This document shows positions 1 to 64,000 of a DNA stretch of 64,000 bases, piece by piece. Where the stretch lies: positions 1 to 64,000 of the forward strand of contig NZ_SAYT01000005.1 of assembly GCF_004296575.1 (NCBI RefSeq). The letters are read 5' to 3'. The number at the start of each line of letters is the position of its first letter. The stretch's first letter is position 1. The translations under genes and the position numbers were made by a program. This DNA is from Dyella amyloliquefaciens. Its GTDB lineage: Bacteria > Pseudomonadota > Gammaproteobacteria > Xanthomonadales > Rhodanobacteraceae. Below the pieces are notes generated by a model that saw only the letters and a program-made list of their open reading frames with translations, did no database searches and was not told the origin of the DNA.

Positions 1-140
1 CGCGCGACTAGCCCATCATGGCCCAGCACCGCTATGCGGTGTGGTTGTCAGAGGCCGGATATACGTGTGCAGTCGACACGGACGCCAGAGCACGGGAGGC
101 TTGCAATGGGGAGGAGTCCATATACGGACATGACGGTCGA

Positions 141-707
141 CTATGAATAAGGTATGGACGCGACCGTCACGGTTACACCCCACCGGTCCTGACTCTCAAC
201 AGGAATGTCATGCTGTGCGATTGCACGGTTTAGGGCGGTAATCAATTGCCCAGGCATCTCCACCCGCGTATCCAACAGCAGCCGTCGTCTGCTCCAGAGA
301 GGAAAGCGGGATCTGACTTTGCCTATGACCTGAATCGCCTTGAATGTCTCGGGTACACCACGACCCTTTGAAACTTCTCGGACAGCAACAAGCCTAACGT
401 CGGACCATCTGGCGGCAGCCCAAGTGCTGCCGTAAGAACGCCTACAAACCTGGCTCGTATCCACACTAGTGTCGGAGAAGGCAACCAGGCTAAGGCACCA
501 GATATAGGTCCACACCAGGAACATCCCTGCGACAAGCAGGAATTCTTGGTTGAAGACGTCAGCGCCGTAATAGAACTGGCTGACAATGATGCAAAGAAAG
601 AAAGCGCTCGGCGCAAGACCGATCAGGCATGAAAGAAGAGTCAACCGGCGACCACCTGAGTGCTCGAAAGTCTGGCTTTCCGTTGTCGCGTCCATGGTCC
701 CCACCAT
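141..707 (-). CDS. Hypothetical membrane protein (two predicted TM segments)
   Basis: I do not recognise a family. The 188-residue product has two hydrophobic stretches near the N-terminus (about residues 23-45 and 53-77), followed by a soluble basic C-terminal half of about 110 residues that probably lies in the cytoplasm. The ATG at 707 is chosen because AAGGGG lies six bases ahead of it; a second in-frame ATG follows four codons later. The upstream side carries one copy of the GTCCGC/GCGGAC palindrome about 20 bases from the start. Base composition here is lower in G+C than in the flagellar region, which suggests acquired DNA. Function unknown. Confidence 0.55.
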   Translation of the reverse strand: MVGTMDATTESQTFEHSGGRRLTLLSCLIGLAPSAFFLCIIVSQFYYGADVFNQEFLLVAGMFLVWTYIWCLSLVAFSDTSVDTSQVCRRSYGSTWAAARWSDVRLVAVREVSKGRGVPETFKAIQVIGKVRSRFPLWSRRRLLLDTRVEMPGQLITALNRAIAQHDIPVESQDRWGVTVTVASIPYS

Positions 708-727
708 TGATGACCCCTTCCCTTAAT

Positions 728-751
728 GTCCGCCATGGGTCGAAAGCGGAC
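728..751 (-). repeat. Oriented palindromic repeat, copy 1
   Basis: Arms GTCCGC and GCGGAC flank a short loop containing GGGTCGAAA on the plus strand. On the minus strand it reads GGTCCGCTTTCGACCC, then three variable bases, then GCGGACAT. It lies just upstream of the 141-707 gene, and three further copies with the same orientation follow within 2.8 kb. Confidence 0.7.
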
Positions 752-892
752 CTTGCACCGCATGCTCCGGTCCCAGAATTCGATGGCGTTCCGCCAAAGA
801 CTCATCAAGTTCGCCACGGAACCTCTAAAACGTATTCCCATAATATGACCCGCAGGTGTACGCCGTGCAGCGGGGTGCATGGTTGAAGTCGA

Positions 893-2023
893 TCATTTCG
901 AGATTAGTTTGAGCTCGTAGCACGAAGGCGTGACGCCAGAATCAGGCTCGACAGAACGATGAGCGGCCCTCTGGATGCAGTCAAGCTCGCTGATTAGGAG
1001 TTGCGAACGTTTGAATCGTTTGTCGATAACCAACTTCACTTTATTCCAGCGCTGCTCGGCGACCGGGTATAGCGCTTGTAACCCGTTGCAGACTGGCGAT
1101 GCGTCCTGACGTAGACGGTGATCGGACTCACCATTCATGCATGGGGATCCATTAAACAAGCCTTCCAGCGAAAACCAGGTGTCGCGCTGATCGTCGCCTT
1201 GTCTATCCTGTATCTGCTCGACGAATTGTGCTTGCGAATAGTAGGCGTCGATCTGAAACGCAAGGATCGCCGCATCGGCTTTCTCCGAAGCGTCACCGGA
1301 AATAGCTTTCTTTTGTCGGGCGTACAACGCGCGCACTTTGCTCACAATGAGCTCCAGGTCATTCCCTTGGGATGCACTCAACCAGCGATCCGTGCTCTGT
1401 ACGTAGTTATCCACTCCATGTCTCAGCAAATCCGCTGAGGATGTCTGATAGGACGTCACCTCAGTCCGCCATGTTTTCTTGTACAACGATGTCTCCGCAT
1501 ATCTCGCCATGATCTGCTGATATGCATCTTCCGTCGTCAAGAAAAAGGTGCCGTGAGTTCTTCCCGCCACGTTGCGAGGCAACTTCCAAAAAAGTCTGAA
1601 GCCGATGGGGTCCATGTTGCCCTCAAGCTCCCGCATTCTGCTTTGCAGCGGTCCGTTCTGGACTTTCACGGTGAAGGGAGCTCTACCAGTGCTCTCGATG
1701 CTGAAGAGAGTCTCGGTCACGCGTTGCTTGCCAAGGACGCCCGTCATTTCGGAGGTTTCCCGAATGATGTCGCCAGAGGTATTCAGCCGCACAAGCTCGA
1801 TCGTCCCTTTGAACCTGTCTCCGCGCACCTCGCTAACGCGGAAAGCAAAAGCTTCGGGCTCTGAGCCGCGATCACTGGTCACATAGATCCCCGGAGTCAT
1901 GGTCATCACGGGTTCGGAGATTTGTTTGTTGGTGGTGGGAGGACCAGGTGCTTCCTCGGCGGCAACGTAAGCCCCCAAAAGAAACAGGGCTGCGGCAATG
2001 GTCCAGCGCACTGGCAGATTCAT
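893..2023 (-). CDS. Hypothetical secreted/periplasmic protein
   Basis: The product is about 376 residues with a clear N-terminal signal peptide (basic start, then a hydrophobic run ending near Ala-Ala-Glu-Glu at about residue 22). The mature part has no membrane segment. Its last ~100 residues carry four or more cysteines in two spaced pairs, consistent with disulfides in the periplasm. I do not recognise a domain. The ATG at 2023 is preferred over the TTG at 2041 because an AAGGA-like site lies just ahead of it. The gene is alone, with about 170 bases between its start and the next palindromic repeat. It may belong to the same acquired block as its neighbours. Confidence 0.6.
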   Translation of the reverse strand: MNLPVRWTIAAALFLLGAYVAAEEAPGPPTTNKQISEPVMTMTPGIYVTSDRGSEPEAFAFRVSEVRGDRFKGTIELVRLNTSGDIIRETSEMTGVLGKQRVTETLFSIESTGRAPFTVKVQNGPLQSRMRELEGNMDPIGFRLFWKLPRNVAGRTHGTFFLTTEDAYQQIMARYAETSLYKKTWRTEVTSYQTSSADLLRHGVDNYVQSTDRWLSASQGNDLELIVSKVRALYARQKKAISGDASEKADAAILAFQIDAYYSQAQFVEQIQDRQGDDQRDTWFSLEGLFNGSPCMNGESDHRLRQDASPVCNGLQALYPVAEQRWNKVKLVIDKRFKRSQLLISELDCIQRAAHRSVEPDSGVTPSCYELKLISK

Positions 2024-2196
2024 GGCAATCCTTGCGCTCAATTCCGGCGGTATCGAGATGGTGATATGAAGAAGACTCTGGAAGTGCCGTTACTCGGGCA
2101 CGGTTCGGAAACCTTGGAGCCTGGAGAGGACCGCGGAACGCCCCCCATGATGGCACCTTGGCATTTGATGAAAGTGGCGAAGCAGGGACATCTTCA

Positions 2197-2222
2197 GGTC
2201 CGCTTAGGGTCGAAAGCGGACC
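2197..2222 (-). repeat. Oriented palindromic repeat, copy 2
   Basis: This is the best-formed copy: the minus strand reads GGTCCGCTTTCGACCC, then TAA, then GCGGACC. It touches the TAG stop codon of the 2222-2464 gene, so the element begins exactly where that gene ends. Confidence 0.75.
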
Positions 2223-2464
2223 TAATCAATCTCTTTAAGCAAATTCCAGATACCCACCAGCAGCAGCGCTACTGCGCCGGACAGCATTGTCATGAATGTC
2301 CCGAATGATGATGAGCAGCCAAGTGATTTGCCCAGGCCACCACCCCCCGTGCGACAGCTAATACCGCTATCCGCGAGCATAGGAAGCCCATACAAATAGA
2401 ACACGAGCCCACCGGCGCCTAGCACTACCAAAGCCAAAATTCCAAAAACTATGGGGTGCCTCAT
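2222..2464 (-). CDS. Small hypothetical membrane protein (80 aa)
   Basis: The product has two hydrophobic helices (about residues 5-27 and 56-75) joined by a Gly- and Cys-containing loop, so it is probably a small inner-membrane hairpin protein. No family is recognised. The ATG at 2464 is the only good start. The gene is bracketed by two copies of the oriented palindrome: one at its stop codon and one about 43 bases upstream of its start. The layout suggests a discrete repeat-gene unit. Confidence 0.5.
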   Translation of the reverse strand: MRHPIVFGILALVVLGAGGLVFYLYGLPMLADSGISCRTGGGGLGKSLGCSSSFGTFMTMLSGAVALLLVGIWNLLKEID

Positions 2465-2506
2465 TCAGCGCGATCCTCATCACTCACGGAGTTCTTTCTC
2501 TCTGAT

Positions 2507-2530
2507 GTCCGCTCCGGTTCGAAAGCGGGC
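2507..2530 (-). repeat. Oriented palindromic repeat, copy 3
   Basis: A slightly diverged copy with the same orientation as the others; the minus strand reads GCCCGCTTTCGAACC, three bases, then GCGGACAT. It lies 4 bases after the stop codon of the 2535-2891 gene and about 43 bases ahead of the 2464 start codon. Confidence 0.65.
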
Positions 2531-2534
2531 CTTC

Positions 2535-2891
2535 CTAACGCGCCAAATGGACGATCCACTGGAGCCAATACCCGCAGTAAAACAGCAGCGCGAAGCCGAG
2601 AAGCCAGAGCAGACCCCACACTTTACGGGTCCGCAGCAAGTAATACGGGAGGTATGGCAACCAGAACAAGAACAATAGAAACCCGAACTCATAGGGCCGG
2701 TATATGTTCTTTCGCTCGCGGCAATCCAGATCCAACCAAAGTACGAGAAGCACCAGAAAAACTAGTGACCACGTCGCCTGAAATGGCAATCCCGCGAAGC
2801 GCCCAACGCTAAACAGCGCAGCTTCGTAGGCTCCGACCGCGAGAGAAAGTAGCGCCAGGATCAGAAGCAACACTTTGCTATTGAGTGCCAC
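2535..2891 (-). CDS. Hypothetical small multi-pass membrane protein
   Basis: With the GTG start at 2891 the product is about 118 residues and almost entirely hydrophobic, with four predicted membrane helices (roughly residues 5-24, 36-52, 66-84 and 92-112) separated by short charged loops. The GTG is chosen because AAGGGGG lies six bases ahead; the reading frame stays open up to 3020, so a longer form starting from TTG cannot be excluded. No family is recognised. It lies in the low-GC block between two copies of the oriented palindrome. Confidence 0.5.
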   Translation of the reverse strand: MALNSKVLLLILALLSLAVGAYEAALFSVGRFAGLPFQATWSLVFLVLLVLWLDLDCRERKNIYRPYEFGFLLFLFWLPYLPYYLLRTRKVWGLLWLLGFALLFYCGYWLQWIVHLAR

Positions 2892-3070
2892 AGCGCCCCC
2901 TTGCGCTGGTGGATTTTGGCGATGCAACCAGGTCCGAACGGAGTCAGTTGCGCCAAGCAATATGAACGGCAATGGCCCGATTGGCAATGTCGCTTCGGGT
3001 CGAGAACTGACACTCGGCAACCGAGGCCTTTCCAGAGATTCTTCGTGCGAGGGTCAACAAGCTTGCTCGG

Positions 3071-3415
3071 TCAGTACATCGAAACGTGTTTATCGATGCT
3101 GAAACCACAAGACTTGCAGGGCGGCGTGCGATCCGGGTGCTTCAGGAGGCTCGCCACGGTGTGATAGCGGCCATTGCACTGAGGACATGGCGAACGCAGG
3201 AAAGGTAACGCCAAGGGCAAAAAGATCGCCGGGGCCGCTATTCGCATGGTCCAACGTACGACCTCCGGAAACTCTGTGTAGTAGCGGGCCGACCACAGGA
3301 GGCCAATCGCTGCGACGAATCCACCAACTGCCAGATTTCTTTTACGCCTCATGCTCTCCAATGCGGCGCGCATACGGCGACGTTCGCGCTGCGGGTCGCT
3401 ATTCCCCGTTTCCAT
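3071..3415 (-). CDS. Hypothetical membrane protein with C-terminal zinc-ribbon-like motif
   Basis: The product is 114 residues. It has a basic N-terminus, two membrane helices (about residues 29-45 and 58-75), then a cytoplasmic tail carrying CPQC and, about 23 residues later, CKSC. This four-cysteine pattern is typical of a zinc ribbon. The ATG at 3415 is chosen because AAGGGGAG lies about seven bases ahead; the open frame extends further upstream without a ribosome site. A palindrome copy sits about 45 bases upstream. No homologous family is recognised; metal binding is inference from the cysteine spacing. Confidence 0.55.
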   Translation of the reverse strand: METGNSDPQRERRRMRAALESMRRKRNLAVGGFVAAIGLLWSARYYTEFPEVVRWTMRIAAPAIFLPLALPFLRSPCPQCNGRYHTVASLLKHPDRTPPCKSCGFSIDKHVSMY

Positions 3416-3459
3416 TTCCACTCCCCTTATGGAGCCTCCCCCGAGGCCATGCTGATTAT

Positions 3460-3483
3460 GTGCGCTTTGGGTCGAAAGCGGAC
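3460..3483 (-). repeat. Oriented palindromic repeat, copy 4
   Basis: The minus strand reads GGTCCGCTTTCGACCC, AAA, then GCGCACAT, with one mismatch in the second arm. It is upstream of the 3071-3415 gene, in the same orientation as the other three copies. Confidence 0.65.
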
Positions 3484-3626
3484 CGTGCTGCAATATAGCC
3501 GGCAGTGCTCGCCAGTAGCGGGCTACTCGCAAGGTCCCAAGCGCCGTGACCTTCACGACTCGGGCGCCCCAGCCCACGTTACGAGGGATTGCTCGCTGTG
3601 GCGGCGAATACGGCTTGAGGCCTGGC

Positions 3627-3980
3627 TTAGCCCTGCGCCCCCTTGTCTTCAGACGGTGGTTGGAGGGGCGACAGCGCCTGGCGATCGGCGGAGGCCCGTT
3701 GAGCTTCGCGGGCCAGGTCGTAGCGGGCCTGCAGCACCAGCCAATAGAGCGGAGACGTGTCCAGCACGAGGGCTAGCCGTATGGCATGCCGGGGAGTCAC
3801 GGGGCGGGCGTCGGTGAGGAACTCCCTGAGATGGGGTGCCCGGATACCTGTACGGCGGGCGAGCTGTTGGTGATTCAGCGTTGCCGGAAGCATGTAGTCG
3901 AGCAGCAGCACTTCGCCGGGGGAGCGCAGATGCTGTGATGGATCCACGTCCAGGTGCGGAGAGAGTCGGATCAGTTCCAT
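3627..3980 (-). CDS. HigA/VapI-type helix-turn-helix antitoxin-like protein (solitary)
   Basis: The 117-residue product matches the HigA family: SPGEVLLLDYMLP near residue 20, a helix-turn-helix around residues 35-60 (QLARRTGIRAPHLREFL), and the characteristic WLVLQARYDL at about residues 80-90. HigA proteins normally neutralise a HigB mRNA interferase and repress their own operon. No HigB-like gene can be seen on either side, so it may be an orphan antitoxin or a stand-alone regulator. The ATG at 3980 is preceded by AAGGAAGGG. A longer open frame to 4049 lacks a ribosome site. The C-terminal ~25 residues are a polar extension of unknown role. Confidence 0.75.
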   Translation of the reverse strand: MELIRLSPHLDVDPSQHLRSPGEVLLLDYMLPATLNHQQLARRTGIRAPHLREFLTDARPVTPRHAIRLALVLDTSPLYWLVLQARYDLAREAQRASADRQALSPLQPPSEDKGAQG

Positions 3981-4120
3981 GGGGTTCCCTTCCTTGTCAG
4001 GCACGACTGCAGAACAGGCGGGCGCTTGCAGCCCTCCGTGTCGGTGCATGCCTGGTGGCTACGTCAGTGATCGCCAGAGAGCGGCGCATCGCCGTGTCGG
4101 CCGATGCGCCGCGCGGGCGA

Positions 4121-4465
4121 TCATCGAACTCGTGGCGTGTTCACTCGTGAGTCGTGACCGAGCCGGCTGGCGTATTGCTGGAGGCAGCGGATGGCGGTGC
4201 CAAGGCTCGCCGTGACGGCCGTGGGAAGCGGCCATTCCAGCGGCCTGCCGGGGAATCCGCGTGCCTGCGCGTCGCGACAGTGCTCGCTGTCATGACGCAA
4301 TCGCGTGAGCGCGAGTACCGCCAGGGCGATGTCACTGCGCGTGCTGGAGCGGAGAGTTTCCGGCCACGTCACACGTGTGCGTGACGCTTCGCCAGAGGAT
4401 GGAGTGAGGGTGCCGCCAGGGGGAACGAACGGGCGAATGCGTCCCGTATGATCGTGGGTAGCCAT
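4121..4465 (-). CDS. Hypothetical protein (doubtful)
   Basis: The 114-residue product has a polar N-terminal third and a helical C-terminal part rich in Leu, Arg and His. No family is recognised. Support for coding is the ATG at 4465 with GGAG seven bases upstream, and its position directly upstream of the HigA-like gene on the same strand, though 140 bases lie between them. Several other frames are open here, so it may be spurious. Confidence 0.35.
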   Translation of the reverse strand: MATHDHTGRIRPFVPPGGTLTPSSGEASRTRVTWPETLRSSTRSDIALAVLALTRLRHDSEHCRDAQARGFPGRPLEWPLPTAVTASLGTAIRCLQQYASRLGHDSRVNTPRVR

Positions 4466-5171
4466 GATCAACTCCGAGTCAGTTGGTGATGGTTAGCGGG
4501 CCGTGGGTGTTCGCTGCACTCACGGCTCGCGCCTCATGACTTCGTCGTCATGGTCATTCGCGAGGCCCGGCTAAAAGACAGCGCGAATGACGGCCTGACC
4601 CTAACAAGCAGGCTGCACACCGTCTGTCAGGGTTGGGTGAGATGGGTGTCGGGCTGGCTGAGGGCGAGCGTGACGGCGCCGGGCGAACCGGATGTCGGCG
4701 CGCCTCTCAGGGGAGACCGAGAGATCAACTTGCCCTGTCAGGAAAAGCGCACCGCAATCCGTGTTTGGTTCCGACTTGAATCGGAAGCCGACACGGCAAT
4801 GAGACGGTTCGCTGTGCTGCGAATTTCGATCTGGAAACAACCGTCATTGCGTGAGTAGTCAACTACTCACCGGCCAAGAACGTCATTGCGCCTATTTCTG
4901 AGGACTAAGAGCCAAGATTGCGCAAGGCGGAATGCTGGATACGCGCAAGGAAGGCGGGAGAACACCGCCTCTTCCCTGTCCCTGATGCGCAGGTGCCGTG
5001 AGGACGTGATGGCCATGCATGACATCGACGTCACGCACCGATGCTCATCGACATCATCGATCCATGATGTTCGAGCATCACCCAAGCGTGACCGTGAGAG
5101 ATGCTGGATTCGTCATGGGTCGGAAGCACACTCGTCGCGGCCGAACCCGACCTCATCGCCGGGCCACGCTT
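4466..5171. other. About 700 bases without a convincing gene
   Basis: Open frames here (for example 4550-4858 plus) have no ribosome site and no recognisable protein. The stretch contains several small inverted repeats: CATGAC/GTCATG at 4535-4552, TTCCGA/TCGGAA at 4769-4786, and a perfect dyad at 4851-4870. A weak remnant resembling the GGGTCGAAAGC palindrome core is seen near 5116-5126. Confidence 0.5.
4851..4870. promoter_or_regulatory. Perfect 9-bp dyad flanked by direct repeats (candidate operator)
   Basis: GTGAGTAGT and its exact complement ACTACTCAC are separated by two bases, giving a 20-base operator-like palindrome. The ten-base sequence CGTCATTGCG occurs on both sides, at 4842-4851 and 4881-4890. 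No adjacent gene start is obvious; the nearest gene downstream on the minus strand starts at 4465. Confidence 0.4.
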
Positions 5172-5732
5172 TCAATAGATCCCCGGGATAAGGCGCTTGG
5201 TGCGTGACGCGTATTGCGAAAACGCCTCGCCGAATGCGGCTTCGAGCGCTGCGTCTTCTTCCTTGATCCGGTAGAGATACAGGCAAGTCATCAGGCTCGT
5301 CATCACCAGCACGCTCAGCCAGTTTCCCAGTGCCAGCGCGAAGCCAAGGAAGGCCATCATGGCGCCCAGATAACTGGGATGGCGCACGTGGGCGTATAGC
5401 CCTTCTTCCCTGAGTTGATGGTCGCTACGGATCGCCACGTTCGGCGTGTGGAAACGGCCCAGCTGGGCGATGGCAAGCGACCTCACGCTGATGCCCATCC
5501 CCAGGACGACCAGGCCCACCGCCTGCAGCGCCACTGAGTGCAAAGCGCCCATGGCTCCATAGGACAGCGCGATGCTGAGCGCGTAGACCACCGGCCCTCC
5601 GAACATCAGCGCCTTCAGTGAAGACTGGTCCCGGTTTTCCGCAGCGCCCGTCTTGAGGCGAAAGACCACGATTGCGTCGATCGTCAGCCACACGAAGAAG
5701 ACGACGAGAGCGATGTTGCGCACTGTGTTCAT
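5172..5732 (-). CDS. Isoprenylcysteine carboxyl methyltransferase-family membrane protein
   Basis: The 186-residue integral membrane protein has about five hydrophobic helices. Its C-terminal half contains the ICMT/PEMT-like signature: RHPSYLG near residue 118, then an acidic stretch with KEEDAALEAAFGEAFSQY and a closing RLIPGIY. Bacterial members are S-adenosylmethionine-dependent methyltransferases of uncertain substrate (isoprenoid, lipid or small molecule). The ATG at 5732 fits the family length. The gene stands alone, 150 bases from the modE stop codon, so it could be cotranscribed with modE, but nothing shows this. The substrate cannot be told from the sequence. Confidence 0.8.
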   Translation of the reverse strand: MNTVRNIALVVFFVWLTIDAIVVFRLKTGAAENRDQSSLKALMFGGPVVYALSIALSYGAMGALHSVALQAVGLVVLGMGISVRSLAIAQLGRFHTPNVAIRSDHQLREEGLYAHVRHPSYLGAMMAFLGFALALGNWLSVLVMTSLMTCLYLYRIKEEDAALEAAFGEAFSQYASRTKRLIPGIY

Positions 5733-5882
5733 GTCGTTTCAGCCTCCCGCGGTTCGGCAAGCGCCATGCCACCAACGCATCCACAGACGTCACGGCCCGG
5801 TCGTTCGGTGCAACACGCTGCCGGGTCATCCAGCCCCCGGACATCGGTGCTGCCGACCCATCTGGCCACGGCATGCGCAGCA

Positions 5883-6680
5883 CTATACGTCGAACGTACC
5901 CACGATGATGCTGGATGCCTTGACGATGGCCACGACGGTCGTGCCTTCGCTCAACGCCAGGGCGTCCAGGCTCCCGTTGGTGATGACGGAAACGATGACG
6001 TTGCCGCCCTCCAGTTCCACGCCGATTTCGGCGTTCACGGCGCCACGCTTGATGTAGGAGACCCGCCCCTTCAACTGGTTGCGGGCGGAGAGGCGCATGG
6101 AGTCGTCGGGCAGGCCGATGATCACGGAGGACGCCTTGATCAGGGCAAAGGCGCTCTTGCCGGGTACCAGCCCCAGGTTGTGGGTGCTTTCGTGGGTCAC
6201 GGTGGCGATCAACTGCTGCCCGCCCTGGATATCCAGCTGGATGACATCGTTGACGGCGCCGCTGTTGATGGCAGCCACGGTGCCGGCCAATTGGTTGCGC
6301 GCACTCGTCTTCATCATGAAACGCCTCACCAGTTCGATGTCGGAGAGCGGGTTGTCGGCAATGCTGCTGAGTTGTTTCAGGAACTGCTGGTGGACGGCTT
6401 CCATGTGCTGGAAGACCTCGATCAACTGACGGGCACGTGGCGTCAGTACCGCGCCACCGCCGCTGCGTCCGCCGACGGCCCGTAGCACGAGCGGCTCGCC
6501 GGCAAGGTTGTTCATGGCGTCAACCGCCTCCCAGGCGCCCTTGTAGCTCATGCCTACTTCGCGGGCGGCCGCCGCGATGGAGCCGGACTCGCCGATCTTC
6601 ATCAGCAACTGGATACGGTCGTGGCCGCCAAAATTGCGGCCATTGGCCTCGAGGCCGAGGGTACCCTTGATGGAAAGCAT
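5883..6680 (-). CDS. modE: Molybdate-responsive transcriptional regulator ModE
   Basis: The 265-residue product is almost the length of E. coli ModE. An N-terminal winged helix (LysR-like) with GSIAAAAREVGMSYKGAW at about residues 33-50 is followed by two molybdate-binding Mop domains. These begin with near-identical SARNQLAGTV and SARNQLKGRV segments and each has a GAVN turn. ModE dimers bind molybdate or tungstate and then repress or activate target operons. The ATG at 6680 has AAGGAG nine bases ahead; a GTG at 6701 overlaps that site. The gene follows the TonB receptor by 275 bases on the same strand. A matching operator lies ahead of the first gene of that operon, which makes autoregulation of the whole unit likely. 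Confidence 0.93.
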   Translation of the reverse strand: MLSIKGTLGLEANGRNFGGHDRIQLLMKIGESGSIAAAAREVGMSYKGAWEAVDAMNNLAGEPLVLRAVGGRSGGGAVLTPRARQLIEVFQHMEAVHQQFLKQLSSIADNPLSDIELVRRFMMKTSARNQLAGTVAAINSGAVNDVIQLDIQGGQQLIATVTHESTHNLGLVPGKSAFALIKASSVIIGLPDDSMRLSARNQLKGRVSYIKRGAVNAEIGVELEGGNVIVSVITNGSLDALALSEGTTVVAIVKASSIIVGTFDV

Positions 6681-6955
6681 CGAACTGGGCTCCTTGTGCA
6701 CGGTAACCAGCGCAGTTGGACGCCAGTACCCGAGGCCGGTGAATCGTCACGACTTCACCGCACCGCCACCGTCCCTTGCCGAGCGCCATGCTTCAGCGAC
6801 TCGGCAGCAACTGCGGCGGTCGTCTCGGGTTGATCGATGAATGGCCCATGGCCATCCGGATCGGACCAACGCCCCACGGAAGCCATCAGGCCGGCACCTG
6901 CCAGGGCACGGTCAAACGGACAGAGTCATCATGACGTTGAAAACTTATACGAGCC

Positions 6956-9022
6956 TTAGAGCCTCATGCGCAAGGTGGCGTAGTAGTTGCGCCCCTCCTC
7001 GGGGAACCCGTCGACCAGCTGGTAGTTGTCGTCGAACAGGTTGCGCACGCCCAGGAACAGGTCCAGCCGTGGCGTGAAACTCAACGTGGCATTGATGTTG
7101 GCCAGGGTGTAGGAGCCGGTCTGGTAGTAGCGCGTGCCCGCCGTGTTGACGGTCCAGCGGTTGCTGGCCGACTCGATGCTCGGTGTTAGCGCAAACAACC
7201 GGCTGATCTGCCAGTCCACATAGGCGAACAGCTTGGAGTTCGGCACGCCGGTGGGCCGGAAGATGGGCAGCTCCGGCGCTTTCAGGTTGCGGTGGATGTA
7301 GGTGTAGTTGCCGCCGAAGCTCAGCTTGTCGGACCAGTGCTGGGTGATGGACACTTCGCCGCCGTAGTAGTCGCCGCTGCCCGCGTTGCGGGTCTGGTTG
7401 GTGCTGCCATAAGGCGGCGGCAGCACCACCGGCACCTGAATGAGCGCGTCGGTGAGGTCGCTGTAGAACAGCGCGCCCTTCAGCTCCAGCCCCTGCCGAG
7501 GCTGCCACAGCGTGCCCACCTCGTAGTTGGTGGCGCGCTCGGGCTTGATGCCGGGGTTGGGCACCGCCGTGCCGAAGCGCGAGCTGAAGCGTTCGAACAG
7601 TGTGGGAAACCGGGTGCGCGAGGAGACGTTGGCGTAGATGTTGGACTGCTCGTCCAGTCGCCAGGTGGCCGCCATCTGCCAGTTGAAGGCCTGGTTGTCC
7701 TTCAGCGGGTAATGCACCAGCACGTTGCTGTTGTAGTCCTCGGCCTGTTTGAGGTCGAGCCAGTCGTAGGAGATGCCGCCGACGATGTCTAGGCGTTCGG
7801 CGGCCTGCCAGGTGTCCTCGAGCGCCAGCGACCAGGTGTCCTGGATGGAGGTCTGGTGCGGCTCGGTGAATTCGCGTGGCGCGTAGCTGGTCTGCCATTC
7901 CACATGCTTGTCGCGGCGATAGAACAACGCGGCCTTCAAGGTGTTGTCGGGAATGATCTTGGTGCCGGCCTCGACGCTGCCGCCGCTGGCCGTGTCGTCG
8001 TAGTAGCTGCGGAACGACTTGCCCAGCGTCTGTCGCGTCATCGCCGGGTTGTCGTACGAGAACAGGCCGTTCTTGAAGGTGTTGTAGTAGAGCTTGCCGT
8101 TGACGTAGAAGTCGTCGCCGAACTGCGTGTGCGACAGGAACGAAACGCTGTCGATGTCCCAGTAAGGCCAGTCCCAGTAGCGTTGCGTGGCGACGGGATC
8201 GGTGACGTGCAGCGGCGCCTCCTTCGAACCCTTCTGGCGGATGGCATTGATGGAGTATTCGTCGGTGGCGTTGGGCGTCCAGCCGGCCTTGAGGTTGAGG
8301 CGCCAGTCGTCGCTGGCTGAATTGATGCGCTTGCCGTCCGGCTGGTTGGCGGTGGCATGGAAGTTGTCGGAAAGGCTGAAGCTGTCCTGCTTGTTGCTCG
8401 CCCCGGAAATCTGCAGGTAGTAGTGCTCCTGCCGTGTACCGAGGATCGCGGAGACCTGGTTGCCGTTGTAGTGGCCATGGCCATCGAAGTCGGCACCGAC
8501 CTGCACTTCACCCTCGAACGGCGCGGCCGGCTTGCGCGTGACCAGGTTGATCGAACCGCCCAGCGCGCCGGGACCATCGAGCACGGACACATAGCCCTTG
8601 GCGATCTGGATCTGCGACAGGTCGGCGGTGAGGAAGCGGTTGAAATCGAGCCGGTTGTCCGCCGGCAGGAACACACGCACGCCATCGATCGACAAGGTGG
8701 TCTGGAAGCGATCGAAACCGCGGATGTAGATCAGACGCTCGTTGCGCGAACCGCCGCTGTTCGACTCCGACGTACCGGGCACGAGGTTGAGCGCATCCGC
8801 GACGGTCTCGGTATGGAAGGTCTGCATCTCCTTGGCAGTGAGCACGCTGCCGCCGAGCTGTTCGCCATCGCGGTTGTACGCGGTGACATGTACCTGGCCC
8901 AGCTCGTAGACCTGGGTTGATGCATTGCTGCTGGTGTCCTGCTGCGCGAAGACAGCAGCGGGAGCGGCCAGGCCAGCGAGGGCGAGTGCAACGTGACGGC
9001 ACAGGCGGGACTGCTTCGACAT
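6956..9022 (-). CDS. TonB-dependent outer-membrane receptor
   Basis: The 688-residue product has a signal peptide ending near AVFA (about residue 26). A plug domain covers about residues 35-155, with LIYIRGFDRFQTTLSIDGVR and the LDGPGALGGSINLVTRKP end, followed by a 22-strand type beta-barrel. The C-terminus is YYATLRMRL, with Leu rather than the usual Phe. Such receptors use the proton-motive force via TonB to import chelated metals, siderophores or other scarce solutes. The ATG at 9022 has GAAGGAG ahead of it, placed in the 13-base gap after the cytochrome stop codon, so the genes are co-transcribed. The ModE box at the head of the operon suggests a molybdate- or tungstate-related ligand; this is inference. 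Confidence 0.92.
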   Translation of the reverse strand: MSKQSRLCRHVALALAGLAAPAAVFAQQDTSSNASTQVYELGQVHVTAYNRDGEQLGGSVLTAKEMQTFHTETVADALNLVPGTSESNSGGSRNERLIYIRGFDRFQTTLSIDGVRVFLPADNRLDFNRFLTADLSQIQIAKGYVSVLDGPGALGGSINLVTRKPAAPFEGEVQVGADFDGHGHYNGNQVSAILGTRQEHYYLQISGASNKQDSFSLSDNFHATANQPDGKRINSASDDWRLNLKAGWTPNATDEYSINAIRQKGSKEAPLHVTDPVATQRYWDWPYWDIDSVSFLSHTQFGDDFYVNGKLYYNTFKNGLFSYDNPAMTRQTLGKSFRSYYDDTASGGSVEAGTKIIPDNTLKAALFYRRDKHVEWQTSYAPREFTEPHQTSIQDTWSLALEDTWQAAERLDIVGGISYDWLDLKQAEDYNSNVLVHYPLKDNQAFNWQMAATWRLDEQSNIYANVSSRTRFPTLFERFSSRFGTAVPNPGIKPERATNYEVGTLWQPRQGLELKGALFYSDLTDALIQVPVVLPPPYGSTNQTRNAGSGDYYGGEVSITQHWSDKLSFGGNYTYIHRNLKAPELPIFRPTGVPNSKLFAYVDWQISRLFALTPSIESASNRWTVNTAGTRYYQTGSYTLANINATLSFTPRLDLFLGVRNLFDDNYQLVDGFPEEGRNYYATLRMRL

Positions 9023-9035
9023 GGGGCGCTCCTTC

Positions 9036-10361
9036 CTAGAGTGATGAGAGAAAAGCGAGTACGGCGCGCCGCTGGGATGCATCCAGCTCGCGATAGCGAC
9101 GTACGGCGTTGGACGCTTCGCCGCCGTGCCAGAGAATTGCTTCGGTTACGCTGCGCGCCCGGCCGTCATGCAGATAAAGGGCGCCGGGCCGGATCAGCGG
9201 CGCGAGGCCGAGACCCCAGAGCGGCGCTGTGCGCCATTGCCGGCCGGAGGCGAGGCCATCGGGTCGGCCGTCCGCCAGTCCGTCGCCCATGTCGTGCAGC
9301 AGCAGATCGGTATAGGGATGAATCTCCGACGCACCCAGCTTGCTGGCCACAGGTGCGTCGACCGGCAGGTTCGGACGATGGCAGCTCGCGCATCCGATGC
9401 GTTCGAACAGCGCGCTGCCCTCACTCGTTTCCCTGGTCGGTGCCTGCTGCGATGGCGGCACCAGCGACTGTTGGTACGCGACCAGCGCGTCGAGCAGATC
9501 GTCGGTGATTTCCGGATGGCCGCCGTCCGGTGCATCCAGGCAGGCTCGCTGCTCCGGCATGCAATTGGGTGAGGCGAGCAGCGAGGAGGTGATGCCCATG
9601 TCCTCGTGCAGCGCCACCTGCGTCTGTTGCCGAACGCTGGGCTGGTTGGCCTTCCAGCCGAAGCGTCCGAGGGCAACGCTGCGTGTCGCGATATCCCACA
9701 CACGATTGGCTTGCCCGTGCACGCCCTGCCCTTGTGCGAGCTGTTCCTGTGCGATAGCCAACAGGGCCGACTCCGGCACCGCTTCGAGCAGCCCTGCTGC
9801 GGTGATCGATGGCGCCATGCGCAGCGACAGCATCGTGCCCTCTGCCAAGGGGCCATATCCCAGCGCGCGAACCTGCAGCTTCGGCGCGCGCAGGCGGATC
9901 GTCTGGCCGTCCAACCAGGCCGACGACTGCTCGACCCAGCGCACCGAAAGCTGTGCTTCGGCAGGTACGCCCGGTATGCCCTCGGTCTGCAGCTGCACGC
10001 CGTAATGGGGTTCGTCGACCACGGCGCCCTGCTTGTCCCTGGTCGACAGCCGCACGATCGCCGAGCGCAGCGGCGGACCACTGTCCGGCATGTCGCCGCG
10101 ACCGTTGAGCAGATGGCAGGCGCCGCACGACAAGGCGTTGTAGAGCGGCCCCAGTCCGTCGAATTCCGGTTGTGCGAGGGACGGCGCGATCAGCCAGGGC
10201 TGGTTGAATACCGAAGCACCTTGCGTCCGTTGCGCGGCCTGCGCTGGGGATTCCGCCGGCAGGGTCTGCGTGAGGGCGAGGCGCGAGCGCTCGTTAGCCC
10301 ACCCAGCAGTTGCCACCGTGGCGAGGCAGCTCGCTATCCATGCAAGCCTGCGGAGGTTCAC
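9036..10361 (-). CDS. Di-haem c-type oxidoreductase (DUF1111/COG3488 family)
   Basis: The 441-residue product has a signal peptide (about residues 1-22) and two c-type haem motifs, CGACH at 79-83 and CASCH at 324-328, plus the LHDGRA and ILWHGGEA segments typical of the di-haem oxidoreductase family. Reported members are predicted periplasmic electron-transfer proteins, often beside metal-uptake genes; the substrate is not established. The GTG start at 10361 overlaps the TGA of the upstream binding-protein gene in a GTGA, which implies translational coupling. The open frame reaches 10427 but lacks a better start. It may change the redox state of the imported metal complex; that is inference. 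Confidence 0.88.
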   Translation of the reverse strand: MNLRRLAWIASCLATVATAGWANERSRLALTQTLPAESPAQAAQRTQGASVFNQPWLIAPSLAQPEFDGLGPLYNALSCGACHLLNGRGDMPDSGPPLRSAIVRLSTRDKQGAVVDEPHYGVQLQTEGIPGVPAEAQLSVRWVEQSSAWLDGQTIRLRAPKLQVRALGYGPLAEGTMLSLRMAPSITAAGLLEAVPESALLAIAQEQLAQGQGVHGQANRVWDIATRSVALGRFGWKANQPSVRQQTQVALHEDMGITSSLLASPNCMPEQRACLDAPDGGHPEITDDLLDALVAYQQSLVPPSQQAPTRETSEGSALFERIGCASCHRPNLPVDAPVASKLGASEIHPYTDLLLHDMGDGLADGRPDGLASGRQWRTAPLWGLGLAPLIRPGALYLHDGRARSVTEAILWHGGEASNAVRRYRELDASQRRAVLAFLSSL

Positions 10362-11701
10362 GGCGCGGGGATGCCGTCGAGCAGCCGCTGCGCCTCCTGG
10401 GCGTTGGCGTCCAATTGCGTTCGCCACTGCGCTTCGGTCGAGGCCTGCTGCGGGTTCGGTGCGGCGTCCTTCATGCGATCGTCGGCGCGGCGAAACAGCG
10501 CCTGCAACGACGAATCATCCGCCTGTTTCGCGGTGACCGGCGGCGTGCCCAGCAATTGCCTGACCTTGGCGAGACTGGCCTTGAGCGTCGGGTCGGGCTG
10601 CGCGGATGCCTTCGCCTCCAACTGGTGCAGCCGCTCCCACAACGTGGCCAGCTGGTCGCGTCGCTGCGTCAGCATGGTGTCGAACAGCGCGACCACCAGC
10701 CCGCTGCGCGCCTGCGTCAGCGCGGGGTCATAGGGAAAGCCCTGGTCGGGCGAACGCTTGAACGGATCGAAGGTGTCGGCCGGCGCCTTCGCATAGACCG
10801 ACGGGCGCACCGGATAGCGCGCGATGTCCGGCTGAAACAGCATCTGCTGCCCCTGTGCGGACAGCACGAAAGCCGCGAAGGCCTGTGCTGCCTTGGGATG
10901 TGGCGCCTGCTTGAGCACGGCCACCTGCGCGGGCAGGAAAGCGGTGCGATCCGGATAAACCATCTGCACGGGCTTGCCGTTGGCCGATGCGCTGCGCACC
11001 AGGAAATCCACGCTGAGGCCTATCGGGGTGATTCCGTCGGCCACCTGGTCGAGTCCTTGCGATGGCTTGCCGCTGAGCTTTCCCTGCGTCACACCCTCGC
11101 TCAGCAGGGCCCAACCGTCTGCCCAGCCCTCGGCCTGCAGCACGATGTCGTACAGCGCCGGTGCAAAGCCGACCTTGGCCGGGTCGGGCCACGCCACCTT
11201 GCCTGCATAGGTGGCGTCGGCGAGTGCCTGCCAGGTCTTTGGCGTTGTGATCGAATGGCGTTGCAGCTCGCCGGTGTTGACGGCCAGGCCGTAGCCCGCC
11301 ACCTCGAAGGCTTCGAAACGGTGCTGCGGATCGGAGATCCACTGGTGCCCGATGCGGCCCGGCAGTGGCTGGCGATCCACCGTCAGCGAAGCCAGCCTTC
11401 CCTGCTCCGCCAGCTGGGCGAAGCTCGCCGGCGACGGTGTCCAGTAGACATCGATGCCGCCACCGTCGGGCTGGTGCAGGCGGTTCAGCGCGTCCTGCGA
11501 ATGCGCCCAGACGATGCTGACCGAGGTGCCCGGATGCGCTGCCTCGAAGGCCTGCTGGTAGGCCGTGGTCAAGGCGTCCGGATAGCTGGTCAGGACAACC
11601 ACCGTGTCGGCAGTCGGCGCGGTCTGGCCCAGCGCCGGCTGCGGCATCGCGCAGCACATTCCCCACATCGCCGCCAAGGCGGCCAGGACAGGACGAACCA
11701 T
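10358..11701 (-). CDS. Periplasmic solute-binding protein (type 2, iron-like), first gene of ModE-box operon
   Basis: The 447-residue product has a signal peptide ending near ALGQ (residue 25) and a type 2 periplasmic-binding fold: VVVLTSYPDALTTAYQQAFE at the mature start, then a DVYWTPSP segment and LVRSASANGKPVQMVYP in the C-lobe. This resembles iron(III)/thiamine-type binding proteins more than classical ModA. The last ~130 residues are an unusual helical, Gln-rich extension after the usual fold ends. The ATG at 11701 has GAGGGG ahead. No ABC permease or ATPase gene follows; instead it is coupled by GTGA overlap to a di-haem protein and a TonB receptor. The ligand is unknown. Confidence 0.85.
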   Translation of the reverse strand: MVRPVLAALAAMWGMCCAMPQPALGQTAPTADTVVVLTSYPDALTTAYQQAFEAAHPGTSVSIVWAHSQDALNRLHQPDGGGIDVYWTPSPASFAQLAEQGRLASLTVDRQPLPGRIGHQWISDPQHRFEAFEVAGYGLAVNTGELQRHSITTPKTWQALADATYAGKVAWPDPAKVGFAPALYDIVLQAEGWADGWALLSEGVTQGKLSGKPSQGLDQVADGITPIGLSVDFLVRSASANGKPVQMVYPDRTAFLPAQVAVLKQAPHPKAAQAFAAFVLSAQGQQMLFQPDIARYPVRPSVYAKAPADTFDPFKRSPDQGFPYDPALTQARSGLVVALFDTMLTQRRDQLATLWERLHQLEAKASAQPDPTLKASLAKVRQLLGTPPVTAKQADDSSLQALFRRADDRMKDAAPNPQQASTEAQWRTQLDANAQEAQRLLDGIPAP

Positions 11702-11711
11702 GGGAACCCCT

Positions 11712-11735
11712 CGCTATATAGGCATCTACACAACG
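11712..11735 (-). promoter_or_regulatory. ModE operator (molybdate-responsive box)
   Basis: CGCTATATA and TACACAACG, six bases apart on the plus strand, match the E. coli modA operator half-sites (CGTTATATT and TACATAACG, also six bases apart) at 15 of 18 positions. It ends 10 bases before the ATG at 11701. On the coding strand the TATATA could itself be the -10 element, so bound ModE would block transcription. A modE gene sits at the end of the same gene cluster. Confidence 0.75.
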
Positions 11736-12246
11736 GTAGGCCAAAGGTGATCCAATCCGCTCTCGTCCGCAAGATGTTGCCGGGGCGATCGTGAGAATCC
11801 GAGGCGTGTCAAAACCTCGCACGGGGCCGATCTGCCACCGATGACGAGAGCGGAGCCACCGGCGGCGTGACCCGGGGCCATGCTCTTGCCCTCACGCAGC
11901 CGCATGCCCTGGCCAGGCACCTGCTGAAGGCCGGAGCAACATGGCTCGCATCACCGCTCCGCCGCGGCCTGCTCCCGGGAGGCCGACGGCCTCGTTGCCA
12001 TCCACCACGCCGGCCACCGTCGAGCGCAACGCTCCCGTGACGGCGCAGGAAACTGCCGTTTTGATGACCCCTCACGGTCAAAACCGCGTCAGGTTCGCTA
12101 TGCTGCGAGCACCGCATCGAGGCCGCCTCCGGGGCCCGAAGCATGAAAAGGCCCGGTCTCCAAGCCGGTCCCTGTCTGGAAGTGCAAGCGTGGGAGCTTC
12201 GTGATCCAAGTGAACTGCAACATGAGCGAAGGGCTTGGTTCGCACC
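11736..12246. other. Intergenic region between the ModE-box operon and GH30 gene
   Basis: About 510 bases with no convincing gene. A perfect GTTTTGA/TCAAAAC inverted repeat (12058-12064 and 12078-12084) lies about 165 bases ahead of the GH30 start and could be an operator. No terminator with a T-run is seen. Confidence 0.45.
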
Positions 12247-13794
12247 ATGGATGAGCGCAAGTCGGCCACCGGCCTTGCCGCCGCTCTTCCCATCGCTTTG
12301 ATCACCCTGCTCACCCTCGCGGCCATCTACGCGCCGCGCTTCGAGCTTCCCAAGGTGGTGACCAAGGTGATCCCTGCGGTCCGGCCGGTGGTGCCGGGCG
12401 TCGATCTGTGGCTGAGCACGGAGGATCGCCGGTTGCAGCTGGCGCGTCAGCCCGAAGTCGAGATGCACGCACGCGGCACGGAACCCGCCGATATCGTCAT
12501 CGACATCAGCAAGACCTTCCAGACCATGACCGGGTTCGGCGCGGCGATGACCGACTCGTCGGCGTGGCTGCTGCAGAACAAGCTCAACGCGTTCCAGCGC
12601 AACGCGCTGTTGCACGAACTCTACGGCCCACCGCCCAATCTCAACCTCAACATGATGCGCCTGACCATCGGCGCCTCGGATTTCTCGTTGAAGCTGTACA
12701 CCCTGGATGATGTTCCGCCCGGCGAGGACGATCCTCAGCTCAAGCATTTCAATGTCACGTCCAATCTGCGCGACGTGATACCGACGGTGCGCGAGGTGCT
12801 CTCGATCAATCCCGCGCTGCTCATCATCGCATCGTCGTGGAGTGCCCCGGCATGGATGAAGACGAGCCAGAACCTGATTGGCGGCGAGCTGCTCGAGCAG
12901 TACGAAAGCACCTACGCGGACTACCTCGTCAAGTATCTCGACACGTATCGCGGCTACGGCATCCCCATCTTCGCCCTGACGCTGCAGAACGAACCCAGCT
13001 ACTCACCGATCACCTACCCGGGCATGGAAATGTCCGCCACCACGCGGGCGCGCGTCATCGGGCAATACCTCGGTCCCAAGCTGGAAATGCGCAAGGAAAA
13101 GACGCGCATTCTGGAATGGGATCACAACTGGAACCAGCCCGAACAACCATTGACCGTGCTGGCCGATCCCGACGCCGCGCGCTATATCGATGGCGTGGCG
13201 TGGCATTGCTATGAAGGCAGCCAGTATGCGCAGGGCCGCGTGCATCGCGCGTATCCCAAGAAGGACACCTACATCACCGAATGCTCCGGCGGTGACTGGG
13301 CATCCAGCGTCAACGGCGAGCTGATCTGGTTCTCGCGGAACCTGCTGGTCACCGGCATCCGGCAGTGGGCGCGCGGCGTCCTGTACTGGAACCTGGTGCT
13401 GGATGAAAACCACGGCCCGCACTTCGGCGGATGCGCCGCCTGCAAGGGCGTGATCACGATCGATTCGCGTACGGGTGCGGTGAGCCGCAACGACGAGTAC
13501 TACGCGTTCGCGCACTTCAGCCAGTTTCTGTTTCCTGGCGCCACCCGCGTGGAATCCACCGCCACCGACAAGGAACACGTCGACAACGTGGCCTTCCAGA
13601 ATGCCTCCGACGGCTCGATCGTCCTGGTGGTCGTCAACAGCAACAAGGAAGCACGCCCCGTCTCGGTGGCACAGGACCAGACCCGCTTCGACTACACCAT
13701 GCCGCCGCGCAGCGTGGCGACGTTCGTGTGGTACCCGGGCCAGTCGGGCGTGTTCATGCAACACGACGGCGGATGGTTGAATTCCGCGCCATAG
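12247..13794 (+). CDS. Glycoside hydrolase family 30 protein, membrane-anchored or secreted
   Basis: The 515-residue product starts with a hydrophobic helix (residues 10-29) that could be a signal peptide or an inner-membrane anchor. The catalytic TIM barrel follows with TGFGAAMTDSSAW near 95-107, the acid/base Glu249 in LQNEPSY and the nucleophile Glu345 in TECSGG, both classical for GH30 (glucosylceramidase / beta-1,6-glucanase / xylanase group). The short beta domain closes at VATFVWYPG. The substrate cannot be assigned, but the glucosylceramidase/beta-glucanase subgroup fits better than glucuronoxylanase. The ATG at 12247 is chosen, with an upstream TTG at 12235 as an alternative close to AAGGG. 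The gene is alone on the plus strand. Confidence 0.88.
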   Translation: MDERKSATGLAAALPIALITLLTLAAIYAPRFELPKVVTKVIPAVRPVVPGVDLWLSTEDRRLQLARQPEVEMHARGTEPADIVIDISKTFQTMTGFGAAMTDSSAWLLQNKLNAFQRNALLHELYGPPPNLNLNMMRLTIGASDFSLKLYTLDDVPPGEDDPQLKHFNVTSNLRDVIPTVREVLSINPALLIIASSWSAPAWMKTSQNLIGGELLEQYESTYADYLVKYLDTYRGYGIPIFALTLQNEPSYSPITYPGMEMSATTRARVIGQYLGPKLEMRKEKTRILEWDHNWNQPEQPLTVLADPDAARYIDGVAWHCYEGSQYAQGRVHRAYPKKDTYITECSGGDWASSVNGELIWFSRNLLVTGIRQWARGVLYWNLVLDENHGPHFGGCAACKGVITIDSRTGAVSRNDEYYAFAHFSQFLFPGATRVESTATDKEHVDNVAFQNASDGSIVLVVVNSNKEARPVSVAQDQTRFDYTMPPRSVATFVWYPGQSGVFMQHDGGWLNSAP

Positions 13795-13863
13795 CGGCGT
13801 TCGGCTGCCAGCGCGGCACCCTGGTGCTGCTTCCTGCCAGGGGCCATCGTGAATCGGACGTCC

Positions 13864-14946
13864 TTATGCAGCGGACTGGTCGATAACCACCTGGTTGCGG
13901 CCATTGATCTTGGCCTGGCGCATCGCCTTGTCGGCGCGCGACATCAGGCTCTCGATGCCTTCACCCGCGCGATTGCACTGGGCGATGCCGATGCTGATGG
14001 TGAGGACACGGTCCGGGCGCTGCACCGCGCGCATGGTTTCGCGCAACTGCTCGGCCCGTGCATGCGCATGCCGCAGATCGACGCCGGGCAGCAGCACGAC
14101 GAATTCCTCGCCACCGACCCTGCCGATGAGGTCCGAATCCCGCATCTGCGATCGCAGGCCGTCGGCCAGCTGGATCAGTACTTCATCGCCTGCCGCATGA
14201 CCGAACGTATCGTTGAGTTGCTTGAAGTGGTCGGCATCCAGATAGAGCACGGCGGCGGGAATGCGCCGGAGGTAGATGTCCTCCAGCTCGTAGCGCGCCA
14301 GCTCGAGGAAGCGGTTGCGCTGCAGCAGTCCGGTCAGTCCGTCGGTATGGGCCTGCTCGCGCAGTTGCTTTTCCAGCCGGAATTGTTCGAACAGCGTGCG
14401 CGTCATGAAGGCGCGCAACACGGTCGCCACGGAAATGGCGATCGTCATGTACACGGCGTACTGGAAGATCGGCAATCCATTGGTGAAGCCGATGAACAAC
14501 ATCGGCAACGGGCCAAGCGCGCACAGCACCATCGCGGCGATGAAGTCCCAGCGTCCCATCCAGATGACCGACGAGGCCACCGGCAGCAGCAGTCCAGGCA
14601 GCACCAGCCGCTGCCCTGACGCCTGCCCGATGCCATTCAGATTGACACCCACCTCCAGCAGCAGCACGCAGGTCAGGGCAATCAGGCTGAGCGGCATCGG
14701 CCGCGATTCGCGACGCGTGACGACGGCCAACAACGCCAGCGGCACGGCGGGAGCGAGCCGCAGCAGCAGGGGAACGGGTGACGAGCTGACCAGGGCCCGC
14801 CCCCCGGCCGCCAGCAGATAGGCGACCACGGCGAGCAAGGTCAGCGCATGGATCGCGGGCGCCATGCGCCGCGCAAGGTAGTGCGTGTACTCATTCCGGT
14901 AGCCCGGATCGTCGGTTCGCTGCTGCTTGGTGGATGGGTTATGCAT
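13864..14946 (-). CDS. Diguanylate cyclase with six-helix membrane sensor
   Basis: The 360-residue product has six membrane helices (about residues 32-180), a short linker helix and a GGDEF domain. Active-site motif GGEEF is at 278-282 and the RxxD product-inhibition site is intact as RDSD at 269-272, so an active, feedback-inhibited cyclase making cyclic di-GMP is expected. DADHFKQLND and the C-terminal KAMRQAKINGRN segment are canonical. The start is uncertain: the ATG at 14946 gives a normal length, while an upstream ATG at 14979 adds 11 residues; neither has a strong ribosome site. There is no partner gene next to it; FleQ and the PilZ protein encoded in the flagellar cluster are plausible cyclic di-GMP effectors. 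Confidence 0.9.
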   Translation of the reverse strand: MHNPSTKQQRTDDPGYRNEYTHYLARRMAPAIHALTLLAVVAYLLAAGGRALVSSSPVPLLLRLAPAVPLALLAVVTRRESRPMPLSLIALTCVLLLEVGVNLNGIGQASGQRLVLPGLLLPVASSVIWMGRWDFIAAMVLCALGPLPMLFIGFTNGLPIFQYAVYMTIAISVATVLRAFMTRTLFEQFRLEKQLREQAHTDGLTGLLQRNRFLELARYELEDIYLRRIPAAVLYLDADHFKQLNDTFGHAAGDEVLIQLADGLRSQMRDSDLIGRVGGEEFVVLLPGVDLRHAHARAEQLRETMRAVQRPDRVLTISIGIAQCNRAGEGIESLMSRADKAMRQAKINGRNQVVIDQSAA

Positions 14947-15359
14947 GCAGGCCCCGGGGCGCGGAGATCGCGCTGACATCAAAAAGCAGCAAGATGGATG
15001 CCATTCGCTCGAAAGTAAGGCCCGCCGCTGATTTCCACAGGAAGTTTCCAACTCCCGGCGCCTGGTACGGCTTACGCTGAAGGGCAAGCAGCGACGTCAT
15101 ACGGCAGTGCCTTCGGGTCGACGGTTGGGGGCAGCGCTTGTCGGTACCAGGCCATATACACGCGGCAACGCCCGATCTGCCCGTCTGCGGGACATGGCTC
15201 GGACAGCCACGCCCATGAACCCACGGGCCTGACCCACCTTGGGGGCCGGGTAGATTTACCTAAGCAATTCCCCAGGTTCTTCGGATGCGGGAAGATGGGC
15301 CGCCGACTCATTCTCTGACGCAAAGAGTCGGCTTATGGTGACAACGATAGGGGCGTGGC
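14947..15359. other. Intergenic region upstream of the bestrophin-like gene
   Basis: About 410 bases between divergent genes. An open frame at 15072-15323 minus is not convincing. The only distinct signal is the GGTAG-A-TTTACCTAA motif at 15249-15263, annotated separately. Confidence 0.4.
15249..15263 (+). promoter_or_regulatory. Shared motif GGTAGATTTACCTAA, copy 1
   Basis: This 15-base motif differs by one base from that at 22900-22914 (GGTAGTTTTACCTAA). Both lie roughly 100-140 bases upstream of a plus-strand membrane-protein gene. GGTA and TACC form a small dyad. It may be a promoter or operator element; the cognate factor is unknown. Confidence 0.35.
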
Positions 15360-16127
15360 ATGCAATTCCTGATCGACCATCCGATAACGGTTTTTGTCAT
15401 CACCCTCGCCGCGATGTGGCTGGCCGGCCGCCTCGGCGTGTTCCTCGCGCGATGGCATCGGCCAGATCAACCAGAGGTCCGCGAGGCGTTCTCCATCGTC
15501 CAGGGGGCCTCGCTGACCTTGCTGGGACTGATCATCGGCTTCACGTTCTCGATGGCGATCAGTCGCTACGACCAGCGCAAGAACTACGAGGAAGCCGAGG
15601 CCAATGCCATCGGCACCGAGTACGTGCGCCTCGACCTTCTCCCACCGGCGGATGCGGCGAAACTGCGCCCCATGCTCGTCGGCTATCTGCAGCAGCGCAT
15701 CCGTTTCTACGCTGCGACCGACGCACCCCAGCTTCGGTCGGTCAACATGCGCATCGCCGAACTGCAAGCAGACCTGTGGAGTGCAGTGGCGGCTCCCGCC
15801 AACACTCGCAGCGACCCGGTCATGGCCCTTGTCCTGTCAGGCATGAACGATGTGCTCAATTCACAGGGATACACCCAGGCTGCGTGGTGGAATCGCATAC
15901 CCGTATCTGCCTGGATGCTGCTGGCCGCCATCGCGCTGGGCTGCAACATGCTGGTCAGCATCGGCGGGAGCAAGATGATCCAGGAGCCGGCCCTGATGTT
16001 CGTGCTTCCATTGATCATTGCCATCGCATTCGGCCTGATCGCGGACATCGACAGCCCGCGTGGCGGCCTCATCCACGTCGTACCGCAGAACCTTCAGGCC
16101 GTCCTGGATTCGCTGCCAAAGACCTGA
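15360..16127 (+). CDS. Bestrophin-like (DUF4239-type) membrane protein
   Basis: The 255-residue product has two N-terminal helices (about 6-28 and 48-66), a central soluble helical part starting at SRYDQRKNYEEAEANAIGTEY, and two C-terminal helices (about 185-202 and 210-228) ending in ADIDSPRGG. This arrangement is that of the bacterial bestrophin-like DUF4239 family, whose function is undetermined (channel-like by analogy). The ATG at 15360 has AGGGG nine bases ahead. The gene is single, divergent from the diguanylate cyclase, and preceded by a motif shared with the gene at 23055. Confidence 0.7.
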   Translation: MQFLIDHPITVFVITLAAMWLAGRLGVFLARWHRPDQPEVREAFSIVQGASLTLLGLIIGFTFSMAISRYDQRKNYEEAEANAIGTEYVRLDLLPPADAAKLRPMLVGYLQQRIRFYAATDAPQLRSVNMRIAELQADLWSAVAAPANTRSDPVMALVLSGMNDVLNSQGYTQAAWWNRIPVSAWMLLAAIALGCNMLVSIGGSKMIQEPALMFVLPLIIAIAFGLIADIDSPRGGLIHVVPQNLQAVLDSLPKT

Positions 16128-16169
16128 CCTGGACTCGACATCGTCGAGCCACGATGCTTCCCGTACCGG

Positions 16170-17117
16170 CTATCGCTGCGTTGCAGGAATCATCCCTATC
16201 GTTTCCATCCATGCCTCGGCCAGGGCCGGCCAGCGTGTGATCGGATCCGCCGTCGGCCTGAGGCCGAACGCATGGCCGCCATGCGCATACAGATGCATCT
16301 CGACCGGGACGTCGGCGTTCTTCAACGCTTCGTAATAGACCTGCGCCTGGTTCACGCCATCCACGTGGTCGTCTTCGGCCTGCAGCAGGAAGGTGGGCGG
16401 CGTATCGCGCGAGACCGGCACATTGGGATTCAACGTATTGCGATCCGTCGCGAGGTGCCCCGGATAGATCGCCAGGGCGAAATCCGGACGACTGCTTTCC
16501 TTGTCGACCGCATCGATGGGCGCATACACGCGGCGCTTGAAGTTCGTACTCACCTCCGCCACCAGATAGCCACCCGCCGAGAAGCCGAGCACACCCACCT
16601 TGTGCGGATCGATATGCCATTCAGCGGCACGCGAGCGCACCAGCCTCAGCGCCCTCTGCGCGTCCTGCAATGCCGGCACCGACAACTCCAGGTTGTGCGG
16701 GCGGCAGTCGCATTGCCATCGATAGGGAATGCTCGGCACACGGTACTTCAGCAGCACGCAGGTCACGCCCTTGTGCGTGAGCCAGTCGCACACATCGGTG
16801 CCTTCGAGGTCGATGGCCAATATCTCGAACCCACCACCGGGAAACACGACCACGGCCGCGCCGGTGTTTTTTCCCTGCGGGGCGTAAACCGTCATGGTGG
16901 GCAGCGATACGTTCTTCACGCCCGTGACGGGCTTGCCACCGATCGGCTTGTCCGATGTCCAGGTCTCTTCCGGTCCCGGCATGGGCCTGGCATCGGGCGG
17001 CGTGCCGGGCCACAGCGGTATTTGCGTGTATCCGGCGGCGGGCTGCCACACCTTCGACTCGGCATGCAGGCTCCCGCATGCGACCAGCAGGCACAGGACA
17101 ACGGCTGACAGCTTCAT
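16170..17117 (-). CDS. Secreted alpha/beta-hydrolase (acetyl-xylan esterase / BD-FAE-like)
   Basis: The 315-residue product has a signal peptide with a possible lipobox (LVAC, Cys14). The core is an alpha/beta-hydrolase: oxyanion-loop VFPGGGFEILA at about 92-102, nucleophile Ser180 in GFSAGG, acid Asp249 or Asp250 in AEDDHVDG, and His282 in GGHAFG. Relatives are carbohydrate esterases removing acetyl or feruloyl groups from plant polysaccharides, often annotated as endo-1,4-beta-xylanase in error. The ATG at 17117 has GGGAGG ahead. It is transcribed alone; with the GH30 gene nearby it suggests polysaccharide use, but they are not an operon. Confidence 0.82.
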   Translation of the reverse strand: MKLSAVVLCLLVACGSLHAESKVWQPAAGYTQIPLWPGTPPDARPMPGPEETWTSDKPIGGKPVTGVKNVSLPTMTVYAPQGKNTGAAVVVFPGGGFEILAIDLEGTDVCDWLTHKGVTCVLLKYRVPSIPYRWQCDCRPHNLELSVPALQDAQRALRLVRSRAAEWHIDPHKVGVLGFSAGGYLVAEVSTNFKRRVYAPIDAVDKESSRPDFALAIYPGHLATDRNTLNPNVPVSRDTPPTFLLQAEDDHVDGVNQAQVYYEALKNADVPVEMHLYAHGGHAFGLRPTADPITRWPALAEAWMETIGMIPATQR

Positions 17118-17404
17118 GGCGCTCCTCCCTTTTGGCGCCTGATCGAGGCTATGCGATCAAGGCAAGAAGCCGGATGCATCCCGGTCTGCCTGATCGTGCC
17201 TATCGCATCGGGCCTGTCGCTGCCACGTCCATGGCGTTCTTCTGGCAGGTCCGCAGAGTTTCCGATGAGCGGGGCCCGCATGATGCGGTGCCTGATGCCG
17301 GCGGTATCGCCACGGACACCGATCGATTTCACGCCCGTCTCGCGCGGCAAGCCGGACGCGGGCGGGCAACGCCCCGTCCGGCTTGTCGCCGGTTGAGCAA
17401 CCGA

Positions 17405-18031
17405 TCAGTTCGAATCGGCGCTGATGCGGGTGGCCGAAACGACACCCACTACGGGCGTGCCTGCCGGACTGCCCGATGGCGGGTACGGCGTGATCGAGAA
17501 GCTGCCGCTGTAGCTGTTGCCAGCGGCATCCAGCTTGACGCTCTCCTGGATGTTCGTCGGGCCCAGGAACACCGTGCCCGTGTTGTCCCAACCCAACGCC
17601 CAGTGATTGAGCTTGTACGTACGCACGCCGGTCTGCGCCCACGCGCCCATGCAGAAGCTCTGGGTGATGGGTGGCTTGCCCGAATTCATGATCTCGGTGC
17701 CGTCCGCATGCCAGGTGGCGAAGCCCTGGTCGAGCACGGTGCCATCGGGAATGCCCTTGTTGCCCTTTGCCGTGAACGTGAACTGGTACAAGCCCGTGAT
17801 GGGCTCGAGGAGCTGCAGCGGATTGATGCTGTTGGCCGCCGCCTGCGGCGCAGCGGCAGCGGCAGCAGCCGCGCTTGCGATGGCCGACTGGGCCCCCGCG
17901 GGGAGCGTCCAGTGCGTGCTGTTCCAGGAACGAACGTCACCGTAGCCGCATGCTTCGGCATTGCGGGTAACTCCGGCGGTGGTCAGGCCAATCACGACCA
18001 GCGCGATGGCTGTTTGCAGGCGAGTGCTCAT
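17405..18031 (-). CDS. Hypothetical secreted protein with poly-alanine linker
   Basis: The 208-residue product has a signal peptide (hydrophobic residues 7-20, cleavage near NAEA). An alanine-rich stretch at about residues 50-66 precedes a compact beta-rich domain with TGLYQFTFTAKGN, FATWHADGTEIMNSG, SFCMGAWAQTG, YKLNHWALGWD and a closing VKLDAAGNSYSGSFSI. This pattern occurs in unnamed secreted proteins of proteobacteria and acidobacteria and looks lipocalin-like; function unknown. The ATG at 18031 is preceded by GGAG. The gene stands alone between the esterase and a divergent regulator. Confidence 0.65.
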   Translation of the reverse strand: MSTRLQTAIALVVIGLTTAGVTRNAEACGYGDVRSWNSTHWTLPAGAQSAIASAAAAAAAAPQAAANSINPLQLLEPITGLYQFTFTAKGNKGIPDGTVLDQGFATWHADGTEIMNSGKPPITQSFCMGAWAQTGVRTYKLNHWALGWDNTGTVFLGPTNIQESVKLDAAGNSYSGSFSITPYPPSGSPAGTPVVGVVSATRISADSN

Positions 18032-18188
18032 GGGAAGTCTCCTCCGTTTGTCTAGGCAGCGTGGGCTGCCCGCCGGGGTATAAGCTGTGCCTTCAGGAGC
18101 GCGGAGTCTTGATGGATCGGTGAGGGATTATCGAGATTCGGCTCGGCAAGGAGTGCCATGACCAGGTCCGGAAAGGGCGTACTGGGGC

Positions 18189-20711
18189 ATGGGGAGCTCG
18201 AAACACCCGACAAACCAGGGGAAATCGCCTGCGTACGCCTTTGCGGACGTGGTGGTGGAGGCGTGCGCGCATCGGCTCACCCGCGGCGGACGTGAAATTG
18301 CGGTGGAACCGAAAGCTTTTTCGGTGCTGCTCGAACTGCTGGCCCACCCCGGCGAACTGCTCAGCCGGGACGATCTGCTGGATGCCGTGTGGGGTCACAA
18401 CTATGTCACGCCTTCCACGCTCAGCCGCGTCATTGCACAACTCCGGCGCGCCATGGCGGACGACAGCGAGCAGCCGCGCTATATCCAGACCGTGCACGGG
18501 TTGGGCTATCGCTTCATTGCCCCGATCGAGGGCCAGGCGCCGCAGCCCGCGCCAGCGCTGAGTTTCGCCCCGCCGGTACGTGCCCGCCTGCCGGAGCGCA
18601 CCGGGTCGTTGATCGGACGCGCCGGGGACCTGCAGCAACTGGGGCAACTGCTACGCGACACCCGGCTGGTGACGATTGCCGGCGCGGGGGGCATCGGCAA
18701 GACCCAGGCCGCGTTGGAGCTGGCGCGAACCCACGCCGAGGATTTTCCCGACGGTGTATGGCTGCTCGATTGCACCTCCCAGACGGATGGCGAAGGCTTG
18801 GCGCGCTGGCTCGCCGGCCTGTTCGACATACGCGTGACGACGAGCGTCGATGAGCTTCTTGGTCGCGTGGGTGAACTGCTGCGCACCCGGCGCGTCCTGC
18901 TCGTGTTCGACAACTGCGAGCGCATTGCGGGAGCGGTCGGCATCGCCGTCGAAGCCCTGCTGGCCGCGAGCGTGGATCCCCGCGTGCTGGTGACCAGCCA
19001 GCATCGGCTCAACTGCGTGGGAGAGACGCTCTACTGGCTGCCACCATTGGCGGTACCCCCGCCAGGCGAATGGGCCACCAGCGAGGATGCCGAACGCTTG
19101 TCCCACGTACCCGCGGTGCAACTGCTGCTGGCCCGCTCGCGCGCTTTTGCTTCCAGGTTCGCGCTGACGCCCGCCAATGCGCCCGCCGTTGCCGACATAT
19201 GCCGTCGACTCGACGGGCTGCCCCTGGCACTGGAGATTGCGGCGGCACGTTTGCGCCTGCTCAGCCCCGAACAGCTGCTTGAGCGAATGGACGTCCATCT
19301 GCTGAACCTCGCCGAGGCCAGCCCCAGCCGCCCTGCCCGCCACCAGACCCTGCATGCGCTGATTGAATGGAGCTTCGCACTGCTGTCGGAACACGAGCGA
19401 TCCCTGCTTACGGGCCTGGCGGTGTTCGTTGGAACCTGCACGCTGGGTGGCGCCAATGCAGTCGGCGAGGTGTTCGGCCTCGATGACGAGCAGGTGATGG
19501 ATGCGCTCGGTGGGCTGGTCGACAAATCACTACTGGTCGTGGACCCGGCCACCCGGCCACCCAGCTATCACCTGTTGGATAGCGTGAGGTTGTTCGCGCT
19601 GGAAAAGCTCAGGGAGGGCAGCCATGAGGCAGACGTGCGTGGTGCGCATCTGGCCCATTTCGTGCGGCTCTGCCGACGCGTCGATGCGGGAATTCGGGGA
19701 GAACACGAACAGCTTTTGACTGAGCGAGTCAGGCGCGACTGGGCCAATCTTCACCTGGCATCCGACTACGCGTTGTCGCTGCCGGATCACGCCGAACAGG
19801 CGCTGGCCTTGAGCGGCAACCTTTGTTGGTACTTCAGGATAAGCACCAACTACGGTGAGTCTGCGAACTGGCTCGATCAGGCGCTGCGCGCAGGCGGGAC
19901 ACCCACGCGGGAACGGGCGCAGGCCTTGATCGCCTGCGGCACCATGCAACACCAGTCCCAGCAGCACGATCGCGCGCAGACCCTGCTTCGCGAGGGCATC
20001 GCGCTGGCCCGACAGCTGAACGACCCGCGCCTGGCGGCCGCGGGCCAGGCCGTCATGGCGTTCGAGTACGCGACATTCGGGGATATCTCTGGCGCGATGG
20101 CCAGCGCGGACGATGCCTTGGCGATTGCAAATGAACAGGACGATGCGTGGTTGCGCTCGATGGCGCTGCTGGGGCGCGGCGTTGCACTGGCGCTGGATGA
20201 GCAACACCGCGAAGCCGAGGGCTGTCTTAGCGATGCTTTCGACGCGGTATCCACGCCGGTTCACGGCAAGTATCAGCTGGTTTATGTGCTGATCAACCGC
20301 GCCTTGCAGCGCTATTACCTGAGTCGCTTTTCCGGCGCGGCGCACGATTGGCTGGCTTGCATCGACGGGTTCAGTGCGCTTGAACACTGGCGCGGAGTAG
20401 CAGGCTGCGTTGAAGGTGCGGCCTACCTGCTGAGCGAACGCGAGGACGCACCACAGGCGGCACGCTTCCTGGGTGCTGCGGCGCGCGTGCGCGTGTTGAC
20501 TGCGGCGCCACTCATGCCGCAATGGCGCAAGGCACAGTCGGAGACCGAACGGTGGGTGCGCGACACGCTCGGGGCATCCTTCGAACCGGCGCAACGCGAG
20601 GGAGCCGCCACGCGATTCGAGCGGATCGTGGTCGAGGCCCGAAGGGTGCTGGAAGCCGTGGCCTCCGATCAGCTGCTACGTACCGGCGTCAGCAGTCCAT
20701 CCGGATCGTAG
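18189..20711 (+). CDS. Winged-helix transcriptional regulator with NB-ARC-like ATPase and TPR-like repeats
   Basis: The 840-residue product has an OmpR/CadC-type winged helix at about residues 15-112 (VTPSTLSRVIAQLRRA, YIQTVHGLGYRFI). A STAND-class ATPase follows, with P-loop GAGGIGKT at 165-172, Walker B VLLVFDNCE at 236-244 and RLDGLPLALEIAAARL further on. A long helical C-terminal half has TPR-like alanine-rich repeats. Such proteins are one-component signal-dependent regulators of the AfsR/MalT type; the ligand is unknown. The last 43 bases overlap the 3' end of the convergent FAD oxidoreductase gene, so the pair may be functionally linked. The ATG at 18189 is the first good start. Confidence 0.85.
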   Translation: MGSSKHPTNQGKSPAYAFADVVVEACAHRLTRGGREIAVEPKAFSVLLELLAHPGELLSRDDLLDAVWGHNYVTPSTLSRVIAQLRRAMADDSEQPRYIQTVHGLGYRFIAPIEGQAPQPAPALSFAPPVRARLPERTGSLIGRAGDLQQLGQLLRDTRLVTIAGAGGIGKTQAALELARTHAEDFPDGVWLLDCTSQTDGEGLARWLAGLFDIRVTTSVDELLGRVGELLRTRRVLLVFDNCERIAGAVGIAVEALLAASVDPRVLVTSQHRLNCVGETLYWLPPLAVPPPGEWATSEDAERLSHVPAVQLLLARSRAFASRFALTPANAPAVADICRRLDGLPLALEIAAARLRLLSPEQLLERMDVHLLNLAEASPSRPARHQTLHALIEWSFALLSEHERSLLTGLAVFVGTCTLGGANAVGEVFGLDDEQVMDALGGLVDKSLLVVDPATRPPSYHLLDSVRLFALEKLREGSHEADVRGAHLAHFVRLCRRVDAGIRGEHEQLLTERVRRDWANLHLASDYALSLPDHAEQALALSGNLCWYFRISTNYGESANWLDQALRAGGTPTRERAQALIACGTMQHQSQQHDRAQTLLREGIALARQLNDPRLAAAGQAVMAFEYATFGDISGAMASADDALAIANEQDDAWLRSMALLGRGVALALDEQHREAEGCLSDAFDAVSTPVHGKYQLVYVLINRALQRYYLSRFSGAAHDWLACIDGFSALEHWRGVAGCVEGAAYLLSEREDAPQAARFLGAAARVRVLTAAPLMPQWRKAQSETERWVRDTLGASFEPAQREGAATRFERIVVEARRVLEAVASDQLLRTGVSSPSGS

Positions 20712-22054
20712 CGTTTTCGCACTTCCGCCAGTCGCGATCGCGTGACCGGGTCGTGGGTGCCAGCGTCCAGGTCGGTGGCTTCGGTCGTGAAGTTCGGCTG
20801 CATGCCAGCGCGGGCATACGGCGCGAGCGTCGTGCGCAAGGCGCGCACCCAATCGCGAACCGCTGCAAGGCGCCCGGCTTCGCCAGTGCGACCGATCACG
20901 TTGATGAAGAACGCCGCCTCGCGTTGTGAGAAGGCAGTAGCCGCATGGGGGACGGCAGCAACCGCGCCCCCAAGATGATGGATATGCACCTCGCTGAATG
21001 GATCGGCCGGCTTCTCCGCGAGAGGAAGCAAGGCCTGGATCAAGTCGTCGTCCAGCGCATCGAACTGCGAGGTGGTCCAGTAGTAGTGGTCGCCCACCGG
21101 AGCGGTCGGATCAAAGGCCTGCTGCCACGCGGCATAAGGCAGCACGCCCTCATGACGCCCCCATGGCTGCCCCCAGTCCACCAGCGAAGCGCACGCCTGC
21201 CTTCCCTGCGCCGGCTCGCCGCTCCAGCAATACGCAAGCGCCACCACGCGTTGCCCATGCGCTTCGGGTGGAAGAAACGGCAGCGGCGGCGCAGTAGTAA
21301 AAACCAGCATCGCGGTCAGCGCGTCTGGAGCATGGCGTGTCGCCTCGCGAAAAACACGCAGCAGATCGACCGCGGCATCCACCGGATGAAAGACCACGCC
21401 CGCCAGCACCTCGCCCACGGCGTGCAGGCGATACGTGAAGTGCGTGACGACCCCAAGCGCGCCGGCCCCGCCGCGCAGGGCCCAGAACAGATCGGCGTGT
21501 TTCTGCTCGCTGGCCGCGACGTCACGGCCGTCAGTCAGTACCACGTTCGCCTCGATCAGGTTGTCGATGGCCAGGCCGCAGCGGCGCATGAGCCACCCTA
21601 CGCCGCCGCCCAGCGTGTAGCCGCCGATGCCGGTGGTCGACACAAAACCGCCGGTCGTTGCCAGACCATGCGGTTGGGTCGCCGCATCCACGTCACGCCA
21701 CAGGGCACCGCCCTCGACGCGCACGGTGCGCGAGGCGGGATCCACCTCGACCCGGTTCATGGCGCCCACGTCCAGCATCAGTGCGTCGTCACGTACGGCC
21801 AGTCCGGCCACGTTGTGTCCACCGCCACGCACGGTGACGGGTAGATGTTCCCGGGTGGCGAACTGCAACGTGGCGCGGACATCCTCGGCATCGAGGCAGC
21901 GGGCGATCGCCAGTGGATGTCGATCGATTGCACCGTTCCAGACATGTCGGTACTTGTCGTAGTCGGCGTCACTCTTCTGCAGCAACGGGCCACGCAACGT
22001 CTGGGCCAATGCCTGCCACGGGAAGGCATGCGTGCGATCGGGTCCGGTGGACAT
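20669..22054 (-). CDS. FAD-linked oxidoreductase (PCMH/BBE type)
   Basis: The 461-residue product has a PCMH-type FAD-binding domain with VTVRGGGHNVAGLAVRDD (the His in GGGHN is the usual covalent flavin attachment site), LATTGGFVSTTGIGGYTLGG, and FWALRGGAGALGVVT. A substrate domain and a C-terminal BBE segment (RKRYDPDG) follow. Relatives oxidise sugars, alkaloids or phenolics, reducing oxygen. No signal peptide is seen. The ATG at 22054 has GGGAGG six bases ahead; the open frame continues to 22384 without support. It converges on and overlaps by 43 bases the winged-helix ATPase gene. Confidence 0.85.
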   Translation of the reverse strand: MSTGPDRTHAFPWQALAQTLRGPLLQKSDADYDKYRHVWNGAIDRHPLAIARCLDAEDVRATLQFATREHLPVTVRGGGHNVAGLAVRDDALMLDVGAMNRVEVDPASRTVRVEGGALWRDVDAATQPHGLATTGGFVSTTGIGGYTLGGGVGWLMRRCGLAIDNLIEANVVLTDGRDVAASEQKHADLFWALRGGAGALGVVTHFTYRLHAVGEVLAGVVFHPVDAAVDLLRVFREATRHAPDALTAMLVFTTAPPLPFLPPEAHGQRVVALAYCWSGEPAQGRQACASLVDWGQPWGRHEGVLPYAAWQQAFDPTAPVGDHYYWTTSQFDALDDDLIQALLPLAEKPADPFSEVHIHHLGGAVAAVPHAATAFSQREAAFFINVIGRTGEAGRLAAVRDWVRALRTTLAPYARAGMQPNFTTEATDLDAGTHDPVTRSRLAEVRKRYDPDGLLTPVRSS

Positions 22055-22254
22055 GATCATCCTCCCTTGTCGGTGGGGCGGCACCGTGCCTGCGGAGCAT
22101 AGTCCCGGCAGGGAAAGCCCGCTCAGCTCTGCCGCCAGTGCAGGGTAAGTCTTCTCACCAGGGTGGTCATGAGGGGCCCATGGGGCTTTTGTGATGGGCG
22201 CCTGGCCATGGGACGACGCGCAGGAAGGCAGCCACGCATGCAGTCCCGGCTGCG

Positions 22255-22731
22255 CTAATGACGCCAGACGATCCGCCCATCCCGGCCCAGCATCACGTAC
22301 TCGGTCGCCTGCCCGGCACGATGGACACCCTGCCCGTCCCGGTAGCGCACCTGGTAATTCACGCGAACCACCCGCCACTCGCATCCGAGGAGGTAGTCGA
22401 GCGGAGACGGGCCGGTTCCCTCCGTGTCACCCCTGACGAAGATGCAACATGCCGGGTTGATGTGATGGAAGTGTTCAACGCTGCGATACGGCAGGACATC
22501 CTCGGCCGGAACACGAACCCCGTCGTTGCCCGGAGCCGGCGGCTCGCTGTGAATTACCCGATCGATGGCCGCATCGATGAAATCCTGGTCACTCAGGAAG
22601 GTCCGCTTGCTCGTGGAGAAACCAGCGAGCGAAAGCGCGCCCCAGGCCAGCAGGGCAAGACAGAGAACATAGGGATTGAGCTGCCTTCTCAGCTCATACG
22701 ACGCGGCAGGCCACTCGCATAACCGCCTCAT
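22255..22731 (-). CDS. Hypothetical membrane-anchored protein
   Basis: The 158-residue product has a basic N-terminus, one membrane helix at about residues 21-37 and a periplasmic domain with a paired cysteine (PACCIF near residue 95), a further Cys at about residue 117, and a C-terminal beta-strand pattern ending YVMLGRDGRIVWRH. It resembles small unknown proteins of Xanthomonadales; no function is assigned. The ATG at 22731 has AGGGA ahead. It is single, 200 bases upstream of the FAD oxidoreductase on the same strand. Confidence 0.6.
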   Translation of the reverse strand: MRRLCEWPAASYELRRQLNPYVLCLALLAWGALSLAGFSTSKRTFLSDQDFIDAAIDRVIHSEPPAPGNDGVRVPAEDVLPYRSVEHFHHINPACCIFVRGDTEGTGPSPLDYLLGCEWRVVRVNYQVRYRDGQGVHRAGQATEYVMLGRDGRIVWRH

Positions 22732-22899
22732 GAGGAAGGTTCCCTGCTTCGCCTGTCAGACAGCGGAGTCTGTACCCAGCGGGTGCGCTCCCCATGACGG
22801 AATGATGTCCGCCTCGGGGAGTATCGGAGGAAGGCCTGGGGTCACCGCCCGATGGCGTGACCTCACCGTGGCCGCGTCTCGGCATCGCCGATACGAATC

Positions 22900-22914
22900 G
22901 GTAGTTTTACCTAA
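22900..22914 (+). promoter_or_regulatory. Shared motif GGTAGTTTTACCTAA, copy 2
   Basis: Fourteen of fifteen bases match the motif at 15249-15263. It lies in a 323-base gap (22732-23054) with no gene, about 140 bases ahead of the plus-strand start at 23055. A second half-site-like GCCTAGG follows at 22919-22925. Confidence 0.35.
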
Positions 22915-23054
22915 CTTTGCCTAGGTGACTTTGCGCTTGCCGCGCCGTCGACCGAGGCGATGATGATCAGTGCCAAAAGCGGCCCTATGACGGGTGCTTG
23001 AAAGCGACGCACGCGGCCCCGTTGGTCGTCACATTCACTTGCCCGGAGCGGACC

Positions 23055-23582
23055 ATGAGCGAACTGACGGCCAAAATCAAACACGAGTTTCTGGAGATGC
23101 TGCCGCCGACGATCTTCTTCTTCGTCCTGCTGCACGTCATCGCACTCGTTCGCGCGCTGATGATCAAGGGCTCAGGCATATCACTGCCCACTACCGCATC
23201 GGTGGCCCTCGCCGCGCTGATCCTCGGCAAGGCGGTGTTGCTGGCCAACATGCTGCCCTTCATCAACCGGTTCCCCGAAAGGCCCCTGATCTGGAATGCC
23301 GCGTGGAAGACCGTGATCTACACCATCATCGCCACCTTCATTCACTACCTGGAGCGTCTCTACGACTATTGGAAGGACGCGCCGAACATTGCCGCGGCCA
23401 ATCACCAGTTGCTCACGGAGATGAACTGGCCCCGCTTCTGGGCGATTCAGATCCTGCTGTTCGTGTTGATCCTCAATTACTGCATCTTCGCCGAACTGGG
23501 GCGCATCATCGGGCGCCAGCGACTCAAGGCGATCTTCCTCGGCCCGATCCCGCCGGACATACTCGCGCGTCTCTCGAAATAG
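23055..23582 (+). CDS. Hypothetical four-helix membrane protein
   Basis: The 175-residue product has four predicted membrane helices (about residues 17-37, 49-66, 84-100 and 130-150) and short charged loops; the segment around NRFPERPLIWNAAWKT is cytoplasmic. I do not recognise a named family. The ATG at 23055 has GGAG seven to ten bases ahead; an earlier ATG at 22998 lacks one. The gene is convergent with the AI-2E-type permease gene, separated by nine bases. It shares an upstream motif with the bestrophin-like gene. Confidence 0.65.
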   Translation: MSELTAKIKHEFLEMLPPTIFFFVLLHVIALVRALMIKGSGISLPTTASVALAALILGKAVLLANMLPFINRFPERPLIWNAAWKTVIYTIIATFIHYLERLYDYWKDAPNIAAANHQLLTEMNWPRFWAIQILLFVLILNYCIFAELGRIIGRQRLKAIFLGPIPPDILARLSK

Positions 23583-23591
23583 CGCTCCGCA

Positions 23592-25502
23592 TCACGCGGC
23601 TGCGGCAGCTTCCGGAATCCGGCTGATGGTGTGCAGGGCCGCGCTTTCGAAGGAATGGAGCACTTCGTCGACGCTCGCCTCCGCTGTCACGATGCCGTCG
23701 CCCTGCGTCAATGGCTCAGGCAAGGCCAGGGCGGCGAAGTGGACGCCTGGCATCCGCTCGCGCAACCGCGCGGCCAGCGCTGCCATGTCCTGCTGTTCGT
23801 CGGACGGCTGGGCGCTGACGATGTAAAGCATCGCCACCGCGTCCGGCGTCGCCTCGGGGTGGGGCTCGGCGTCGAACGCCGCCAAGTCCTCGACCGCCAG
23901 GTGACGTGCATCGACATGCAGGTCGCGCAGGATGCGTGTCAACAGTTCGGTAGCCAGATCATCGACGACGGAACCCATGCCGATGCACAGCACGATCGAG
24001 CCGGGCGCCACGGCGAGCGGGCCTTGCCAGCGGCCACTGACATCTTCGCGCTGCTGCCGCAGGCGACGACCGATGCTCATCTCGTCGAGCACCGATGTGC
24101 GGCGGCGCCAGCGAGGATGCCGCCGCCGCTCGCTCCCCAACGCGCCAATGACCGCCACGATGGTTTCGCGCACCGTGGCCTGCTGTTCGGTACCGATGGT
24201 TCCGCGTCGCAGGTCGATGCCCGCCAGCTGCAGCGCGGGCAACAGCACGTTGTCGCAATAGGCGGCGAACGGGCGCCGCTTCAGGAACGTGCGCGCCTCC
24301 GAGACGATCTCGCTGGCATCGCCCGACAACGCGCGCTGGTACAGGCGCTGCGGCATGGTCAGCGCAGGCGCATCGCCCAGCAGCACGTTGAGCAGGCCCA
24401 ACGCCTGCACGTGCCGGCCGGCGACCACCAGGCACAGCGTCAGCGGCGTGGACATCACCAGCCCCACCGGTCCCCACAGCCAGCTCCAGAAAATCGCGGC
24501 CACCACCACAGCCAGCGGGGAGAGGCCCGTGGAGTGTCCGTACAGGAACGGCTCCACCAGTTGCGACACGATCACTTCCACCACGATGTACAGCGCCAGC
24601 GTCATCACCAGCACCGACCAGCCGGGCACCACCGCCGCGGCGAACAGTGCCGCCAGACCCGCCACCAGCCAGACGCCCACATAGGGCACGAAGCGCAGCA
24701 CCGCCGTCAGCGCTCCCCATAGCGGCGCATTGGGCACGCCCAGCAGCCACAGGCCCGCCCCAATAGCGATGCCCACGCCGAAATTCACCGAAAAGGTCGA
24801 CAGGAAGAAACGCGACAGCCGCTCGCCCGCGTCATTGATCGCCGCCGTGGTGGCGCGCAGGTCGGTGCCGCCCGCCAGGCGGATGAAACGGTCGCGCAGC
24901 GACTCGTGCTCCAGCAGCACGAACACCAGCACCACCAGCACGATGCCGGCGGTTTCCACTGGAACCCAGGCCGTGGAGAGCACGCGCGTCAGCACCGCCA
25001 TGGGTGCCGAGGTACCGCGCGTCGAAGCATGCGTCGCGACCTCTTCGGACGAGCGCTCGCTTTCGCGTCCCGCAGCCGAAGCACCCGGTTCCGTCGTGCC
25101 CCCGGACGAAGCGATGACCTTGCCGAACTCGCCCTGCATCGCTTCCAGCTGGCCCAGCGTGAAGGTACGCAGCGTCTGCACTTTCGCGTGGATGGTCGCC
25201 TCGTACTGCGGCAGGCTGCGCGCCACGGACACCATCTGCGAACCGATCACGGTGGCGAGACCGCCGCCGAGCACGACCAGCACAAGCACCGCGACGAACA
25301 CCGACGAACCGTGTCCCATGCCCAGGCGGCGATACAGGCGCACCCATGGCGCCAAGAGCAGGCTGAGGAACAGGGCCAGCACGATCGGCACCAGCACTTC
25401 CCTGCCGAAATACAGCAGTGCCAGCACACAGGCCGCAGCGATGATGACCAACGCTCGCTGGCCGGGAGAAGCAGCGGGTGCGGCGCTGGCATCGGTCGAC
25501 AT
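23592..25502 (-). CDS. AI-2E transporter-family (PerM/YdiK-like) permease with extra C-terminal domain
   Basis: The 636-residue product has a family-typical region of about 370 residues: two helices at 17-52, a periplasmic coiled segment at 100-135, a Ser/Glu-rich insertion at 135-165, and the conserved FVPYVGVW and GLSPLAVVVAAIFWSWLWG segments. The remaining ~260 residues are soluble: a helical arm, a basic RRRHPRWRRR linker and a Rossmann-like segment (GSIVLCIGMGSVVDDLATELL). Family members export varied small molecules, or sodium in some; the name reflects one early assignment. The ATG at 25502 has GAGGAG ahead. The gene is not part of the flagellar cluster that follows. Confidence 0.82.
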   Translation of the reverse strand: MSTDASAAPAASPGQRALVIIAAACVLALLYFGREVLVPIVLALFLSLLLAPWVRLYRRLGMGHGSSVFVAVLVLVVLGGGLATVIGSQMVSVARSLPQYEATIHAKVQTLRTFTLGQLEAMQGEFGKVIASSGGTTEPGASAAGRESERSSEEVATHASTRGTSAPMAVLTRVLSTAWVPVETAGIVLVVLVFVLLEHESLRDRFIRLAGGTDLRATTAAINDAGERLSRFFLSTFSVNFGVGIAIGAGLWLLGVPNAPLWGALTAVLRFVPYVGVWLVAGLAALFAAAVVPGWSVLVMTLALYIVVEVIVSQLVEPFLYGHSTGLSPLAVVVAAIFWSWLWGPVGLVMSTPLTLCLVVAGRHVQALGLLNVLLGDAPALTMPQRLYQRALSGDASEIVSEARTFLKRRPFAAYCDNVLLPALQLAGIDLRRGTIGTEQQATVRETIVAVIGALGSERRRHPRWRRRTSVLDEMSIGRRLRQQREDVSGRWQGPLAVAPGSIVLCIGMGSVVDDLATELLTRILRDLHVDARHLAVEDLAAFDAEPHPEATPDAVAMLYIVSAQPSDEQQDMAALAARLRERMPGVHFAALALPEPLTQGDGIVTAEASVDEVLHSFESAALHTISRIPEAAAAA

Positions 25503-25600
25503 GGGCACTCTCCTCACCGTTCCATGCTGCAGGTGGATCGGAGCGACCAGGCCGCTTCCGGATACCTAGAGCATAGCCCGCCAGTCTGTCTTGCGACCGC

Positions 25601-26068
25601 CTAAGCCGCCTCGCTTTCGAGCGGCAGGCGGCAGAGTCGGCGTACGTCGAGCAAGGCCACGAATCCACCCTGCCACGGCAGCACGCCGTGCACCGGATCG
25701 TCCTGTCGCACGGTACCGCCGGGCGGCGGCGGCGTCATGTCCGCGCCCTGGGTGTGCACGAGGTCGCCGATGGCATCCACGCGCAGTCCCACCAGATGCG
25801 GGCCATGCGAAAGCATCACGAGGCGAACCTCGCCTTCGTCGCCATCATGAACTTCGGGCAGGCCGAGGCGGCGGCGTCCGTCCAGTACCGGCACGATGCG
25901 TCCGCGCAGATGACGAATACCCAGCAGATCCCGAGCCGCACCAGGCACGGGCGTGAGTTCGCCATCGCGAATCACTTCGCTGACTTCCTGCAGCGGCGCG
26001 GCATACAGCTGCCCGCCCAGCCGGAACGACAGCCAGCGATCATGGGTGTGGTTGGGAATGTCGCTCAA
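25601..26068 (-). CDS. cheW: Chemotaxis coupling protein CheW
   Basis: The 155-residue CheW domain protein has WLSFRLGGQLYAAPLQEVSEVI, PVPGAARDLLGIRHLRGRIVPVLD and VGLRVDAIGDLV at the expected places. It scaffolds receptors to CheA at the cell pole. The start is an uncommon TTG at 26068, with GGAG about ten bases ahead; no ATG is available in frame nearby. It is the last gene of the minus-strand chemotaxis operon, 37 bases after motD, the position also held by a CheW gene after motCD in Pseudomonas. Confidence 0.92.
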   Translation of the reverse strand: MSDIPNHTHDRWLSFRLGGQLYAAPLQEVSEVIRDGELTPVPGAARDLLGIRHLRGRIVPVLDGRRRLGLPEVHDGDEGEVRLVMLSHGPHLVGLRVDAIGDLVHTQGADMTPPPPGGTVRQDDPVHGVLPWQGGFVALLDVRRLCRLPLESEAA

Positions 26069-26105
26069 GACATTGACTCCGTGGCATGAGTGACGAAGGC
26101 ATGGA

Positions 26106-27221
26106 TCACGGCCCGTGCTCCGGTGTGACGAGACGCGGTGCGGTGATCGTGATGGCGCCAGCAGCCACCGGCGACACGATCGACTCGCGATCGGACTCCG
26201 ACTGCTGCTGCGCCATCGGCGCCGGCCCCACCAGTTTCACCCTGTTCACCGGCACCACCGCATCGACAGGCTCCGCCGACGGTACCGGCGACAGCGTTGC
26301 AATGGCAGGCAGGCCGGCGGACGACGTGGCCGGTGCAGGCGCACTGGCATCACCGGCACCGGCGAACTGGTTCTTGGTGTCCGCGTCGTTGAACAGGCGC
26401 TTCGGCGCACCGTCGTTGCTGAGGATGACGATCAGCACGCGGCGATTGTGGTTGCGTCCGTCCACGGTGGTGTTGTCGGCGGCAGGGCGATACTCGCTCC
26501 AGCCCACGATGCCCAGTCGTGCCGGATCAACGCCCTGCTCGGAAAACAGTCGCGCCACGGTGGCGGCGCGGGCGGCCGAAAGCTCCCAGTTGGAGGGATA
26601 CAACGTGCTGTTGATCGGCCGGTCGTCGGTGTAGCCCTCGATGCGCACCGGATTGGAGAACGGCTTGAGGATGTCCGCCATCTGGTCGAGCACGCCATTG
26701 GCCTGGTCGGACAGCTTCGCCGCGCCGCTGGCAAACAGGATGTCGGTACGCAGCTCGATCTCCAGCCAGTTGGTGGTCTTGCGCACGATCACCATCTGCT
26801 TGTCGATCAGCGGCTGCATCGCGCGCTGGATCTGGTCGCGGATCAGCTCGAGGTTCTTCTGCTCGGTGCGATCCTGCAGCGTCTGCCGCACGTCCATCAC
26901 GCGCACGTTCTGCGGCTTCGCAGGAATGGGCACGTTCACCGGCGTAGTTGCCGCACCGGGCTGGCCGGGTGGTGCAGCCATCGCGGGGTCCACGTTCTGC
27001 GGCGAGGTGCGCGTCTGCGGCATCGGTGCGATCACGTGGCTGGAACCGTTGAACGCCTCGATGATGGAGTTGGACATCACGCGGTACTTGCCTTCGTTCA
27101 CCACGGATACCGCATACATCACCACGAAGAAGGCGAGCAGCAGCGTCATCAGGTCGGCATAGGGGATGGCCCATGCCTCGTGATTGACGTGATCCTCGTG
27201 TTTTTTCTTCTTCCTGGCCAC
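26106..27221 (-). CDS. motD: Flagellar stator protein MotD (MotB family)
   Basis: The 371-residue product has a lysine-rich start, one membrane helix at about residues 18-40 bearing the proton-carrying Asp in AIPYADLMTLLLAFFVVMY, a plug/linker region, and an OmpA-like peptidoglycan-binding domain with GYTDDRPINS and NWELSAARA. A ~110-residue Pro/Ala/Val-rich tail follows the OmpA domain, longer than usual. With MotC it forms the torque-generating stator anchored to the wall. The start is GTG at 27221, 12 bases after the motC stop codon. motD rather than motB is used because of the cheA-motC-motD gene order. Confidence 0.9.
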   Translation of the reverse strand: MARKKKKHEDHVNHEAWAIPYADLMTLLLAFFVVMYAVSVVNEGKYRVMSNSIIEAFNGSSHVIAPMPQTRTSPQNVDPAMAAPPGQPGAATTPVNVPIPAKPQNVRVMDVRQTLQDRTEQKNLELIRDQIQRAMQPLIDKQMVIVRKTTNWLEIELRTDILFASGAAKLSDQANGVLDQMADILKPFSNPVRIEGYTDDRPINSTLYPSNWELSAARAATVARLFSEQGVDPARLGIVGWSEYRPAADNTTVDGRNHNRRVLIVILSNDGAPKRLFNDADTKNQFAGAGDASAPAPATSSAGLPAIATLSPVPSAEPVDAVVPVNRVKLVGPAPMAQQQSESDRESIVSPVAAGAITITAPRLVTPEHGP

Positions 27222-27233
27222 GGCAGCATCCGG

Positions 27234-27974
27234 TTAAGGCGTATAGCCCTGCAGCTTCGCTTCGATCTGCCGCGGGTTCGCACCCTCGGCAATCGCCACC
27301 AGACCCTCGATCAGGATCTCGCGCATCTGCGTCTGCTTGTGAATCAGGCTCTTCAGGCGCGCCGACATCGGCAGCATCAGCAGGTTGGCAAGCGCCACGC
27401 CGTAGATGGTGGCGACGAACGCCGCTGCGATGCCGTGACCGAGCTTGCTGGGGTCGGCGAGGTTCTGCATCACTGCCATCAGGCCCATCACGGCGCCGAT
27501 GATGCCCATGGTGGGCGAGAAGATGCCGGCGTTCTCGAACACCTTGGCGCCGGCGAGATCATGGTGCTCGCGCGCATCCACTTCCACTTCGAGCACGCCG
27601 CGGATGGCCTCCGGCTCGCTGCCATCCACCAGCAGCTGCAGGCCCTTGCGCACGAAGGTGTCGCTTTCCGAATCGATCTGCGGCTCCAGGCCCAGCAGGC
27701 CCTGCCGACGCGAGATCTCGCTCCAGCCGACGATGCGACTGATCAGGTCGCTGGGCTGGTGCTGCGGTGGCTTGTACACCAGCGGGAACAGCGTCATCGC
27801 ATGCTTGAGCACCTTGCCGGAGTTCTGCACCAGCAGCGCGGCGATGGTGCCGAGGAACACGATCACGAAGGCAGCCGGGTTCCACAGCGCTTCCACGCTG
27901 GAGCCCTTGAGGACGGTGCCGACGATGATGACGATGAACGCCAGGATCGTGCCGATGAGACTTACCAGGTCCAT
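27234..27974 (-). CDS. motC: Flagellar stator protein MotC (MotA family)
   Basis: The 246-residue product has four membrane helices: a pair at the N-terminus (about residues 4-22 and 31-51) and a pair at about 150-170 and 180-200. The MotA signature FENAGIFSPTMGIIGAVMGL and a cytoplasmic loop with charged residues that contact FliG are present. It forms the proton channel with MotD. Its ATG is one base beyond the cheA stop codon, so translation is probably coupled. This cheA-motC spacing leaves no room for the cheB gene found there in Pseudomonas. Confidence 0.92.
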   Translation of the reverse strand: MDLVSLIGTILAFIVIIVGTVLKGSSVEALWNPAAFVIVFLGTIAALLVQNSGKVLKHAMTLFPLVYKPPQHQPSDLISRIVGWSEISRRQGLLGLEPQIDSESDTFVRKGLQLLVDGSEPEAIRGVLEVEVDAREHHDLAGAKVFENAGIFSPTMGIIGAVMGLMAVMQNLADPSKLGHGIAAAFVATIYGVALANLLMLPMSARLKSLIHKQTQMREILIEGLVAIAEGANPRQIEAKLQGYTP

Positions 27975-27975
27975 G

Positions 27976-29934
27976 TCAGGCGCTCATTCGCAGTGTAGGG
28001 AGAAGTTGGCCGTCGGCGTCCGCCAGGCCGGCAAGATCCATCACCAGCGCCAGACGGCCGTCGCCGGTGACGGTCGCGCCTGCCACGGCAGGCACGCCTT
28101 CGAACAGGGGACCAAGCGGCTTCACCATCACGTCTTCGCGACCCAGCACCTCGTGCACGAGGCAACCCAGGCGCAGATGGCCGATGTGCAGCACCACCAC
28201 GTGACCGCCGGGCAGATCGTTCACGCCCACCCAACCGGCGAGATCAGCCAGCGCCAAGGCACGTCCACGATGCGAAGCGACCACGCGGCCGTCCAATTGC
28301 TGTTGCTGGCCCGGCGCCATTTCGAACACTTCCTCGACGTTGCTGAGCGGCAGCGCGAGCAGGCGCGCGCCCACGCGCACCATCAGCACGCGCTGGATGG
28401 CCAGCGTCAGCGGCACGGCGAGTTCCAGCGTACTGCCGCGACCGAGCTTCGAGCGCACCTGCAAGATGCCGCCGAGCTCGGCCACGCGCGTCTTCACCAC
28501 GTCCATGCCCACGCCGCGACCGGAGATGTCGGAGACGGTGGCGGCCGTGCTGAAGCCGGGTCGGAAGATCAGTTCATAGCATTCGTTTTCGGTGAGGCGC
28601 GCGGCTTGCGCCTCATCGATGACGCCCTTCTCCACCGCTTTGCGGCGCAGGACGTCGGGATTCATGCCTCGTCCGTCATCGGACACGGAGATGACGATGC
28701 GCTCGCCACGCTGGCTCGCCGACAACGTGACCTTGCCCTTGCGCGGCTTGCCGGCGCGCTCGCGATCGGCCGGCATTTCCAGGCCGTGGTCGAGCGCGTT
28801 GCGGATCAGGTGCACCATCGGATCGGCCAGCGATTCGACCAGGCTGCGATCGAGATCGGTGCCCTCTCCTTCCTGCACCAGCTCCACTTCCTTGCCGAGC
28901 TGGCGCGAAAGGTCGCGCACGATGCGCGGGAAGCGCTGGAACAGACGGCCGACCGGCTGCATGCGCATGCCTAGCACGGCGTTCTGCAGCGCATCGGCCA
29001 CGCGATCGAGTTCGCTCGCGGCGAGCGCGAGGGTTTCATCGCCCTGCTTCGCCGCAAGGCTCAGCAGGCGATTGCGCACCAGCACCAGTTCACCGGCGCG
29101 ATGCACGAGGGAATCGAGGCGCGCGGTATCCACGCGCACGGTGTTTTCCGGCGGCGGCGCGGCATGCCGCGCGGCGGACGACTGCGTCGGAGGCGATGCG
29201 GGTGCGGGAGCCGGCGCGGAAGCCATGCCGCTGGGCGCCGAACCTTTGCCATGCAGGTTGTCCAGCAGGGCTTCGAATTCGTCGTCGCTGATGGTGTCCG
29301 ACGCGGACGATGCCTGCGGCGCGTCGTGCGCACCCGGCGAGCCACCCTTGCCATGCAGGTTGTCCAGCAGCGCTTCGAACTCGTCGTCGGAAATCGCGCC
29401 TGCATCGGCCGGGGCCGCAGCAGGTGCACCCGGCGCGCCGCCGGTGCCGTAGAGGCTGTCCAGCAGGGCTTCGAATTCGGAATCGTCGATGCTGCCGTCG
29501 CTCGGCGGCGGTGCGACGGGCGCGGCAACCGGCTTCGGCGCGGGAACTGCACGTGCCCCCGGCGACAGGCGATCGAGCAGTCCCTTCGGCGGCATGGCCA
29601 TGGCCTGGCCGCCGGCCAACGCGGCCAGCATGTCGTTGAGCAGGTCCAGCGCTTCAAGCAGCGCATCCATGCGTTCGGCATCGATCAGCAACTGTCCGTT
29701 GCGCGCTACGTTGAGCAGGTCTTCCGCGTGATGGCACAGCTGCACCATCGGCTCGACGGCGAGGAAGCCCGCGCCGCCCTTCACCGTGTGGAACGCGCGA
29801 AACACCGCGTTCAGCAGCTCGCTGTCGCGCGGAGCGCCTTCCAGCCCGATCAGCTGGTCGCCCAGGCGCTGCACGAGGTCCCCGGCTTCCACCAGGAAGG
29901 CATCGCGCAGCTCGCTGTCGAACGTGGGATCCAT
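27976..29934 (-). CDS. cheA: Chemotaxis histidine kinase CheA
   Basis: The 652-residue product has an HPt domain with phospho-acceptor His49 in FHTVKGGAGFL, a long linker, a dimerisation helix pair from about 268, HATPase with HLIRNALDHGLE, VSDDGRGMNPD and GRGVGMDVVKTRV, and a C-terminal CheW-like domain. It autophosphorylates on receptor signals and passes phosphate to CheY. In place of an obvious P2 domain, the linker carries three copies of a 16-residue block with core EFEALLDxLHGKG at about 150-165, 182-197 and 216-231. The ATG at 29934 has AAGGACAG ahead. A palindromic element separates it from cheZ. Confidence 0.95.
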   Translation of the reverse strand: MDPTFDSELRDAFLVEAGDLVQRLGDQLIGLEGAPRDSELLNAVFRAFHTVKGGAGFLAVEPMVQLCHHAEDLLNVARNGQLLIDAERMDALLEALDLLNDMLAALAGGQAMAMPPKGLLDRLSPGARAVPAPKPVAAPVAPPPSDGSIDDSEFEALLDSLYGTGGAPGAPAAAPADAGAISDDEFEALLDNLHGKGGSPGAHDAPQASSASDTISDDEFEALLDNLHGKGSAPSGMASAPAPAPASPPTQSSAARHAAPPPENTVRVDTARLDSLVHRAGELVLVRNRLLSLAAKQGDETLALAASELDRVADALQNAVLGMRMQPVGRLFQRFPRIVRDLSRQLGKEVELVQEGEGTDLDRSLVESLADPMVHLIRNALDHGLEMPADRERAGKPRKGKVTLSASQRGERIVISVSDDGRGMNPDVLRRKAVEKGVIDEAQAARLTENECYELIFRPGFSTAATVSDISGRGVGMDVVKTRVAELGGILQVRSKLGRGSTLELAVPLTLAIQRVLMVRVGARLLALPLSNVEEVFEMAPGQQQQLDGRVVASHRGRALALADLAGWVGVNDLPGGHVVVLHIGHLRLGCLVHEVLGREDVMVKPLGPLFEGVPAVAGATVTGDGRLALVMDLAGLADADGQLLPTLRMSA

Positions 29935-29952
29935 CAGGAGTCTGTCCTTGGT

Positions 29953-30151
29953 GCTTGTTCATGAACTCGGCCTTGCCCCACCGTCATTCCCGCGAAAGCG
30001 GGACAAGCGCACAGCGCCCGCAGGGCGGCCCCGAAGGGGCGAGCGCAGCGAGTAATCCAGTGACTTTCACCCCATGGCGAAGGCACTGGATCCCCGCTTT
30101 CGCGGGGATGACGTAGGGGAGATAACCGCCATGCCGAGATCATGAGCAGGC
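29953..30151. repeat. Palindromic repeat element between cheA and cheZ
   Basis: The inner arms CCCGCGAAAGCGGG (ending at 30002) and CCCCGCTTTCGCGGGG (from 30092) belong to longer inverted segments, 29976-30002 and 30092-30119, that also share CGTCAT/ATGACG and CCCC/GGGG. Outer arms of 19 bases (29953-29971 and 30133-30151) match at 15 positions, with GCCGAG and a CATGAGCAGGC end. The core contains CCAGTG/CACTGG. The whole looks like a small mobile palindromic element (MITE or BIME type) inserted between two operon genes. Confidence 0.65.
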
Positions 30152-30153
30152 TC

Positions 30154-30795
30154 TTAGAAGCCGAATTCGCTCAGCAGGCGGTCCGCCTCGTCCTGGCTGG
30201 TGACCTTGACCGGCGCGGCCGCGGCTTCGCCGTTGGCGAGCGCACCGGTGAGACTCACCAGTTCCAGCAGCGAGTTCTCCACGCTGCCGATGAAGTTGAC
30301 GACCTTCTTGATGCGCTGGCCGGCGAGATCCTGCCAGGACTGCGCCACCACGAAATCAGCCAGGCCATCGCGGCATTCGTTGGCGAACGACTGTGCCTGC
30401 TTCGCCAGCACATGGGCCACGTCTCCGTCGGGCGTGCCGTCGATCACGGCGTTGGCGTTCTCGGCCACCGCCTCTGCCTGCGGACGCATGCGCTCGGCGA
30501 AATCGAGCGTGCGATGCGCAGCCTGCGAACTCATTTCCAGCACGTCCTGCAGGTGCTGGCGTGCGTCGGCGACGCTGCCCGGCACGCCTTCCTGCGCGAG
30601 GTCGCCACCGAGGCGGCGCACGGCGTCGTGCAGGTCACGGGCCAGCAGGCCCAGCGCGCGGAACATGCGCTGCTCGCGCTGGCGCACCAGCACGTCGAGG
30701 GCCTGCTCGAAGGCGGCACCATCGGTGCTGTTGAGCAGGTCGTGCAATTCCTGCGGCATCGAGCCGCCGTCCATCAGGGACACTTGGGCGTTCAT
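30154..30795 (-). CDS. cheZ: CheY-phosphate phosphatase CheZ
   Basis: The 213-residue, mostly helical product has the catalytic segment [14 protein letters not shown] (Asp and Gln of the active site) at about residues 152-165, and the C-terminal CheY-binding tail [10 protein letters not shown]. It dephosphorylates CheY-P at the motor or pole. The ATG overlaps the cheY TGA as ATGA. Downstream, a palindromic element begins three bases beyond its stop codon, separating it from cheA. Confidence 0.94.
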
Positions 30796-31187
30796 GCGGT
30801 CGCTCCGCTGGCGGCAAGCCGCTCGAAGATCTTGGTGAGTTTTTCCTGCAGCGTGGCCGCGGTGAACGGCTTCACGATGTAGCCGTTCACGCCGGCCTGG
30901 GCGGCAGCGATGATCTGGTCGCGGTTGTTCTCGGCAGTGACCATCAGTACCGGCATGCCCTTCAGCGAGGGCTCGGCGCGGATCGCGCGCAGCAGGTCGA
31001 TGCCGGTCATGTTCGGCATGTTCCAGTCGGTGACGACCAGGTCGAAGGCGTTCGCCTTCAGCATGGTCAGTGCGTTCTCGCCGTCGTCGGCTTCCTGGAT
31101 GAGCGGATTGCTGAAACCCAGCTCCACCAGCAAGTTGCGGACGATGCGCCGCATGGTGGAAAAATCGTCCACCACGAGGATTTTCAT
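30792..31187 (-). CDS. cheY: Chemotaxis response regulator CheY
   Basis: The 131-residue single receiver domain has all key residues: Asp7/Asp8, phospho-acceptor Asp54, Thr84 and Lys106. The [20 protein letters not shown] start is typical of polar-flagellate CheY. Phosphorylated CheY binds FliM to switch rotation. The ATG at 31187 is chosen because homology starts there, with GGACAAGAAC ahead. It lies 73 bases after fliA and overlaps cheZ by four bases. Confidence 0.96.
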
Positions 31188-31260
31188 GTTCTTGTCCAAA
31201 GGGAGCTCCGCTTTTCTTATGAACGTGACAGGGATCGGGAAACTGGAAAGGTCAACGGGA

Positions 31261-32034
31261 TCAACGTGCTGCTCTGCTCTTCCTCGTTCCTCTTTCCCCC
31301 GTTCCTGATTCAGTCCATCCATCCATGCGCGCGCGCAAGCGCACGATGGCCTGGCCGTGGATCTGGCAGACGCGCGACTCGGTCACCCCAAGCACCGCGC
31401 CAATTTCCTTGAGGTTCAACTCCTCTTCGTAATACAGCGACATCACCAGCTGCTCGCGTTCCGGCAGGCTGCCGATGGCCTCGATCAGTGCCTCGCGCAT
31501 GCCGTTGTTCTCGACGCTCTCCGCCGGCCCGACGCTGTCGCCGTCGGCCACGTCGAACGCTGCGCCGCCTTCGGCATCGTCCGGCGCCGACAGGCTCAGC
31601 AACCGGGCGCTCGCCGCATCAGCCAGCACCTGGTGGTATTCCTCGGCACCCATGCCCAGGCGCCGCATCACTTCGGCGTCCTCGGCATCCTTGCCGGTTT
31701 CGATCTCGATCTGGCGTACCACTTCGGCCATCTCGCGCACCTTTCGGTGCACCGAGCGGGGCGTCCAGTCGGTGCGGCGCAGTTCGTCGAGCATCGCGCC
31801 ACGGATGCGGATGCCCGCAAACGTCTCGAAGCTCGCATTGCGTCCGGTGGCGAAATTACGCGCCGCTTCCAGCAGCCCGATCATGCCGGCCTGGATCAGG
31901 TCGCTCACGTCCACGCTCGGCGGCAGGCGGCCCATCAGGTGATAGGCAATCCGTCGCACCAGCGGCGCATGCTGGCGAACCAATTGATCGGCACTTTGCC
32001 GTTGCAGTTGCAGGTATTCGGAAGCCACGCTCAT
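31261..32034 (-). CDS. fliA: Flagellar sigma factor FliA (sigma28)
   Basis: The 257-residue sigma factor has region 2 ([32 protein letters not shown]) and region 4 ([33 protein letters not shown]). It drives late genes such as fliC, whose upstream DNA here contains a matching promoter. The ATG is three bases after the flhG stop codon. A tail of about 20 polar residues extends beyond region 4. No FlgM anti-sigma gene lies in the window. Confidence 0.95.
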
Positions 32035-32037
32035 GTC

Positions 32038-32979
32038 TCACCACCCAGTAGCCACTGCGGCCTGCCTGCTGAAGAAGGCAATACGGTCCAGGCCCAGTCG
32101 CTCGGGTTCACCCCATGTATCGACCGCACCTGCCAATTGCTTGAATGCCTGGCCCGAACGACTCGACGGCCACAGGTCCACCACCGCGCTCTGGCGCTTG
32201 ATGGCCTGCCTGAGCCGCTCGTCGTTCGGCACCATCCCCATGAATTCCAGGGCCACGTCGAGGAAGCGATCACTCACCCGGGCCAGCTTCTGGTGCAGCT
32301 GCTTGGCCTCGCCGAGGTTGCGCACCATGTTCGCGACCATGCGGAAACGCCGTACGCCGAAGTCGCGGCTCAACACCTTGAGCATCGCGTAGGCATCGGT
32401 GAGCGAGGCCGGCTCATCGCAGACCACCAGCACCACGTCGTCGGCCGCCGCGGCGAACATCGCCACGTTGTCGGACACGCCCGCGGCGGTATCCACCAGC
32501 AGGTAGTCCGGCGGCGTCACCAGGTCGTCGAAGGCGCGGATCACCGCTGCGTGCTCGTTGTTGCTGAGCTGCGCGAGGCGACGCGTGCCCGACCCGGCCG
32601 GCACCACCTTGAGACCGTGCGGTGCGGGAAGCAGCAGGTCCTCGATGGCGCAGGTGCCGTCCAGCAGATGCCCGATGTGGCGCGTGGGCGTGAGGCCCAG
32701 CAGCACGTCGATGTTCGCCAGCCCCATGTCGGCGTCGAGCAGGATCACCTCGTGCCCGGCCATCGACAGCGCCATGCCGAGGTTCACCGACACCGTGGTC
32801 TTGCCTACGCCGCCCTTGCCGCCCGCCACCGCGATGGCGCGGCAGCGTTTGCGGGGCGGTGGCGGACTGGCCAGGCCGAAGGCCTGGTCCTGTCCCGAAG
32901 GTTGCCTGCCATGCCGTTCCGCCAGGGCACGCAACATGCCCTCCAGGCCGATCGCCTGATTCATTGCAAATGCGCTCAT
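32038..32979 (-). CDS. flhG: MinD-like ATPase FlhG (FleN)
   Basis: The 313-residue ParA/MinD ATPase has the deviant P-loop GGKGGVGKTT at 53-62, LLDADMGLANIDVLLGL, and DYLLVDTAAGVSDNV. An N-terminal helix (MNQAIGLEGMLRAL) resembles the FlhF-activating DQAxxLR helix. FlhG limits the number of polar flagella by acting on FlhF and on FleQ. The ATG overlaps the flhF stop codon (ATGA). An open extension upstream of 32979 overlaps flhF coding and is not used. Confidence 0.94.
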   Translation of the reverse strand: MSAFAMNQAIGLEGMLRALAERHGRQPSGQDQAFGLASPPPPRKRCRAIAVAGGKGGVGKTTVSVNLGMALSMAGHEVILLDADMGLANIDVLLGLTPTRHIGHLLDGTCAIEDLLLPAPHGLKVVPAGSGTRRLAQLSNNEHAAVIRAFDDLVTPPDYLLVDTAAGVSDNVAMFAAAADDVVLVVCDEPASLTDAYAMLKVLSRDFGVRRFRMVANMVRNLGEAKQLHQKLARVSDRFLDVALEFMGMVPNDERLRQAIKRQSAVVDLWPSSRSGQAFKQLAGAVDTWGEPERLGLDRIAFFSRQAAVATGW

Positions 32980-34439
32980 GCGTTTGCCACCGCGAGTCCG
33001 AAACGTTCCGCCATCACATCGTCGTCCGCAGTCGCGGCGGCGTTGCCCTTGAGCACCTGGGCGGCGCGGCACACCAGCACGCGCGCATCAGCGGCGGCGA
33101 TGTCTTCCGGCACGCGCTGGCCGTCGGTGATGTAGTCGAGCGCGAGCCGGTGGCGGATGAGAACCGACAGCGCGCCACCGAGGCTGGGGGCCTCGTCGAG
33201 CTTGGTGAGGATGCATGCATGCGGACGCAGCGGCAGGTACGAGCGCACCGCTTCGTCGAGCGACGGCGCCTGCGCATTGGCGGCGAGCACCAGGCACGCA
33301 CGCAGGTCTCCACCGTTGGAAAGCACATCCAGCTGCTGCGTCAGGCGCGGATCACTGCCGGCCACGCCAGCGGTATCGACCAGCACGGTATGGCAACCGC
33401 GCAGCAGGCCCAGCACCTGGCGCAGGCTGTCGGCGTCGTAGGCCGGATACACGCGCACGCCGAGCAGACGGCCGTAATGTTCCAGCTGGGCTGTCGCGCC
33501 GATGCGGTAATGATCGGTGCTGACCAGCGCCACCTGATTGGCGCCGTGACGCATCACCGCACGCGCGGCGAGCTTGGCGATCGTGGTGGTCTTGCCGACG
33601 CCGGTCGGACCGACCAGTGCAGTGACGCCCGGACGCTCGGACAGGTCGCGGCGACTGATCGACAGGCTGCGGCTCAGCATGCCCAGCGGCAGGTAACGCG
33701 CCTGCTCGGCATTGAGGTTGCTCGGCAGATCGTCGACCAGCTGGCGGGCGACATCGGATTCGATGCCCAGGCGCGTCATCTCGCGCAGCACGCGGGCACG
33801 CAGCGGCTGGCGGCGCTCCATGTCGTTCCAGATCAGGCTGGAGAGCTGCGTTTCCAGCAGGTCGCGCAGGCTGCCCAGTTCGGCGCGCACGCGAGCGTTG
33901 TCCTGCATGGCGCGCTCGAGCAGCGGATGGATCGGTGCGGATGGATCGAACGATCCGATGGGCGCCACGGCCTCGACCGGAGCGGCGGGCGCCGCCGATG
34001 CGACTGGCATCCGGATCGGCGCGGGCGCGGCGGCCTGCACGGGCGACTCGACGGCACGCGGCGCTGCCACGCGCGACGGCAACGGGTCCGCGGACGGCGG
34101 CACGAAGTGCGCACGGCGCGAAAGCGACACCGTCACGCCGTCGTCACCATGACGGCTGGCCGTCGGCAGCGGCGGCGGAGTCACGTCGCCACGACGGATC
34201 GCCGCCGGCTTCGACTCCACCGGTGCTGGATCGGCCGGCGTATGCGACTCGACGTGCAGCGGCGCGCCGTGGCGGGCTGCCTCGCGCACCAGCGCCTCGT
34301 CGAAATCGACTGCGGCAATGATCTCGATGCCCTCGTCCATGCGACGCGTGGAGAGGATCACCGCATCCGGGCCCTGCTCCTCGCGCACTTCACGCATGGC
34401 CTGGCGCATGTCGGCGGCCACGAAACGTTTGATCTTCAT
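32976..34439 (-). CDS. flhF: Flagellar placement GTPase FlhF
   Basis: The 487-residue SRP-type GTPase has a basic N-terminal B domain, a low-complexity Pro/Ala linker (about 65-165), an N domain, and a G domain with P-loop GPTGVGKT at 277-284, VSTDHYRIGATAQLEHY and TVLVDTAGVAGSDPR. It directs flagellum assembly to the pole. The ATG at 34439 has CTGGAG ahead. A 132-base gap separates it from flhA, and a weak sigma54-like sequence lies in that gap. Confidence 0.95.
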   Translation of the reverse strand: MKIKRFVAADMRQAMREVREEQGPDAVILSTRRMDEGIEIIAAVDFDEALVREAARHGAPLHVESHTPADPAPVESKPAAIRRGDVTPPPLPTASRHGDDGVTVSLSRRAHFVPPSADPLPSRVAAPRAVESPVQAAAPAPIRMPVASAAPAAPVEAVAPIGSFDPSAPIHPLLERAMQDNARVRAELGSLRDLLETQLSSLIWNDMERRQPLRARVLREMTRLGIESDVARQLVDDLPSNLNAEQARYLPLGMLSRSLSISRRDLSERPGVTALVGPTGVGKTTTIAKLAARAVMRHGANQVALVSTDHYRIGATAQLEHYGRLLGVRVYPAYDADSLRQVLGLLRGCHTVLVDTAGVAGSDPRLTQQLDVLSNGGDLRACLVLAANAQAPSLDEAVRSYLPLRPHACILTKLDEAPSLGGALSVLIRHRLALDYITDGQRVPEDIAAADARVLVCRAAQVLKGNAAATADDDVMAERFGLAVANA

Positions 34440-34524
34440 GCGTTGAAACTCCAGGAGCGCGCGGCGCAGGTGGCGTGCAACGTCGCGTCCGCACGACGGC
34501 GGAATCCGCCCGTCGATGCGTTTG

Positions 34525-34540
34525 CGCTACTCATCTGCCA
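34525..34540 (-). promoter_or_regulatory. Weak candidate sigma54 promoter upstream of flhF
   Basis: The minus strand reads TGGCAGATGAGTAGCG, with the invariant GG and GC at the correct 12-base offset and TGGCA intact, but a poor -12 flank (TAGCG instead of TTGCW). It is in the 132-base flhA/flhF gap, the place expected for a FleQ/sigma54-driven flhF promoter. Confidence 0.3.
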
Positions 34541-34571
34541 ACCCTGCTTCGTCATCGCTCTGTCCCTTGTC

Positions 34572-36662
34572 CTATCGGCCCAGCGCCTGCACCAACCGCA
34601 CACGGCGGTTGTCAGGCACCTCGTTGTAGGCCAGTACGTGCAGGTTCTGTGCCACGTGGCGAGTGAAGCGCGCGAGCCACGGACGAAGCTGCGGCGCGAC
34701 CAGCAACACGGCCGGTTCGCCGCTCATTTCCTGCTTGCGCGCAGCCTCGGCGACGCCCTGCTGCAGGCGGTCCGCGAGGCCCGGCTCCACCGCCGCGCCC
34801 GCCACACCGCCGTTTGCGAGCGATCCCAGCAGGATCTGCTCCAGCTCCGGCGCCAGCGTGATGACCGGGATCTCGGTACCCAGGCCGGTGATCTCCTGCA
34901 CGATCTGGCGACCCAGCGCCACGCGTACAGCGGCGGTAAGCGCGCCGGGATCCTGACTCTGGCCCGCGTGCTCCGCCAAGGATTCGACGATGGAGCGCAT
35001 GTTGCGGATCGGCACCCGCTCGGCGAGCAGGTTCTGCATCACCTTCACCACCACGCCCAGCGACAGGCGCTTGGGCACCAAGTCTTCCACCAGCTTCGGC
35101 GTGGTCTGCGCCAGGCGGTCCAGCAACTGCTGCACGTCCTGGTGGCCCAGCAATTCGTGCGCGTGGCTCTGCAGGATGTGCGAGAGATGCGTGGCGACGA
35201 CCGTCGCCGGATCGACCACGGTGTAGCCCAGGCTCTGCGCGGTTTCGCGCTGCCCGGGTTCGATCCACATCGCCTCCAGGCCGAACGCCGGATCGCGCGT
35301 GGGAATGCCCTGCAGCCCGTCCTGCACGCGGCCCGGGTTGATCGCCAGCAGGCGGTCGTTGTGCACTTCGGCCTCGCCCATCGGCACGCCCATCAGGGTG
35401 ATGCGATAGGTGTTGGGGCCGAGATCGAGGTTGTCGCGGATATGCACCGGCGGCACCAGGAAGCCCAGCTCCTGCGAGAGCTTGCGCCGCACCGACTTGA
35501 TGCGTCCCATCAGCTCGCCGCCCTGGTGCTGGTCCACCAGCGGAATCAGGCGATAACCCACTTCCAGGCCCAGTGGATCGACGCTGGCCACGTCTTCCCA
35601 ACCCAGCTCGATGCGTTCGACGGGCGCGGCCGGCGGCGGGGTTTCGGCAGCCAGTTTGGCCACGCGCTCTTTCGCCTCGCGATCACGCTTGACCATCAGA
35701 TACGCCGCGCCGCCGCAGGCGCCGCCCAGCAGCAGGAACGCAATATTCGGCATGCCGGGAATCAGGCCCATCACGCCCAGCACGACGCCGGCCACAGCCA
35801 GCGCACGCGGCTGGCCGAACACCTGGCCGATCACCTGCTTGCCCATGTCCTGCGCCTTGGACACGCGGGTGACGATCACCGCCGTGGCGATGGACAGCAT
35901 CAGCGACGGCACCTGCGCCACCAGGCCGTCACCGATGGTGAGCAGCGTGTAGGTCTTGGCAGCCTCGCTGGCCGAGAGGCCGTGCTGCAGGACGCCGACG
36001 AAGAAGCCGCCGACGATGTTGATGATGAGGATCAGGATGCCGGCGGTGGCGTCGCCGCGCACGAACTTCGACGCACCGTCCATCGAGCCGTAGAAGTCCG
36101 CTTCCTCGCGCACTTCCTGGCGACGGTCGCGCGCCTGCTCCTGATTGAGCAGGCCGGCGTTGAGGTCGGCGTCGATGGCCATCTGCTTGCCGGGCATCGC
36201 GTCGAGGGTGAAGCGCGCGGTCACTTCGGACACGCGCGTCGCACCCTTGGTCACCACCACGAAGTTGATGATGGTGAGGATGGCGAACACCACCAGGCCG
36301 ACCGCGAAGTTACCGCCGATGACGAACTCGCCGAAGGCTTCGATCACCTTGCCTGCGGCGCCGGGGCCGTCGTGGCCGTGCAGCAGCACCACGCGGGTGG
36401 AAGCGATATTGAGCGCGAGGCGCAGCAAGGTCGCCATCAGCACCACGGTGGGGAACGCAGCGAACTCCAGCGGCCGCATCACGTAGATCACCGCCAGCAG
36501 GATCACCAGCGACAACGCGATGTTGAAGCTGAAGAGCATGTCGAGGATGAAGGGCGGCAGCGGCAACATCATCATCGCCAGCATGGCGAGCATGATGACC
36601 GGCGCGCCCACGCCGCGGCGTCCTAAAGATTTGAGGCTATCGATGGCGGTAGCGGTGGCCAT
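34572..36662 (-). CDS. flhA: Flagellar type III export gate protein FlhA
   Basis: The 696-residue product has about eight N-terminal membrane helices (to about residue 320), the FHIPEP-family segment (VNFVVVTKGATRVSEVTARFTLDAMPGKQMAIDADL) and a cytoplasmic export-platform domain that docks chaperone-substrate complexes such as FliS-FliC and FliT-FliD. It ends in RVRLVQALGR. The ATG at 36662 follows flhB by 12 bases. It belongs to the fliL-to-flhA class II operon. Confidence 0.96.
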   Translation of the reverse strand: MATATAIDSLKSLGRRGVGAPVIMLAMLAMMMLPLPPFILDMLFSFNIALSLVILLAVIYVMRPLEFAAFPTVVLMATLLRLALNIASTRVVLLHGHDGPGAAGKVIEAFGEFVIGGNFAVGLVVFAILTIINFVVVTKGATRVSEVTARFTLDAMPGKQMAIDADLNAGLLNQEQARDRRQEVREEADFYGSMDGASKFVRGDATAGILILIINIVGGFFVGVLQHGLSASEAAKTYTLLTIGDGLVAQVPSLMLSIATAVIVTRVSKAQDMGKQVIGQVFGQPRALAVAGVVLGVMGLIPGMPNIAFLLLGGACGGAAYLMVKRDREAKERVAKLAAETPPPAAPVERIELGWEDVASVDPLGLEVGYRLIPLVDQHQGGELMGRIKSVRRKLSQELGFLVPPVHIRDNLDLGPNTYRITLMGVPMGEAEVHNDRLLAINPGRVQDGLQGIPTRDPAFGLEAMWIEPGQRETAQSLGYTVVDPATVVATHLSHILQSHAHELLGHQDVQQLLDRLAQTTPKLVEDLVPKRLSLGVVVKVMQNLLAERVPIRNMRSIVESLAEHAGQSQDPGALTAAVRVALGRQIVQEITGLGTEIPVITLAPELEQILLGSLANGGVAGAAVEPGLADRLQQGVAEAARKQEMSGEPAVLLVAPQLRPWLARFTRHVAQNLHVLAYNEVPDNRRVRLVQALGR

Positions 36663-36674
36663 TCACTGTTTCCG

Positions 36675-37811
36675 TCAGAACTTGTAGGGACCCATCAGGT
36701 CCGGATCGATATCGGGCTTGGGCGCCTTCGGCGGCTCATCACCACGCGAAACGGCCTGCTTGAGCTGGAACACATACGCGAGCACCTGCGCCACGGCGAC
36801 ATACAGTGACGAGGGAATCTCGCGGTCGATCTGGGTGGTGGCATACAAGGCGCGTGCCAGCGGCGGCGCCTCCACCGTGGGGATGCGATGACTGTTGGCG
36901 ACGAGGCGGATCTGCATCGCCATTTCGTCCAGACCTTTCGCGATCACGCGCGGCGCACCCATGCGGCCTTCGTCGTAACGCAGCGCGACGGCGAAGTGCG
37001 TGGGGTTGGTGATCACCACGTCGGCCTTGGGCAGCTCCTGCATCATGCGCTTGCGCGCCATCTGGAACTGCATCTGGCGGATGCGGCCCTTGAGCTCGGG
37101 GTTGCCGTCGCTTTCCTTCGATTCGTCCTTCAGCTCCTGGCGCGTCATGCGCAGGCGCTTGGCGTGATCGAACTTCTGGTACAGCGCATCGGCGCCACCG
37201 ATCAGCGCCAGCACGGTGCCGAACAGCAACGCGCCGTGGCCGAGCAGGCCCATCGCCTTGAGCATGCCGGCACCCACGTCGCCCTGACCGGTGGTCATCA
37301 GGTCGCTTTGCGAGTTCTTCAACACCAGCACCAGCACGGCGCCGATCAGCACCAGCTTCAACAGCGACTTGCCCAGCTCGACCAGGCCGCGCATGGCGAA
37401 GATGCGACCCAGCCCCTCCAGCGGGTTGAGCCGTTCGAACTTGGGCTGCAGCGCTTCGGCGCTGAAATTCAGGCCACCCAGCAACACCGGCGCCGCCAGC
37501 GCGGCCAGCACCGTGGCGAGCGCCACCGGCGCAAACAGCGACAGTGCTTCATGCAAGGCCAGGTTCAGCACACGTCCCGGCAGCGCATCGCTGAACAGGG
37601 CATCACGGCCGTAGCTGAGGCCCAGGCCATAAATGCGACGCACATGTTCCAGCGAACGTTCGCCGCCACTGATCAGCGCGGACACGCCTGCCAGCACCAC
37701 CACGGCGCCGGAAAGATCGCGCGATCGGGGAACATCGCCCTTTTCCCGCGATTCGCGCAGGCGTTTTTCTGAAGGTTGTTCGGTGCGGTCTTCTGCGTCG
37801 TGCTCGGCCAT
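36675..37811 (-). CDS. flhB: Flagellar type III export switch protein FlhB
   Basis: The 378-residue product has four membrane helices and a cytoplasmic domain with the autocleavage motif NPTH at 269-272, giving the switch from rod/hook to filament export in concert with FliK. The N-terminus (DRTEQPSEKRLRESREKGDVPRSRDL) is canonical. The ATG at 37811 is 12 bases downstream of the fliR stop codon. Confidence 0.96.
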   Translation of the reverse strand: MAEHDAEDRTEQPSEKRLRESREKGDVPRSRDLSGAVVVLAGVSALISGGERSLEHVRRIYGLGLSYGRDALFSDALPGRVLNLALHEALSLFAPVALATVLAALAAPVLLGGLNFSAEALQPKFERLNPLEGLGRIFAMRGLVELGKSLLKLVLIGAVLVLVLKNSQSDLMTTGQGDVGAGMLKAMGLLGHGALLFGTVLALIGGADALYQKFDHAKRLRMTRQELKDESKESDGNPELKGRIRQMQFQMARKRMMQELPKADVVITNPTHFAVALRYDEGRMGAPRVIAKGLDEMAMQIRLVANSHRIPTVEAPPLARALYATTQIDREIPSSLYVAVAQVLAYVFQLKQAVSRGDEPPKAPKPDIDPDLMGPYKF

Positions 37812-37823
37812 GGCGCGGACTCC

Positions 37824-38594
37824 TTATCCACCCACCAGCTCGTGCATCAGCGTCCATGCGCTGTTCTGCAACGATTCGAACGCACCCGGCACGCTGCGCA
37901 GCGACAGCCACAGCGCCACGAAACCCAGGGTCACCGTGATCGGGAAACCGACCGCAAAGAGATTCATCGAGGGCGCCGCGCGACTGATCGCGGCGAAACC
38001 GATATTGACCATCAGCAGCGAGGTCATCGCCGGCAGCGCCACGCGCACGGCGCCACCGAACAGGTGCACCGCAAACGCGACCACCGCATGCAGGCCATTC
38101 CCATCGATCACCGCGCGGCCCGGCGGCAGGGTGCGAAAGCTGTCGGCCAGCAGCGCGATCAGACGCAAGTGACCATCCATCGCAAGGAACAGCAGCGTCA
38201 CCATCAGCAGGTAGAACTGGCTCAGCACCGGCGAACTGCCGCCGCCGCGCGGGTCCACTGTTTCGGCGAAACCCAGGCTCATGCTCTGCCCCACCAGCTG
38301 GCCGCCCAGCGAGACCGCCTCGAAAGCGAGCTTCAGTACGAAACCCACCGACGCGCCGATCAACACCTGGCTCGCCATGGTGGCGACGCCGTCGGCCGAC
38401 ATCAGGTCGATGGCGGTCGGTGCCAGCGGCGCCAGCACGAACGCCAGGATCAGCATCACGCCAAGGCGGATGCGCTGCGGCACCACCTTGTCGCCAAACA
38501 CCGGAGCCAGCAGGCACAAGCCGCCCACGCGCCCCATCGCCCACAGCAGCGAACCCAACAGGTGCTGGATCTGGGCGTAGTCAACGCTATTCAC
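37824..38594 (-). CDS. fliR: Flagellar export gate protein FliR
   Basis: The 256-residue integral membrane protein has about six helices and the FliR pattern, with APVFGDKVVPQRIRLGVMLILAF and GQLVGQSMSLGFAETVDP. It forms the export gate with FliP and FliQ. The start is GTG at 38594, overlapping the fliQ TGA in a GTGA, so translation is coupled. The open frame upstream belongs to fliQ coding DNA. Confidence 0.94.
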   Translation of the reverse strand: MNSVDYAQIQHLLGSLLWAMGRVGGLCLLAPVFGDKVVPQRIRLGVMLILAFVLAPLAPTAIDLMSADGVATMASQVLIGASVGFVLKLAFEAVSLGGQLVGQSMSLGFAETVDPRGGGSSPVLSQFYLLMVTLLFLAMDGHLRLIALLADSFRTLPPGRAVIDGNGLHAVVAFAVHLFGGAVRVALPAMTSLLMVNIGFAAISRAAPSMNLFAVGFPITVTLGFVALWLSLRSVPGAFESLQNSAWTLMHELVGG

Positions 38595-38860
38595 TTCACG
38601 GCCCCGGGCAGGCTCTCGATCAGCTGCCGCGTGAACTGCACCAGCGTGCGCAGCATCCACGGGCCAGCGATCAGCGCGACGGCAGCCATCGCGAGGATCT
38701 TGGGGATGAAGCTCAAGGTCATTTCGTTGATCTGCGTGGCGGCCTGAATCACGCCAACGACCAGACCCACCAGCAGCGCGGTGAGCAGCAGCGGCGCGGC
38801 GACCATCATCGCCACGTAAAGCGCGTGCTGGCCGAATTCGATGACGGATTCAGGCGTCAT
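38591..38860 (-). CDS. fliQ: Flagellar export gate protein FliQ
   Basis: The 89-residue product has the two-helix FliQ form, with MTPESVIEFGQHALYVAMMVAAPLL at the start and QINEMTLSFIPKI in the middle. The ATG at 38860 has GGAG eight bases upstream. Unusually for this operon, 180 bases separate it from fliP, and that space is filled by an inverted pair of repeats. Confidence 0.94.
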   Translation of the reverse strand: MTPESVIEFGQHALYVAMMVAAPLLLTALLVGLVVGVIQAATQINEMTLSFIPKILAMAAVALIAGPWMLRTLVQFTRQLIESLPGAVK

Positions 38861-38879
38861 GACGCACTCCGCTTTCACT

Positions 38880-39020
38880 CCCTCTCCCCTCCGGGGAGAG
38901 GGTTGGGATGAGGGGTCGGGGCTTGCGAGGGAGCTTGTTGTCTTCGGCTTGTTCGCGAAGATGAAAGGCCTTCGCGAGCACCCGCCCCTCACCCCGGCCC
39001 TCTCCCCGACGGGGAGAGGG
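38880..39020. repeat. Inverted repeat pair (CCCTCTCCCC hairpins) inserted between fliP and fliQ
   Basis: Each end is a hairpin, CCCTCTCCCC/GGGGAGAGGG, at 38880-38902 and 38998-39020. Inside, GGGATGAGGGGTCGGGG faces CCGCCCCTCACCCCGG, so the two units are an inverted pair. A TTCGCGAAG dyad is at the centre. A third, single copy of the same unit is at 42645-42692. BIME-type element; effect on fliQ expression unknown. Confidence 0.7.
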
Positions 39021-39040
39021 AGAAAAGCATGCTGTGGCGC

Positions 39041-39835
39041 TCACGAGTAAAAACTCCCCGCCAGCGTCCCCAGCAGCAGCGTCCACCCATCCACCAGCAC
39101 GAACAGCATGATCTTGAACGGCAGCGAGATGATCGTGGGCGACACCATCATCATGCCCATCGACATCAGCACGCTGGCCACCACCAGGTCGATGATCAGG
39201 AACGGGATGAACAGCAGGAAGCCCATCTGGAACGCGGTCTTCAGCTCGCTGGTGACGAACGCGGGCATCGCCACGCGGAACGGCACGTCGTCCTTGCTCG
39301 CATAGGGCTGCTCGTTGGCCAGATGCGTAAAGAGCTGCAGGTCGGCCTCGCGCGTCTGGTCCAGCATGAACCGCTTGAACGGCGCGGCGGCTGCGGGCAC
39401 GGCCAGCTCGGCGCTCATCTGGCCGTCCATATAGGGCTTCACCCCATCGTTGTACGCATGCGTCAGCACCGGCGACATCACGAACAGCGTGAGGAACAGC
39501 GACAGGCCCAGCAGGATCTGGTTGGACGGCGTGGACTGCGTGCCCAGCGCCTGACGCAGGAAGCCGAGCACGATGATGATGCGCGTGAACGAAGTCATCA
39601 TCAGCAGCACGGCCGGCAGCAGCGTCAGCACCGTCATCAGTGCCAGCACTTGCAGCGACAGCGTCCAGTTCTGCGCGCCGCCCGGTGCGTTCTGCACGGT
39701 CAGTACGGGAATGCCGGCCGGCGAAGCGGGCATGGTCGGCATGGCCGGCATGGCGGGTACGGCCGGGGCAGCCCAGGCAGACAGCGGCACCAGCAGCAAG
39801 GCCAGCAGGAGAATCCAGCGGCGATATTTCTTCAT
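39041..39835 (-). CDS. fliP: Flagellar export gate protein FliP
   Basis: The 264-residue product has a cleavable signal peptide (to about Ala23), then a short Pro/Ala/Met-rich repeat (PAMPAMPTMPASP) not usual in the family, and the FliP core with TSFTRIIIVLGFLRQALGTQSTPSNQILLGL and a C-terminal helix pair. The ATG overlaps the fliO TGA (ATGA). FliP nucleates the export gate. Confidence 0.95.
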   Translation of the reverse strand: MKKYRRWILLLALLLVPLSAWAAPAVPAMPAMPTMPASPAGIPVLTVQNAPGGAQNWTLSLQVLALMTVLTLLPAVLLMMTSFTRIIIVLGFLRQALGTQSTPSNQILLGLSLFLTLFVMSPVLTHAYNDGVKPYMDGQMSAELAVPAAAAPFKRFMLDQTREADLQLFTHLANEQPYASKDDVPFRVAMPAFVTSELKTAFQMGFLLFIPFLIIDLVVASVLMSMGMMMVSPTIISLPFKIMLFVLVDGWTLLLGTLAGSFYS

Positions 39836-40206
39836 GGCGTGCGCTTCCAGCGGGCAAGCACATCGCCAAAGCCCGGCATCGGCGGTGCCGGCGTGTCTTC
39901 AGGCGCGGCGCCGTCGTATACGTGCAGCGTGCGCATGCCACCCTGGCCCACGCCCACCAGCAGGCGCTTGCCGTCGGCGTCGATCAGCAGCAGTCGGTCG
40001 CGCGCGCCTACCGCCATGGTTTCCACGCAACGCAGGCGGCGGCCGCCCGGCGACGTGCGCGCCTGCAGGCGGCGGCTGAACCAGCCGGCGACGAAGATCA
40101 GCGCGACGATGCCGGCGAGACTCACCAGCACGCGAATCAGTTCGCCACCGACATTGATGTCCTGCGCGGCGACCGGCAGGGCCAAGGCAATCATCATCGA
40201 GCTCAC
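39832..40206 (-). CDS. fliO: Flagellar protein FliO
   Basis: The 124-residue product has one or two N-terminal hydrophobic segments (ALALPVAA and a helix at about residues 27-45), a basic junction FSRRLQ, and a small cytoplasmic domain with VGARDRLLLIDADGKRLLVGV, the FliO hallmark. It stabilises the FliP ring during gate assembly. The start is GTG at 40206, overlapping the fliN stop codon; ATG at 40200 is an alternative. Confidence 0.9.
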   Translation of the reverse strand: MSSMMIALALPVAAQDINVGGELIRVLVSLAGIVALIFVAGWFSRRLQARTSPGGRRLRCVETMAVGARDRLLLIDADGKRLLVGVGQGGMRTLHVYDGAAPEDTPAPPMPGFGDVLARWKRTP

Positions 40207-40538
40207 CGCAGCTTGCGCACGCGTTCGGCGGGGCTGATCACGTCGGTGAGACGGATACCGAAGCGCTCGTTGATCACCACGACTTCGCCGTGTGCCACGA
40301 GCGTACCGTTGACGAACACGTCCAGCGGCTCGCCGGCGGAACGGTCCAGTTCCACCACCGAGCCCTGGTTGAGCTGCAGCAGGTTGCGGATGCTGATGCG
40401 CGTGCGGCCGACTTCCATCGCCAGCGTCACGGGCACGTCCAGGATCATGTCCAGGTTGACGTCGGCGCCTTCGGCCGCGGGGGCGGCCAGCGGATCGAAC
40501 TCGACGCGTTGCGTCGCTGCGTCATTGGGCGTGGTCAT
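40203..40538 (-). CDS. fliN: Flagellar motor switch protein FliN
   Basis: The 111-residue SpoA-domain protein has ILDVPVTLAMEVGRTRISIRNLLQL and GEPLDVFVNGTLVAHGEVVVINERFGIRLTDVI, typical of FliN. It forms the base of the C-ring with FliM. The ATG overlaps the fliM stop codon (ATGA), and its own TGA overlaps fliO. Confidence 0.95.
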   Translation of the reverse strand: MTTPNDAATQRVEFDPLAAPAAEGADVNLDMILDVPVTLAMEVGRTRISIRNLLQLNQGSVVELDRSAGEPLDVFVNGTLVAHGEVVVINERFGIRLTDVISPAERVRKLR

Positions 40539-41551
40539 GCGAGGGTCTTCTCCGAGGCAAGGTCAGCCGACAGGCGCATTTCGCGGCGGCCTGTCTGGGC
40601 ATGGAATCGAATGGCGTTGTTGCCGCTGGACTGGCCGTAGCGGCCGCGGAACACGGGTACGTCTTCGGCGAAGACGGTGCACAGGTCGGGCAGTTGGACG
40701 GGAATGACGTCGCCCGGGCGCATCTGCAGGAACTCGCCGATGCTCAGGCGCGTTTCCAGCAGCAATGCACTGAGTTCCACCTCGGCGTCCAGCACTTCGT
40801 CGTGCAGCGTCTCGGCCCAGCGATCGTCGCGGTCGACACGGTCGCTCTGCACACCGGCATCGAGCAGGGTGCGGATCGGCTCGACCATCGCGTACGGCAG
40901 GGTGAGGTGCACTTCGCCGCCACCGCCGTCCAGCTCGACGTGGAACTTGGAGACCACCACCGTCTCGGTGGGGCTCACGATGTTGGCAAACTGCGGATTG
41001 ATCTCCGAGTTGAGGTACTCGAAGTTGAGCGGCAGTACCGGCGCCCACGCCTCGGTCATCGCCGTGAACAGCTCGGTGAGCATGATCTGGATGACGCGGT
41101 TCTCGGTGGCGGTGAAATCGCGACCTTCGATGCGTGCATGGAAGCGCCCGTCGCCACCGAAGAAATTGTCGATCACGGTGAACACCAGACGCGGCTCCAT
41201 CACCACCAGCGCGGTGCCGCGCAGGGGCTTGATGCGCACCAGGTTGAGGTTGCTGGGCACCGCCAGGGCGTGCACGTACTCGGCGAACTTGATCATCTTC
41301 ACGCCGAGCACCGACACCTCGCAGGTCTTGCGCAGCACACCAAAGATGGCGGTGCGGAAGAAACGCGCGAAACGGTCATTGACCATTTCCAGCGTCGGCA
41401 GGCGGCCGCGCACGATGCGGTCCTGCTGGGTGAAGTCATAGGAGATCACCGCATCGGGCGGCAACGGCTCGTCGTTGCCCGTCTCGACGGCGCCGCTTCC
41501 TACGCCGTCGAGCAGGGCGTCGATTTCTTCCTGTGAAAGCAGATCGCTCAT
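40535..41551 (-). CDS. fliM: Flagellar motor switch protein FliM
   Basis: The 338-residue product has the N-terminal CheY-P binding peptide LLSQEEIDALLDGV, a middle domain with GSGAVETGN linker and TCEVSVLGVK, and a C-terminal SpoA domain. Phospho-CheY binding here reverses rotation. The ATG at 41551 has GGAG ahead; it follows fliL by 13 bases. Confidence 0.96.
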   Translation of the reverse strand: MSDLLSQEEIDALLDGVGSGAVETGNDEPLPPDAVISYDFTQQDRIVRGRLPTLEMVNDRFARFFRTAIFGVLRKTCEVSVLGVKMIKFAEYVHALAVPSNLNLVRIKPLRGTALVVMEPRLVFTVIDNFFGGDGRFHARIEGRDFTATENRVIQIMLTELFTAMTEAWAPVLPLNFEYLNSEINPQFANIVSPTETVVVSKFHVELDGGGGEVHLTLPYAMVEPIRTLLDAGVQSDRVDRDDRWAETLHDEVLDAEVELSALLLETRLSIGEFLQMRPGDVIPVQLPDLCTVFAEDVPVFRGRYGQSSGNNAIRFHAQTGRREMRLSADLASEKTLA

Positions 41552-41564
41552 CGGGATGGCTCCG

Positions 41565-42062
41565 TTACTGCATCACGAAGCTGGTGAAGTACAGCGCCTC
41601 GACGCCGGGACGGCCCAGGCGCTGCTCGACGATCTTGCGCACGGCGGCAAGCGCTTCGGCTTGCAGCTTCTGCTTGCCGGCGGCGTCGCTGAGGATGGTG
41701 TAGTCCTGGCTGCTGAACAGCATGACCATGGCATTGCGGATCACCGGCTCGGCTTCCTTGGCGGAAGCCAGCGCAGCGGCGTCATGCGACATCAGGCTCA
41801 CGCCGACCTGCAGGAAGCGCATGGACTGGTCGTCCTTGAAATTCACCACGAACGGCGGATCCATCGGCAGGTACTGCTCCTGCTTGGAGAGCACCACCTT
41901 CGGTTCCTCCGACGCATTGCCGTGGGAGGACTTGCCAAGCAGCAGGTAGGCGCACGCGCCACCCAGCGCCAGCAGCGCCATACCCATCATGATCACCACC
42001 TTCGAGCTGCCCTTCTTCTGCGGGGAGTTCGCGGTTTCCGCTGTCTGCTCGTTCTGAGCCAT
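41565..42062 (-). CDS. fliL: Flagellar basal-body protein FliL
   Basis: The 165-residue product has one membrane helix (about residues 22-42) and a periplasmic stomatin-like FliL domain with YLPMDPPFVVNFKDDQSMRFLQVGVSLM. It supports stator function. The ATG at 42062 fits the family; the open frame reaches 42137. It is the first gene of a long operon, with a sigma54 promoter 64-79 bases upstream. Confidence 0.92.
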   Translation of the reverse strand: MAQNEQTAETANSPQKKGSSKVVIMMGMALLALGGACAYLLLGKSSHGNASEEPKVVLSKQEQYLPMDPPFVVNFKDDQSMRFLQVGVSLMSHDAAALASAKEAEPVIRNAMVMLFSSQDYTILSDAAGKQKLQAEALAAVRKIVEQRLGRPGVEALYFTSFVMQ

Positions 42063-42125
42063 TGCCAATACCTGTCCGTTTCGAATGCCTTGGCGACTCG
42101 CTGCGAGCGCCACATGACTGTCGAT

Positions 42126-42141
42126 AGCAAACGCCATGCCA
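42126..42141 (-). promoter_or_regulatory. Sigma54 promoter of fliL operon
   Basis: TGGCATGGCGTTTGCT matches the consensus TGGCACGNNNNTTGCW at every position except one, with GG and GC correctly spaced. Expected transcription start is near 42116, giving a leader of about 54 bases before the fliL ATG. FleQ, encoded at 49934-51385, is the likely activator. Confidence 0.8.
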
Positions 42142-42435
42142 TCGCCGTAAAACGTTGTGGGTATTGGGTTTGCGCGGCATCACCCGGACGGCGTGGCGCT
42201 TTCTTGACGCGCGACGGGGTTCGCTCGCGTCGCGATGATGGCGGCTGTCGGAAGGTCGTCGCCTAATGCCTACCCAGTCACTTCTGTGGGAGCGCACCCT
42301 GTGCGCGACAGCCTTTCGCGCCGGCCTTCACGGTTGTCACCCATTGGAGAGCGAGTTTGGCCTTCGGTTGCTGCGCTCCCGCGAAGGTGCCGCTTACGCA
42401 GCGGGCGTTTCGATCTCCTGCCGGAGCTCGAGTCA

Positions 42436-42463
42436 CTTTTCTTTTGCTGGCCCAAAAGAAAAG
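42436..42463. repeat. Perfect A/T-rich hairpin
   Basis: CTTTTCTTTTG and CAAAAGAAAAG are exact complements with a six-base loop CTGGCC, followed by TAACCCAAAGAAAA. It stands out from its GC-rich surroundings. It could act as a bidirectional transcript terminator, but similar sequences are also dispersed repeats in Xanthomonadaceae (from memory). Confidence 0.6.
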
Positions 42464-42712
42464 TAACCCAAAGAAAATGGCCTGAAGAACTAGGGCTCTT
42501 AGTGGTACGTGGGATAGAAGCGTTGGGTGACTGGAGCAAGCCGAATCAGGTGCGTGCTACCTCAACGGGTGCTGCTACACCGCAACCCGCCGGTGCGCTG
42601 AGGGCTTAAGGCCACTTCGTTCTTCGCCCCGGTCCATCACTTCTCCCTCTCCCCTCCGGGGAGAGGGCTGGGGTGAGGGGCGGGTGCTCGCGGTAACACC
42701 ACCTACGGCCTC

Positions 42713-42847
42713 TTGTAGGAGCGCACCCTGTGCGCGACCGTGGCGCGACGCCGTCGCCTCGGTGGCAGTTCTACCAGATCTGCTCGCGACAACCATCCAC
42801 TTGAACATTCCTCACCTCCGCGGTCGCGCACTGGGTGCGCTCCTACA
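42713..42847. repeat. Inverted REP pair downstream of fliK
   Basis: TTGTAGGAGCGCACCCTGTG (from 42713) and its inverted counterpart ending at 42847 (CACTGGGTGCGCTCCTACA) face each other over about 80 bases. The same pair type recurs at 49825-49909, and a single copy is at 42284-42311. Confidence 0.75.
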
Positions 42848-42871
42848 GGGGCAGGACGACCCGGCGATCTA

Positions 42872-44059
42872 TCAGGCGAAGGTATCCAGCAATCCGATCG
42901 CCTTGATCACCGGCGCGGCGACGGCGGCGATGCCACCGCTTTCCGTCGACGAATCGTCGGCGCCAGAGTTCGTGCCCGATGAGGACGCCCCCTGCCCGCT
43001 TTCGTTGCCGCGCCCGCCCTGCCCGACTTCCGCATGGCCCAGCGAAAGGCCGTGGTGAGCGAGCAAGGTGTCGAGCTGGCCCAACGTCTGCTGGACGGCG
43101 TGCACTGCCTGCGGGTGCTGGGCGATGAAGCTCACGTCGACGTGGTCCTGCTTCACGCTGACCTTCACGTCGAGCTGGCCCAGGTCTTCGGGATGCAGGC
43201 GGATACGTGCTTCCTTGACATCCTGGCCGCCCAACCACGCGACCTGCTGCCCCAGTTCCTGCGCGAAGGCGGGCGTGCCTGCGCTGGCCTGCAGGGTGAG
43301 CACGTGAGCGGCAGGTGTGATCGAAGCCGCTTGCTGCGCCTGCGGCAGCGGCTGTCCCACCAGGGCATTCAACGCATCCAGCGTGTTGCCGTGGTCGCTC
43401 GACGCGGGTTGGGACGTCTGTCCCGTGCTGGAGGTCTTGGCCATCGCACTGAGGACGTCGGTGAATTTCGTGGCGGTCGTCTCATCGCCTTCGTCGGCGG
43501 ACGAGGTCGACGTGCTCAGCGCATCGTCCTTGAGCGCATCGACGGATTTTGCATCGAGCATGTCGTCCGCGTCGGCCTGCGTCCCGGGTTGCATCATGCC
43601 CTGCCCTTGCAGACCCGCCATGGCCTGCAGGCCGGCGGGCACCGTGGCCACGGCGGGCGAGGCATCGTCCTGACCACCGGCCACCGGCGCAGGCGCAGGC
43701 GTTGCGGCAGCCTGGGCGGGAATGCTCTGCCCCAGCAACGCGAGCATGGCTGTGGCGGGATCCGGGGTGGACGCGGACGGGTTCGACGACTCCTTGTCGT
43801 CCTGATCGTGCGAATCGCTCGACGACGCATGGCGCTGCGTGGTCGCTGTCTTGTTCGAGCTCGCGGGATCACGGGACACCGGCGCCTGGCGGGACGCCTG
43901 CGACTGCTGCTGGTGTTGCTGGCGCGCCTGCTGCAGCGGTTTGCGGAAATCGGCGCGTGCGTTGCTGCCGAAAGCGTTCTGCGCCGATGGCGCGGACGCG
44001 GCGGCAGACGCGTTGGCGGACACGGCCGTATTCACGGACAGCGCGGCGGTGGACGTCAT
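42872..44059 (-). CDS. fliK: Flagellar hook-length control protein FliK
   Basis: The 395-residue product has a long Ala/Ser/Gln-rich N-terminal ruler region and a C-terminal hook-length domain with RIRLHPEDLGQLDVKVSV and AVQQTLGQLDTLLAHHGL at about 280-345. Through FlhB it sets hook length and export switching. The ATG at 44059 has GGAG nine bases ahead; it follows fliJ by 25 bases and ends the fliE-to-fliK operon. Confidence 0.9.
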   Translation of the reverse strand: MTSTAALSVNTAVSANASAAASAPSAQNAFGSNARADFRKPLQQARQQHQQQSQASRQAPVSRDPASSNKTATTQRHASSSDSHDQDDKESSNPSASTPDPATAMLALLGQSIPAQAAATPAPAPVAGGQDDASPAVATVPAGLQAMAGLQGQGMMQPGTQADADDMLDAKSVDALKDDALSTSTSSADEGDETTATKFTDVLSAMAKTSSTGQTSQPASSDHGNTLDALNALVGQPLPQAQQAASITPAAHVLTLQASAGTPAFAQELGQQVAWLGGQDVKEARIRLHPEDLGQLDVKVSVKQDHVDVSFIAQHPQAVHAVQQTLGQLDTLLAHHGLSLGHAEVGQGGRGNESGQGASSSGTNSGADDSSTESGGIAAVAAPVIKAIGLLDTFA

Positions 44060-44084
44060 GATTCGATCTCCGGGGGAAGGCGGC

Positions 44085-44522
44085 TCATCGACGGGATTCC
44101 CCCATCGGGCGCCGGTATTGCATGCGCTCGTCGATCTCGGCCTGCTCGCGCCGCTCCTCAACCTTGCGTTCCTGTTCGCGGTAGCGGTCGATCACGCTGC
44201 CCAGCGCCTGTTCCCGCGCATGGGCATCGCGCCACTGGCCGCGTGCGTGTTCGAGCTGGCGCTGCTGGCGCGCCACTTCGTTGATCTGCTGCGCGATGAC
44301 GTTGTCGATGCGTTCGACGAACTGGCGGCGATTGAGCAAGGCGCTCACGGTGACGCCGCCCGCAGTCTCGGCGTATTCCTCACGGTAACGGCGCAGTTCC
44401 GCCAGCTGTGCCTCGGCCTTGGCCAGGCGCTGCTGCTGCTCGGCCAGCTTCTGCATGGCCACCTCCTGGCGGTCATGGGCCAGGTCGACCGCCGGTTGCA
44501 GGCGATTGGCGCGTGACTTCAC
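44085..44522 (-). CDS. fliJ: Flagellar export protein FliJ
   Basis: The 145-residue product is a coiled-coil throughout, with [22 protein letters not shown] near the start and a Glu/Arg-rich end, as in FliJ, the stalk-like partner of FliI and FlhA. The start is GTG at 44522, overlapping the fliI TGA as GTGA. Confidence 0.9.
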
Positions 44523-45883
44523 GGCGTACCTCCGGCGGTGAGCTGTTCAAGCATGGCGATGGCGTTGGGCAACGTGGTCGGATCGTCCACTTCCTGCTGC
44601 AGGAAGTCGCGCAGTCGGGGCCACATCGCAATGGCATGATCCACCTGCGGATCGGAGCCCTTCTGGTAGGCGCCCACCGCAATCAGGTCGCGCTGCTGGC
44701 GATAGGCCGAATACACCTGGCGGAAACGCTGCGCCGCGCGCATGTGCTCGCGCTTCACCACGGCAGGCATCACGCGGCTGATCGACGCTTCAATGTCGAT
44801 GGCGGGGTAATGCCCCGCTTCGGCGAGGTCGCGCGAGAGCACGATATGGCCGTCAAGAATCGCGCGCGCCGCATCCGCGATGGGATCGTGGCGGTAGTCG
44901 TCGCCTTCGGCCAGCACGGTATAGAACGCCGTGATCGAGCCGCGGCCTTCGGCGTCATTGCCGGCGCGTTCCACCAGCGCAGGCAGCATGGCGAACACCG
45001 ACGGCGGATATCCCTTGGTCGCCGGCGGCTCGCCGATGGCGAGCGCAATCTCGCGCTGCGCCTGGGCATAGCGGGTAATCGAATCCATCAGCAGCAGCAC
45101 GCGCTGGCCGCGATCGCGGAACCATTCGGCAATCGCCGTGGCGTACTGCGCGCCACGCAGGCGCTTGAGCGGCGGCGCGTCGGCGGGCGCAGCGACGATG
45201 ACCGAGCGTGCGCGGCCTTCAGGCCCCAGCGTGTGCTCGACGAATTCCTTCACTTCGCGGCCGCGCTCACCGATCAGGCCCACCACCACCACGTCGGCGT
45301 CGGTGTAGCGGGTCATCATGCCCAGCAGCGTCGATTTGCCGACGCCGGAGCCGGCGAACAGGCCGATACGCTGGCCGCGGCCCACGCTGAGCAGCGCATT
45401 GATCGCGCGCACGCCGGTATCCAGCGGCGTGTCGATCGGCTTGCGCGACATCGGGTTGATCGGCTCGCGCTTGAGTCCGGCATGTTCGTCCACGTCGAGC
45501 GGACCCATGCCGTCCAGCGGCAGGCCATCGGCGCCGACCACGCGGCCAAGCAAGGCCATGCCCACCGGCAGGCCGCCGGTATGGGCGCAGGGACGCACGC
45601 GGGCATTCGGCAACACGCCATGCATCTCGGTCACGGGCATCAGCAGCAGCCGCTCGTCGGCAAAGCCCACCACTTCGGTATCCAGTTCACTGCCGTCGGC
45701 GGTGGTGACCATGCAGCGCGCGCCCAACGGCGCCTCGCAGCCTTCGGCCTCCAGCGTCAGGCCGACCACGCGGCGCAGGCGCCCTTCCACGGTCAGCGTG
45801 TGCGCGCCCAGGGCGCGCATGCGACGGCGCGCCAACCGTTCCTGCCAAAGCGCGGTGCGCGTCTGGCCGGAGGGGGCATTCAT
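44519..45883 (-). CDS. fliI: Flagellum-specific ATPase FliI
   Basis: The 454-residue F1-beta-like ATPase has P-loop GSGVGKST at 178-185, [12 protein letters not shown], and [27 protein letters not shown]. It powers substrate unloading at the export gate with FliH and FliJ. The ATG overlaps the fliH TGA (ATGA), so the three genes are translationally coupled. Confidence 0.96.
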
Positions 45884-46527
45884 CCACGCACCTCGTCGGC
45901 GTCGGCATCGATATCGTCCGCTTCCGCGCCGAGCACGGCATCGACCACGGCGGCCAGCCGTGTCTCCACCCGCGCGTCCAGGCGCGAACGATCGGTTTCG
46001 AGCAGGCAGTCGCCACGCTGCAGGTTGGGATCGGCCAACAGCTGCCAGTGTTCTTCGGCGGCGTCGAGCGAACGCAGCAGTGCGAGGTCCTCCGCATGCA
46101 AACGAACACGCAAGCTGCCCTTGGCGGCCGGCAAGGCAAGCGCTGCCTGGCGCACGGCTTCCACCACCAGATCGGGTGACGTGCGCAGCTCGTGTGCCAG
46201 CACCTGGCGCGCCACCGTCATGGCCAGGCGTGCCAGCTCCAGTTCCACCAGTTCGTCCATCGCGTGCAACGGACGCGCGGCCGACTCAAGCAAGGCATCG
46301 AGCTTTGCCATGCGCGAATTCATCAGGTCGCGCGCAGCAGCCATGCCTTCGGCGTGCCCGGCGGCATAGCCTTCCTCGCGCGCCTGCTGCTCCAGCGCTT
46401 CCAGATCGCGCACGGTCGGCTGCAACACCGGCTCGGCCGGTGGCGGCTCGGCGGCCGGCGCGCCCATCTCCGGCGGAAGCCAGCGCTCGAACTGCAACAG
46501 GTTGTCGCGATTCATAACGGCACTCAT
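45880..46527 (-). CDS. fliH: Flagellar export stator-like protein FliH
   Basis: The 215-residue product has [13 protein letters not shown] near the N-terminus, a Pro/Glu-rich segment, a GxxxG-type helix ([17 protein letters not shown]), and a C-terminal domain with [10 protein letters not shown], characteristic of FliH. It regulates FliI and links it to the C-ring. The ATG at 46527 overlaps the fliG stop codon; a second ATG at 46515 is possible. Confidence 0.92.
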
Positions 46528-47534
46528 GCGACCAGCTCGTCACCTGTACCGGAAAGATTGATCGCACCGGAGTCGGCCAGCTTGCGCGCGATGCCCAGCA
46601 CTTCCTTCTGCGCCGCATCCACTTCGCTCAGGCGTACCGGACCGGACACTTCAAGGTCGTCGCGCAGCATGTCGGCGGCGCGCTTGGACATGTTGGCGAA
46701 GATCTTTTCGCGCACGCCCGGCTCGGCACCCTTCAGCGCAGTGACCAGGCGAGCGGTCGGCACTTCGCGCAGCAGCGTCTGCATGCTGCGGTCGTCCAGC
46801 TCGCCCAGGTCCTCGAACACGAACATCAATTCTTCGATACGACCGCTGAGGCCCGCATCGTGGGTACGGATGGCAGCCATCAACTCGTTCTCGCGGGTGC
46901 TCTCCATCGCATTGAGGATGTTGGCGGCCGCCTTGAGCCCGCCCACATTGGCGGACTTGAGCTTCTTGGTGTTGCCGGAGAACTGGCGCTCCATGATCTC
47001 GTCCAGTTCGTTGAGCGCGTGCGGCTGCACGCCATCGAGCGTGGCGATGCGCATCACCGCGTCGCTGCGCGTGCGCGGCGGCAGGTAGCCGATCACCTCC
47101 GCAGCCTGATCCGGCTCCAGATGGGCCAGTACCAGCGCGATGATCTGCGGGTGCTCCTGGCTGATCATCTCGGCGATGGCACGGCTCTCCATCCACTTCA
47201 GCGACTCCAGGCCCTTGCTGGAACGGCCGAGCAGGATGCGGTCGATCAGGCCGCCCGCCTTGCTCTCGCCCAGTGCATTGACCAGGATCTTGCGGATGTA
47301 TTCCTCGGTGCCCACGCCCAGCGAGGTGTGCCGGCCCATGTCCTCGTTGAGGCGGGTGAGCACCAGCTCCACCTGCTCGCGCGACACGTTGGTGAGGCTG
47401 GCCATGGCCGTGCCCACTGCCTGGACATCGCGCGCGCTGAGGTGCTTGAGCACCTCAGCGGCGTCCTGCTCGCCCAGCGTGAGCAACAGAATGGCGGCGC
47501 GCTGCGCGCCGGTGATGGGAGTCTCTGCCTTCAT
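46524..47534 (-). CDS. fliG: Flagellar motor switch protein FliG
   Basis: The 336-residue product has the three armadillo-like parts: an N-terminal FliF-binding part, the middle EHPQIIALVLAHLEPDQAAEV motif, and a C-terminal torque helix with MFVFEDLGELDDRSMQTLLREV. It interacts with MotC and FliM. The ATG at 47534 is 132 bases from the fliF stop codon, wider than the usual tight fliF-fliG junction; no gene or clear element is seen in the gap. Confidence 0.96.
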   Translation of the reverse strand: MKAETPITGAQRAAILLLTLGEQDAAEVLKHLSARDVQAVGTAMASLTNVSREQVELVLTRLNEDMGRHTSLGVGTEEYIRKILVNALGESKAGGLIDRILLGRSSKGLESLKWMESRAIAEMISQEHPQIIALVLAHLEPDQAAEVIGYLPPRTRSDAVMRIATLDGVQPHALNELDEIMERQFSGNTKKLKSANVGGLKAAANILNAMESTRENELMAAIRTHDAGLSGRIEELMFVFEDLGELDDRSMQTLLREVPTARLVTALKGAEPGVREKIFANMSKRAADMLRDDLEVSGPVRLSEVDAAQKEVLGIARKLADSGAINLSGTGDELVA

Positions 47535-47666
47535 GATTCTTTCCGCCCGAATGGCTGCATGCGCGTGGGCGCGGCGGATGCGCCGGCCATGCGTGCCTGT
47601 CCCAGCGATATCGGCTGTCCGCTGTGTTTCCGAAGCATGGGGCGGCCCGGCGACCGCGGTGTCTGC

Positions 47667-49373
47667 TTAGCCGCCATCTTCGCCCACCCAACTCTTCACC
47701 ACCTGCGCCACCTGCTTGGGGTTATCGCTCACCATGCGGCGCGCCAGGCCGATGCGCTGCTCGTAGGCCATCGTGGGCGCCATGCCGTTGTTGAGACGAG
47801 CCAGTTCGTCGAGATCTTCCTTGTCGTCGATGCGCACCGAGATGGTGGACGGCACCTGTTCCTGTGCCAGCGCGAGTTCCTTGCCGGGCGACGGGCCGCG
47901 GGTGAGGCCGCGCAGCAGCGGGCGCAGCAGACCGAACGCCACCAGCAAGGCCACCAGGATGCCGCCGCCCTGCTTGATCAGGTCGAGCATGCCCGGGCGT
48001 TCCCAGAAGGCCATCGGCGGCTGCGAGGTGTCGCCATTCGCGTCCTGATGGAACGGCTGGTTGATCACGCTGACGTTGTCGCCGCGCGTTTCGTTGAAGC
48101 CCACCGCGTTGCGGGTCAGCGTGGTGAGGTGCTCCAGCTCCTGCGGCGTGAACGGCACACTCTTGCTGCCGCCCTTGTCGCCAGCCACGGTCTTGTTGTC
48201 CACCACCACCGCCACGGTGAGGCGCGCCAGGCGGCCCGCCGGATCGCTGACATGGCTGATGGTGCGATCCAGTTCGTAGTTGCGCGTGGCGTTGCTGGAG
48301 TTCTCGCTCGGACCCGCTGCCTGCGCCGGGGTCGCCGCGGCGCCCTTGCCTGCCGCGCCCTTGCCGGCATTGGGCTGGGCTGCCGTGGGCTGCGCCACGG
48401 TGTTGGGTGGCTGGTTGCTGAGCGCGCCAGGAACGCCGCCTTCGTTCGCACTGCCGGTGCGCGACTCGCTGCTGGTCTGTTCGCTGCGCAGCGCCGGGTG
48501 TTCGTGGCCGTAGGTTTCGGTGGCCTTCTCGGTCTCGCTGAAGTCCAGGTCAGCATAGACCTGTGCGCGCACCTTGCCGGGGCCGACCAGCGGCGTCAGC
48601 AGTTCTTCGATGCGCTGCGCATAGGTGTTCTCGATGCGCGTGGCGAGGCGCAGGCGCGTGTCGCCAATGGCGCTGGCGCTGCCCGGATCGGTGGTGGTGA
48701 GCAACTGGCCCTGTTGGTCGACCACCGATACCTGCTTGGGATCGAGGTTGGGCACGCTCGAGGCGACGAGATGCACGATCGCCGCCACCTGGCTCGCGTC
48801 GAGCTGGCGGCCCGGATACAGCGTCACCAGCACGGAAGCACTGGCTTCGTGGTTGTCGCGGATGAACGCCGACGGCTTGGGCAGTGCGAGGTGCACGCGT
48901 GCGGCACGCACCGACTGCAAGCCTGCGATGGTGTTGCCCAGGTCGGTTTCCAGCATCTGCTGGTAACGCGTGCGCTCGGCGAGATCGCTCATGCCGAACG
49001 GCGAATCGGCGCCCGGCACCGGCGCGGTGGTGCTGCCCTGGGGCAGCCCCTGCGCCGCGAGCTTCAGGCGAATGGCGGCGAGATCGGACGCCGGCACCAT
49101 GATCGAACCGCCATCCGCGCTCAGCGTGAACGGCGTATTGGAAGCCTGCAGCGCCTGCGTGACGGCCGCTGCATCCTTCTGTTCCAGGCCCGCATAAAGC
49201 AGGCTGTAGTTGGGGCCGCGCGACCACAGCACCACCGCGACGCCCAGCGCCACGGCGGCCGCCACGCCGAACAACAGCAGGAGCTGCCGTGTTGCCGGCG
49301 TACGTGCAAGCTGCTTGAGGTCCAGGCGAGAACCGGCCTTGTCGTCGGTGGTCGCGAGGGCGTTATCGGCCAT
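47667..49373 (-). CDS. fliF: Flagellar MS-ring protein FliF
   Basis: The 568-residue product has membrane helices at about 30-50 and 450-470, a YscJ-type ring-building motif region (NYSLLYAGLEQKDAAAVTQAL, RVHLALPKPSAFIRDNHEASASVLV) and a C-terminal FliG-binding tail rich in acidic residues (AQVVKSWVGEDGG). An Ala/Pro/Gly-rich loop at about 330-385 is species-specific. The ATG at 49373 is 47 bases after fliE. Confidence 0.96.
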   Translation of the reverse strand: MADNALATTDDKAGSRLDLKQLARTPATRQLLLLFGVAAAVALGVAVVLWSRGPNYSLLYAGLEQKDAAAVTQALQASNTPFTLSADGGSIMVPASDLAAIRLKLAAQGLPQGSTTAPVPGADSPFGMSDLAERTRYQQMLETDLGNTIAGLQSVRAARVHLALPKPSAFIRDNHEASASVLVTLYPGRQLDASQVAAIVHLVASSVPNLDPKQVSVVDQQGQLLTTTDPGSASAIGDTRLRLATRIENTYAQRIEELLTPLVGPGKVRAQVYADLDFSETEKATETYGHEHPALRSEQTSSESRTGSANEGGVPGALSNQPPNTVAQPTAAQPNAGKGAAGKGAAATPAQAAGPSENSSNATRNYELDRTISHVSDPAGRLARLTVAVVVDNKTVAGDKGGSKSVPFTPQELEHLTTLTRNAVGFNETRGDNVSVINQPFHQDANGDTSQPPMAFWERPGMLDLIKQGGGILVALLVAFGLLRPLLRGLTRGPSPGKELALAQEQVPSTISVRIDDKEDLDELARLNNGMAPTMAYEQRIGLARRMVSDNPKQVAQVVKSWVGEDGG

Positions 49374-49420
49374 GAAGACTGCTCGTGCTCAGGGGACGCG
49401 GGGCGTCGTCAACGAACCGG

Positions 49421-49744
49421 TCAAACCGGCATGTTCATGATGTTGTTGTACGCATCGACCAGCTTGTTGCGTACCTGGGTCAACGTGTTCAACGAGAGGT
49501 CGGCCTTCTGGACGGCCACCATGGTGCGGCCCAGATCGGCGCCGGCATCGCCGCGCTCGAAGCCCAGCGCCATGCGCCCTGCATCGGTCTGCGCATCGGC
49601 GACGGAAGAGATGGACTGCTTCAGCAGGCTCGAGAAATCGGTCTGCGCCGGCTTCGCCGCGGTGAACGCCTGTTCGGTCGGCTTCACTTGCGAAGACATC
49701 TGGCGCATTTGCGACAGCAGGTTGTTGACGTCGATCTGGCTCAT
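49421..49744 (-). CDS. fliE: Flagellar MS-ring/rod adaptor FliE
   Basis: The 107-residue product has the FliE C-terminal pattern, with MVAVQKADLSLNTLTQVRNKLVDAYNNIMNMPV. It couples the MS ring to the rod. It is the first gene of the fliE-to-fliK operon and has its own sigma54 promoter about 40 bases upstream of the ATG. Confidence 0.95.
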   Translation of the reverse strand: MSQIDVNNLLSQMRQMSSQVKPTEQAFTAAKPAQTDFSSLLKQSISSVADAQTDAGRMALGFERGDAGADLGRTMVAVQKADLSLNTLTQVRNKLVDAYNNIMNMPV

Positions 49745-49783
49745 GTCGGAATTCCAACGCGTGACGATGTTCTGGTGTGTAGA

Positions 49784-49799
49784 AGCACGATGCGTGCCA
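49784..49799 (-). promoter_or_regulatory. Sigma54 promoter of fliE operon
   Basis: TGGCACGCATCGTGCT matches the -24 element TGGCACG perfectly and the -12 element at four of five positions. Expected start is near 49773, leaving about 29 bases to the ATG. A REP pair lies directly upstream, where FleQ would bind. Confidence 0.85.
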
Positions 49800-49824
49800 C
49801 GTCGTTTTTGCCTGCAAACCCCCG

Positions 49825-49909
49825 TTGTAGGAGCGCACCCAGTGCGCGACCGCGGACTTACGGCGTCACCGCTTCGTTGGCTTTTCGCGCACTGGGTGCG
49901 CTCCTACAA
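49825..49909. repeat. Inverted REP pair between fleQ and fliE
   Basis: TTGTAGGAGCGCACCCAGTG and CACTGGGTGCGCTCCTACAA are exact inverted partners separated by about 45 bases. It sits 24 bases downstream of the fleQ stop codon and 25 bases upstream of the fliE sigma54 promoter, so it may terminate the fleQ transcript and must coexist with FleQ enhancer sites. Confidence 0.75.
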
Positions 49910-49933
49910 AACCACTGAAAACAAGGGGAAAAC

Positions 49934-51385
49934 TCAGGCCTGCAAGCTCGGCTGCAAGCCGTACTTGCGCAGCTTCTCCACCAGCGTCGTGCGCTGCATG
50001 CGCAGCAGCTTCGCCGCGTGCGCCACTACGCCACCGGTAACGTCAAGCGCTTGACGGATGAGACCCACTTCGATGTCGGCCAGGTGATCCTTCAGGTCGA
50101 GGCCACCCTCGGGCAGCATCACCAGCGAATCGGTCGACACCACGGTCATCGGTTCGGGCAGCACGCTCGACTGGCCGGTCATCAGCGACAGCAGCGCGGC
50201 ACCGCGCACTTCCTCGATCACCTGCTGGCCGCGATACTTTTCCGGCAGGTCGCCCACGCGCACTTCGGCGTGCGGGTAGAGAATCGACAGGCGTTCCACC
50301 AGGTTGCACAGCTCGCGCACATTGCCCGGCCAGGCGTAGCCATGCAGCGCGTGCATGGCGCCGGCGCTGAAGCGCACGTTGGCCAGGCCGCGGCGCGACA
50401 GGCGCTGGTTGAACTCGGCCACCAGCTCCGGCAGGTCGTCCAGGTGCTCGCGCAGCGCCGGCATTTCCAGCGGGAACACGCTGAGGCGATAGAACAGGTC
50501 TTCGCGGAACTGGCCGCTGGCAATGGCGGCCTCAAGGTTGCGATGCGTCGCGGCGATGATGCGAACGTCGCAACGCTGCGTGCGGTTGCTGCCCACGCGT
50601 TCGAACACGCGCTCCTGCAGCACGCGCAGCAGCTTCACCTGCATCGGCAGGCTCATGTCGCCGATCTCATCGAGGAACAGCGTGCCGCCCTCGGCCAGCT
50701 CGAAGCGACCCTTGCGGGTGGAGATGGCGCCGGTGAACGCGCCCTTCTCGTGGCCGAACAGCTCGCTTTCGAGCAGTTCCGCCGGAATGGCGCCGCAATT
50801 GATGGCCACGAACGGCTTGTCGCGGCGCGAAGAGCATTCATGGATGGAGCGAGCGACCATTTCCTTGCCGGTACCTGACTCGCCGAGCACCAGCACGCTG
50901 GAATCGAACGGTGCCACCTGGCGCACCAGCGCGTTCACGCGCCCCATCGGGCCGGAACTGCCGACCAGGCGAAGCTCCGGACGGCGACTCGGCGCAGGCG
51001 CCTGGTGGCCGCGCAGGGCTTCGGACAACTGTTCGTAGCGCAGCGGGAATTCGACCATGCCGATGCGCGCACTGAAGGGCGAAGCATCCGTACCCAGCCG
51101 CGCCACCCATTCCGAATCGGCAGCCAGCAGCACCATCGCGTGCGCCGCGGCGGCGCCGAGCTGGGCGAACTGGCGCTCCGCCTCGGCATCGTCCTTCACC
51201 GTGCCCACGTAGACCGAACGCCATGCATGGGTCGACTCGTCCACCGTCCCGCATTCATCGCCGCGCTGCGGCCGATAACCCAGGAACTCCAGCGCCGAAA
51301 CGACTGACTCCGCCCTGCGGTGATCGGATTCGATCACCAGTACGTCGAACTTACCCATGCCTGACTCTCGTGCGTGCTGCTTCAT
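49934..51385 (-). CDS. fleQ: Sigma54-dependent master flagellar regulator FleQ
   Basis: The product of about 483 residues has a degenerate receiver-like FleQ domain (about 12-125) lacking the phospho-acceptor Asp pattern, an AAA+ domain with P-loop GESGTGKE at 168-175 and sigma54-contacting GAFTGA at 215-220, and a C-terminal Fis-type helix-turn-helix ([26 protein letters not shown]). It activates class II flagellar operons, and homologues bind cyclic di-GMP and FlhG. The ATG at 51385 has AGGGG six bases ahead; the ATG at 51358, nine codons later, is almost as likely. Upstream is a CRP-like site. rpoN2 and vemR, its neighbours in Xanthomonas, are absent here. Confidence 0.95.
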
Positions 51386-51681
51386 CGTGGACCCCTGAAC
51401 CCGGACTGCGCTGCTCGTGTGTCGACGATCCGTCGTCGATGTTTGAGTCAGAGGGAGCAAGAAGAAGGCCAGCACGTAACGAAATTTCGACACTCACCGT
51501 CAGGGATATCTGCCGGTATGCGTCACCCTTGCGAACGTGCGCTCACGCATGTCGCACGGGTATGCGGCATATGCCTGAATCCATTGGATTAAATCGTTCC
51601 AAATCGGGCCGCAAGAAAGTGACACTGTGCGGCACCCGCCTGAGATCGGCGTCAAAGAATTTTCGTGTCGACTTTTCGTAA
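51386..51681. other. Leader and promoter region of fleQ
   Basis: About 300 bases upstream of fleQ, less GC-rich than the flanking genes, with no convincing gene. It includes A/T-rich stretches such as GATTTAAT (minus strand, 51589-51596) that could be promoter elements, and a GCATATGCCGCATA dyad near 51560. No sigma54 signature is seen, in line with fleQ being at the top of the cascade. Confidence 0.4.
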
Positions 51682-51697
51682 CGTGATGTCCGTCACA
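51682..51697 (-). promoter_or_regulatory. CRP/Clp/Vfr-like binding site upstream of fleQ
   Basis: TGTGACGGACATCACG on the minus strand has TGTGA and TCAC(g) half-sites with the canonical six-base spacer, nine of ten half-site positions matching TGTGA-N6-TCACA. In Pseudomonas Vfr, and in Xanthomonas the cyclic di-GMP-responsive Clp, act on flagellar regulators, so control of fleQ is plausible. Confidence 0.5.
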
Positions 51698-51723
51698 TAG
51701 CGGAACCGGGTGTCGGCACAGTC

Positions 51724-52281
51724 CTAAGACGCTGTCAGCCGACGACCTGCCACTTTGCGTCGGTGGTGACGGAACACGAGGCGCTCAAGTGCGTCACACG
51801 TCACTTCGTCGACCGATTCAAAGGCGACGAAAATGTGATCGCCATCACGCTCTTGCATGAGGCGTGCCGGCAGCTCCAACGGCAGGGCAAGACACCCGTC
51901 GAAGTGCAGGCGTAGCAGTCCGCTCACCTGACCGGCCGGCCACATCGACTGCGGCAGCAAGGCCCCCACGGCGTTGAACGACACGGTCTGGCGGGGAGGC
52001 AATTCCATGTCCCGACGCAGCAGCTGGTCCAGCATCGCCATCATCAGGTTGAGCTTGCTGTCCAGGCGCAGCAGGTCCTGGGCCATCGGACTTTCGTCAT
52101 CCGGAGCATCGGAGCGCCGCTCGCTGAAGACCGCCAGCGTATTCAGCACGCTGAGATTGCGTTCGCGCATGGCCGAGAGCTGGAGATCGCCCAGCGGCTG
52201 AGCCAGCGCGATGCAGCTGGCATGGAGGCCGTCCTCATAGGCGACGCGTTCGGAAAAGGCCTGCCAGGATGGGTCTTGCAT
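51724..52281 (-). CDS. Atypical PilZ-domain protein (flagellar-cluster associated)
   Basis: The 185-residue product has a helical N-terminal part (LNLMMAMLDQLLRRDMELPPRQTVSFNAVG) and a C-terminal PilZ-like barrel with LRLHFDGCLALPLELPARL and a basic RHHRRKVAGRR end. The strict RxxxR and D/NxSxxG cyclic di-GMP motifs are not evident, so it may be a non-binding PilZ relative. Comparable proteins are encoded next to fliS/fleQ in Xanthomonas. The ATG at 52281 has AGGGATCCC ahead. It lies 95 bases after the fliT-like gene. Confidence 0.75.
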   Translation of the reverse strand: MQDPSWQAFSERVAYEDGLHASCIALAQPLGDLQLSAMRERNLSVLNTLAVFSERRSDAPDDESPMAQDLLRLDSKLNLMMAMLDQLLRRDMELPPRQTVSFNAVGALLPQSMWPAGQVSGLLRLHFDGCLALPLELPARLMQERDGDHIFVAFESVDEVTCDALERLVFRHHRRKVAGRRLTAS

Positions 52282-52376
52282 GGGATCCCTCGATGCTTCT
52301 GAACGGGGCTCGCTGGGCCGCCGGGATACGTAGGGATTATGCGCGTAGTCGTCTCAGTGCCGAACAGACAGGCGCG

Positions 52377-52670
52377 TCAGTCGATCGCCGCCTGGAGATA
52401 GGCACTGAGCGCACGATGACGCTGCTGATGCTGACCCAGCGCCTCGCCCAGGTGCTCGCGTTGCTGCCTGGCGAGCGCGCGAACCTCTTCGGTGTGGACC
52501 AGCAGTGCCCTGAAAGTCGCAAGAACGCCCGGTTCCGCCAGGGAGAGCGCGGAGATCAGCGGGCTGCGCTCTGCCTCGCAGCGCGTGACGGCCTCCCAGT
52601 CGCCAGCGCGCGCCGCATCGACCATGCGCGCGCTGATCGCCAGCAGCTCGTCGTTCATCGGGCCGCTCAT
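52377..52670 (-). CDS. FliT-like flagellar chaperone
   Basis: The 97-residue all-helical protein lies directly downstream of fliS (two bases between stop and start). Its size, the two-helix pattern with acidic N-terminus (MNDELLAISARMVDAARAGDWEAVTRCEAER) and its place fit FliT, the chaperone of the filament-cap protein FliD. Sequence similarity alone is weak, so the name is not given as certain. Confidence 0.7.
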   Translation of the reverse strand: MSGPMNDELLAISARMVDAARAGDWEAVTRCEAERSPLISALSLAEPGVLATFRALLVHTEEVRALARQQREHLGEALGQHQQRHRALSAYLQAAID

Positions 52671-52672
52671 GC

Positions 52673-53101
52673 TCAGGCCGCGGCGGTCGAGGCGCCCTGG
52701 GACGCCAGGTAGGTGCTGCGGATCTGCTGCCAGGCTTCGCGCACCGGCGTGAGCAGGTTCACCACCTCATCGATGGCGCGCTCGTCATCGTTGAGCTGGG
52801 CGTGCAGCAGGCGGCGGCTCGCATAGTCGTAGAGCGCATCCAGCCGGCCGGCCAGTTCGGCACCCGACTTGTGGTCGAGGCTGCCACGCAGTTCGCCGAT
52901 GATGGCCTGTGCCTTGCCGAAGTGCGTACCCTTGGCCGGCACGTCGCCGCGACGCATGGCGCCGCGTGCCTGGTTGATGCGATCGATCGCGCCGTCGAAC
53001 AGCATGCTCGTCAGCTGGTGGCGGTCCGCGCCTTCGACGCTGCCGCGGGCGCTGTTGTCCTGGTAGATCGCGCTGGCGTTGCGCGCATAGCCGTAGGTCA
53101 T
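52673..53101 (-). CDS. fliS: Flagellin chaperone FliS
   Basis: The 142-residue helical protein has YARNASAIYQDNSARGSVEGADRHQLTSMLFDGAIDRI at the start, the FliS signature, and RLLHAQLNDDERAIDEVVNLLTPVREAW toward the end. It keeps FliC unfolded for export and delivers it to FlhA. The ATG at 53101 follows fliD by 16 bases. Confidence 0.95.
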   Translation of the reverse strand: MTYGYARNASAIYQDNSARGSVEGADRHQLTSMLFDGAIDRINQARGAMRRGDVPAKGTHFGKAQAIIGELRGSLDHKSGAELAGRLDALYDYASRRLLHAQLNDDERAIDEVVNLLTPVREAWQQIRSTYLASQGASTAAA

Positions 53102-53117
53102 GGTGTCACTTTCCCGT

Positions 53118-54662
53118 TCAGTTCTTCGAGTTCGAGTTGCTGAGCTGCTCGAGGGCCGTGGTCAGGTAACTGCTGGTGTTGTTGAGGGAGGACATCAGCG
53201 TGTCCAGCGCGGTGTACTGCTGCTGCAACTGCGTCTGGTAGGTCGCCATGCGCGCATTCAACGACGTCTGCTGCTGGCCGAGCTGGGTCAGCGTGCTGTT
53301 GAGGCTGTCCATCCGCGTCGGGATGATGCCGCCCGCTTGCGTGTAGGCGTTGATCGTGGTGTTGAGCTGAGTGGCATAGCCGTTGGCGCCGGTGAACAGA
53401 TCCTTCACCGCCGACGGGTTCGACTGGAACGCAGACGAGAGCTTGTCGGTATCCAGGGCCAGCGTGCCATCGGCATTGCGGGTGATGCCCAGGTTGGCAA
53501 GCGTGCCGATGCTATTGCCCTTCACTGCGCCGCTAAGCACGGAGGCGATGCCGCGCTGCACCGAAGTGAGCGTGGTATCGCCCAGCAACACGCCCGCCGC
53601 ACCCGTGCTCGTGTCGTAGCTGGACAGCGAGGAAACGGTGGTTACGTAGCTGTTGTAGGCGTCAACCAGACCCTGGATGGCATTGGTCGCCGCCGTATTG
53701 TCCTGCGCGACCGTCAGCGTATTCGTGCCGGTGCCGGTGAGATTGATGGTGACGCCATCCATCTTGCCCGATACCGAGTTCGATGCACTGGTGACGTCGA
53801 TGCCGTCGATGGTGAGCTTGGCGTCCTGCGCCTCGTTGCTGCCGACGGTGTTGAGCTTGGTGGCCAGCGCCTGCAGCCCGTCGCTGCTGGTCGCGTTCGC
53901 GCTCACGGTAAATGCATTGGCCACACCGGTCTTGCTCGAACTCAGCATCAGCTGCTGTCCGTTCACGCCGTTGACGATGGTCGCCGTCACGCCCGGGTTG
54001 GACGAGGAGCTGTTGATCGCGTTCGCGATATCCGACAGCGAGTTCGTGGCCGACACCGCCACGTTCATGGTGTTGGTGCCCACCGTGATGTTCAGCGTGC
54101 CCTGCCCCACGGCAGTGCCGGAGGCCACCGGGTCGCTGGCGCGCTTCTGCGCAGTCGCCAGCTGGCTCACCGCAATGGTGTAGCTGCCGGGATGCGCGCT
54201 CGACATGGTCGTGGCCGTGCCGATGCTGGAGCTGCTGCCGCTGGGCGTCAGCGTCGAGGTGTAGCTGCTGAACGTGTTGATCGAGGTGAGCGTGGACAGC
54301 GCGCTCTGGATGCCGCCGAGCGCGGAGTTCAGCGACGACAGGCCGGTCAACAGGCTGTTGGTCTGCGTGGTGCGCGTATCGATCTGCTGCTGCGAGGCCG
54401 CCTTGCGTGCGTTCACCAGCGCGGTGACGATCGAATTGACGTCCAGGCCCGAGCCGATGCCGGCGGCGCTGAGCGTGCCACCGCTGGAGCTACTGCTCGA
54501 GCTGCTGGAACTGCCCGAACTGCTCGAACTGGTCGAGCCCGTGCTGGAGCTGGAGGTGCTGCTGCCGCTGGTCGACGAACTGCTGCCCGTACTGGTGTTC
54601 GAGGTAAGCGAGTTGAGCAAGGAGCTCAGGCTGCTACTGCTGGTGGCACTGGTCGTGGTCAT
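53118..54662 (-). CDS. fliD: Flagellar filament cap protein FliD with serine-rich N-terminal extension
   Basis: The 514-residue product has FliD N (GIGSGLDVNSIVTALVNARKAA), a central D2-D3 region with repeated hook-associated motifs, and FliD C (MDSLNSTLTQLGQQQTSLNARMATYQTQLQQQYTALD). Ahead of the conserved start is a ~65-residue stretch, roughly residues 1-66, almost entirely Ser, Thr and Gly. No internal start codon would remove it. The cap promotes flagellin folding at the filament tip. Three hairpins separate the gene from fliC. Confidence 0.93.
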   Translation of the reverse strand: MTTTSATSSSSLSSLLNSLTSNTSTGSSSSTSGSSTSSSSTGSTSSSSSGSSSSSSSSSSGGTLSAAGIGSGLDVNSIVTALVNARKAASQQQIDTRTTQTNSLLTGLSSLNSALGGIQSALSTLTSINTFSSYTSTLTPSGSSSSIGTATTMSSAHPGSYTIAVSQLATAQKRASDPVASGTAVGQGTLNITVGTNTMNVAVSATNSLSDIANAINSSSSNPGVTATIVNGVNGQQLMLSSSKTGVANAFTVSANATSSDGLQALATKLNTVGSNEAQDAKLTIDGIDVTSASNSVSGKMDGVTINLTGTGTNTLTVAQDNTAATNAIQGLVDAYNSYVTTVSSLSSYDTSTGAAGVLLGDTTLTSVQRGIASVLSGAVKGNSIGTLANLGITRNADGTLALDTDKLSSAFQSNPSAVKDLFTGANGYATQLNTTINAYTQAGGIIPTRMDSLNSTLTQLGQQQTSLNARMATYQTQLQQQYTALDTLMSSLNNTSSYLTTALEQLSNSNSKN

Positions 54663-54717
54663 CGCACTGCCTTGTCAGATCCCGATGTGCCCGCCTTCCG
54701 GCGGGGTGGTCGAGCCC

Positions 54718-54839
54718 CCGGCAAAACCCTCGCACGCAAGGGCTTTGCCGGCGGCTCCCGTGACATCGGGCGGATCGAAACCGATCCGCCCGACGGTATT
54801 TCCGGCCGAGGTGATCGCGACCCGGGAGAGTCGCGATCA
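54718..54839 (-). terminator. Three successive hairpins between fliC and fliD
   Basis: Reading from fliC: a 10-base stem (TGATCGCGAC/GTCGCGATCA, 54812-54839) 13 bases after the stop codon, a perfect 12-base stem with four-base loop (TCGGGCGGATCG, 54766-54793), and CCGGCAAA/TTTGCCGG (54718-54751). None has a T-run, so the role may be fliC mRNA 3'-end stabilisation or partial termination. Confidence 0.6.
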
Positions 54840-54852
54840 GGCCTCAGGTCCG

Positions 54853-56343
54853 TTACTGCAACAGCTTCAGCACCTGCTGCGGGTTCGAGTTGGCCTGGGC
54901 CAGCACCGAGATACCGGCCTGCTGCAGCACCTGGGCCTTGCTCAGGGCGGCCGTCTCGGAAGCGAAGTCCGCGTCCTGGATGGTCGACTGCGAGGCCTGC
55001 AGGTTGGTCGTCTGCGCCGCCACCGTGGAGATGGTGGACTGGAAGCGGTTCTGCACCGCACCCAGCTGGGCAGCGAAGTCGCTGACCGTCTTCAGCGCGA
55101 CGTCGACGCGGGACACCAGCGAGTTGGCATCGTCCACCGTCTTCACGTCGGCACCCTGCAGGCTGCCCGAGGTGGTGATGGCCGTGGCCGCCGCGGAGGT
55201 CGCCGCCGCACCCGTGAACTTAAGGGCGTTGGTGGCGGTAGAAGCCGAGTTGGCCGCGGCACCGTAGATGGTCAGGTCACTGCTGGAGTACAGGTTCAGC
55301 GACTTGCCGTCACCGCTGACGGCCGAGCTCACGCCCGTGATGCCGGTGGCATTGATCGCGTCCGACAGATCCTGCACGGTGGCGAAGGTACCGGTGATGT
55401 CCTTGCCGTCGATGTTCAGGTCGCCAGCGGCCAGGGTCAGGCCGGTGGTCGTGGTGCTCGTGCCGCCGGTCGTCGCAGCAGCCGGGACCGTCGAGAGCCC
55501 ATAGGACGAGGCGTCGTTACCGCTAAAGGTAATAGCCGTGCCGCTAGCGTTGGAGAGATCCAGCTCGCCGCTCGTACCGTTGACAGTCGCGACAGTCGCA
55601 CCTGCTGCAGTATTAATCGCATCTGCCAGGTCGCTCGTAGTTGCATACGTTCCCTGCAGATCGGTACTGCCGATCTTGAGATCGCCCGCACCCAGCGTGA
55701 CGCTGCCTGAGGCAAACGCCGCAGCCACACCGTTCGACGTAGCCGTGCCAGCCGTGGTGGTGCCGCCGGTGGTGGTGGTATGGCTGCCAAACAGCGCACT
55801 GATGTCACCGGTCGAGCTGGTGGCGATCTGGCCCATGGCGCTGGACTTCACGCTGGTGCCCAGGTTCACGCTGATGGTCTGGCCGACGTTGGCGCCGATC
55901 TGAAAGCTCTTGGTCTGCATCGAACCGTCGAGCACGTTCGAACCGTTGAACGTGGTCTGGTTGGCGATGCGGGTGATTTCCGCGAGGCGCTGCTGCACTT
56001 CCTGGTCGATCGAGGAACGGTCGGCGTCGGTGTAGGTGCCGTTGGCAGACTGCACGGCCAGGTCGCGGACGGCCTGGAGGTTGGCGGTCACCTGGTCCAG
56101 CGCGGAGCCGGCGGTCTGCGCCAGGTTGATGGCGTCCGAGGCGTTGGCGCTGGCCTGGTTCAGGCCACCGATCTGCGTGGTGTAGCGCTGCGAGATCGCG
56201 AAGCCGGCGGCGTTGTCGGCGGCGCTGTTGATCTTCAGGCCCGAGGACAGACGCTGGGTGGCCTGTGCAAGCGCGCTCTGCGACTTGGTCAGGTTGTTCT
56301 GCGCGTTCAGCGACGAGACGTTGGTATTGATAACGAGAGACAT
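54853..56343 (-). CDS. fliC: Flagellin FliC
   Basis: The 496-residue flagellin has conserved D0/D1 ends (MSLVINTNVSSLNAQNNL at the N-terminus; ILQQ-type coiled end VLAQANSNPQQVLKLLQ at the C-terminus). The variable middle has two FlgIN-type repeats (about residues 230-270 and 305-345, each with LxxGDLxIxGxDxxGT..T..DL.DAIN). The ATG at 56343 has CAGGAG ahead; the open frame to 56403 is leader. A sigma28 promoter lies about 100 bases upstream. Only one flagellin gene is in the window. Confidence 0.96.
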   Translation of the reverse strand: MSLVINTNVSSLNAQNNLTKSQSALAQATQRLSSGLKINSAADNAAGFAISQRYTTQIGGLNQASANASDAINLAQTAGSALDQVTANLQAVRDLAVQSANGTYTDADRSSIDQEVQQRLAEITRIANQTTFNGSNVLDGSMQTKSFQIGANVGQTISVNLGTSVKSSAMGQIATSSTGDISALFGSHTTTTGGTTTAGTATSNGVAAAFASGSVTLGAGDLKIGSTDLQGTYATTSDLADAINTAAGATVATVNGTSGELDLSNASGTAITFSGNDASSYGLSTVPAAATTGGTSTTTTGLTLAAGDLNIDGKDITGTFATVQDLSDAINATGITGVSSAVSGDGKSLNLYSSSDLTIYGAAANSASTATNALKFTGAAATSAAATAITTSGSLQGADVKTVDDANSLVSRVDVALKTVSDFAAQLGAVQNRFQSTISTVAAQTTNLQASQSTIQDADFASETAALSKAQVLQQAGISVLAQANSNPQQVLKLLQ

Positions 56344-56438
56344 GGATTTCTCCTGCGTAAACCGGTGGCCGGTCTGATTGGCTTTGTTCTTGCCGGCGGT
56401 CACGGCCCGTTAGTGGAGTGCCATCCGCCTCAGTGAGC

Positions 56439-56465
56439 TTTTCGGCGTCATTTCCAATTACTTGA
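56439..56465 (-). promoter_or_regulatory. FliA (sigma28) promoter of fliC
   Basis: The minus strand has TCAAGTAA, 11 bases, then GCCGAAAA, matching the FliA consensus (TAAAGTTT / GCCGATAA) with correct spacing. The expected start near 56432 leaves a leader of about 90 bases before the fliC ATG. fliA is encoded in the same cluster. Confidence 0.8.
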
Positions 56466-56574
56466 GCCGATTTCCCCGTTTCGTGACGGGGCTCACCCTG
56501 TGCTGCCAATTGACCGTGCTTTTCCGCTACGCCTTGCCTCCCGCGTGTTGCTGTTGATCGTTGCGACATGCAAA

Positions 56575-56594
56575 TGGCCACGCACGCGTGGCCA
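56575..56594 (-). terminator. Hairpin downstream of flgL
   Basis: TGGCCACGC and GCGTGGCCA form a 9-base stem 13 bases after the flgL stop codon, followed by TTTG on the minus strand. It could separate the flgKL transcript from fliC. A second hairpin, CCCCG/CGGGG, lies further on near 56474-56491, just upstream of the fliC -35 element. Confidence 0.5.
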
Positions 56595-56607
56595 TCCACG
56601 ACATCGC

Positions 56608-57834
56608 TTACTTGAGGTAGTTGAACAGGCTCATCGATTTCACCTGCGCAAATACCTGCTGCGAGGCCTGCAGTGCGGCCGACTGCAACGACAGATTGCT
56701 GATTGCCGTGTACTGGTCGGCACCCGCCACGTCGGTCAGGGCCGACTGATAGGTGACATTGAGATCCTGATAGGCACCCTGCTGCTGCGTCAGCGTATTG
56801 AGCCGTCCGCCGATGGACACCTGCGTCGCGCTGAGTGTCGACTGCGCCTGGTCGATCGACTCGATCTGGCGACTCATCTGGTTGGCGAGCTGCGTGTCGC
56901 TGGTGCCGCCCTGCAGCGCCGAGATCATGTTGCTCAGCGTGGTGAACACATCCTGCTGGCCACCCGTCGACACCGACACGGTATCGCCCGCCGCCGGCGT
57001 GCCGCTCATCGCGATGTTCATGCCGTTGAAGCTGATCGAGCCGCCGTCCTGATAGGTGCCGCCGACCTGGTTGCCGCTGCTGTCGAGCACCGGATTACCG
57101 TTGGCATCGGCCGCCGTCCAGTTGCCGCTGGCATCGAAGGAAATGGTGTAGCCGCCGCCACTGCCGGCCTTGGTGCTGTTCCACGCACTGAGGTCGGTGA
57201 CGCTGTTGGCGCCCACCACCAGCGTGCCGGTATTGGCATTGCTGGCGCTGGCCGTGAACGAGCCATTGCCGGCCGGGATATTCATGAACAGGCCGGAGCC
57301 CGCGTCACCCGTCACCACTTGCAGGCCCGAACCCACGGATGCGTGCTGCGAATCGTCGTTGCCCACATAGCTCACCGTGCCGTTCGTGCCCACCTGGAAC
57401 GGCGCACGCGTGGTGCTGGTGCCGGCAAACAAGGCATTGCCGTTGCTGTCGGTGGTGTTGGCCAGCTGCACGAGCTGGTCGCGAATCTGGCTGAGCTGGC
57501 TGGCAATGCTCTTGCGATCGGAATCACCCAGGGTGCCGTTGATCGCCTGCAGGCCGAGCGTGCGCGCGCTGTCCAGCACGCTGTTCACCGACGTGAGCGT
57601 GCTCGCCTCGGTGTTGAGGCGCGTGTTCGCGCTGTCGATATTGCTCGAGTACTGCGTGTTCGCCGCGATGACGTGACTCAGGCTGACCACCTGGCCGGCG
57701 CCTGCCGGATCATCGGACGCCACGTTGATGCGCACGCCGGTGGTGACTTCGTTCTGCGTCGCCGCCAGCGAGCTCTGCTGGCTGAGCATCGTGGTGACGG
57801 ACTGCTGGTACATCCAGCTCGTGGAAAGGCGCAT
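56608..57834 (-). CDS. flgL: Hook-filament junction protein FlgL
   Basis: The 408-residue product has the flagellin-like N-terminal coiled coil (MRLSTSWMYQQSVTTMLSQQ, ATQNEVTTGVRINVASDDP) and C-terminal coil ending SLFNYLK. It joins hook and filament with FlgK. The ATG at 57834 is six bases after the flgK stop codon. A variable middle has a Gly/Asn/Asp-rich domain. Confidence 0.95.
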   Translation of the reverse strand: MRLSTSWMYQQSVTTMLSQQSSLAATQNEVTTGVRINVASDDPAGAGQVVSLSHVIAANTQYSSNIDSANTRLNTEASTLTSVNSVLDSARTLGLQAINGTLGDSDRKSIASQLSQIRDQLVQLANTTDSNGNALFAGTSTTRAPFQVGTNGTVSYVGNDDSQHASVGSGLQVVTGDAGSGLFMNIPAGNGSFTASASNANTGTLVVGANSVTDLSAWNSTKAGSGGGYTISFDASGNWTAADANGNPVLDSSGNQVGGTYQDGGSISFNGMNIAMSGTPAAGDTVSVSTGGQQDVFTTLSNMISALQGGTSDTQLANQMSRQIESIDQAQSTLSATQVSIGGRLNTLTQQQGAYQDLNVTYQSALTDVAGADQYTAISNLSLQSAALQASQQVFAQVKSMSLFNYLK

Positions 57835-57840
57835 GGCGGT

Positions 57841-59715
57841 TTATCCGTTGATCGCGGAAATCAGGCTGCTGAAGATGGTCTGCGAGGTGGAAATCACCTG
57901 CGCCGAGGCCTGATAGGCCTGTTGGTAACGCACCAGGCTGGCGGCCTCTTCGTCGAGGTTCACGCCAGAGACGCTCTGCTGCGCGGACATCGCCTGGTTG
58001 TAGAGGCTGGTCTGCGTGGTGAGGTTGGTCTGCGCCTGGCTGCCCACGGTGCCGATGTTGGTGGTCAGCGTGCCGTAGCTGTCGATCACCGACTGCTTGC
58101 CGCCGTTGAGCACCCCCTTGTCGGCCAGCGACGCCATCGCCAGCGCATTGCTGGTGTCGTTGAGGCCGTTCGAGTTGATGCCGATGGTGTAGCTGTCGTT
58201 CGCTGCCGGCGTGCCGGAAGGCGTCACGCTCCAGCCGTTGGCGCTGATGGTCTGTCCAGGCGTGTAGCTGCCGCTTCCAAGCACATTGCCGCCGCTGTCG
58301 GTGACCTGATAGCTGCCGGCCGTGGGGAAACTCAGCGTGGCGTTGCTGAGCAGCGCCGCGTTGGTCGGATCATCCACGGTTACCGCGCCGATGCTGCCGG
58401 TGCCGGTGTTGGCACTGGCGGCCGTGGACGTGAGGGCCGCAGCCGCGGCGATGCCGTTGGGATCGGTCATCGTCAGTGCGAGGCCACTGGCTGCTGCACG
58501 CGTGGGCTGGATCTTGAAGCTGTCACCCGTCTGGGCACTGCCGGACAGGCTGAAGGTCATGCCGTCCGCGGAATACGTGCCATCCGGATTGCTCGTCATC
58601 GCCACGCTCTGGCCCGCCGTGGTGGCGAGGTTCCAGTTGTTCCCGTCGTAGCTGAGCACGTAGTCGGAGGTGGTGAGTTGCGAGACGTCGGTGATGCTGG
58701 CCGAAACGCTGGCACTGCCCTTGTTGTTGGTATTGCCCATCACCGCCGGCGAGGGCACGCTGAACATCGCTCCGCCCTGGTTGCCATTGAGGTCCAGGCC
58801 CTTGGCCTGCTGCGTGTTGACGCTGGTGGCGAGTGCCACGGCCGCCTGGCCGAGCTGGTTCTGCACGCTGTCCAGCACGTTGCTGCGGTAATCGAGCAGC
58901 GCGCCGAGCGTGCCACCGCTGATCTTGGTGGTGATGTCGGTACCGGTGGTGTCGAGCACGGCGGTGCGCGAGGCGTCGTACGCATCCTTGCCCGTCGAAA
59001 GCGCGAACGACTTGTCGCCGCTCACCAGCGCCTGCCCGCTGGAGGCATACACGCTGATGGTGCCGTCCGACTGGGCATAGGTGGATACACCCATGTAGCC
59101 CGACAGCGTCTGGATCATGGTGTCGCGCTGGTCCAGCAGGTCGTTCGGTACGTTGTTGCCGGCCTGGCGGATCTTCGCGTTGAGGTCGGCGATGCTGCTC
59201 GACACGCTGTTGATGCCGTCGACCGTGGTGCTGATCTGGCTGTTCACCTGGCCCTGCTGCGCCGTGAACTGCTGGGCCAGGGTGTTGAACGTGGTGACCA
59301 TGGAGCTGGCACTGCCAAGCAGCGACTGGCGGCTTGAAGCCACGCCCGGCGTGTTGGCGACGGTATCGAAGGCGCCGTAGAAGCTGTCCAGCGAGCTCTG
59401 CAGGTTGCCGCTGGCGCTGAGCATGCTGTTGAGCGTGGTGGTCAGGTTGTTGTACGTCGTTGCGCGCTGCAGGCTGGAATTGCTGGTCCACAGCGCGCTG
59501 GTGAGGAAGTCGCTGTAGGCGCGCTGCACCGACTGCACGTCGACACCGCTGCCAATGGTGTAACGCCCGCCGCCCGGCGAGATGCTTTCGTTCTGCACCA
59601 CGCTCTGCCGGCTGTAACCGGTGGTGTTGACGTTGCTGATGTTGTTGCCGACCGTGGTCAGCGCCACCTGGGCGGCGTTCAGCCCCGAGGCACCGATACT
59701 GAGAAGGTTGGACAT
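57841..59715 (-). CDS. flgK: Hook-filament junction protein FlgK
   Basis: The 624-residue product has the FlgK N-terminus (LLSIGASGLNAAQVALTTVGNNISNVNTTGYSRQ) and C-terminus with GVNLDEEAASLVRYQQAYQASAQVISTSQTIFSSLI. Its N-terminal motif is shared with rod/hook proteins. The ATG at 59715 is 18 bases after flgJ. Confidence 0.96.
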   Translation of the reverse strand: MSNLLSIGASGLNAAQVALTTVGNNISNVNTTGYSRQSVVQNESISPGGGRYTIGSGVDVQSVQRAYSDFLTSALWTSNSSLQRATTYNNLTTTLNSMLSASGNLQSSLDSFYGAFDTVANTPGVASSRQSLLGSASSMVTTFNTLAQQFTAQQGQVNSQISTTVDGINSVSSSIADLNAKIRQAGNNVPNDLLDQRDTMIQTLSGYMGVSTYAQSDGTISVYASSGQALVSGDKSFALSTGKDAYDASRTAVLDTTGTDITTKISGGTLGALLDYRSNVLDSVQNQLGQAAVALATSVNTQQAKGLDLNGNQGGAMFSVPSPAVMGNTNNKGSASVSASITDVSQLTTSDYVLSYDGNNWNLATTAGQSVAMTSNPDGTYSADGMTFSLSGSAQTGDSFKIQPTRAAASGLALTMTDPNGIAAAAALTSTAASANTGTGSIGAVTVDDPTNAALLSNATLSFPTAGSYQVTDSGGNVLGSGSYTPGQTISANGWSVTPSGTPAANDSYTIGINSNGLNDTSNALAMASLADKGVLNGGKQSVIDSYGTLTTNIGTVGSQAQTNLTTQTSLYNQAMSAQQSVSGVNLDEEAASLVRYQQAYQASAQVISTSQTIFSSLISAING

Positions 59716-59733
59716 GGATCGTTCCCTGACGGC

Positions 59734-60666
59734 TTATTCGGAGGAGTTCGGCCCAGCGCTGACATTCTTTAGCGCGGCCAGTGCTTCTTTCATGGCGGGG
59801 CTGTTGGCGATGGCCACGATTTTTTGCGCATAGGAGGGGTCGGTGGCGTAGCCGCCGCTGACCAGACCGCGCGCAAAACCCACCACATCCTCGCCGTGGT
59901 TCAGTGCCTTGGCGTAGCGCGGGTTGTCGGCGATCAGCTGGGCATAGTCGTTGAACGACTCGCCCGGGTTGTTGTACGAACGGAACTGCGCGCGGCGGTG
60001 CACGGCTACGCCATCCTCGAACTCCAGCGTGGGCACGCTCACTTTCTCGCCATCCCAGCTGCTGCCGGCCTTCATGCCGAACAGGTTGTTGCTGGTATTC
60101 CCGTTGGAGCGGGACGGCATGTGCTTGCCCCACTGCGTTTCCAGCGCCGCCTGGGCCAGCACGGCGCGCACCGACACGCCGAGTTTCTCGGCCGCCTCCT
60201 GGGCATAGGGCGCCAGCTGCTTCACGAATTCCTGGGCATCCTGCGGCAGCAACTTCACCACCTCGGAGCCAGCGGACTTGGCGGCATTGGCGACCGAACT
60301 CAGTCGCTGCTGCCAATCGTCACTCTTCGCGGCGTCGCCCGTGCTCGAAGACGACGCGCCACCCAACTGGCGCATCAGCATCTGCGCAATACCCAGGCCG
60401 TTGCCCTGCGACAGGTTCACCGACAGCTGCTGGTCGAACATGTCGCGCCAGGCATTACCCGACTCGCTGTCGCCCAGGCCATCGCCCGGACTCGCGTCGC
60501 GCATCGACTTCAGCATCATCTGCGTGAAGATGGATTCGAACTGCTTGGCAACGGCCGGCAGCGCGGACTTCGCATCCGACTGTGCCGACTGGCGCAAAGC
60601 CCCGAACCCGGACAGATCGGTCCAGGTATTGAGGCTCTTGGTCGCGTCGCCTGGGAGCATGTTCAT
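59734..60666 (-). CDS. flgJ: Rod assembly protein and muramidase FlgJ
   Basis: The 310-residue bifunctional product has a rod-binding N-terminal domain (VAKQFESIFTQMMLKSMRDASPGDGL) and a C-terminal glucosaminidase domain with AQAALETQWGKHMPS (catalytic Glu) and SFNDYAQLIADNPRYAKAL, which opens the peptidoglycan for the rod. The ATG at 60666 has GGAG five bases ahead; both this ribosome site and the start codon lie within the arm of a long inverted repeat. Confidence 0.95.
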   Translation of the reverse strand: MNMLPGDATKSLNTWTDLSGFGALRQSAQSDAKSALPAVAKQFESIFTQMMLKSMRDASPGDGLGDSESGNAWRDMFDQQLSVNLSQGNGLGIAQMLMRQLGGASSSSTGDAAKSDDWQQRLSSVANAAKSAGSEVVKLLPQDAQEFVKQLAPYAQEAAEKLGVSVRAVLAQAALETQWGKHMPSRSNGNTSNNLFGMKAGSSWDGEKVSVPTLEFEDGVAVHRRAQFRSYNNPGESFNDYAQLIADNPRYAKALNHGEDVVGFARGLVSGGYATDPSYAQKIVAIANSPAMKEALAALKNVSAGPNSSE

Positions 60667-60920
60667 GGTCTCTCCGTGGCCCGCGTTGACTCCATGCGCC
60701 CGCCAGGGAGTGGAGCGTGGCGCCGCGCCTGACTGGCCGTCAGGTCAAGCCGCGCGCCGCTTCCTGGCGGGCGCATGGAGTCAACCCTTCGGGCCGGGTC
60801 TGTTTGCCCGCAGTCCGGCGTCATCGCTCGGTTGTGTATCGACATACACGCCCTCGCTCTTCCTTGGCCCGCGCGCAAACAGCTCCCGGCGCGGGCCACG
60901 GAGAGACCATGAACAGGCTC
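60655..60920. repeat. Nested inverted-repeat element between flgJ and flgI
   Basis: Outer arms, 25 bases and perfect, are 60661-60685 and 60890-60914, extending six bases with one mismatch to 60655 and 60920. Inner arms, 23 bases and perfect, are 60685-60707 and 60763-60785. A central hairpin CCTGAC/GTCAGG is at 60728-60744, a GTGTAT/ATACAC dyad at 60834-60849, and a TGGCCCGCGC/GCGCGGGCCA pair at 60865-60898. The left outer arm contains the flgJ start; the right arm repeats it on the plus strand (ATG AAC AGG CTC TAG). Confidence 0.75.
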
Positions 60921-60928
60921 TAGCGCCA

Positions 60929-62095
60929 TCAGATCACCACCAGCTCCGCATGGAGCGCGCCGGCCTGCTTGAGCGCCTGCAGGATGGAGATGAGATCGCT
61001 GGGCGAGGCACCGACCTGGTTCACCGCGCGCACGATGGTGTCTAGATTGGTGCCGGGGCCGAACTTGAACATGTGGCCGCCGTCCTCGCTTACCTGCACG
61101 TTGCTGTTCTGCACCACCGTGGTCTGGCCACGACTGAACGCTTCCGGCTGGCTGACGGTCGGCTGCTCGCTGATGGTCACCTGGATCGCGCCGTGCGCCA
61201 CCGCGGCCGGCGTCACGCGCACTTCCGAACCGATCACCACGGTGCCGGTACGCGAATTCACCACCACGCGCGCCGGTGCATCACCCGGATTCACGTCCAA
61301 GGCCTGGATGGCACCCAACCATGCCACGCGCTGGGCGGCGTCCGCCGGGCCGCGCACGGCCACCGAACCGCCATCCACCGCATTCGCTGTGCCCGCGCCA
61401 TAAGTGCGGTTCACCGCCTCGGCGATGCGCGTGGCCGTGGTGAAGTCCGGCGTATTGAGATTGAGCATGAGGTCGCCGTTGCTGTTGGCAAACGACGAGG
61501 CGACGCTGCGCTCCACCGTCGCGCCATTGGGAACGCGACCGCTGGCGGAAATGTTCACCTGCACGCTGGAACCGCTCTTGCCCTGCGCGCTGACACCGCC
61601 GACCACCACGCTGCCCTGCGCCATCGCGTAGACGTTGCCGTCCGCGCCGCGGAGCGGCGTCATCAGCAACTCACCGCCACGAATGCTCTTGGCGTTGCCG
61701 ATGGAGGCCACGGTGATGTCGATGGTCTGGCCCGGCTTGGCGAACGGCGGAAGCTGCGCGGTGATCGTCACCGCCGCCGCGTTCTTCAGCTGCGGGCGCA
61801 CGTTGGCCGGCACCGTGATGCCGAACTGAACCAGCATGTTCTCCAGGCTCTGCGTGGTGAACGGCGCCTGCGTGGTCTGGTCACCGCTGCCGTCGAGGCC
61901 CACGACCAGGCCGTAGCCGATGAGCTGGTTGGTTCGTACGCCGCCGACCTGCGCGAGGTCGCGAATCTTGTCCGCGTGCACCGGCTGGTTCACCGAGAAG
62001 CTGGCGCACAGCACGATGGCCACGCCGCGCAGCACCGACAACGCGCGCTCGCGTGCGCGCGCCAATGTGTAGCGATCGAAGTAGAGACCGTTCAT
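60929..62095 (-). CDS. flgI: Flagellar P-ring protein FlgI
   Basis: The 388-residue periplasmic protein has an extended signal peptide (basic first 20 residues, then a hydrophobic run ending near VHA) and the FlgI start [33 protein letters not shown]. It forms the P ring around the rod. The ATG overlaps the flgH stop codon by one base (TGATG). The open frame continuing upstream is flgH coding DNA. Confidence 0.96.
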
Positions 62096-62778
62096 CAGTA
62101 GGGCATCCACTTGGAGCTGAAGAACCGCGACAACCAGCCCTGCGTATTCGCATCGGCCAGCGAACCCTTGCCCGTATAGGCGATCTGCGCGTCGGCCACG
62201 CGCGTCGACGGCACGCTGTTGTCCTGCAGGATGTCCTGCGGGCGCACGATGCCGGAAATGCGAATCAGCTCCTGACCCTGATTGATGGTGAGCATCTTCT
62301 CGCCCCGCACCAGCAGGTTGCCGTTGGAAAGACGCTGCGCCACGGTGACCGTGATCGATCCGGTCAGCTGGTTGCTCTGGCTGCTGTCGCCGGCGCCGTC
62401 GAAGGCACGATTGGCATTGAGCGACGAATCCGCCGTCTTTCCGCCCACCTTGAGCGCATGGCCCAGGATGGTGGGCGAGCTGATGGTGCTCGCGTCCTTC
62501 TTGCTGGTGCTGGTACTGGCCTTCTTCGATGCCTGCGTGCTCTCCACCAGCGAGATGGTGAGGATGTCGCCCACGCGATGCGCGCGCGCATCGTTGAACA
62601 ACTCCATGCCCTGCTCGGCGTGGTAGATGGAGCCGTCGGTCGGCGGCGGCGCCGTCTGTTCGGCAGGCATCGTGGCTGCCCACTGGTGGTCGTCGTGCGG
62701 CGGCTGCATGGCGCAGCCCGCCAGCGCCGCGTACGCCAGTGCAAGAGCCATTCGGGAGAGGGGGCGGAAGGACGGCAT
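62095..62778 (-). CDS. flgH: Flagellar L-ring lipoprotein FlgH
   Basis: The 227-residue product has a lipoprotein signal with lipobox LAGC (Cys22), and the FlgH core with [50 protein letters not shown] and [14 protein letters not shown]. It forms the outer-membrane L ring. The ATG at 62778 is eight bases after flgG. The frame is open through flgG, which is not used. Confidence 0.95.
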
Positions 62779-62786
62779 GGTCGTGC

Positions 62787-63572
62787 TCACATCTTGTCGG
62801 TCAGGTCCTGCAGCATCTGATCGGTGCTGCTGATGGCCTTGGAATTCATTTCGTAGGTGCGCTGCGTCTCGATCATGTTGACCATCTCGGCCACCACGTT
62901 GACGTTGGAGGACTCCAGCGAGCCCTGCAGCAGCGAACCCATGCCGTTGAGCGCGGGCTGCCCGGTCTGGGGCGCGCCGCTCGAGGCGGTCTCGAGGTAC
63001 ATGTTCTGGCCCATCGGCTGCAGGCCGGCGGGATTGATGAAGTCGGCGAGCTGCAGCGTGCCCAGCGTCTGCGGCGTGGCGGATGCCGTGGTGGTGGCCG
63101 ATATGGTGCCGTCGCTGCCGATGGTCATCGACTGCACGTTCGGCGGCACGGTGATCGCCGGCTCCAGCGGATAACCGTCGGACGTCACCAGCTGGCCGTT
63201 CGCGTCGGTGTGCAGCGAACCATCGCGCGTATAGGCCACGCTGCCATCGGGCATGCTCACCTGCAGGAAGCCGCGACCCTGGATCGCCACGTCGAGCGAG
63301 TTGCCGGTCTGCGTGATGTTGCCTTCGGTGAACAGCTTCTCGTTGCCCACCACGCGCACGCCGGTGCCCAGCATCAGGCCCGACGGCGACAGCGTCTGCT
63401 CGGTGGTCTGGCCGCCCGGCTGGCCCTTGTTCTGGTACATCAGGTCCTGGAACGCCGCACGCGAACTCTTGAACGCGGTGGTGTTGGCGTTGGCCAGGTT
63501 GTTGGAGATGACGTCCATGCGCGTCTGCTGCGCATCGAGGCCGGTCTTGGCGATCCACAAGGACGAAAACAT
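62787..63572 (-). CDS. flgG: Flagellar distal rod protein FlgG
   Basis: The 261-residue product has the rod/hook N-terminal motif ([32 protein letters not shown]) and C-terminal [35 protein letters not shown], both classical for FlgG. It builds the distal rod. The ATG at 63572 lies 23 bases after flgF. Confidence 0.96.
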
Positions 63573-63595
63573 CGGTTACTCCTGAAAGCCGTGGC

Positions 63596-64000
63596 TCAGT
63601 TGGACTGCAGCAGCTTGGTGGCGGAATCGGCGTTGTCCTCGGAGGCCTTGATGGACTTCACCTGCATGTCGTACTGGCGCGAGAGCGCGATCATCTTCAC
63701 CAGCTCGGCGGACGGATTGACGTTGCTGCCTTCCAGCACGCCCGATGCCACCGTCACCGTGGGATCGGCGTCGGCGGTACCGCCGCCCGCCATATGCATC
63801 AGGCCATCGCCCCCCTGCACCAGCTGCGTCGAATCGGGATTCACCAGCTTGATGCGGTCCAGCGTGGTGACCGAGTTCGGCCCTTGTCCCAGTGGCACCG
63901 AGGAAATCGTGCCGTCGTTGCCGACGCTGATTTCAGCCGCCGGCGGAATGGTGATGGGGCCGGAACCACCCATCACCGGATTGCCGCGCGAATCGACCAG
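63596..64000 (-). CDS. flgF: Flagellar proximal rod protein FlgF (5' part outside window)
   Basis: The C-terminal 134 residues are present and read in frame to the window edge. They include a rod-type SPAE-like end (LEGSNVNPSAELVKMIALSRQYDMQVKSIKASEDNAD) as in FlgF, and the gene precedes flgG as in canonical flgFGHIJKL order. The start lies beyond position 64000, so this is a fragment made by the window boundary and not a broken gene. Confidence 0.93.
   Translation of the reverse strand: MVDSRGNPVMGGSGPITIPPAAEISVGNDGTISSVPLGQGPNSVTTLDRIKLVNPDSTQLVQGGDGLMHMAGGGTADADPTVTVASGVLEGSNVNPSAELVKMIALSRQYDMQVKSIKASEDNADSATKLLQSN

Follow-up and report, generated by a model that had tools for sequence, protein, structure and literature searches.

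Background

Does ModE, the molybdate-responsive regulator, control a receptor of the outer membrane, and if so, what would such a receptor import? The known targets of ModE are mainly ABC transporters (modABC) and molybdenum enzymes, and the crossing of the outer membrane by molybdate, above all by chelated molybdenum, is usually left to porins. The question is raised by a stretch of 64,000 nucleotides of Dyella amyloliquefaciens DNA (the window), in which genes for a periplasmic solute-binding protein (SBP), a di-haem oxidoreductase-like protein (DHOR), a TonB-dependent receptor (TBDR) and ModE itself follow one another, in this order, on the minus strand. An initial annotation had proposed this arrangement as a candidate system for the uptake of molybdate or tungstate across the outer membrane; this reading is supported here by the conservation of a predicted ModE site and by the molybdenum and tungsten genes that recur beside related receptors, and we regard a ModE-controlled outer-membrane route for scarce molybdenum or tungsten, probably in chelated form, as the likely function of the unit.

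A search of the open full-text literature returned no ModE-controlled TonB receptor among the matches listed; RegPrecise and subscription papers lay outside its scope, and an earlier prediction may exist. In Pseudomonas aeruginosa, according to two papers, a T6SS-ModA-IcmP system delivers molybdate (PMC8602904, PMC11734730). It resembles the system proposed here in having an outer-membrane step in molybdate acquisition, but it employs secreted ModA and IcmP and not a TonB receptor operon beside modE. If a family of TonB receptors is linked to ModE across Alpha-, Beta- and Gammaproteobacteria and part of the Bacteroidota, active uptake of molybdenum through the outer membrane could be tested in common laboratory strains. 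Such a family would also give a substrate class to receptors whose nearest named models are those of siderophore and haem receptors, and would raise the question why a di-haem enzyme often accompanies the receptor.

Results and discussion

Organization of the unit

The features of the locus are as follows.

10358..11701, minus strand: SBP, periplasmic solute-binding protein, 447 aa (PF13416, E 4e-22)
9036..10361, minus strand: DHOR, di-haem oxidoreductase-like protein, 441 aa (PF06537, E 7e-78, 262.6 bits)
6956..9022, minus strand: TBDR, TonB-dependent receptor, 688 aa (PF07715 plug and PF00593 barrel)
5883..6680, minus strand: modE, full-length molybdate-responsive regulator, 265 aa (ModE HTH and two Mop domains)
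11712..11735, no strand assigned: predicted ModE-type operator, half-sites 11712-11720 and 11727-11735, spacer 6
6925..6958, no strand assigned: short element upstream of modE, common to congeners (blastn match and alignment)

Domain matches confirm the gene order given in the initial annotation, with modE behind the receptor. The genes are tightly spaced: the start of DHOR overlaps the stop of SBP and 13 bases separate DHOR from TBDR, the exception being a gap of 275 bases before modE, if the latter starts at the ATG at 6680. There is no permease gene in the SBP-DHOR-TBDR unit or beside SBP in the window, and a scan of positions 5800-12300 found no sigma-70-type promoter.

The regulator is a ModE protein with an HTH and tandem Mop domains. 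It exceeds the cut-off of TIGR00638 (Mop) in two stretches, falls just below that of TIGR00637 (97.6 bits, cut-off 98.5) and below that of NF007957 (178.6 bits, cut-off 369), and its residues 10-262 align with E. coli ModE (1o7l). The receptor matches PF07715 and PF00593 above cut-off, and is thus a TonB-dependent receptor. With their plug and barrel, and with presumed import under a metal-sensing regulator, the TonB receptors for siderophores, haem, copper and nickel are its closest parallels, and its best general matches are siderophore and haem receptor models. Unlike them, however, it reaches no NCBIfam cut-off among the 25 best matches listed (167.6 bits with TIGR01783, the TonB siderophore receptor model, whose cut-off is 223.5), and its regulator and neighbours point to molybdenum or tungsten.

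A predicted ModE operator at the start of the unit

The operator claimed in the initial annotation, with half-sites six bases apart and ending 10 bases before the first gene, was found where it had been placed: the sequence CGCTATATA-GGCATC-TACACAACG occupies 11712-11735, and 10 bases (11702-11711) lie between it and the ATG of SBP. Since it abuts the start codon, its position is repressor-like. The site has the palindromic form of a ModE operator; against the published E. coli consensus, quoted in PMC545781 and used here as the palindrome ATCGNTATATA-N6-TATATANCGAT with 20 scored letters, it agrees in 16 of the 20 at 11710-11737. A table of ModE sites accompanies PMC2700814.

With a pattern derived from the site itself, this is the sole place in the window with at most 3 mismatches on either strand (mean in shuffled sequences 0.01) and the only match with 0 mismatches in the whole genome, a figure that is partly due to construction, as the pattern was written around 11712-11735, the published consensus being independent of it. 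The genome holds 7 other matches, all with 3 mismatches and one of them the same operator read on the other strand, and 15 matches to the same pattern written backward.

The unit shares with the E. coli ModE-modABC system a full-length ModE, a near-consensus operator and presumed metal-sensing repression of uptake genes. It differs in that ModE would act on the unit of an outer-membrane receptor, the binding protein is not ModA and the operon includes no permease. At the modABC locus of the host (L050) no site scores 13 or more; the host thus gives no visible sign of the usual ModE target, which we count against our preferred reading.

Conservation of the site in related receptor loci

A scan of genome contigs with SBP alone gave no relative, and the alignment of the receptor was used instead, the window TBDR being the first member of the family searched. 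It yielded 362 relatives among the candidates, of which the best 80 were kept, so that the sample is that of the nearest 80, from named genomes. Together with the window and five further loci (L051, L065, L066, L058 and L056) they make up 86 units, scanned over about 450 bases upstream (less in 3 units).

The initial annotation had asked whether the box also precedes orthologous operons, and would have taken its absence there as a refutation; the box is indeed conserved. A site matching at least 15 of the 20 letters precedes 53 of the 86 units, as against 7 of the 521 regions ahead of further ORFs in these loci, a contrast flattered by crude ORF calls, by which control regions may include coding DNA. 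Fisher's test gives p of about 2e-45 with kinship ignored, related loci not being independent of one another; grouped at 80% receptor identity, 29 of 56 clusters hold one or more such sites. None of 425 dinucleotide shuffles scores 15 or more. Four of the 7 control matches have assigned neighbours, namely modE (L101), tupA-like genes (L144 and L146) and an MbnH-family gene (L088). Half-site patterns that were everted, complemented or reversed reach 15 in 2, 17 and 1 of the 86 units, respectively; they are poor controls because they have the TATA core in common with real sites, and we relied rather on shuffles and on the sequence ahead of other genes.

The match is complete (20/20) in Pandoraea (L135) and is found as far away as Spirosoma and Larkinella (15/20; L147, L153). 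Three Azospirillum plasmids carry orthologous SBP-DHOR-TBDR operons with two ModE-like palindromes upstream, and in L058, which comes from a genome of the same class as the window and has a site of 15/20, the order TBDR-SBP-DHOR is followed by genes with ExbD and TonB domains. Among 15 loci from whole-genome searches, 9 have a site of at least 14, 5 one of at least 15, and 6 score below 14. Scores below 13 were found in 14 of the 86 units: L056, L092, L105, L107, L108, L109, L116 (with some 120 bases upstream covered), L120, L123, L131, L136, L138, L143 and L148. By eye, an imperfect, shifted palindrome can be seen in L105, L107 and L108. We count the low scores in both samples, and the 17 units reached by the complemented pattern, against our preferred reading.

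Molybdenum and tungsten genes beside the receptor

The flanks compared include a ModE-family gene in 32 of 88 related receptor loci (31 by clustering, and L100), where 0.32 would be expected from the length of DNA, assuming one ModE gene per 4.5 Mb. All 33 of these genes, that of the window included, match TIGR00637 at E 1e-5 or better, and 14 have Mop domains. ModA-like genes are present in 9 of the 88 loci (checked by NCBIfam in L076, L111 and L142, and by clustering in the others); in L142 a modE-modABC cluster is divergent from TBDR-SBP-DHOR. There are TupA-like genes in L144 and L146 and tupABC-like genes in L056, with matches below the curated cut-offs. By clustering, 13 loci have a binding protein of the PF01497 type and 10 a FecCD permease. 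In the PDB the representatives compared, one for each, match HI1472 (binding protein) and HI1471 (FecCD permease), which we take to be MolA and MolB; for the binding protein the nearest chain is 4pag, and HI1472 ranks third. MolBC-A is a molybdate importer, according to PMC4031551. L152 has moeA placed between the genes for the ATPase and the binding protein. The host genome has its own modABC-moeA-moaA cluster, on contig C10.

Within the locus DNA compared, SBP is absent from 60 and DHOR from 63 of the 88 loci, which we count against our preferred reading. As a control, 12 loci with relatives of SBP but no receptor were examined (168 kb); they include 0 ModE genes, a comparison of low power (0.04 expected).

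ModE acts at molybdoenzyme genes as well as at modABC, so the unit might be under its control because an organic cargo feeds a molybdoenzyme, and not because it carries the metal. The fold of SBP would suit such a cargo, as it binds sugar phosphates as well as iron. Nevertheless, the relatives of the receptor adjoin metal importers (modABC, tupABC-like and MolAB-like) and moeA, no one enzyme recurs among the families identified in at least 5 loci, and the predicted site abuts the start codon like that of a repressor. We consider this explanation improbable.

Binding protein and di-haem protein

SBP has the AfuA/FbpA fold with a C-terminal helical extension. It is no ModA, as ModA model TIGR01256 does not match it at E up to 0.001 (191.9 bits for the host modA), and it resembles binders of sugar phosphates and ferric iron; both points we count against our preferred reading. 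From AfuA, FbpA and MctA, which bind sugar phosphate, Fe3+ and metal-citrate and of which the first two have its fold, it differs by Trp65, the C-terminal extension and the lack of a permease gene beside it. Ferric binders of the FbpA type have an iron-coordinating pair of tyrosines. In SBP Trp65 lies in an altered ligand loop; relatives that lack the receptor carry N, S, K or R in its place. It is present in all 27 DHOR-linked SBPs that cover this stretch, the window included (the 28th, L094, is cut), and in 3 of 4 receptor-linked SBPs with no DHOR in the locus (L056, L100 and L127, not L126), so that it follows the receptor rather than DHOR. MbnH oxidises a Trp of its partner protein; that DHOR may act on Trp65 in a like manner is weakened by this distribution, and we keep it as an open reading.

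DHOR of the window exceeds the Pfam cut-off and carries two haem motifs, CGACH and CASCH, and two CxxCH motifs are found in all 28 members read, the window included. Matches to solved structures are short and confined to the haem region; the structure model was poor (mean pLDDT 57.9) and was excluded from interpretation. Like the MbnH/MauG enzymes it is a di-haem protein adjoining a TonB receptor, but it belongs to a different family (PF06537), and CCP_MauG (PF03150) does not match it at E up to 0.001. DHOR genes occur in 25 of the 88 receptor loci, and clustering placed an MbnH-family di-haem member in 18 others; the one representative of the latter scanned scores 291.2 bits with the MbnH model (cut-off 362.85) and is above the Pfam cut-off for CCP_MauG. 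That di-haem genes of two families recur next to a single receptor family gives our best hint of a redox step.

The MbnH family is named after copper-chelate operons. Its presence, together with the siderophore and haem models matched by the receptor and the FbpA fold of SBP, would fit the import of an iron-siderophore or a copper chelate, the ModE site being secondary, for instance if the chelators bound both iron and molybdenum. A Fur site is not favoured: upstream of the unit in the window, no match to the Fur consensus exceeds 10 of 19 letters, and shuffles give this value most often. Among the 25 best models listed no curated receptor cut-off was reached either, and it is ModE sites and ModE genes that recur. 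We find iron or copper a poor explanation of the unit.

Proposed mechanism

The route that we prefer, for molybdenum or tungsten, would operate as follows. Molybdate-loaded ModE would sit on the operator, just before the start codon of SBP and close to its ribosome-binding region, and block transcription; when molybdate is scarce, ModE would leave the operator and SBP, DHOR and TBDR would be made. With energy from TonB, TBDR would then bring in a compound of molybdenum or tungsten, most probably chelated, and SBP would take it up in the periplasm. DHOR would probably oxidise or reduce the chelate or a partner protein and thereby set molybdate free. As no permease is encoded in the unit, we propose that the molybdate would be delivered to ModABC encoded elsewhere, on contig C10. 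That ModE binds and represses, what is carried and how SBP and DHOR take part are inferred from the genes, the site, its conservation and linkage, and this comparison of sequences would suit tungsten as it does molybdenum.

Genus and family comparison

For the Rhodanobacteraceae conservation was partial: the congeners do not have the operon, with neither SBP (E 1e-3) nor the receptor (E 1e-80) found in any of 17 sampled, while a site of at least 14 precedes the receptor in 4 of 8 relatives in the family. The receptor is present in 9 other genomes of the family, of which 8 were read (G168 was left out), and all 8 show a site scoring 14 or more, or else a Mod/ModE neighbour by tblastn.

ModE is present in 15 of 19 congeners. 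In 8 of the 15 modE loci (L197, L198, L199 and L201-L205) modE has a porin-like gene as its neighbour, and the site there scores 14 to 20; in L204 and L205 it is some 0.6-0.8 kb from the porin. In L187, L189 and L200 the neighbour of modE is an unrelated TonB receptor, some 820 aa long, which is preceded by a site of 16-17; its similarity to the window receptor is weak, and a search of the window genome at E 1e-60 did not detect it. The loci with no site of 14 number 4 of 15: in L185, L186 and L188 the porin-like gene is 3 to 7 kb away from modE, and L206, a partial modE match, has neither porin-like gene nor site. The porin-like gene resembles OprD weakly (19.5 bits, cut-off 25, in one of 4 scanned); its counterpart in the window genome lies on contig C1, and no site in that locus (L207) exceeds 12. 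On this comparison the SBP-DHOR-TBDR unit probably arrived beside a modE that was already there, at a place where these kin have other outer-membrane genes.

A porin-like gene in this place would suit a small anion, and in some relatives, for example L085 and L131, TBDR is found with ModE and ModABC without SBP or DHOR. A variant of our preferred route, conceivable though less likely than not, is that the receptor carries free molybdate or tungstate with no chelator, SBP and DHOR serving another step. TonB receptors typically take large or rare ligands, however, and the di-haem genes, not obviously needed for an oxyanion, recur as described above. A broader version of the chelate route, which we advance tentatively and at somewhat less than even chances, is that the receptors form a widespread family for molybdenum or tungsten chelates, with DHOR or an MbnH-like enzyme freeing the metal or maturing a partner by redox chemistry, and that the gate beside modE has been swapped within the genus among the window unit, the unrelated TonB receptor and the porin-like gene.

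The short element upstream of modE (6925-6958) overlaps the end of the receptor gene, and similarity to the congeners fades beyond it; the blastn match across it stops at 6958 in L186 and at 7051 in L188.

Genes and sequence elements adjoining modE

Among the modE loci of Dyella congeners, three (L187, L189 and L200) have modE adjoined by a TonB receptor of about 820 aa, which belongs to a family unrelated to that of the window receptor and is accompanied by ModE-type sites matching 16-17 of the 20 letters of the published E. coli consensus. These proteins are a candidate for a separate molybdenum receptor. In L197-L199 and L201-L205, the gene adjoining modE is porin-like, encodes about 450 aa and likewise comes with ModE-type sites; its Pfam match to OprD is weak.

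L187:6648-9113, second-family TonB receptor, adjoins modE
L189:7077-9578, second-family TonB receptor, adjoins modE
L200:3538-5994, second-family TonB receptor, adjoins modE
L202:4764-6146, porin-like gene, adjoins modE, ModE-type site 20/20

Upstream of modE in the window (6925-6958) lies a short AAAACTTATGCGAGCCTTA-like element common to the congener loci L185, L186 and L188, whose DNA diverges past it; it is possibly a junction or a regulatory element. The Mop match is absent in 19 of the 33 scanned ModE-family proteins (among them those of L087, L090, L138, L144 and L149), and these 19 are 115-228 aa long.

Genes near the receptor

Nearby genes cluster with an MbnH-family di-haem gene in 18 of the 88 receptor loci. 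In eight loci, a seemingly secreted protein of about 170 aa occurs near the receptor, accompanied either by modE and modA or by an MbnH-family gene. Its representative has no Pfam or PDB matches; judged by eye, the protein looks like a sulfite-oxidase-type domain.

L084:10563-11594, example of a gene clustering with the MbnH-family gene (17 more loci)
L085:10809-11336, example of the small protein (relatives in 7 more loci)

The window also contains:

12235-13794, + strand, glycoside hydrolase family 30 gene, adjoining the SBP-DHOR-TBDR unit
27234-36662, genes for chemotaxis and flagella (MotA-like, CheA-like, FHIPEP)
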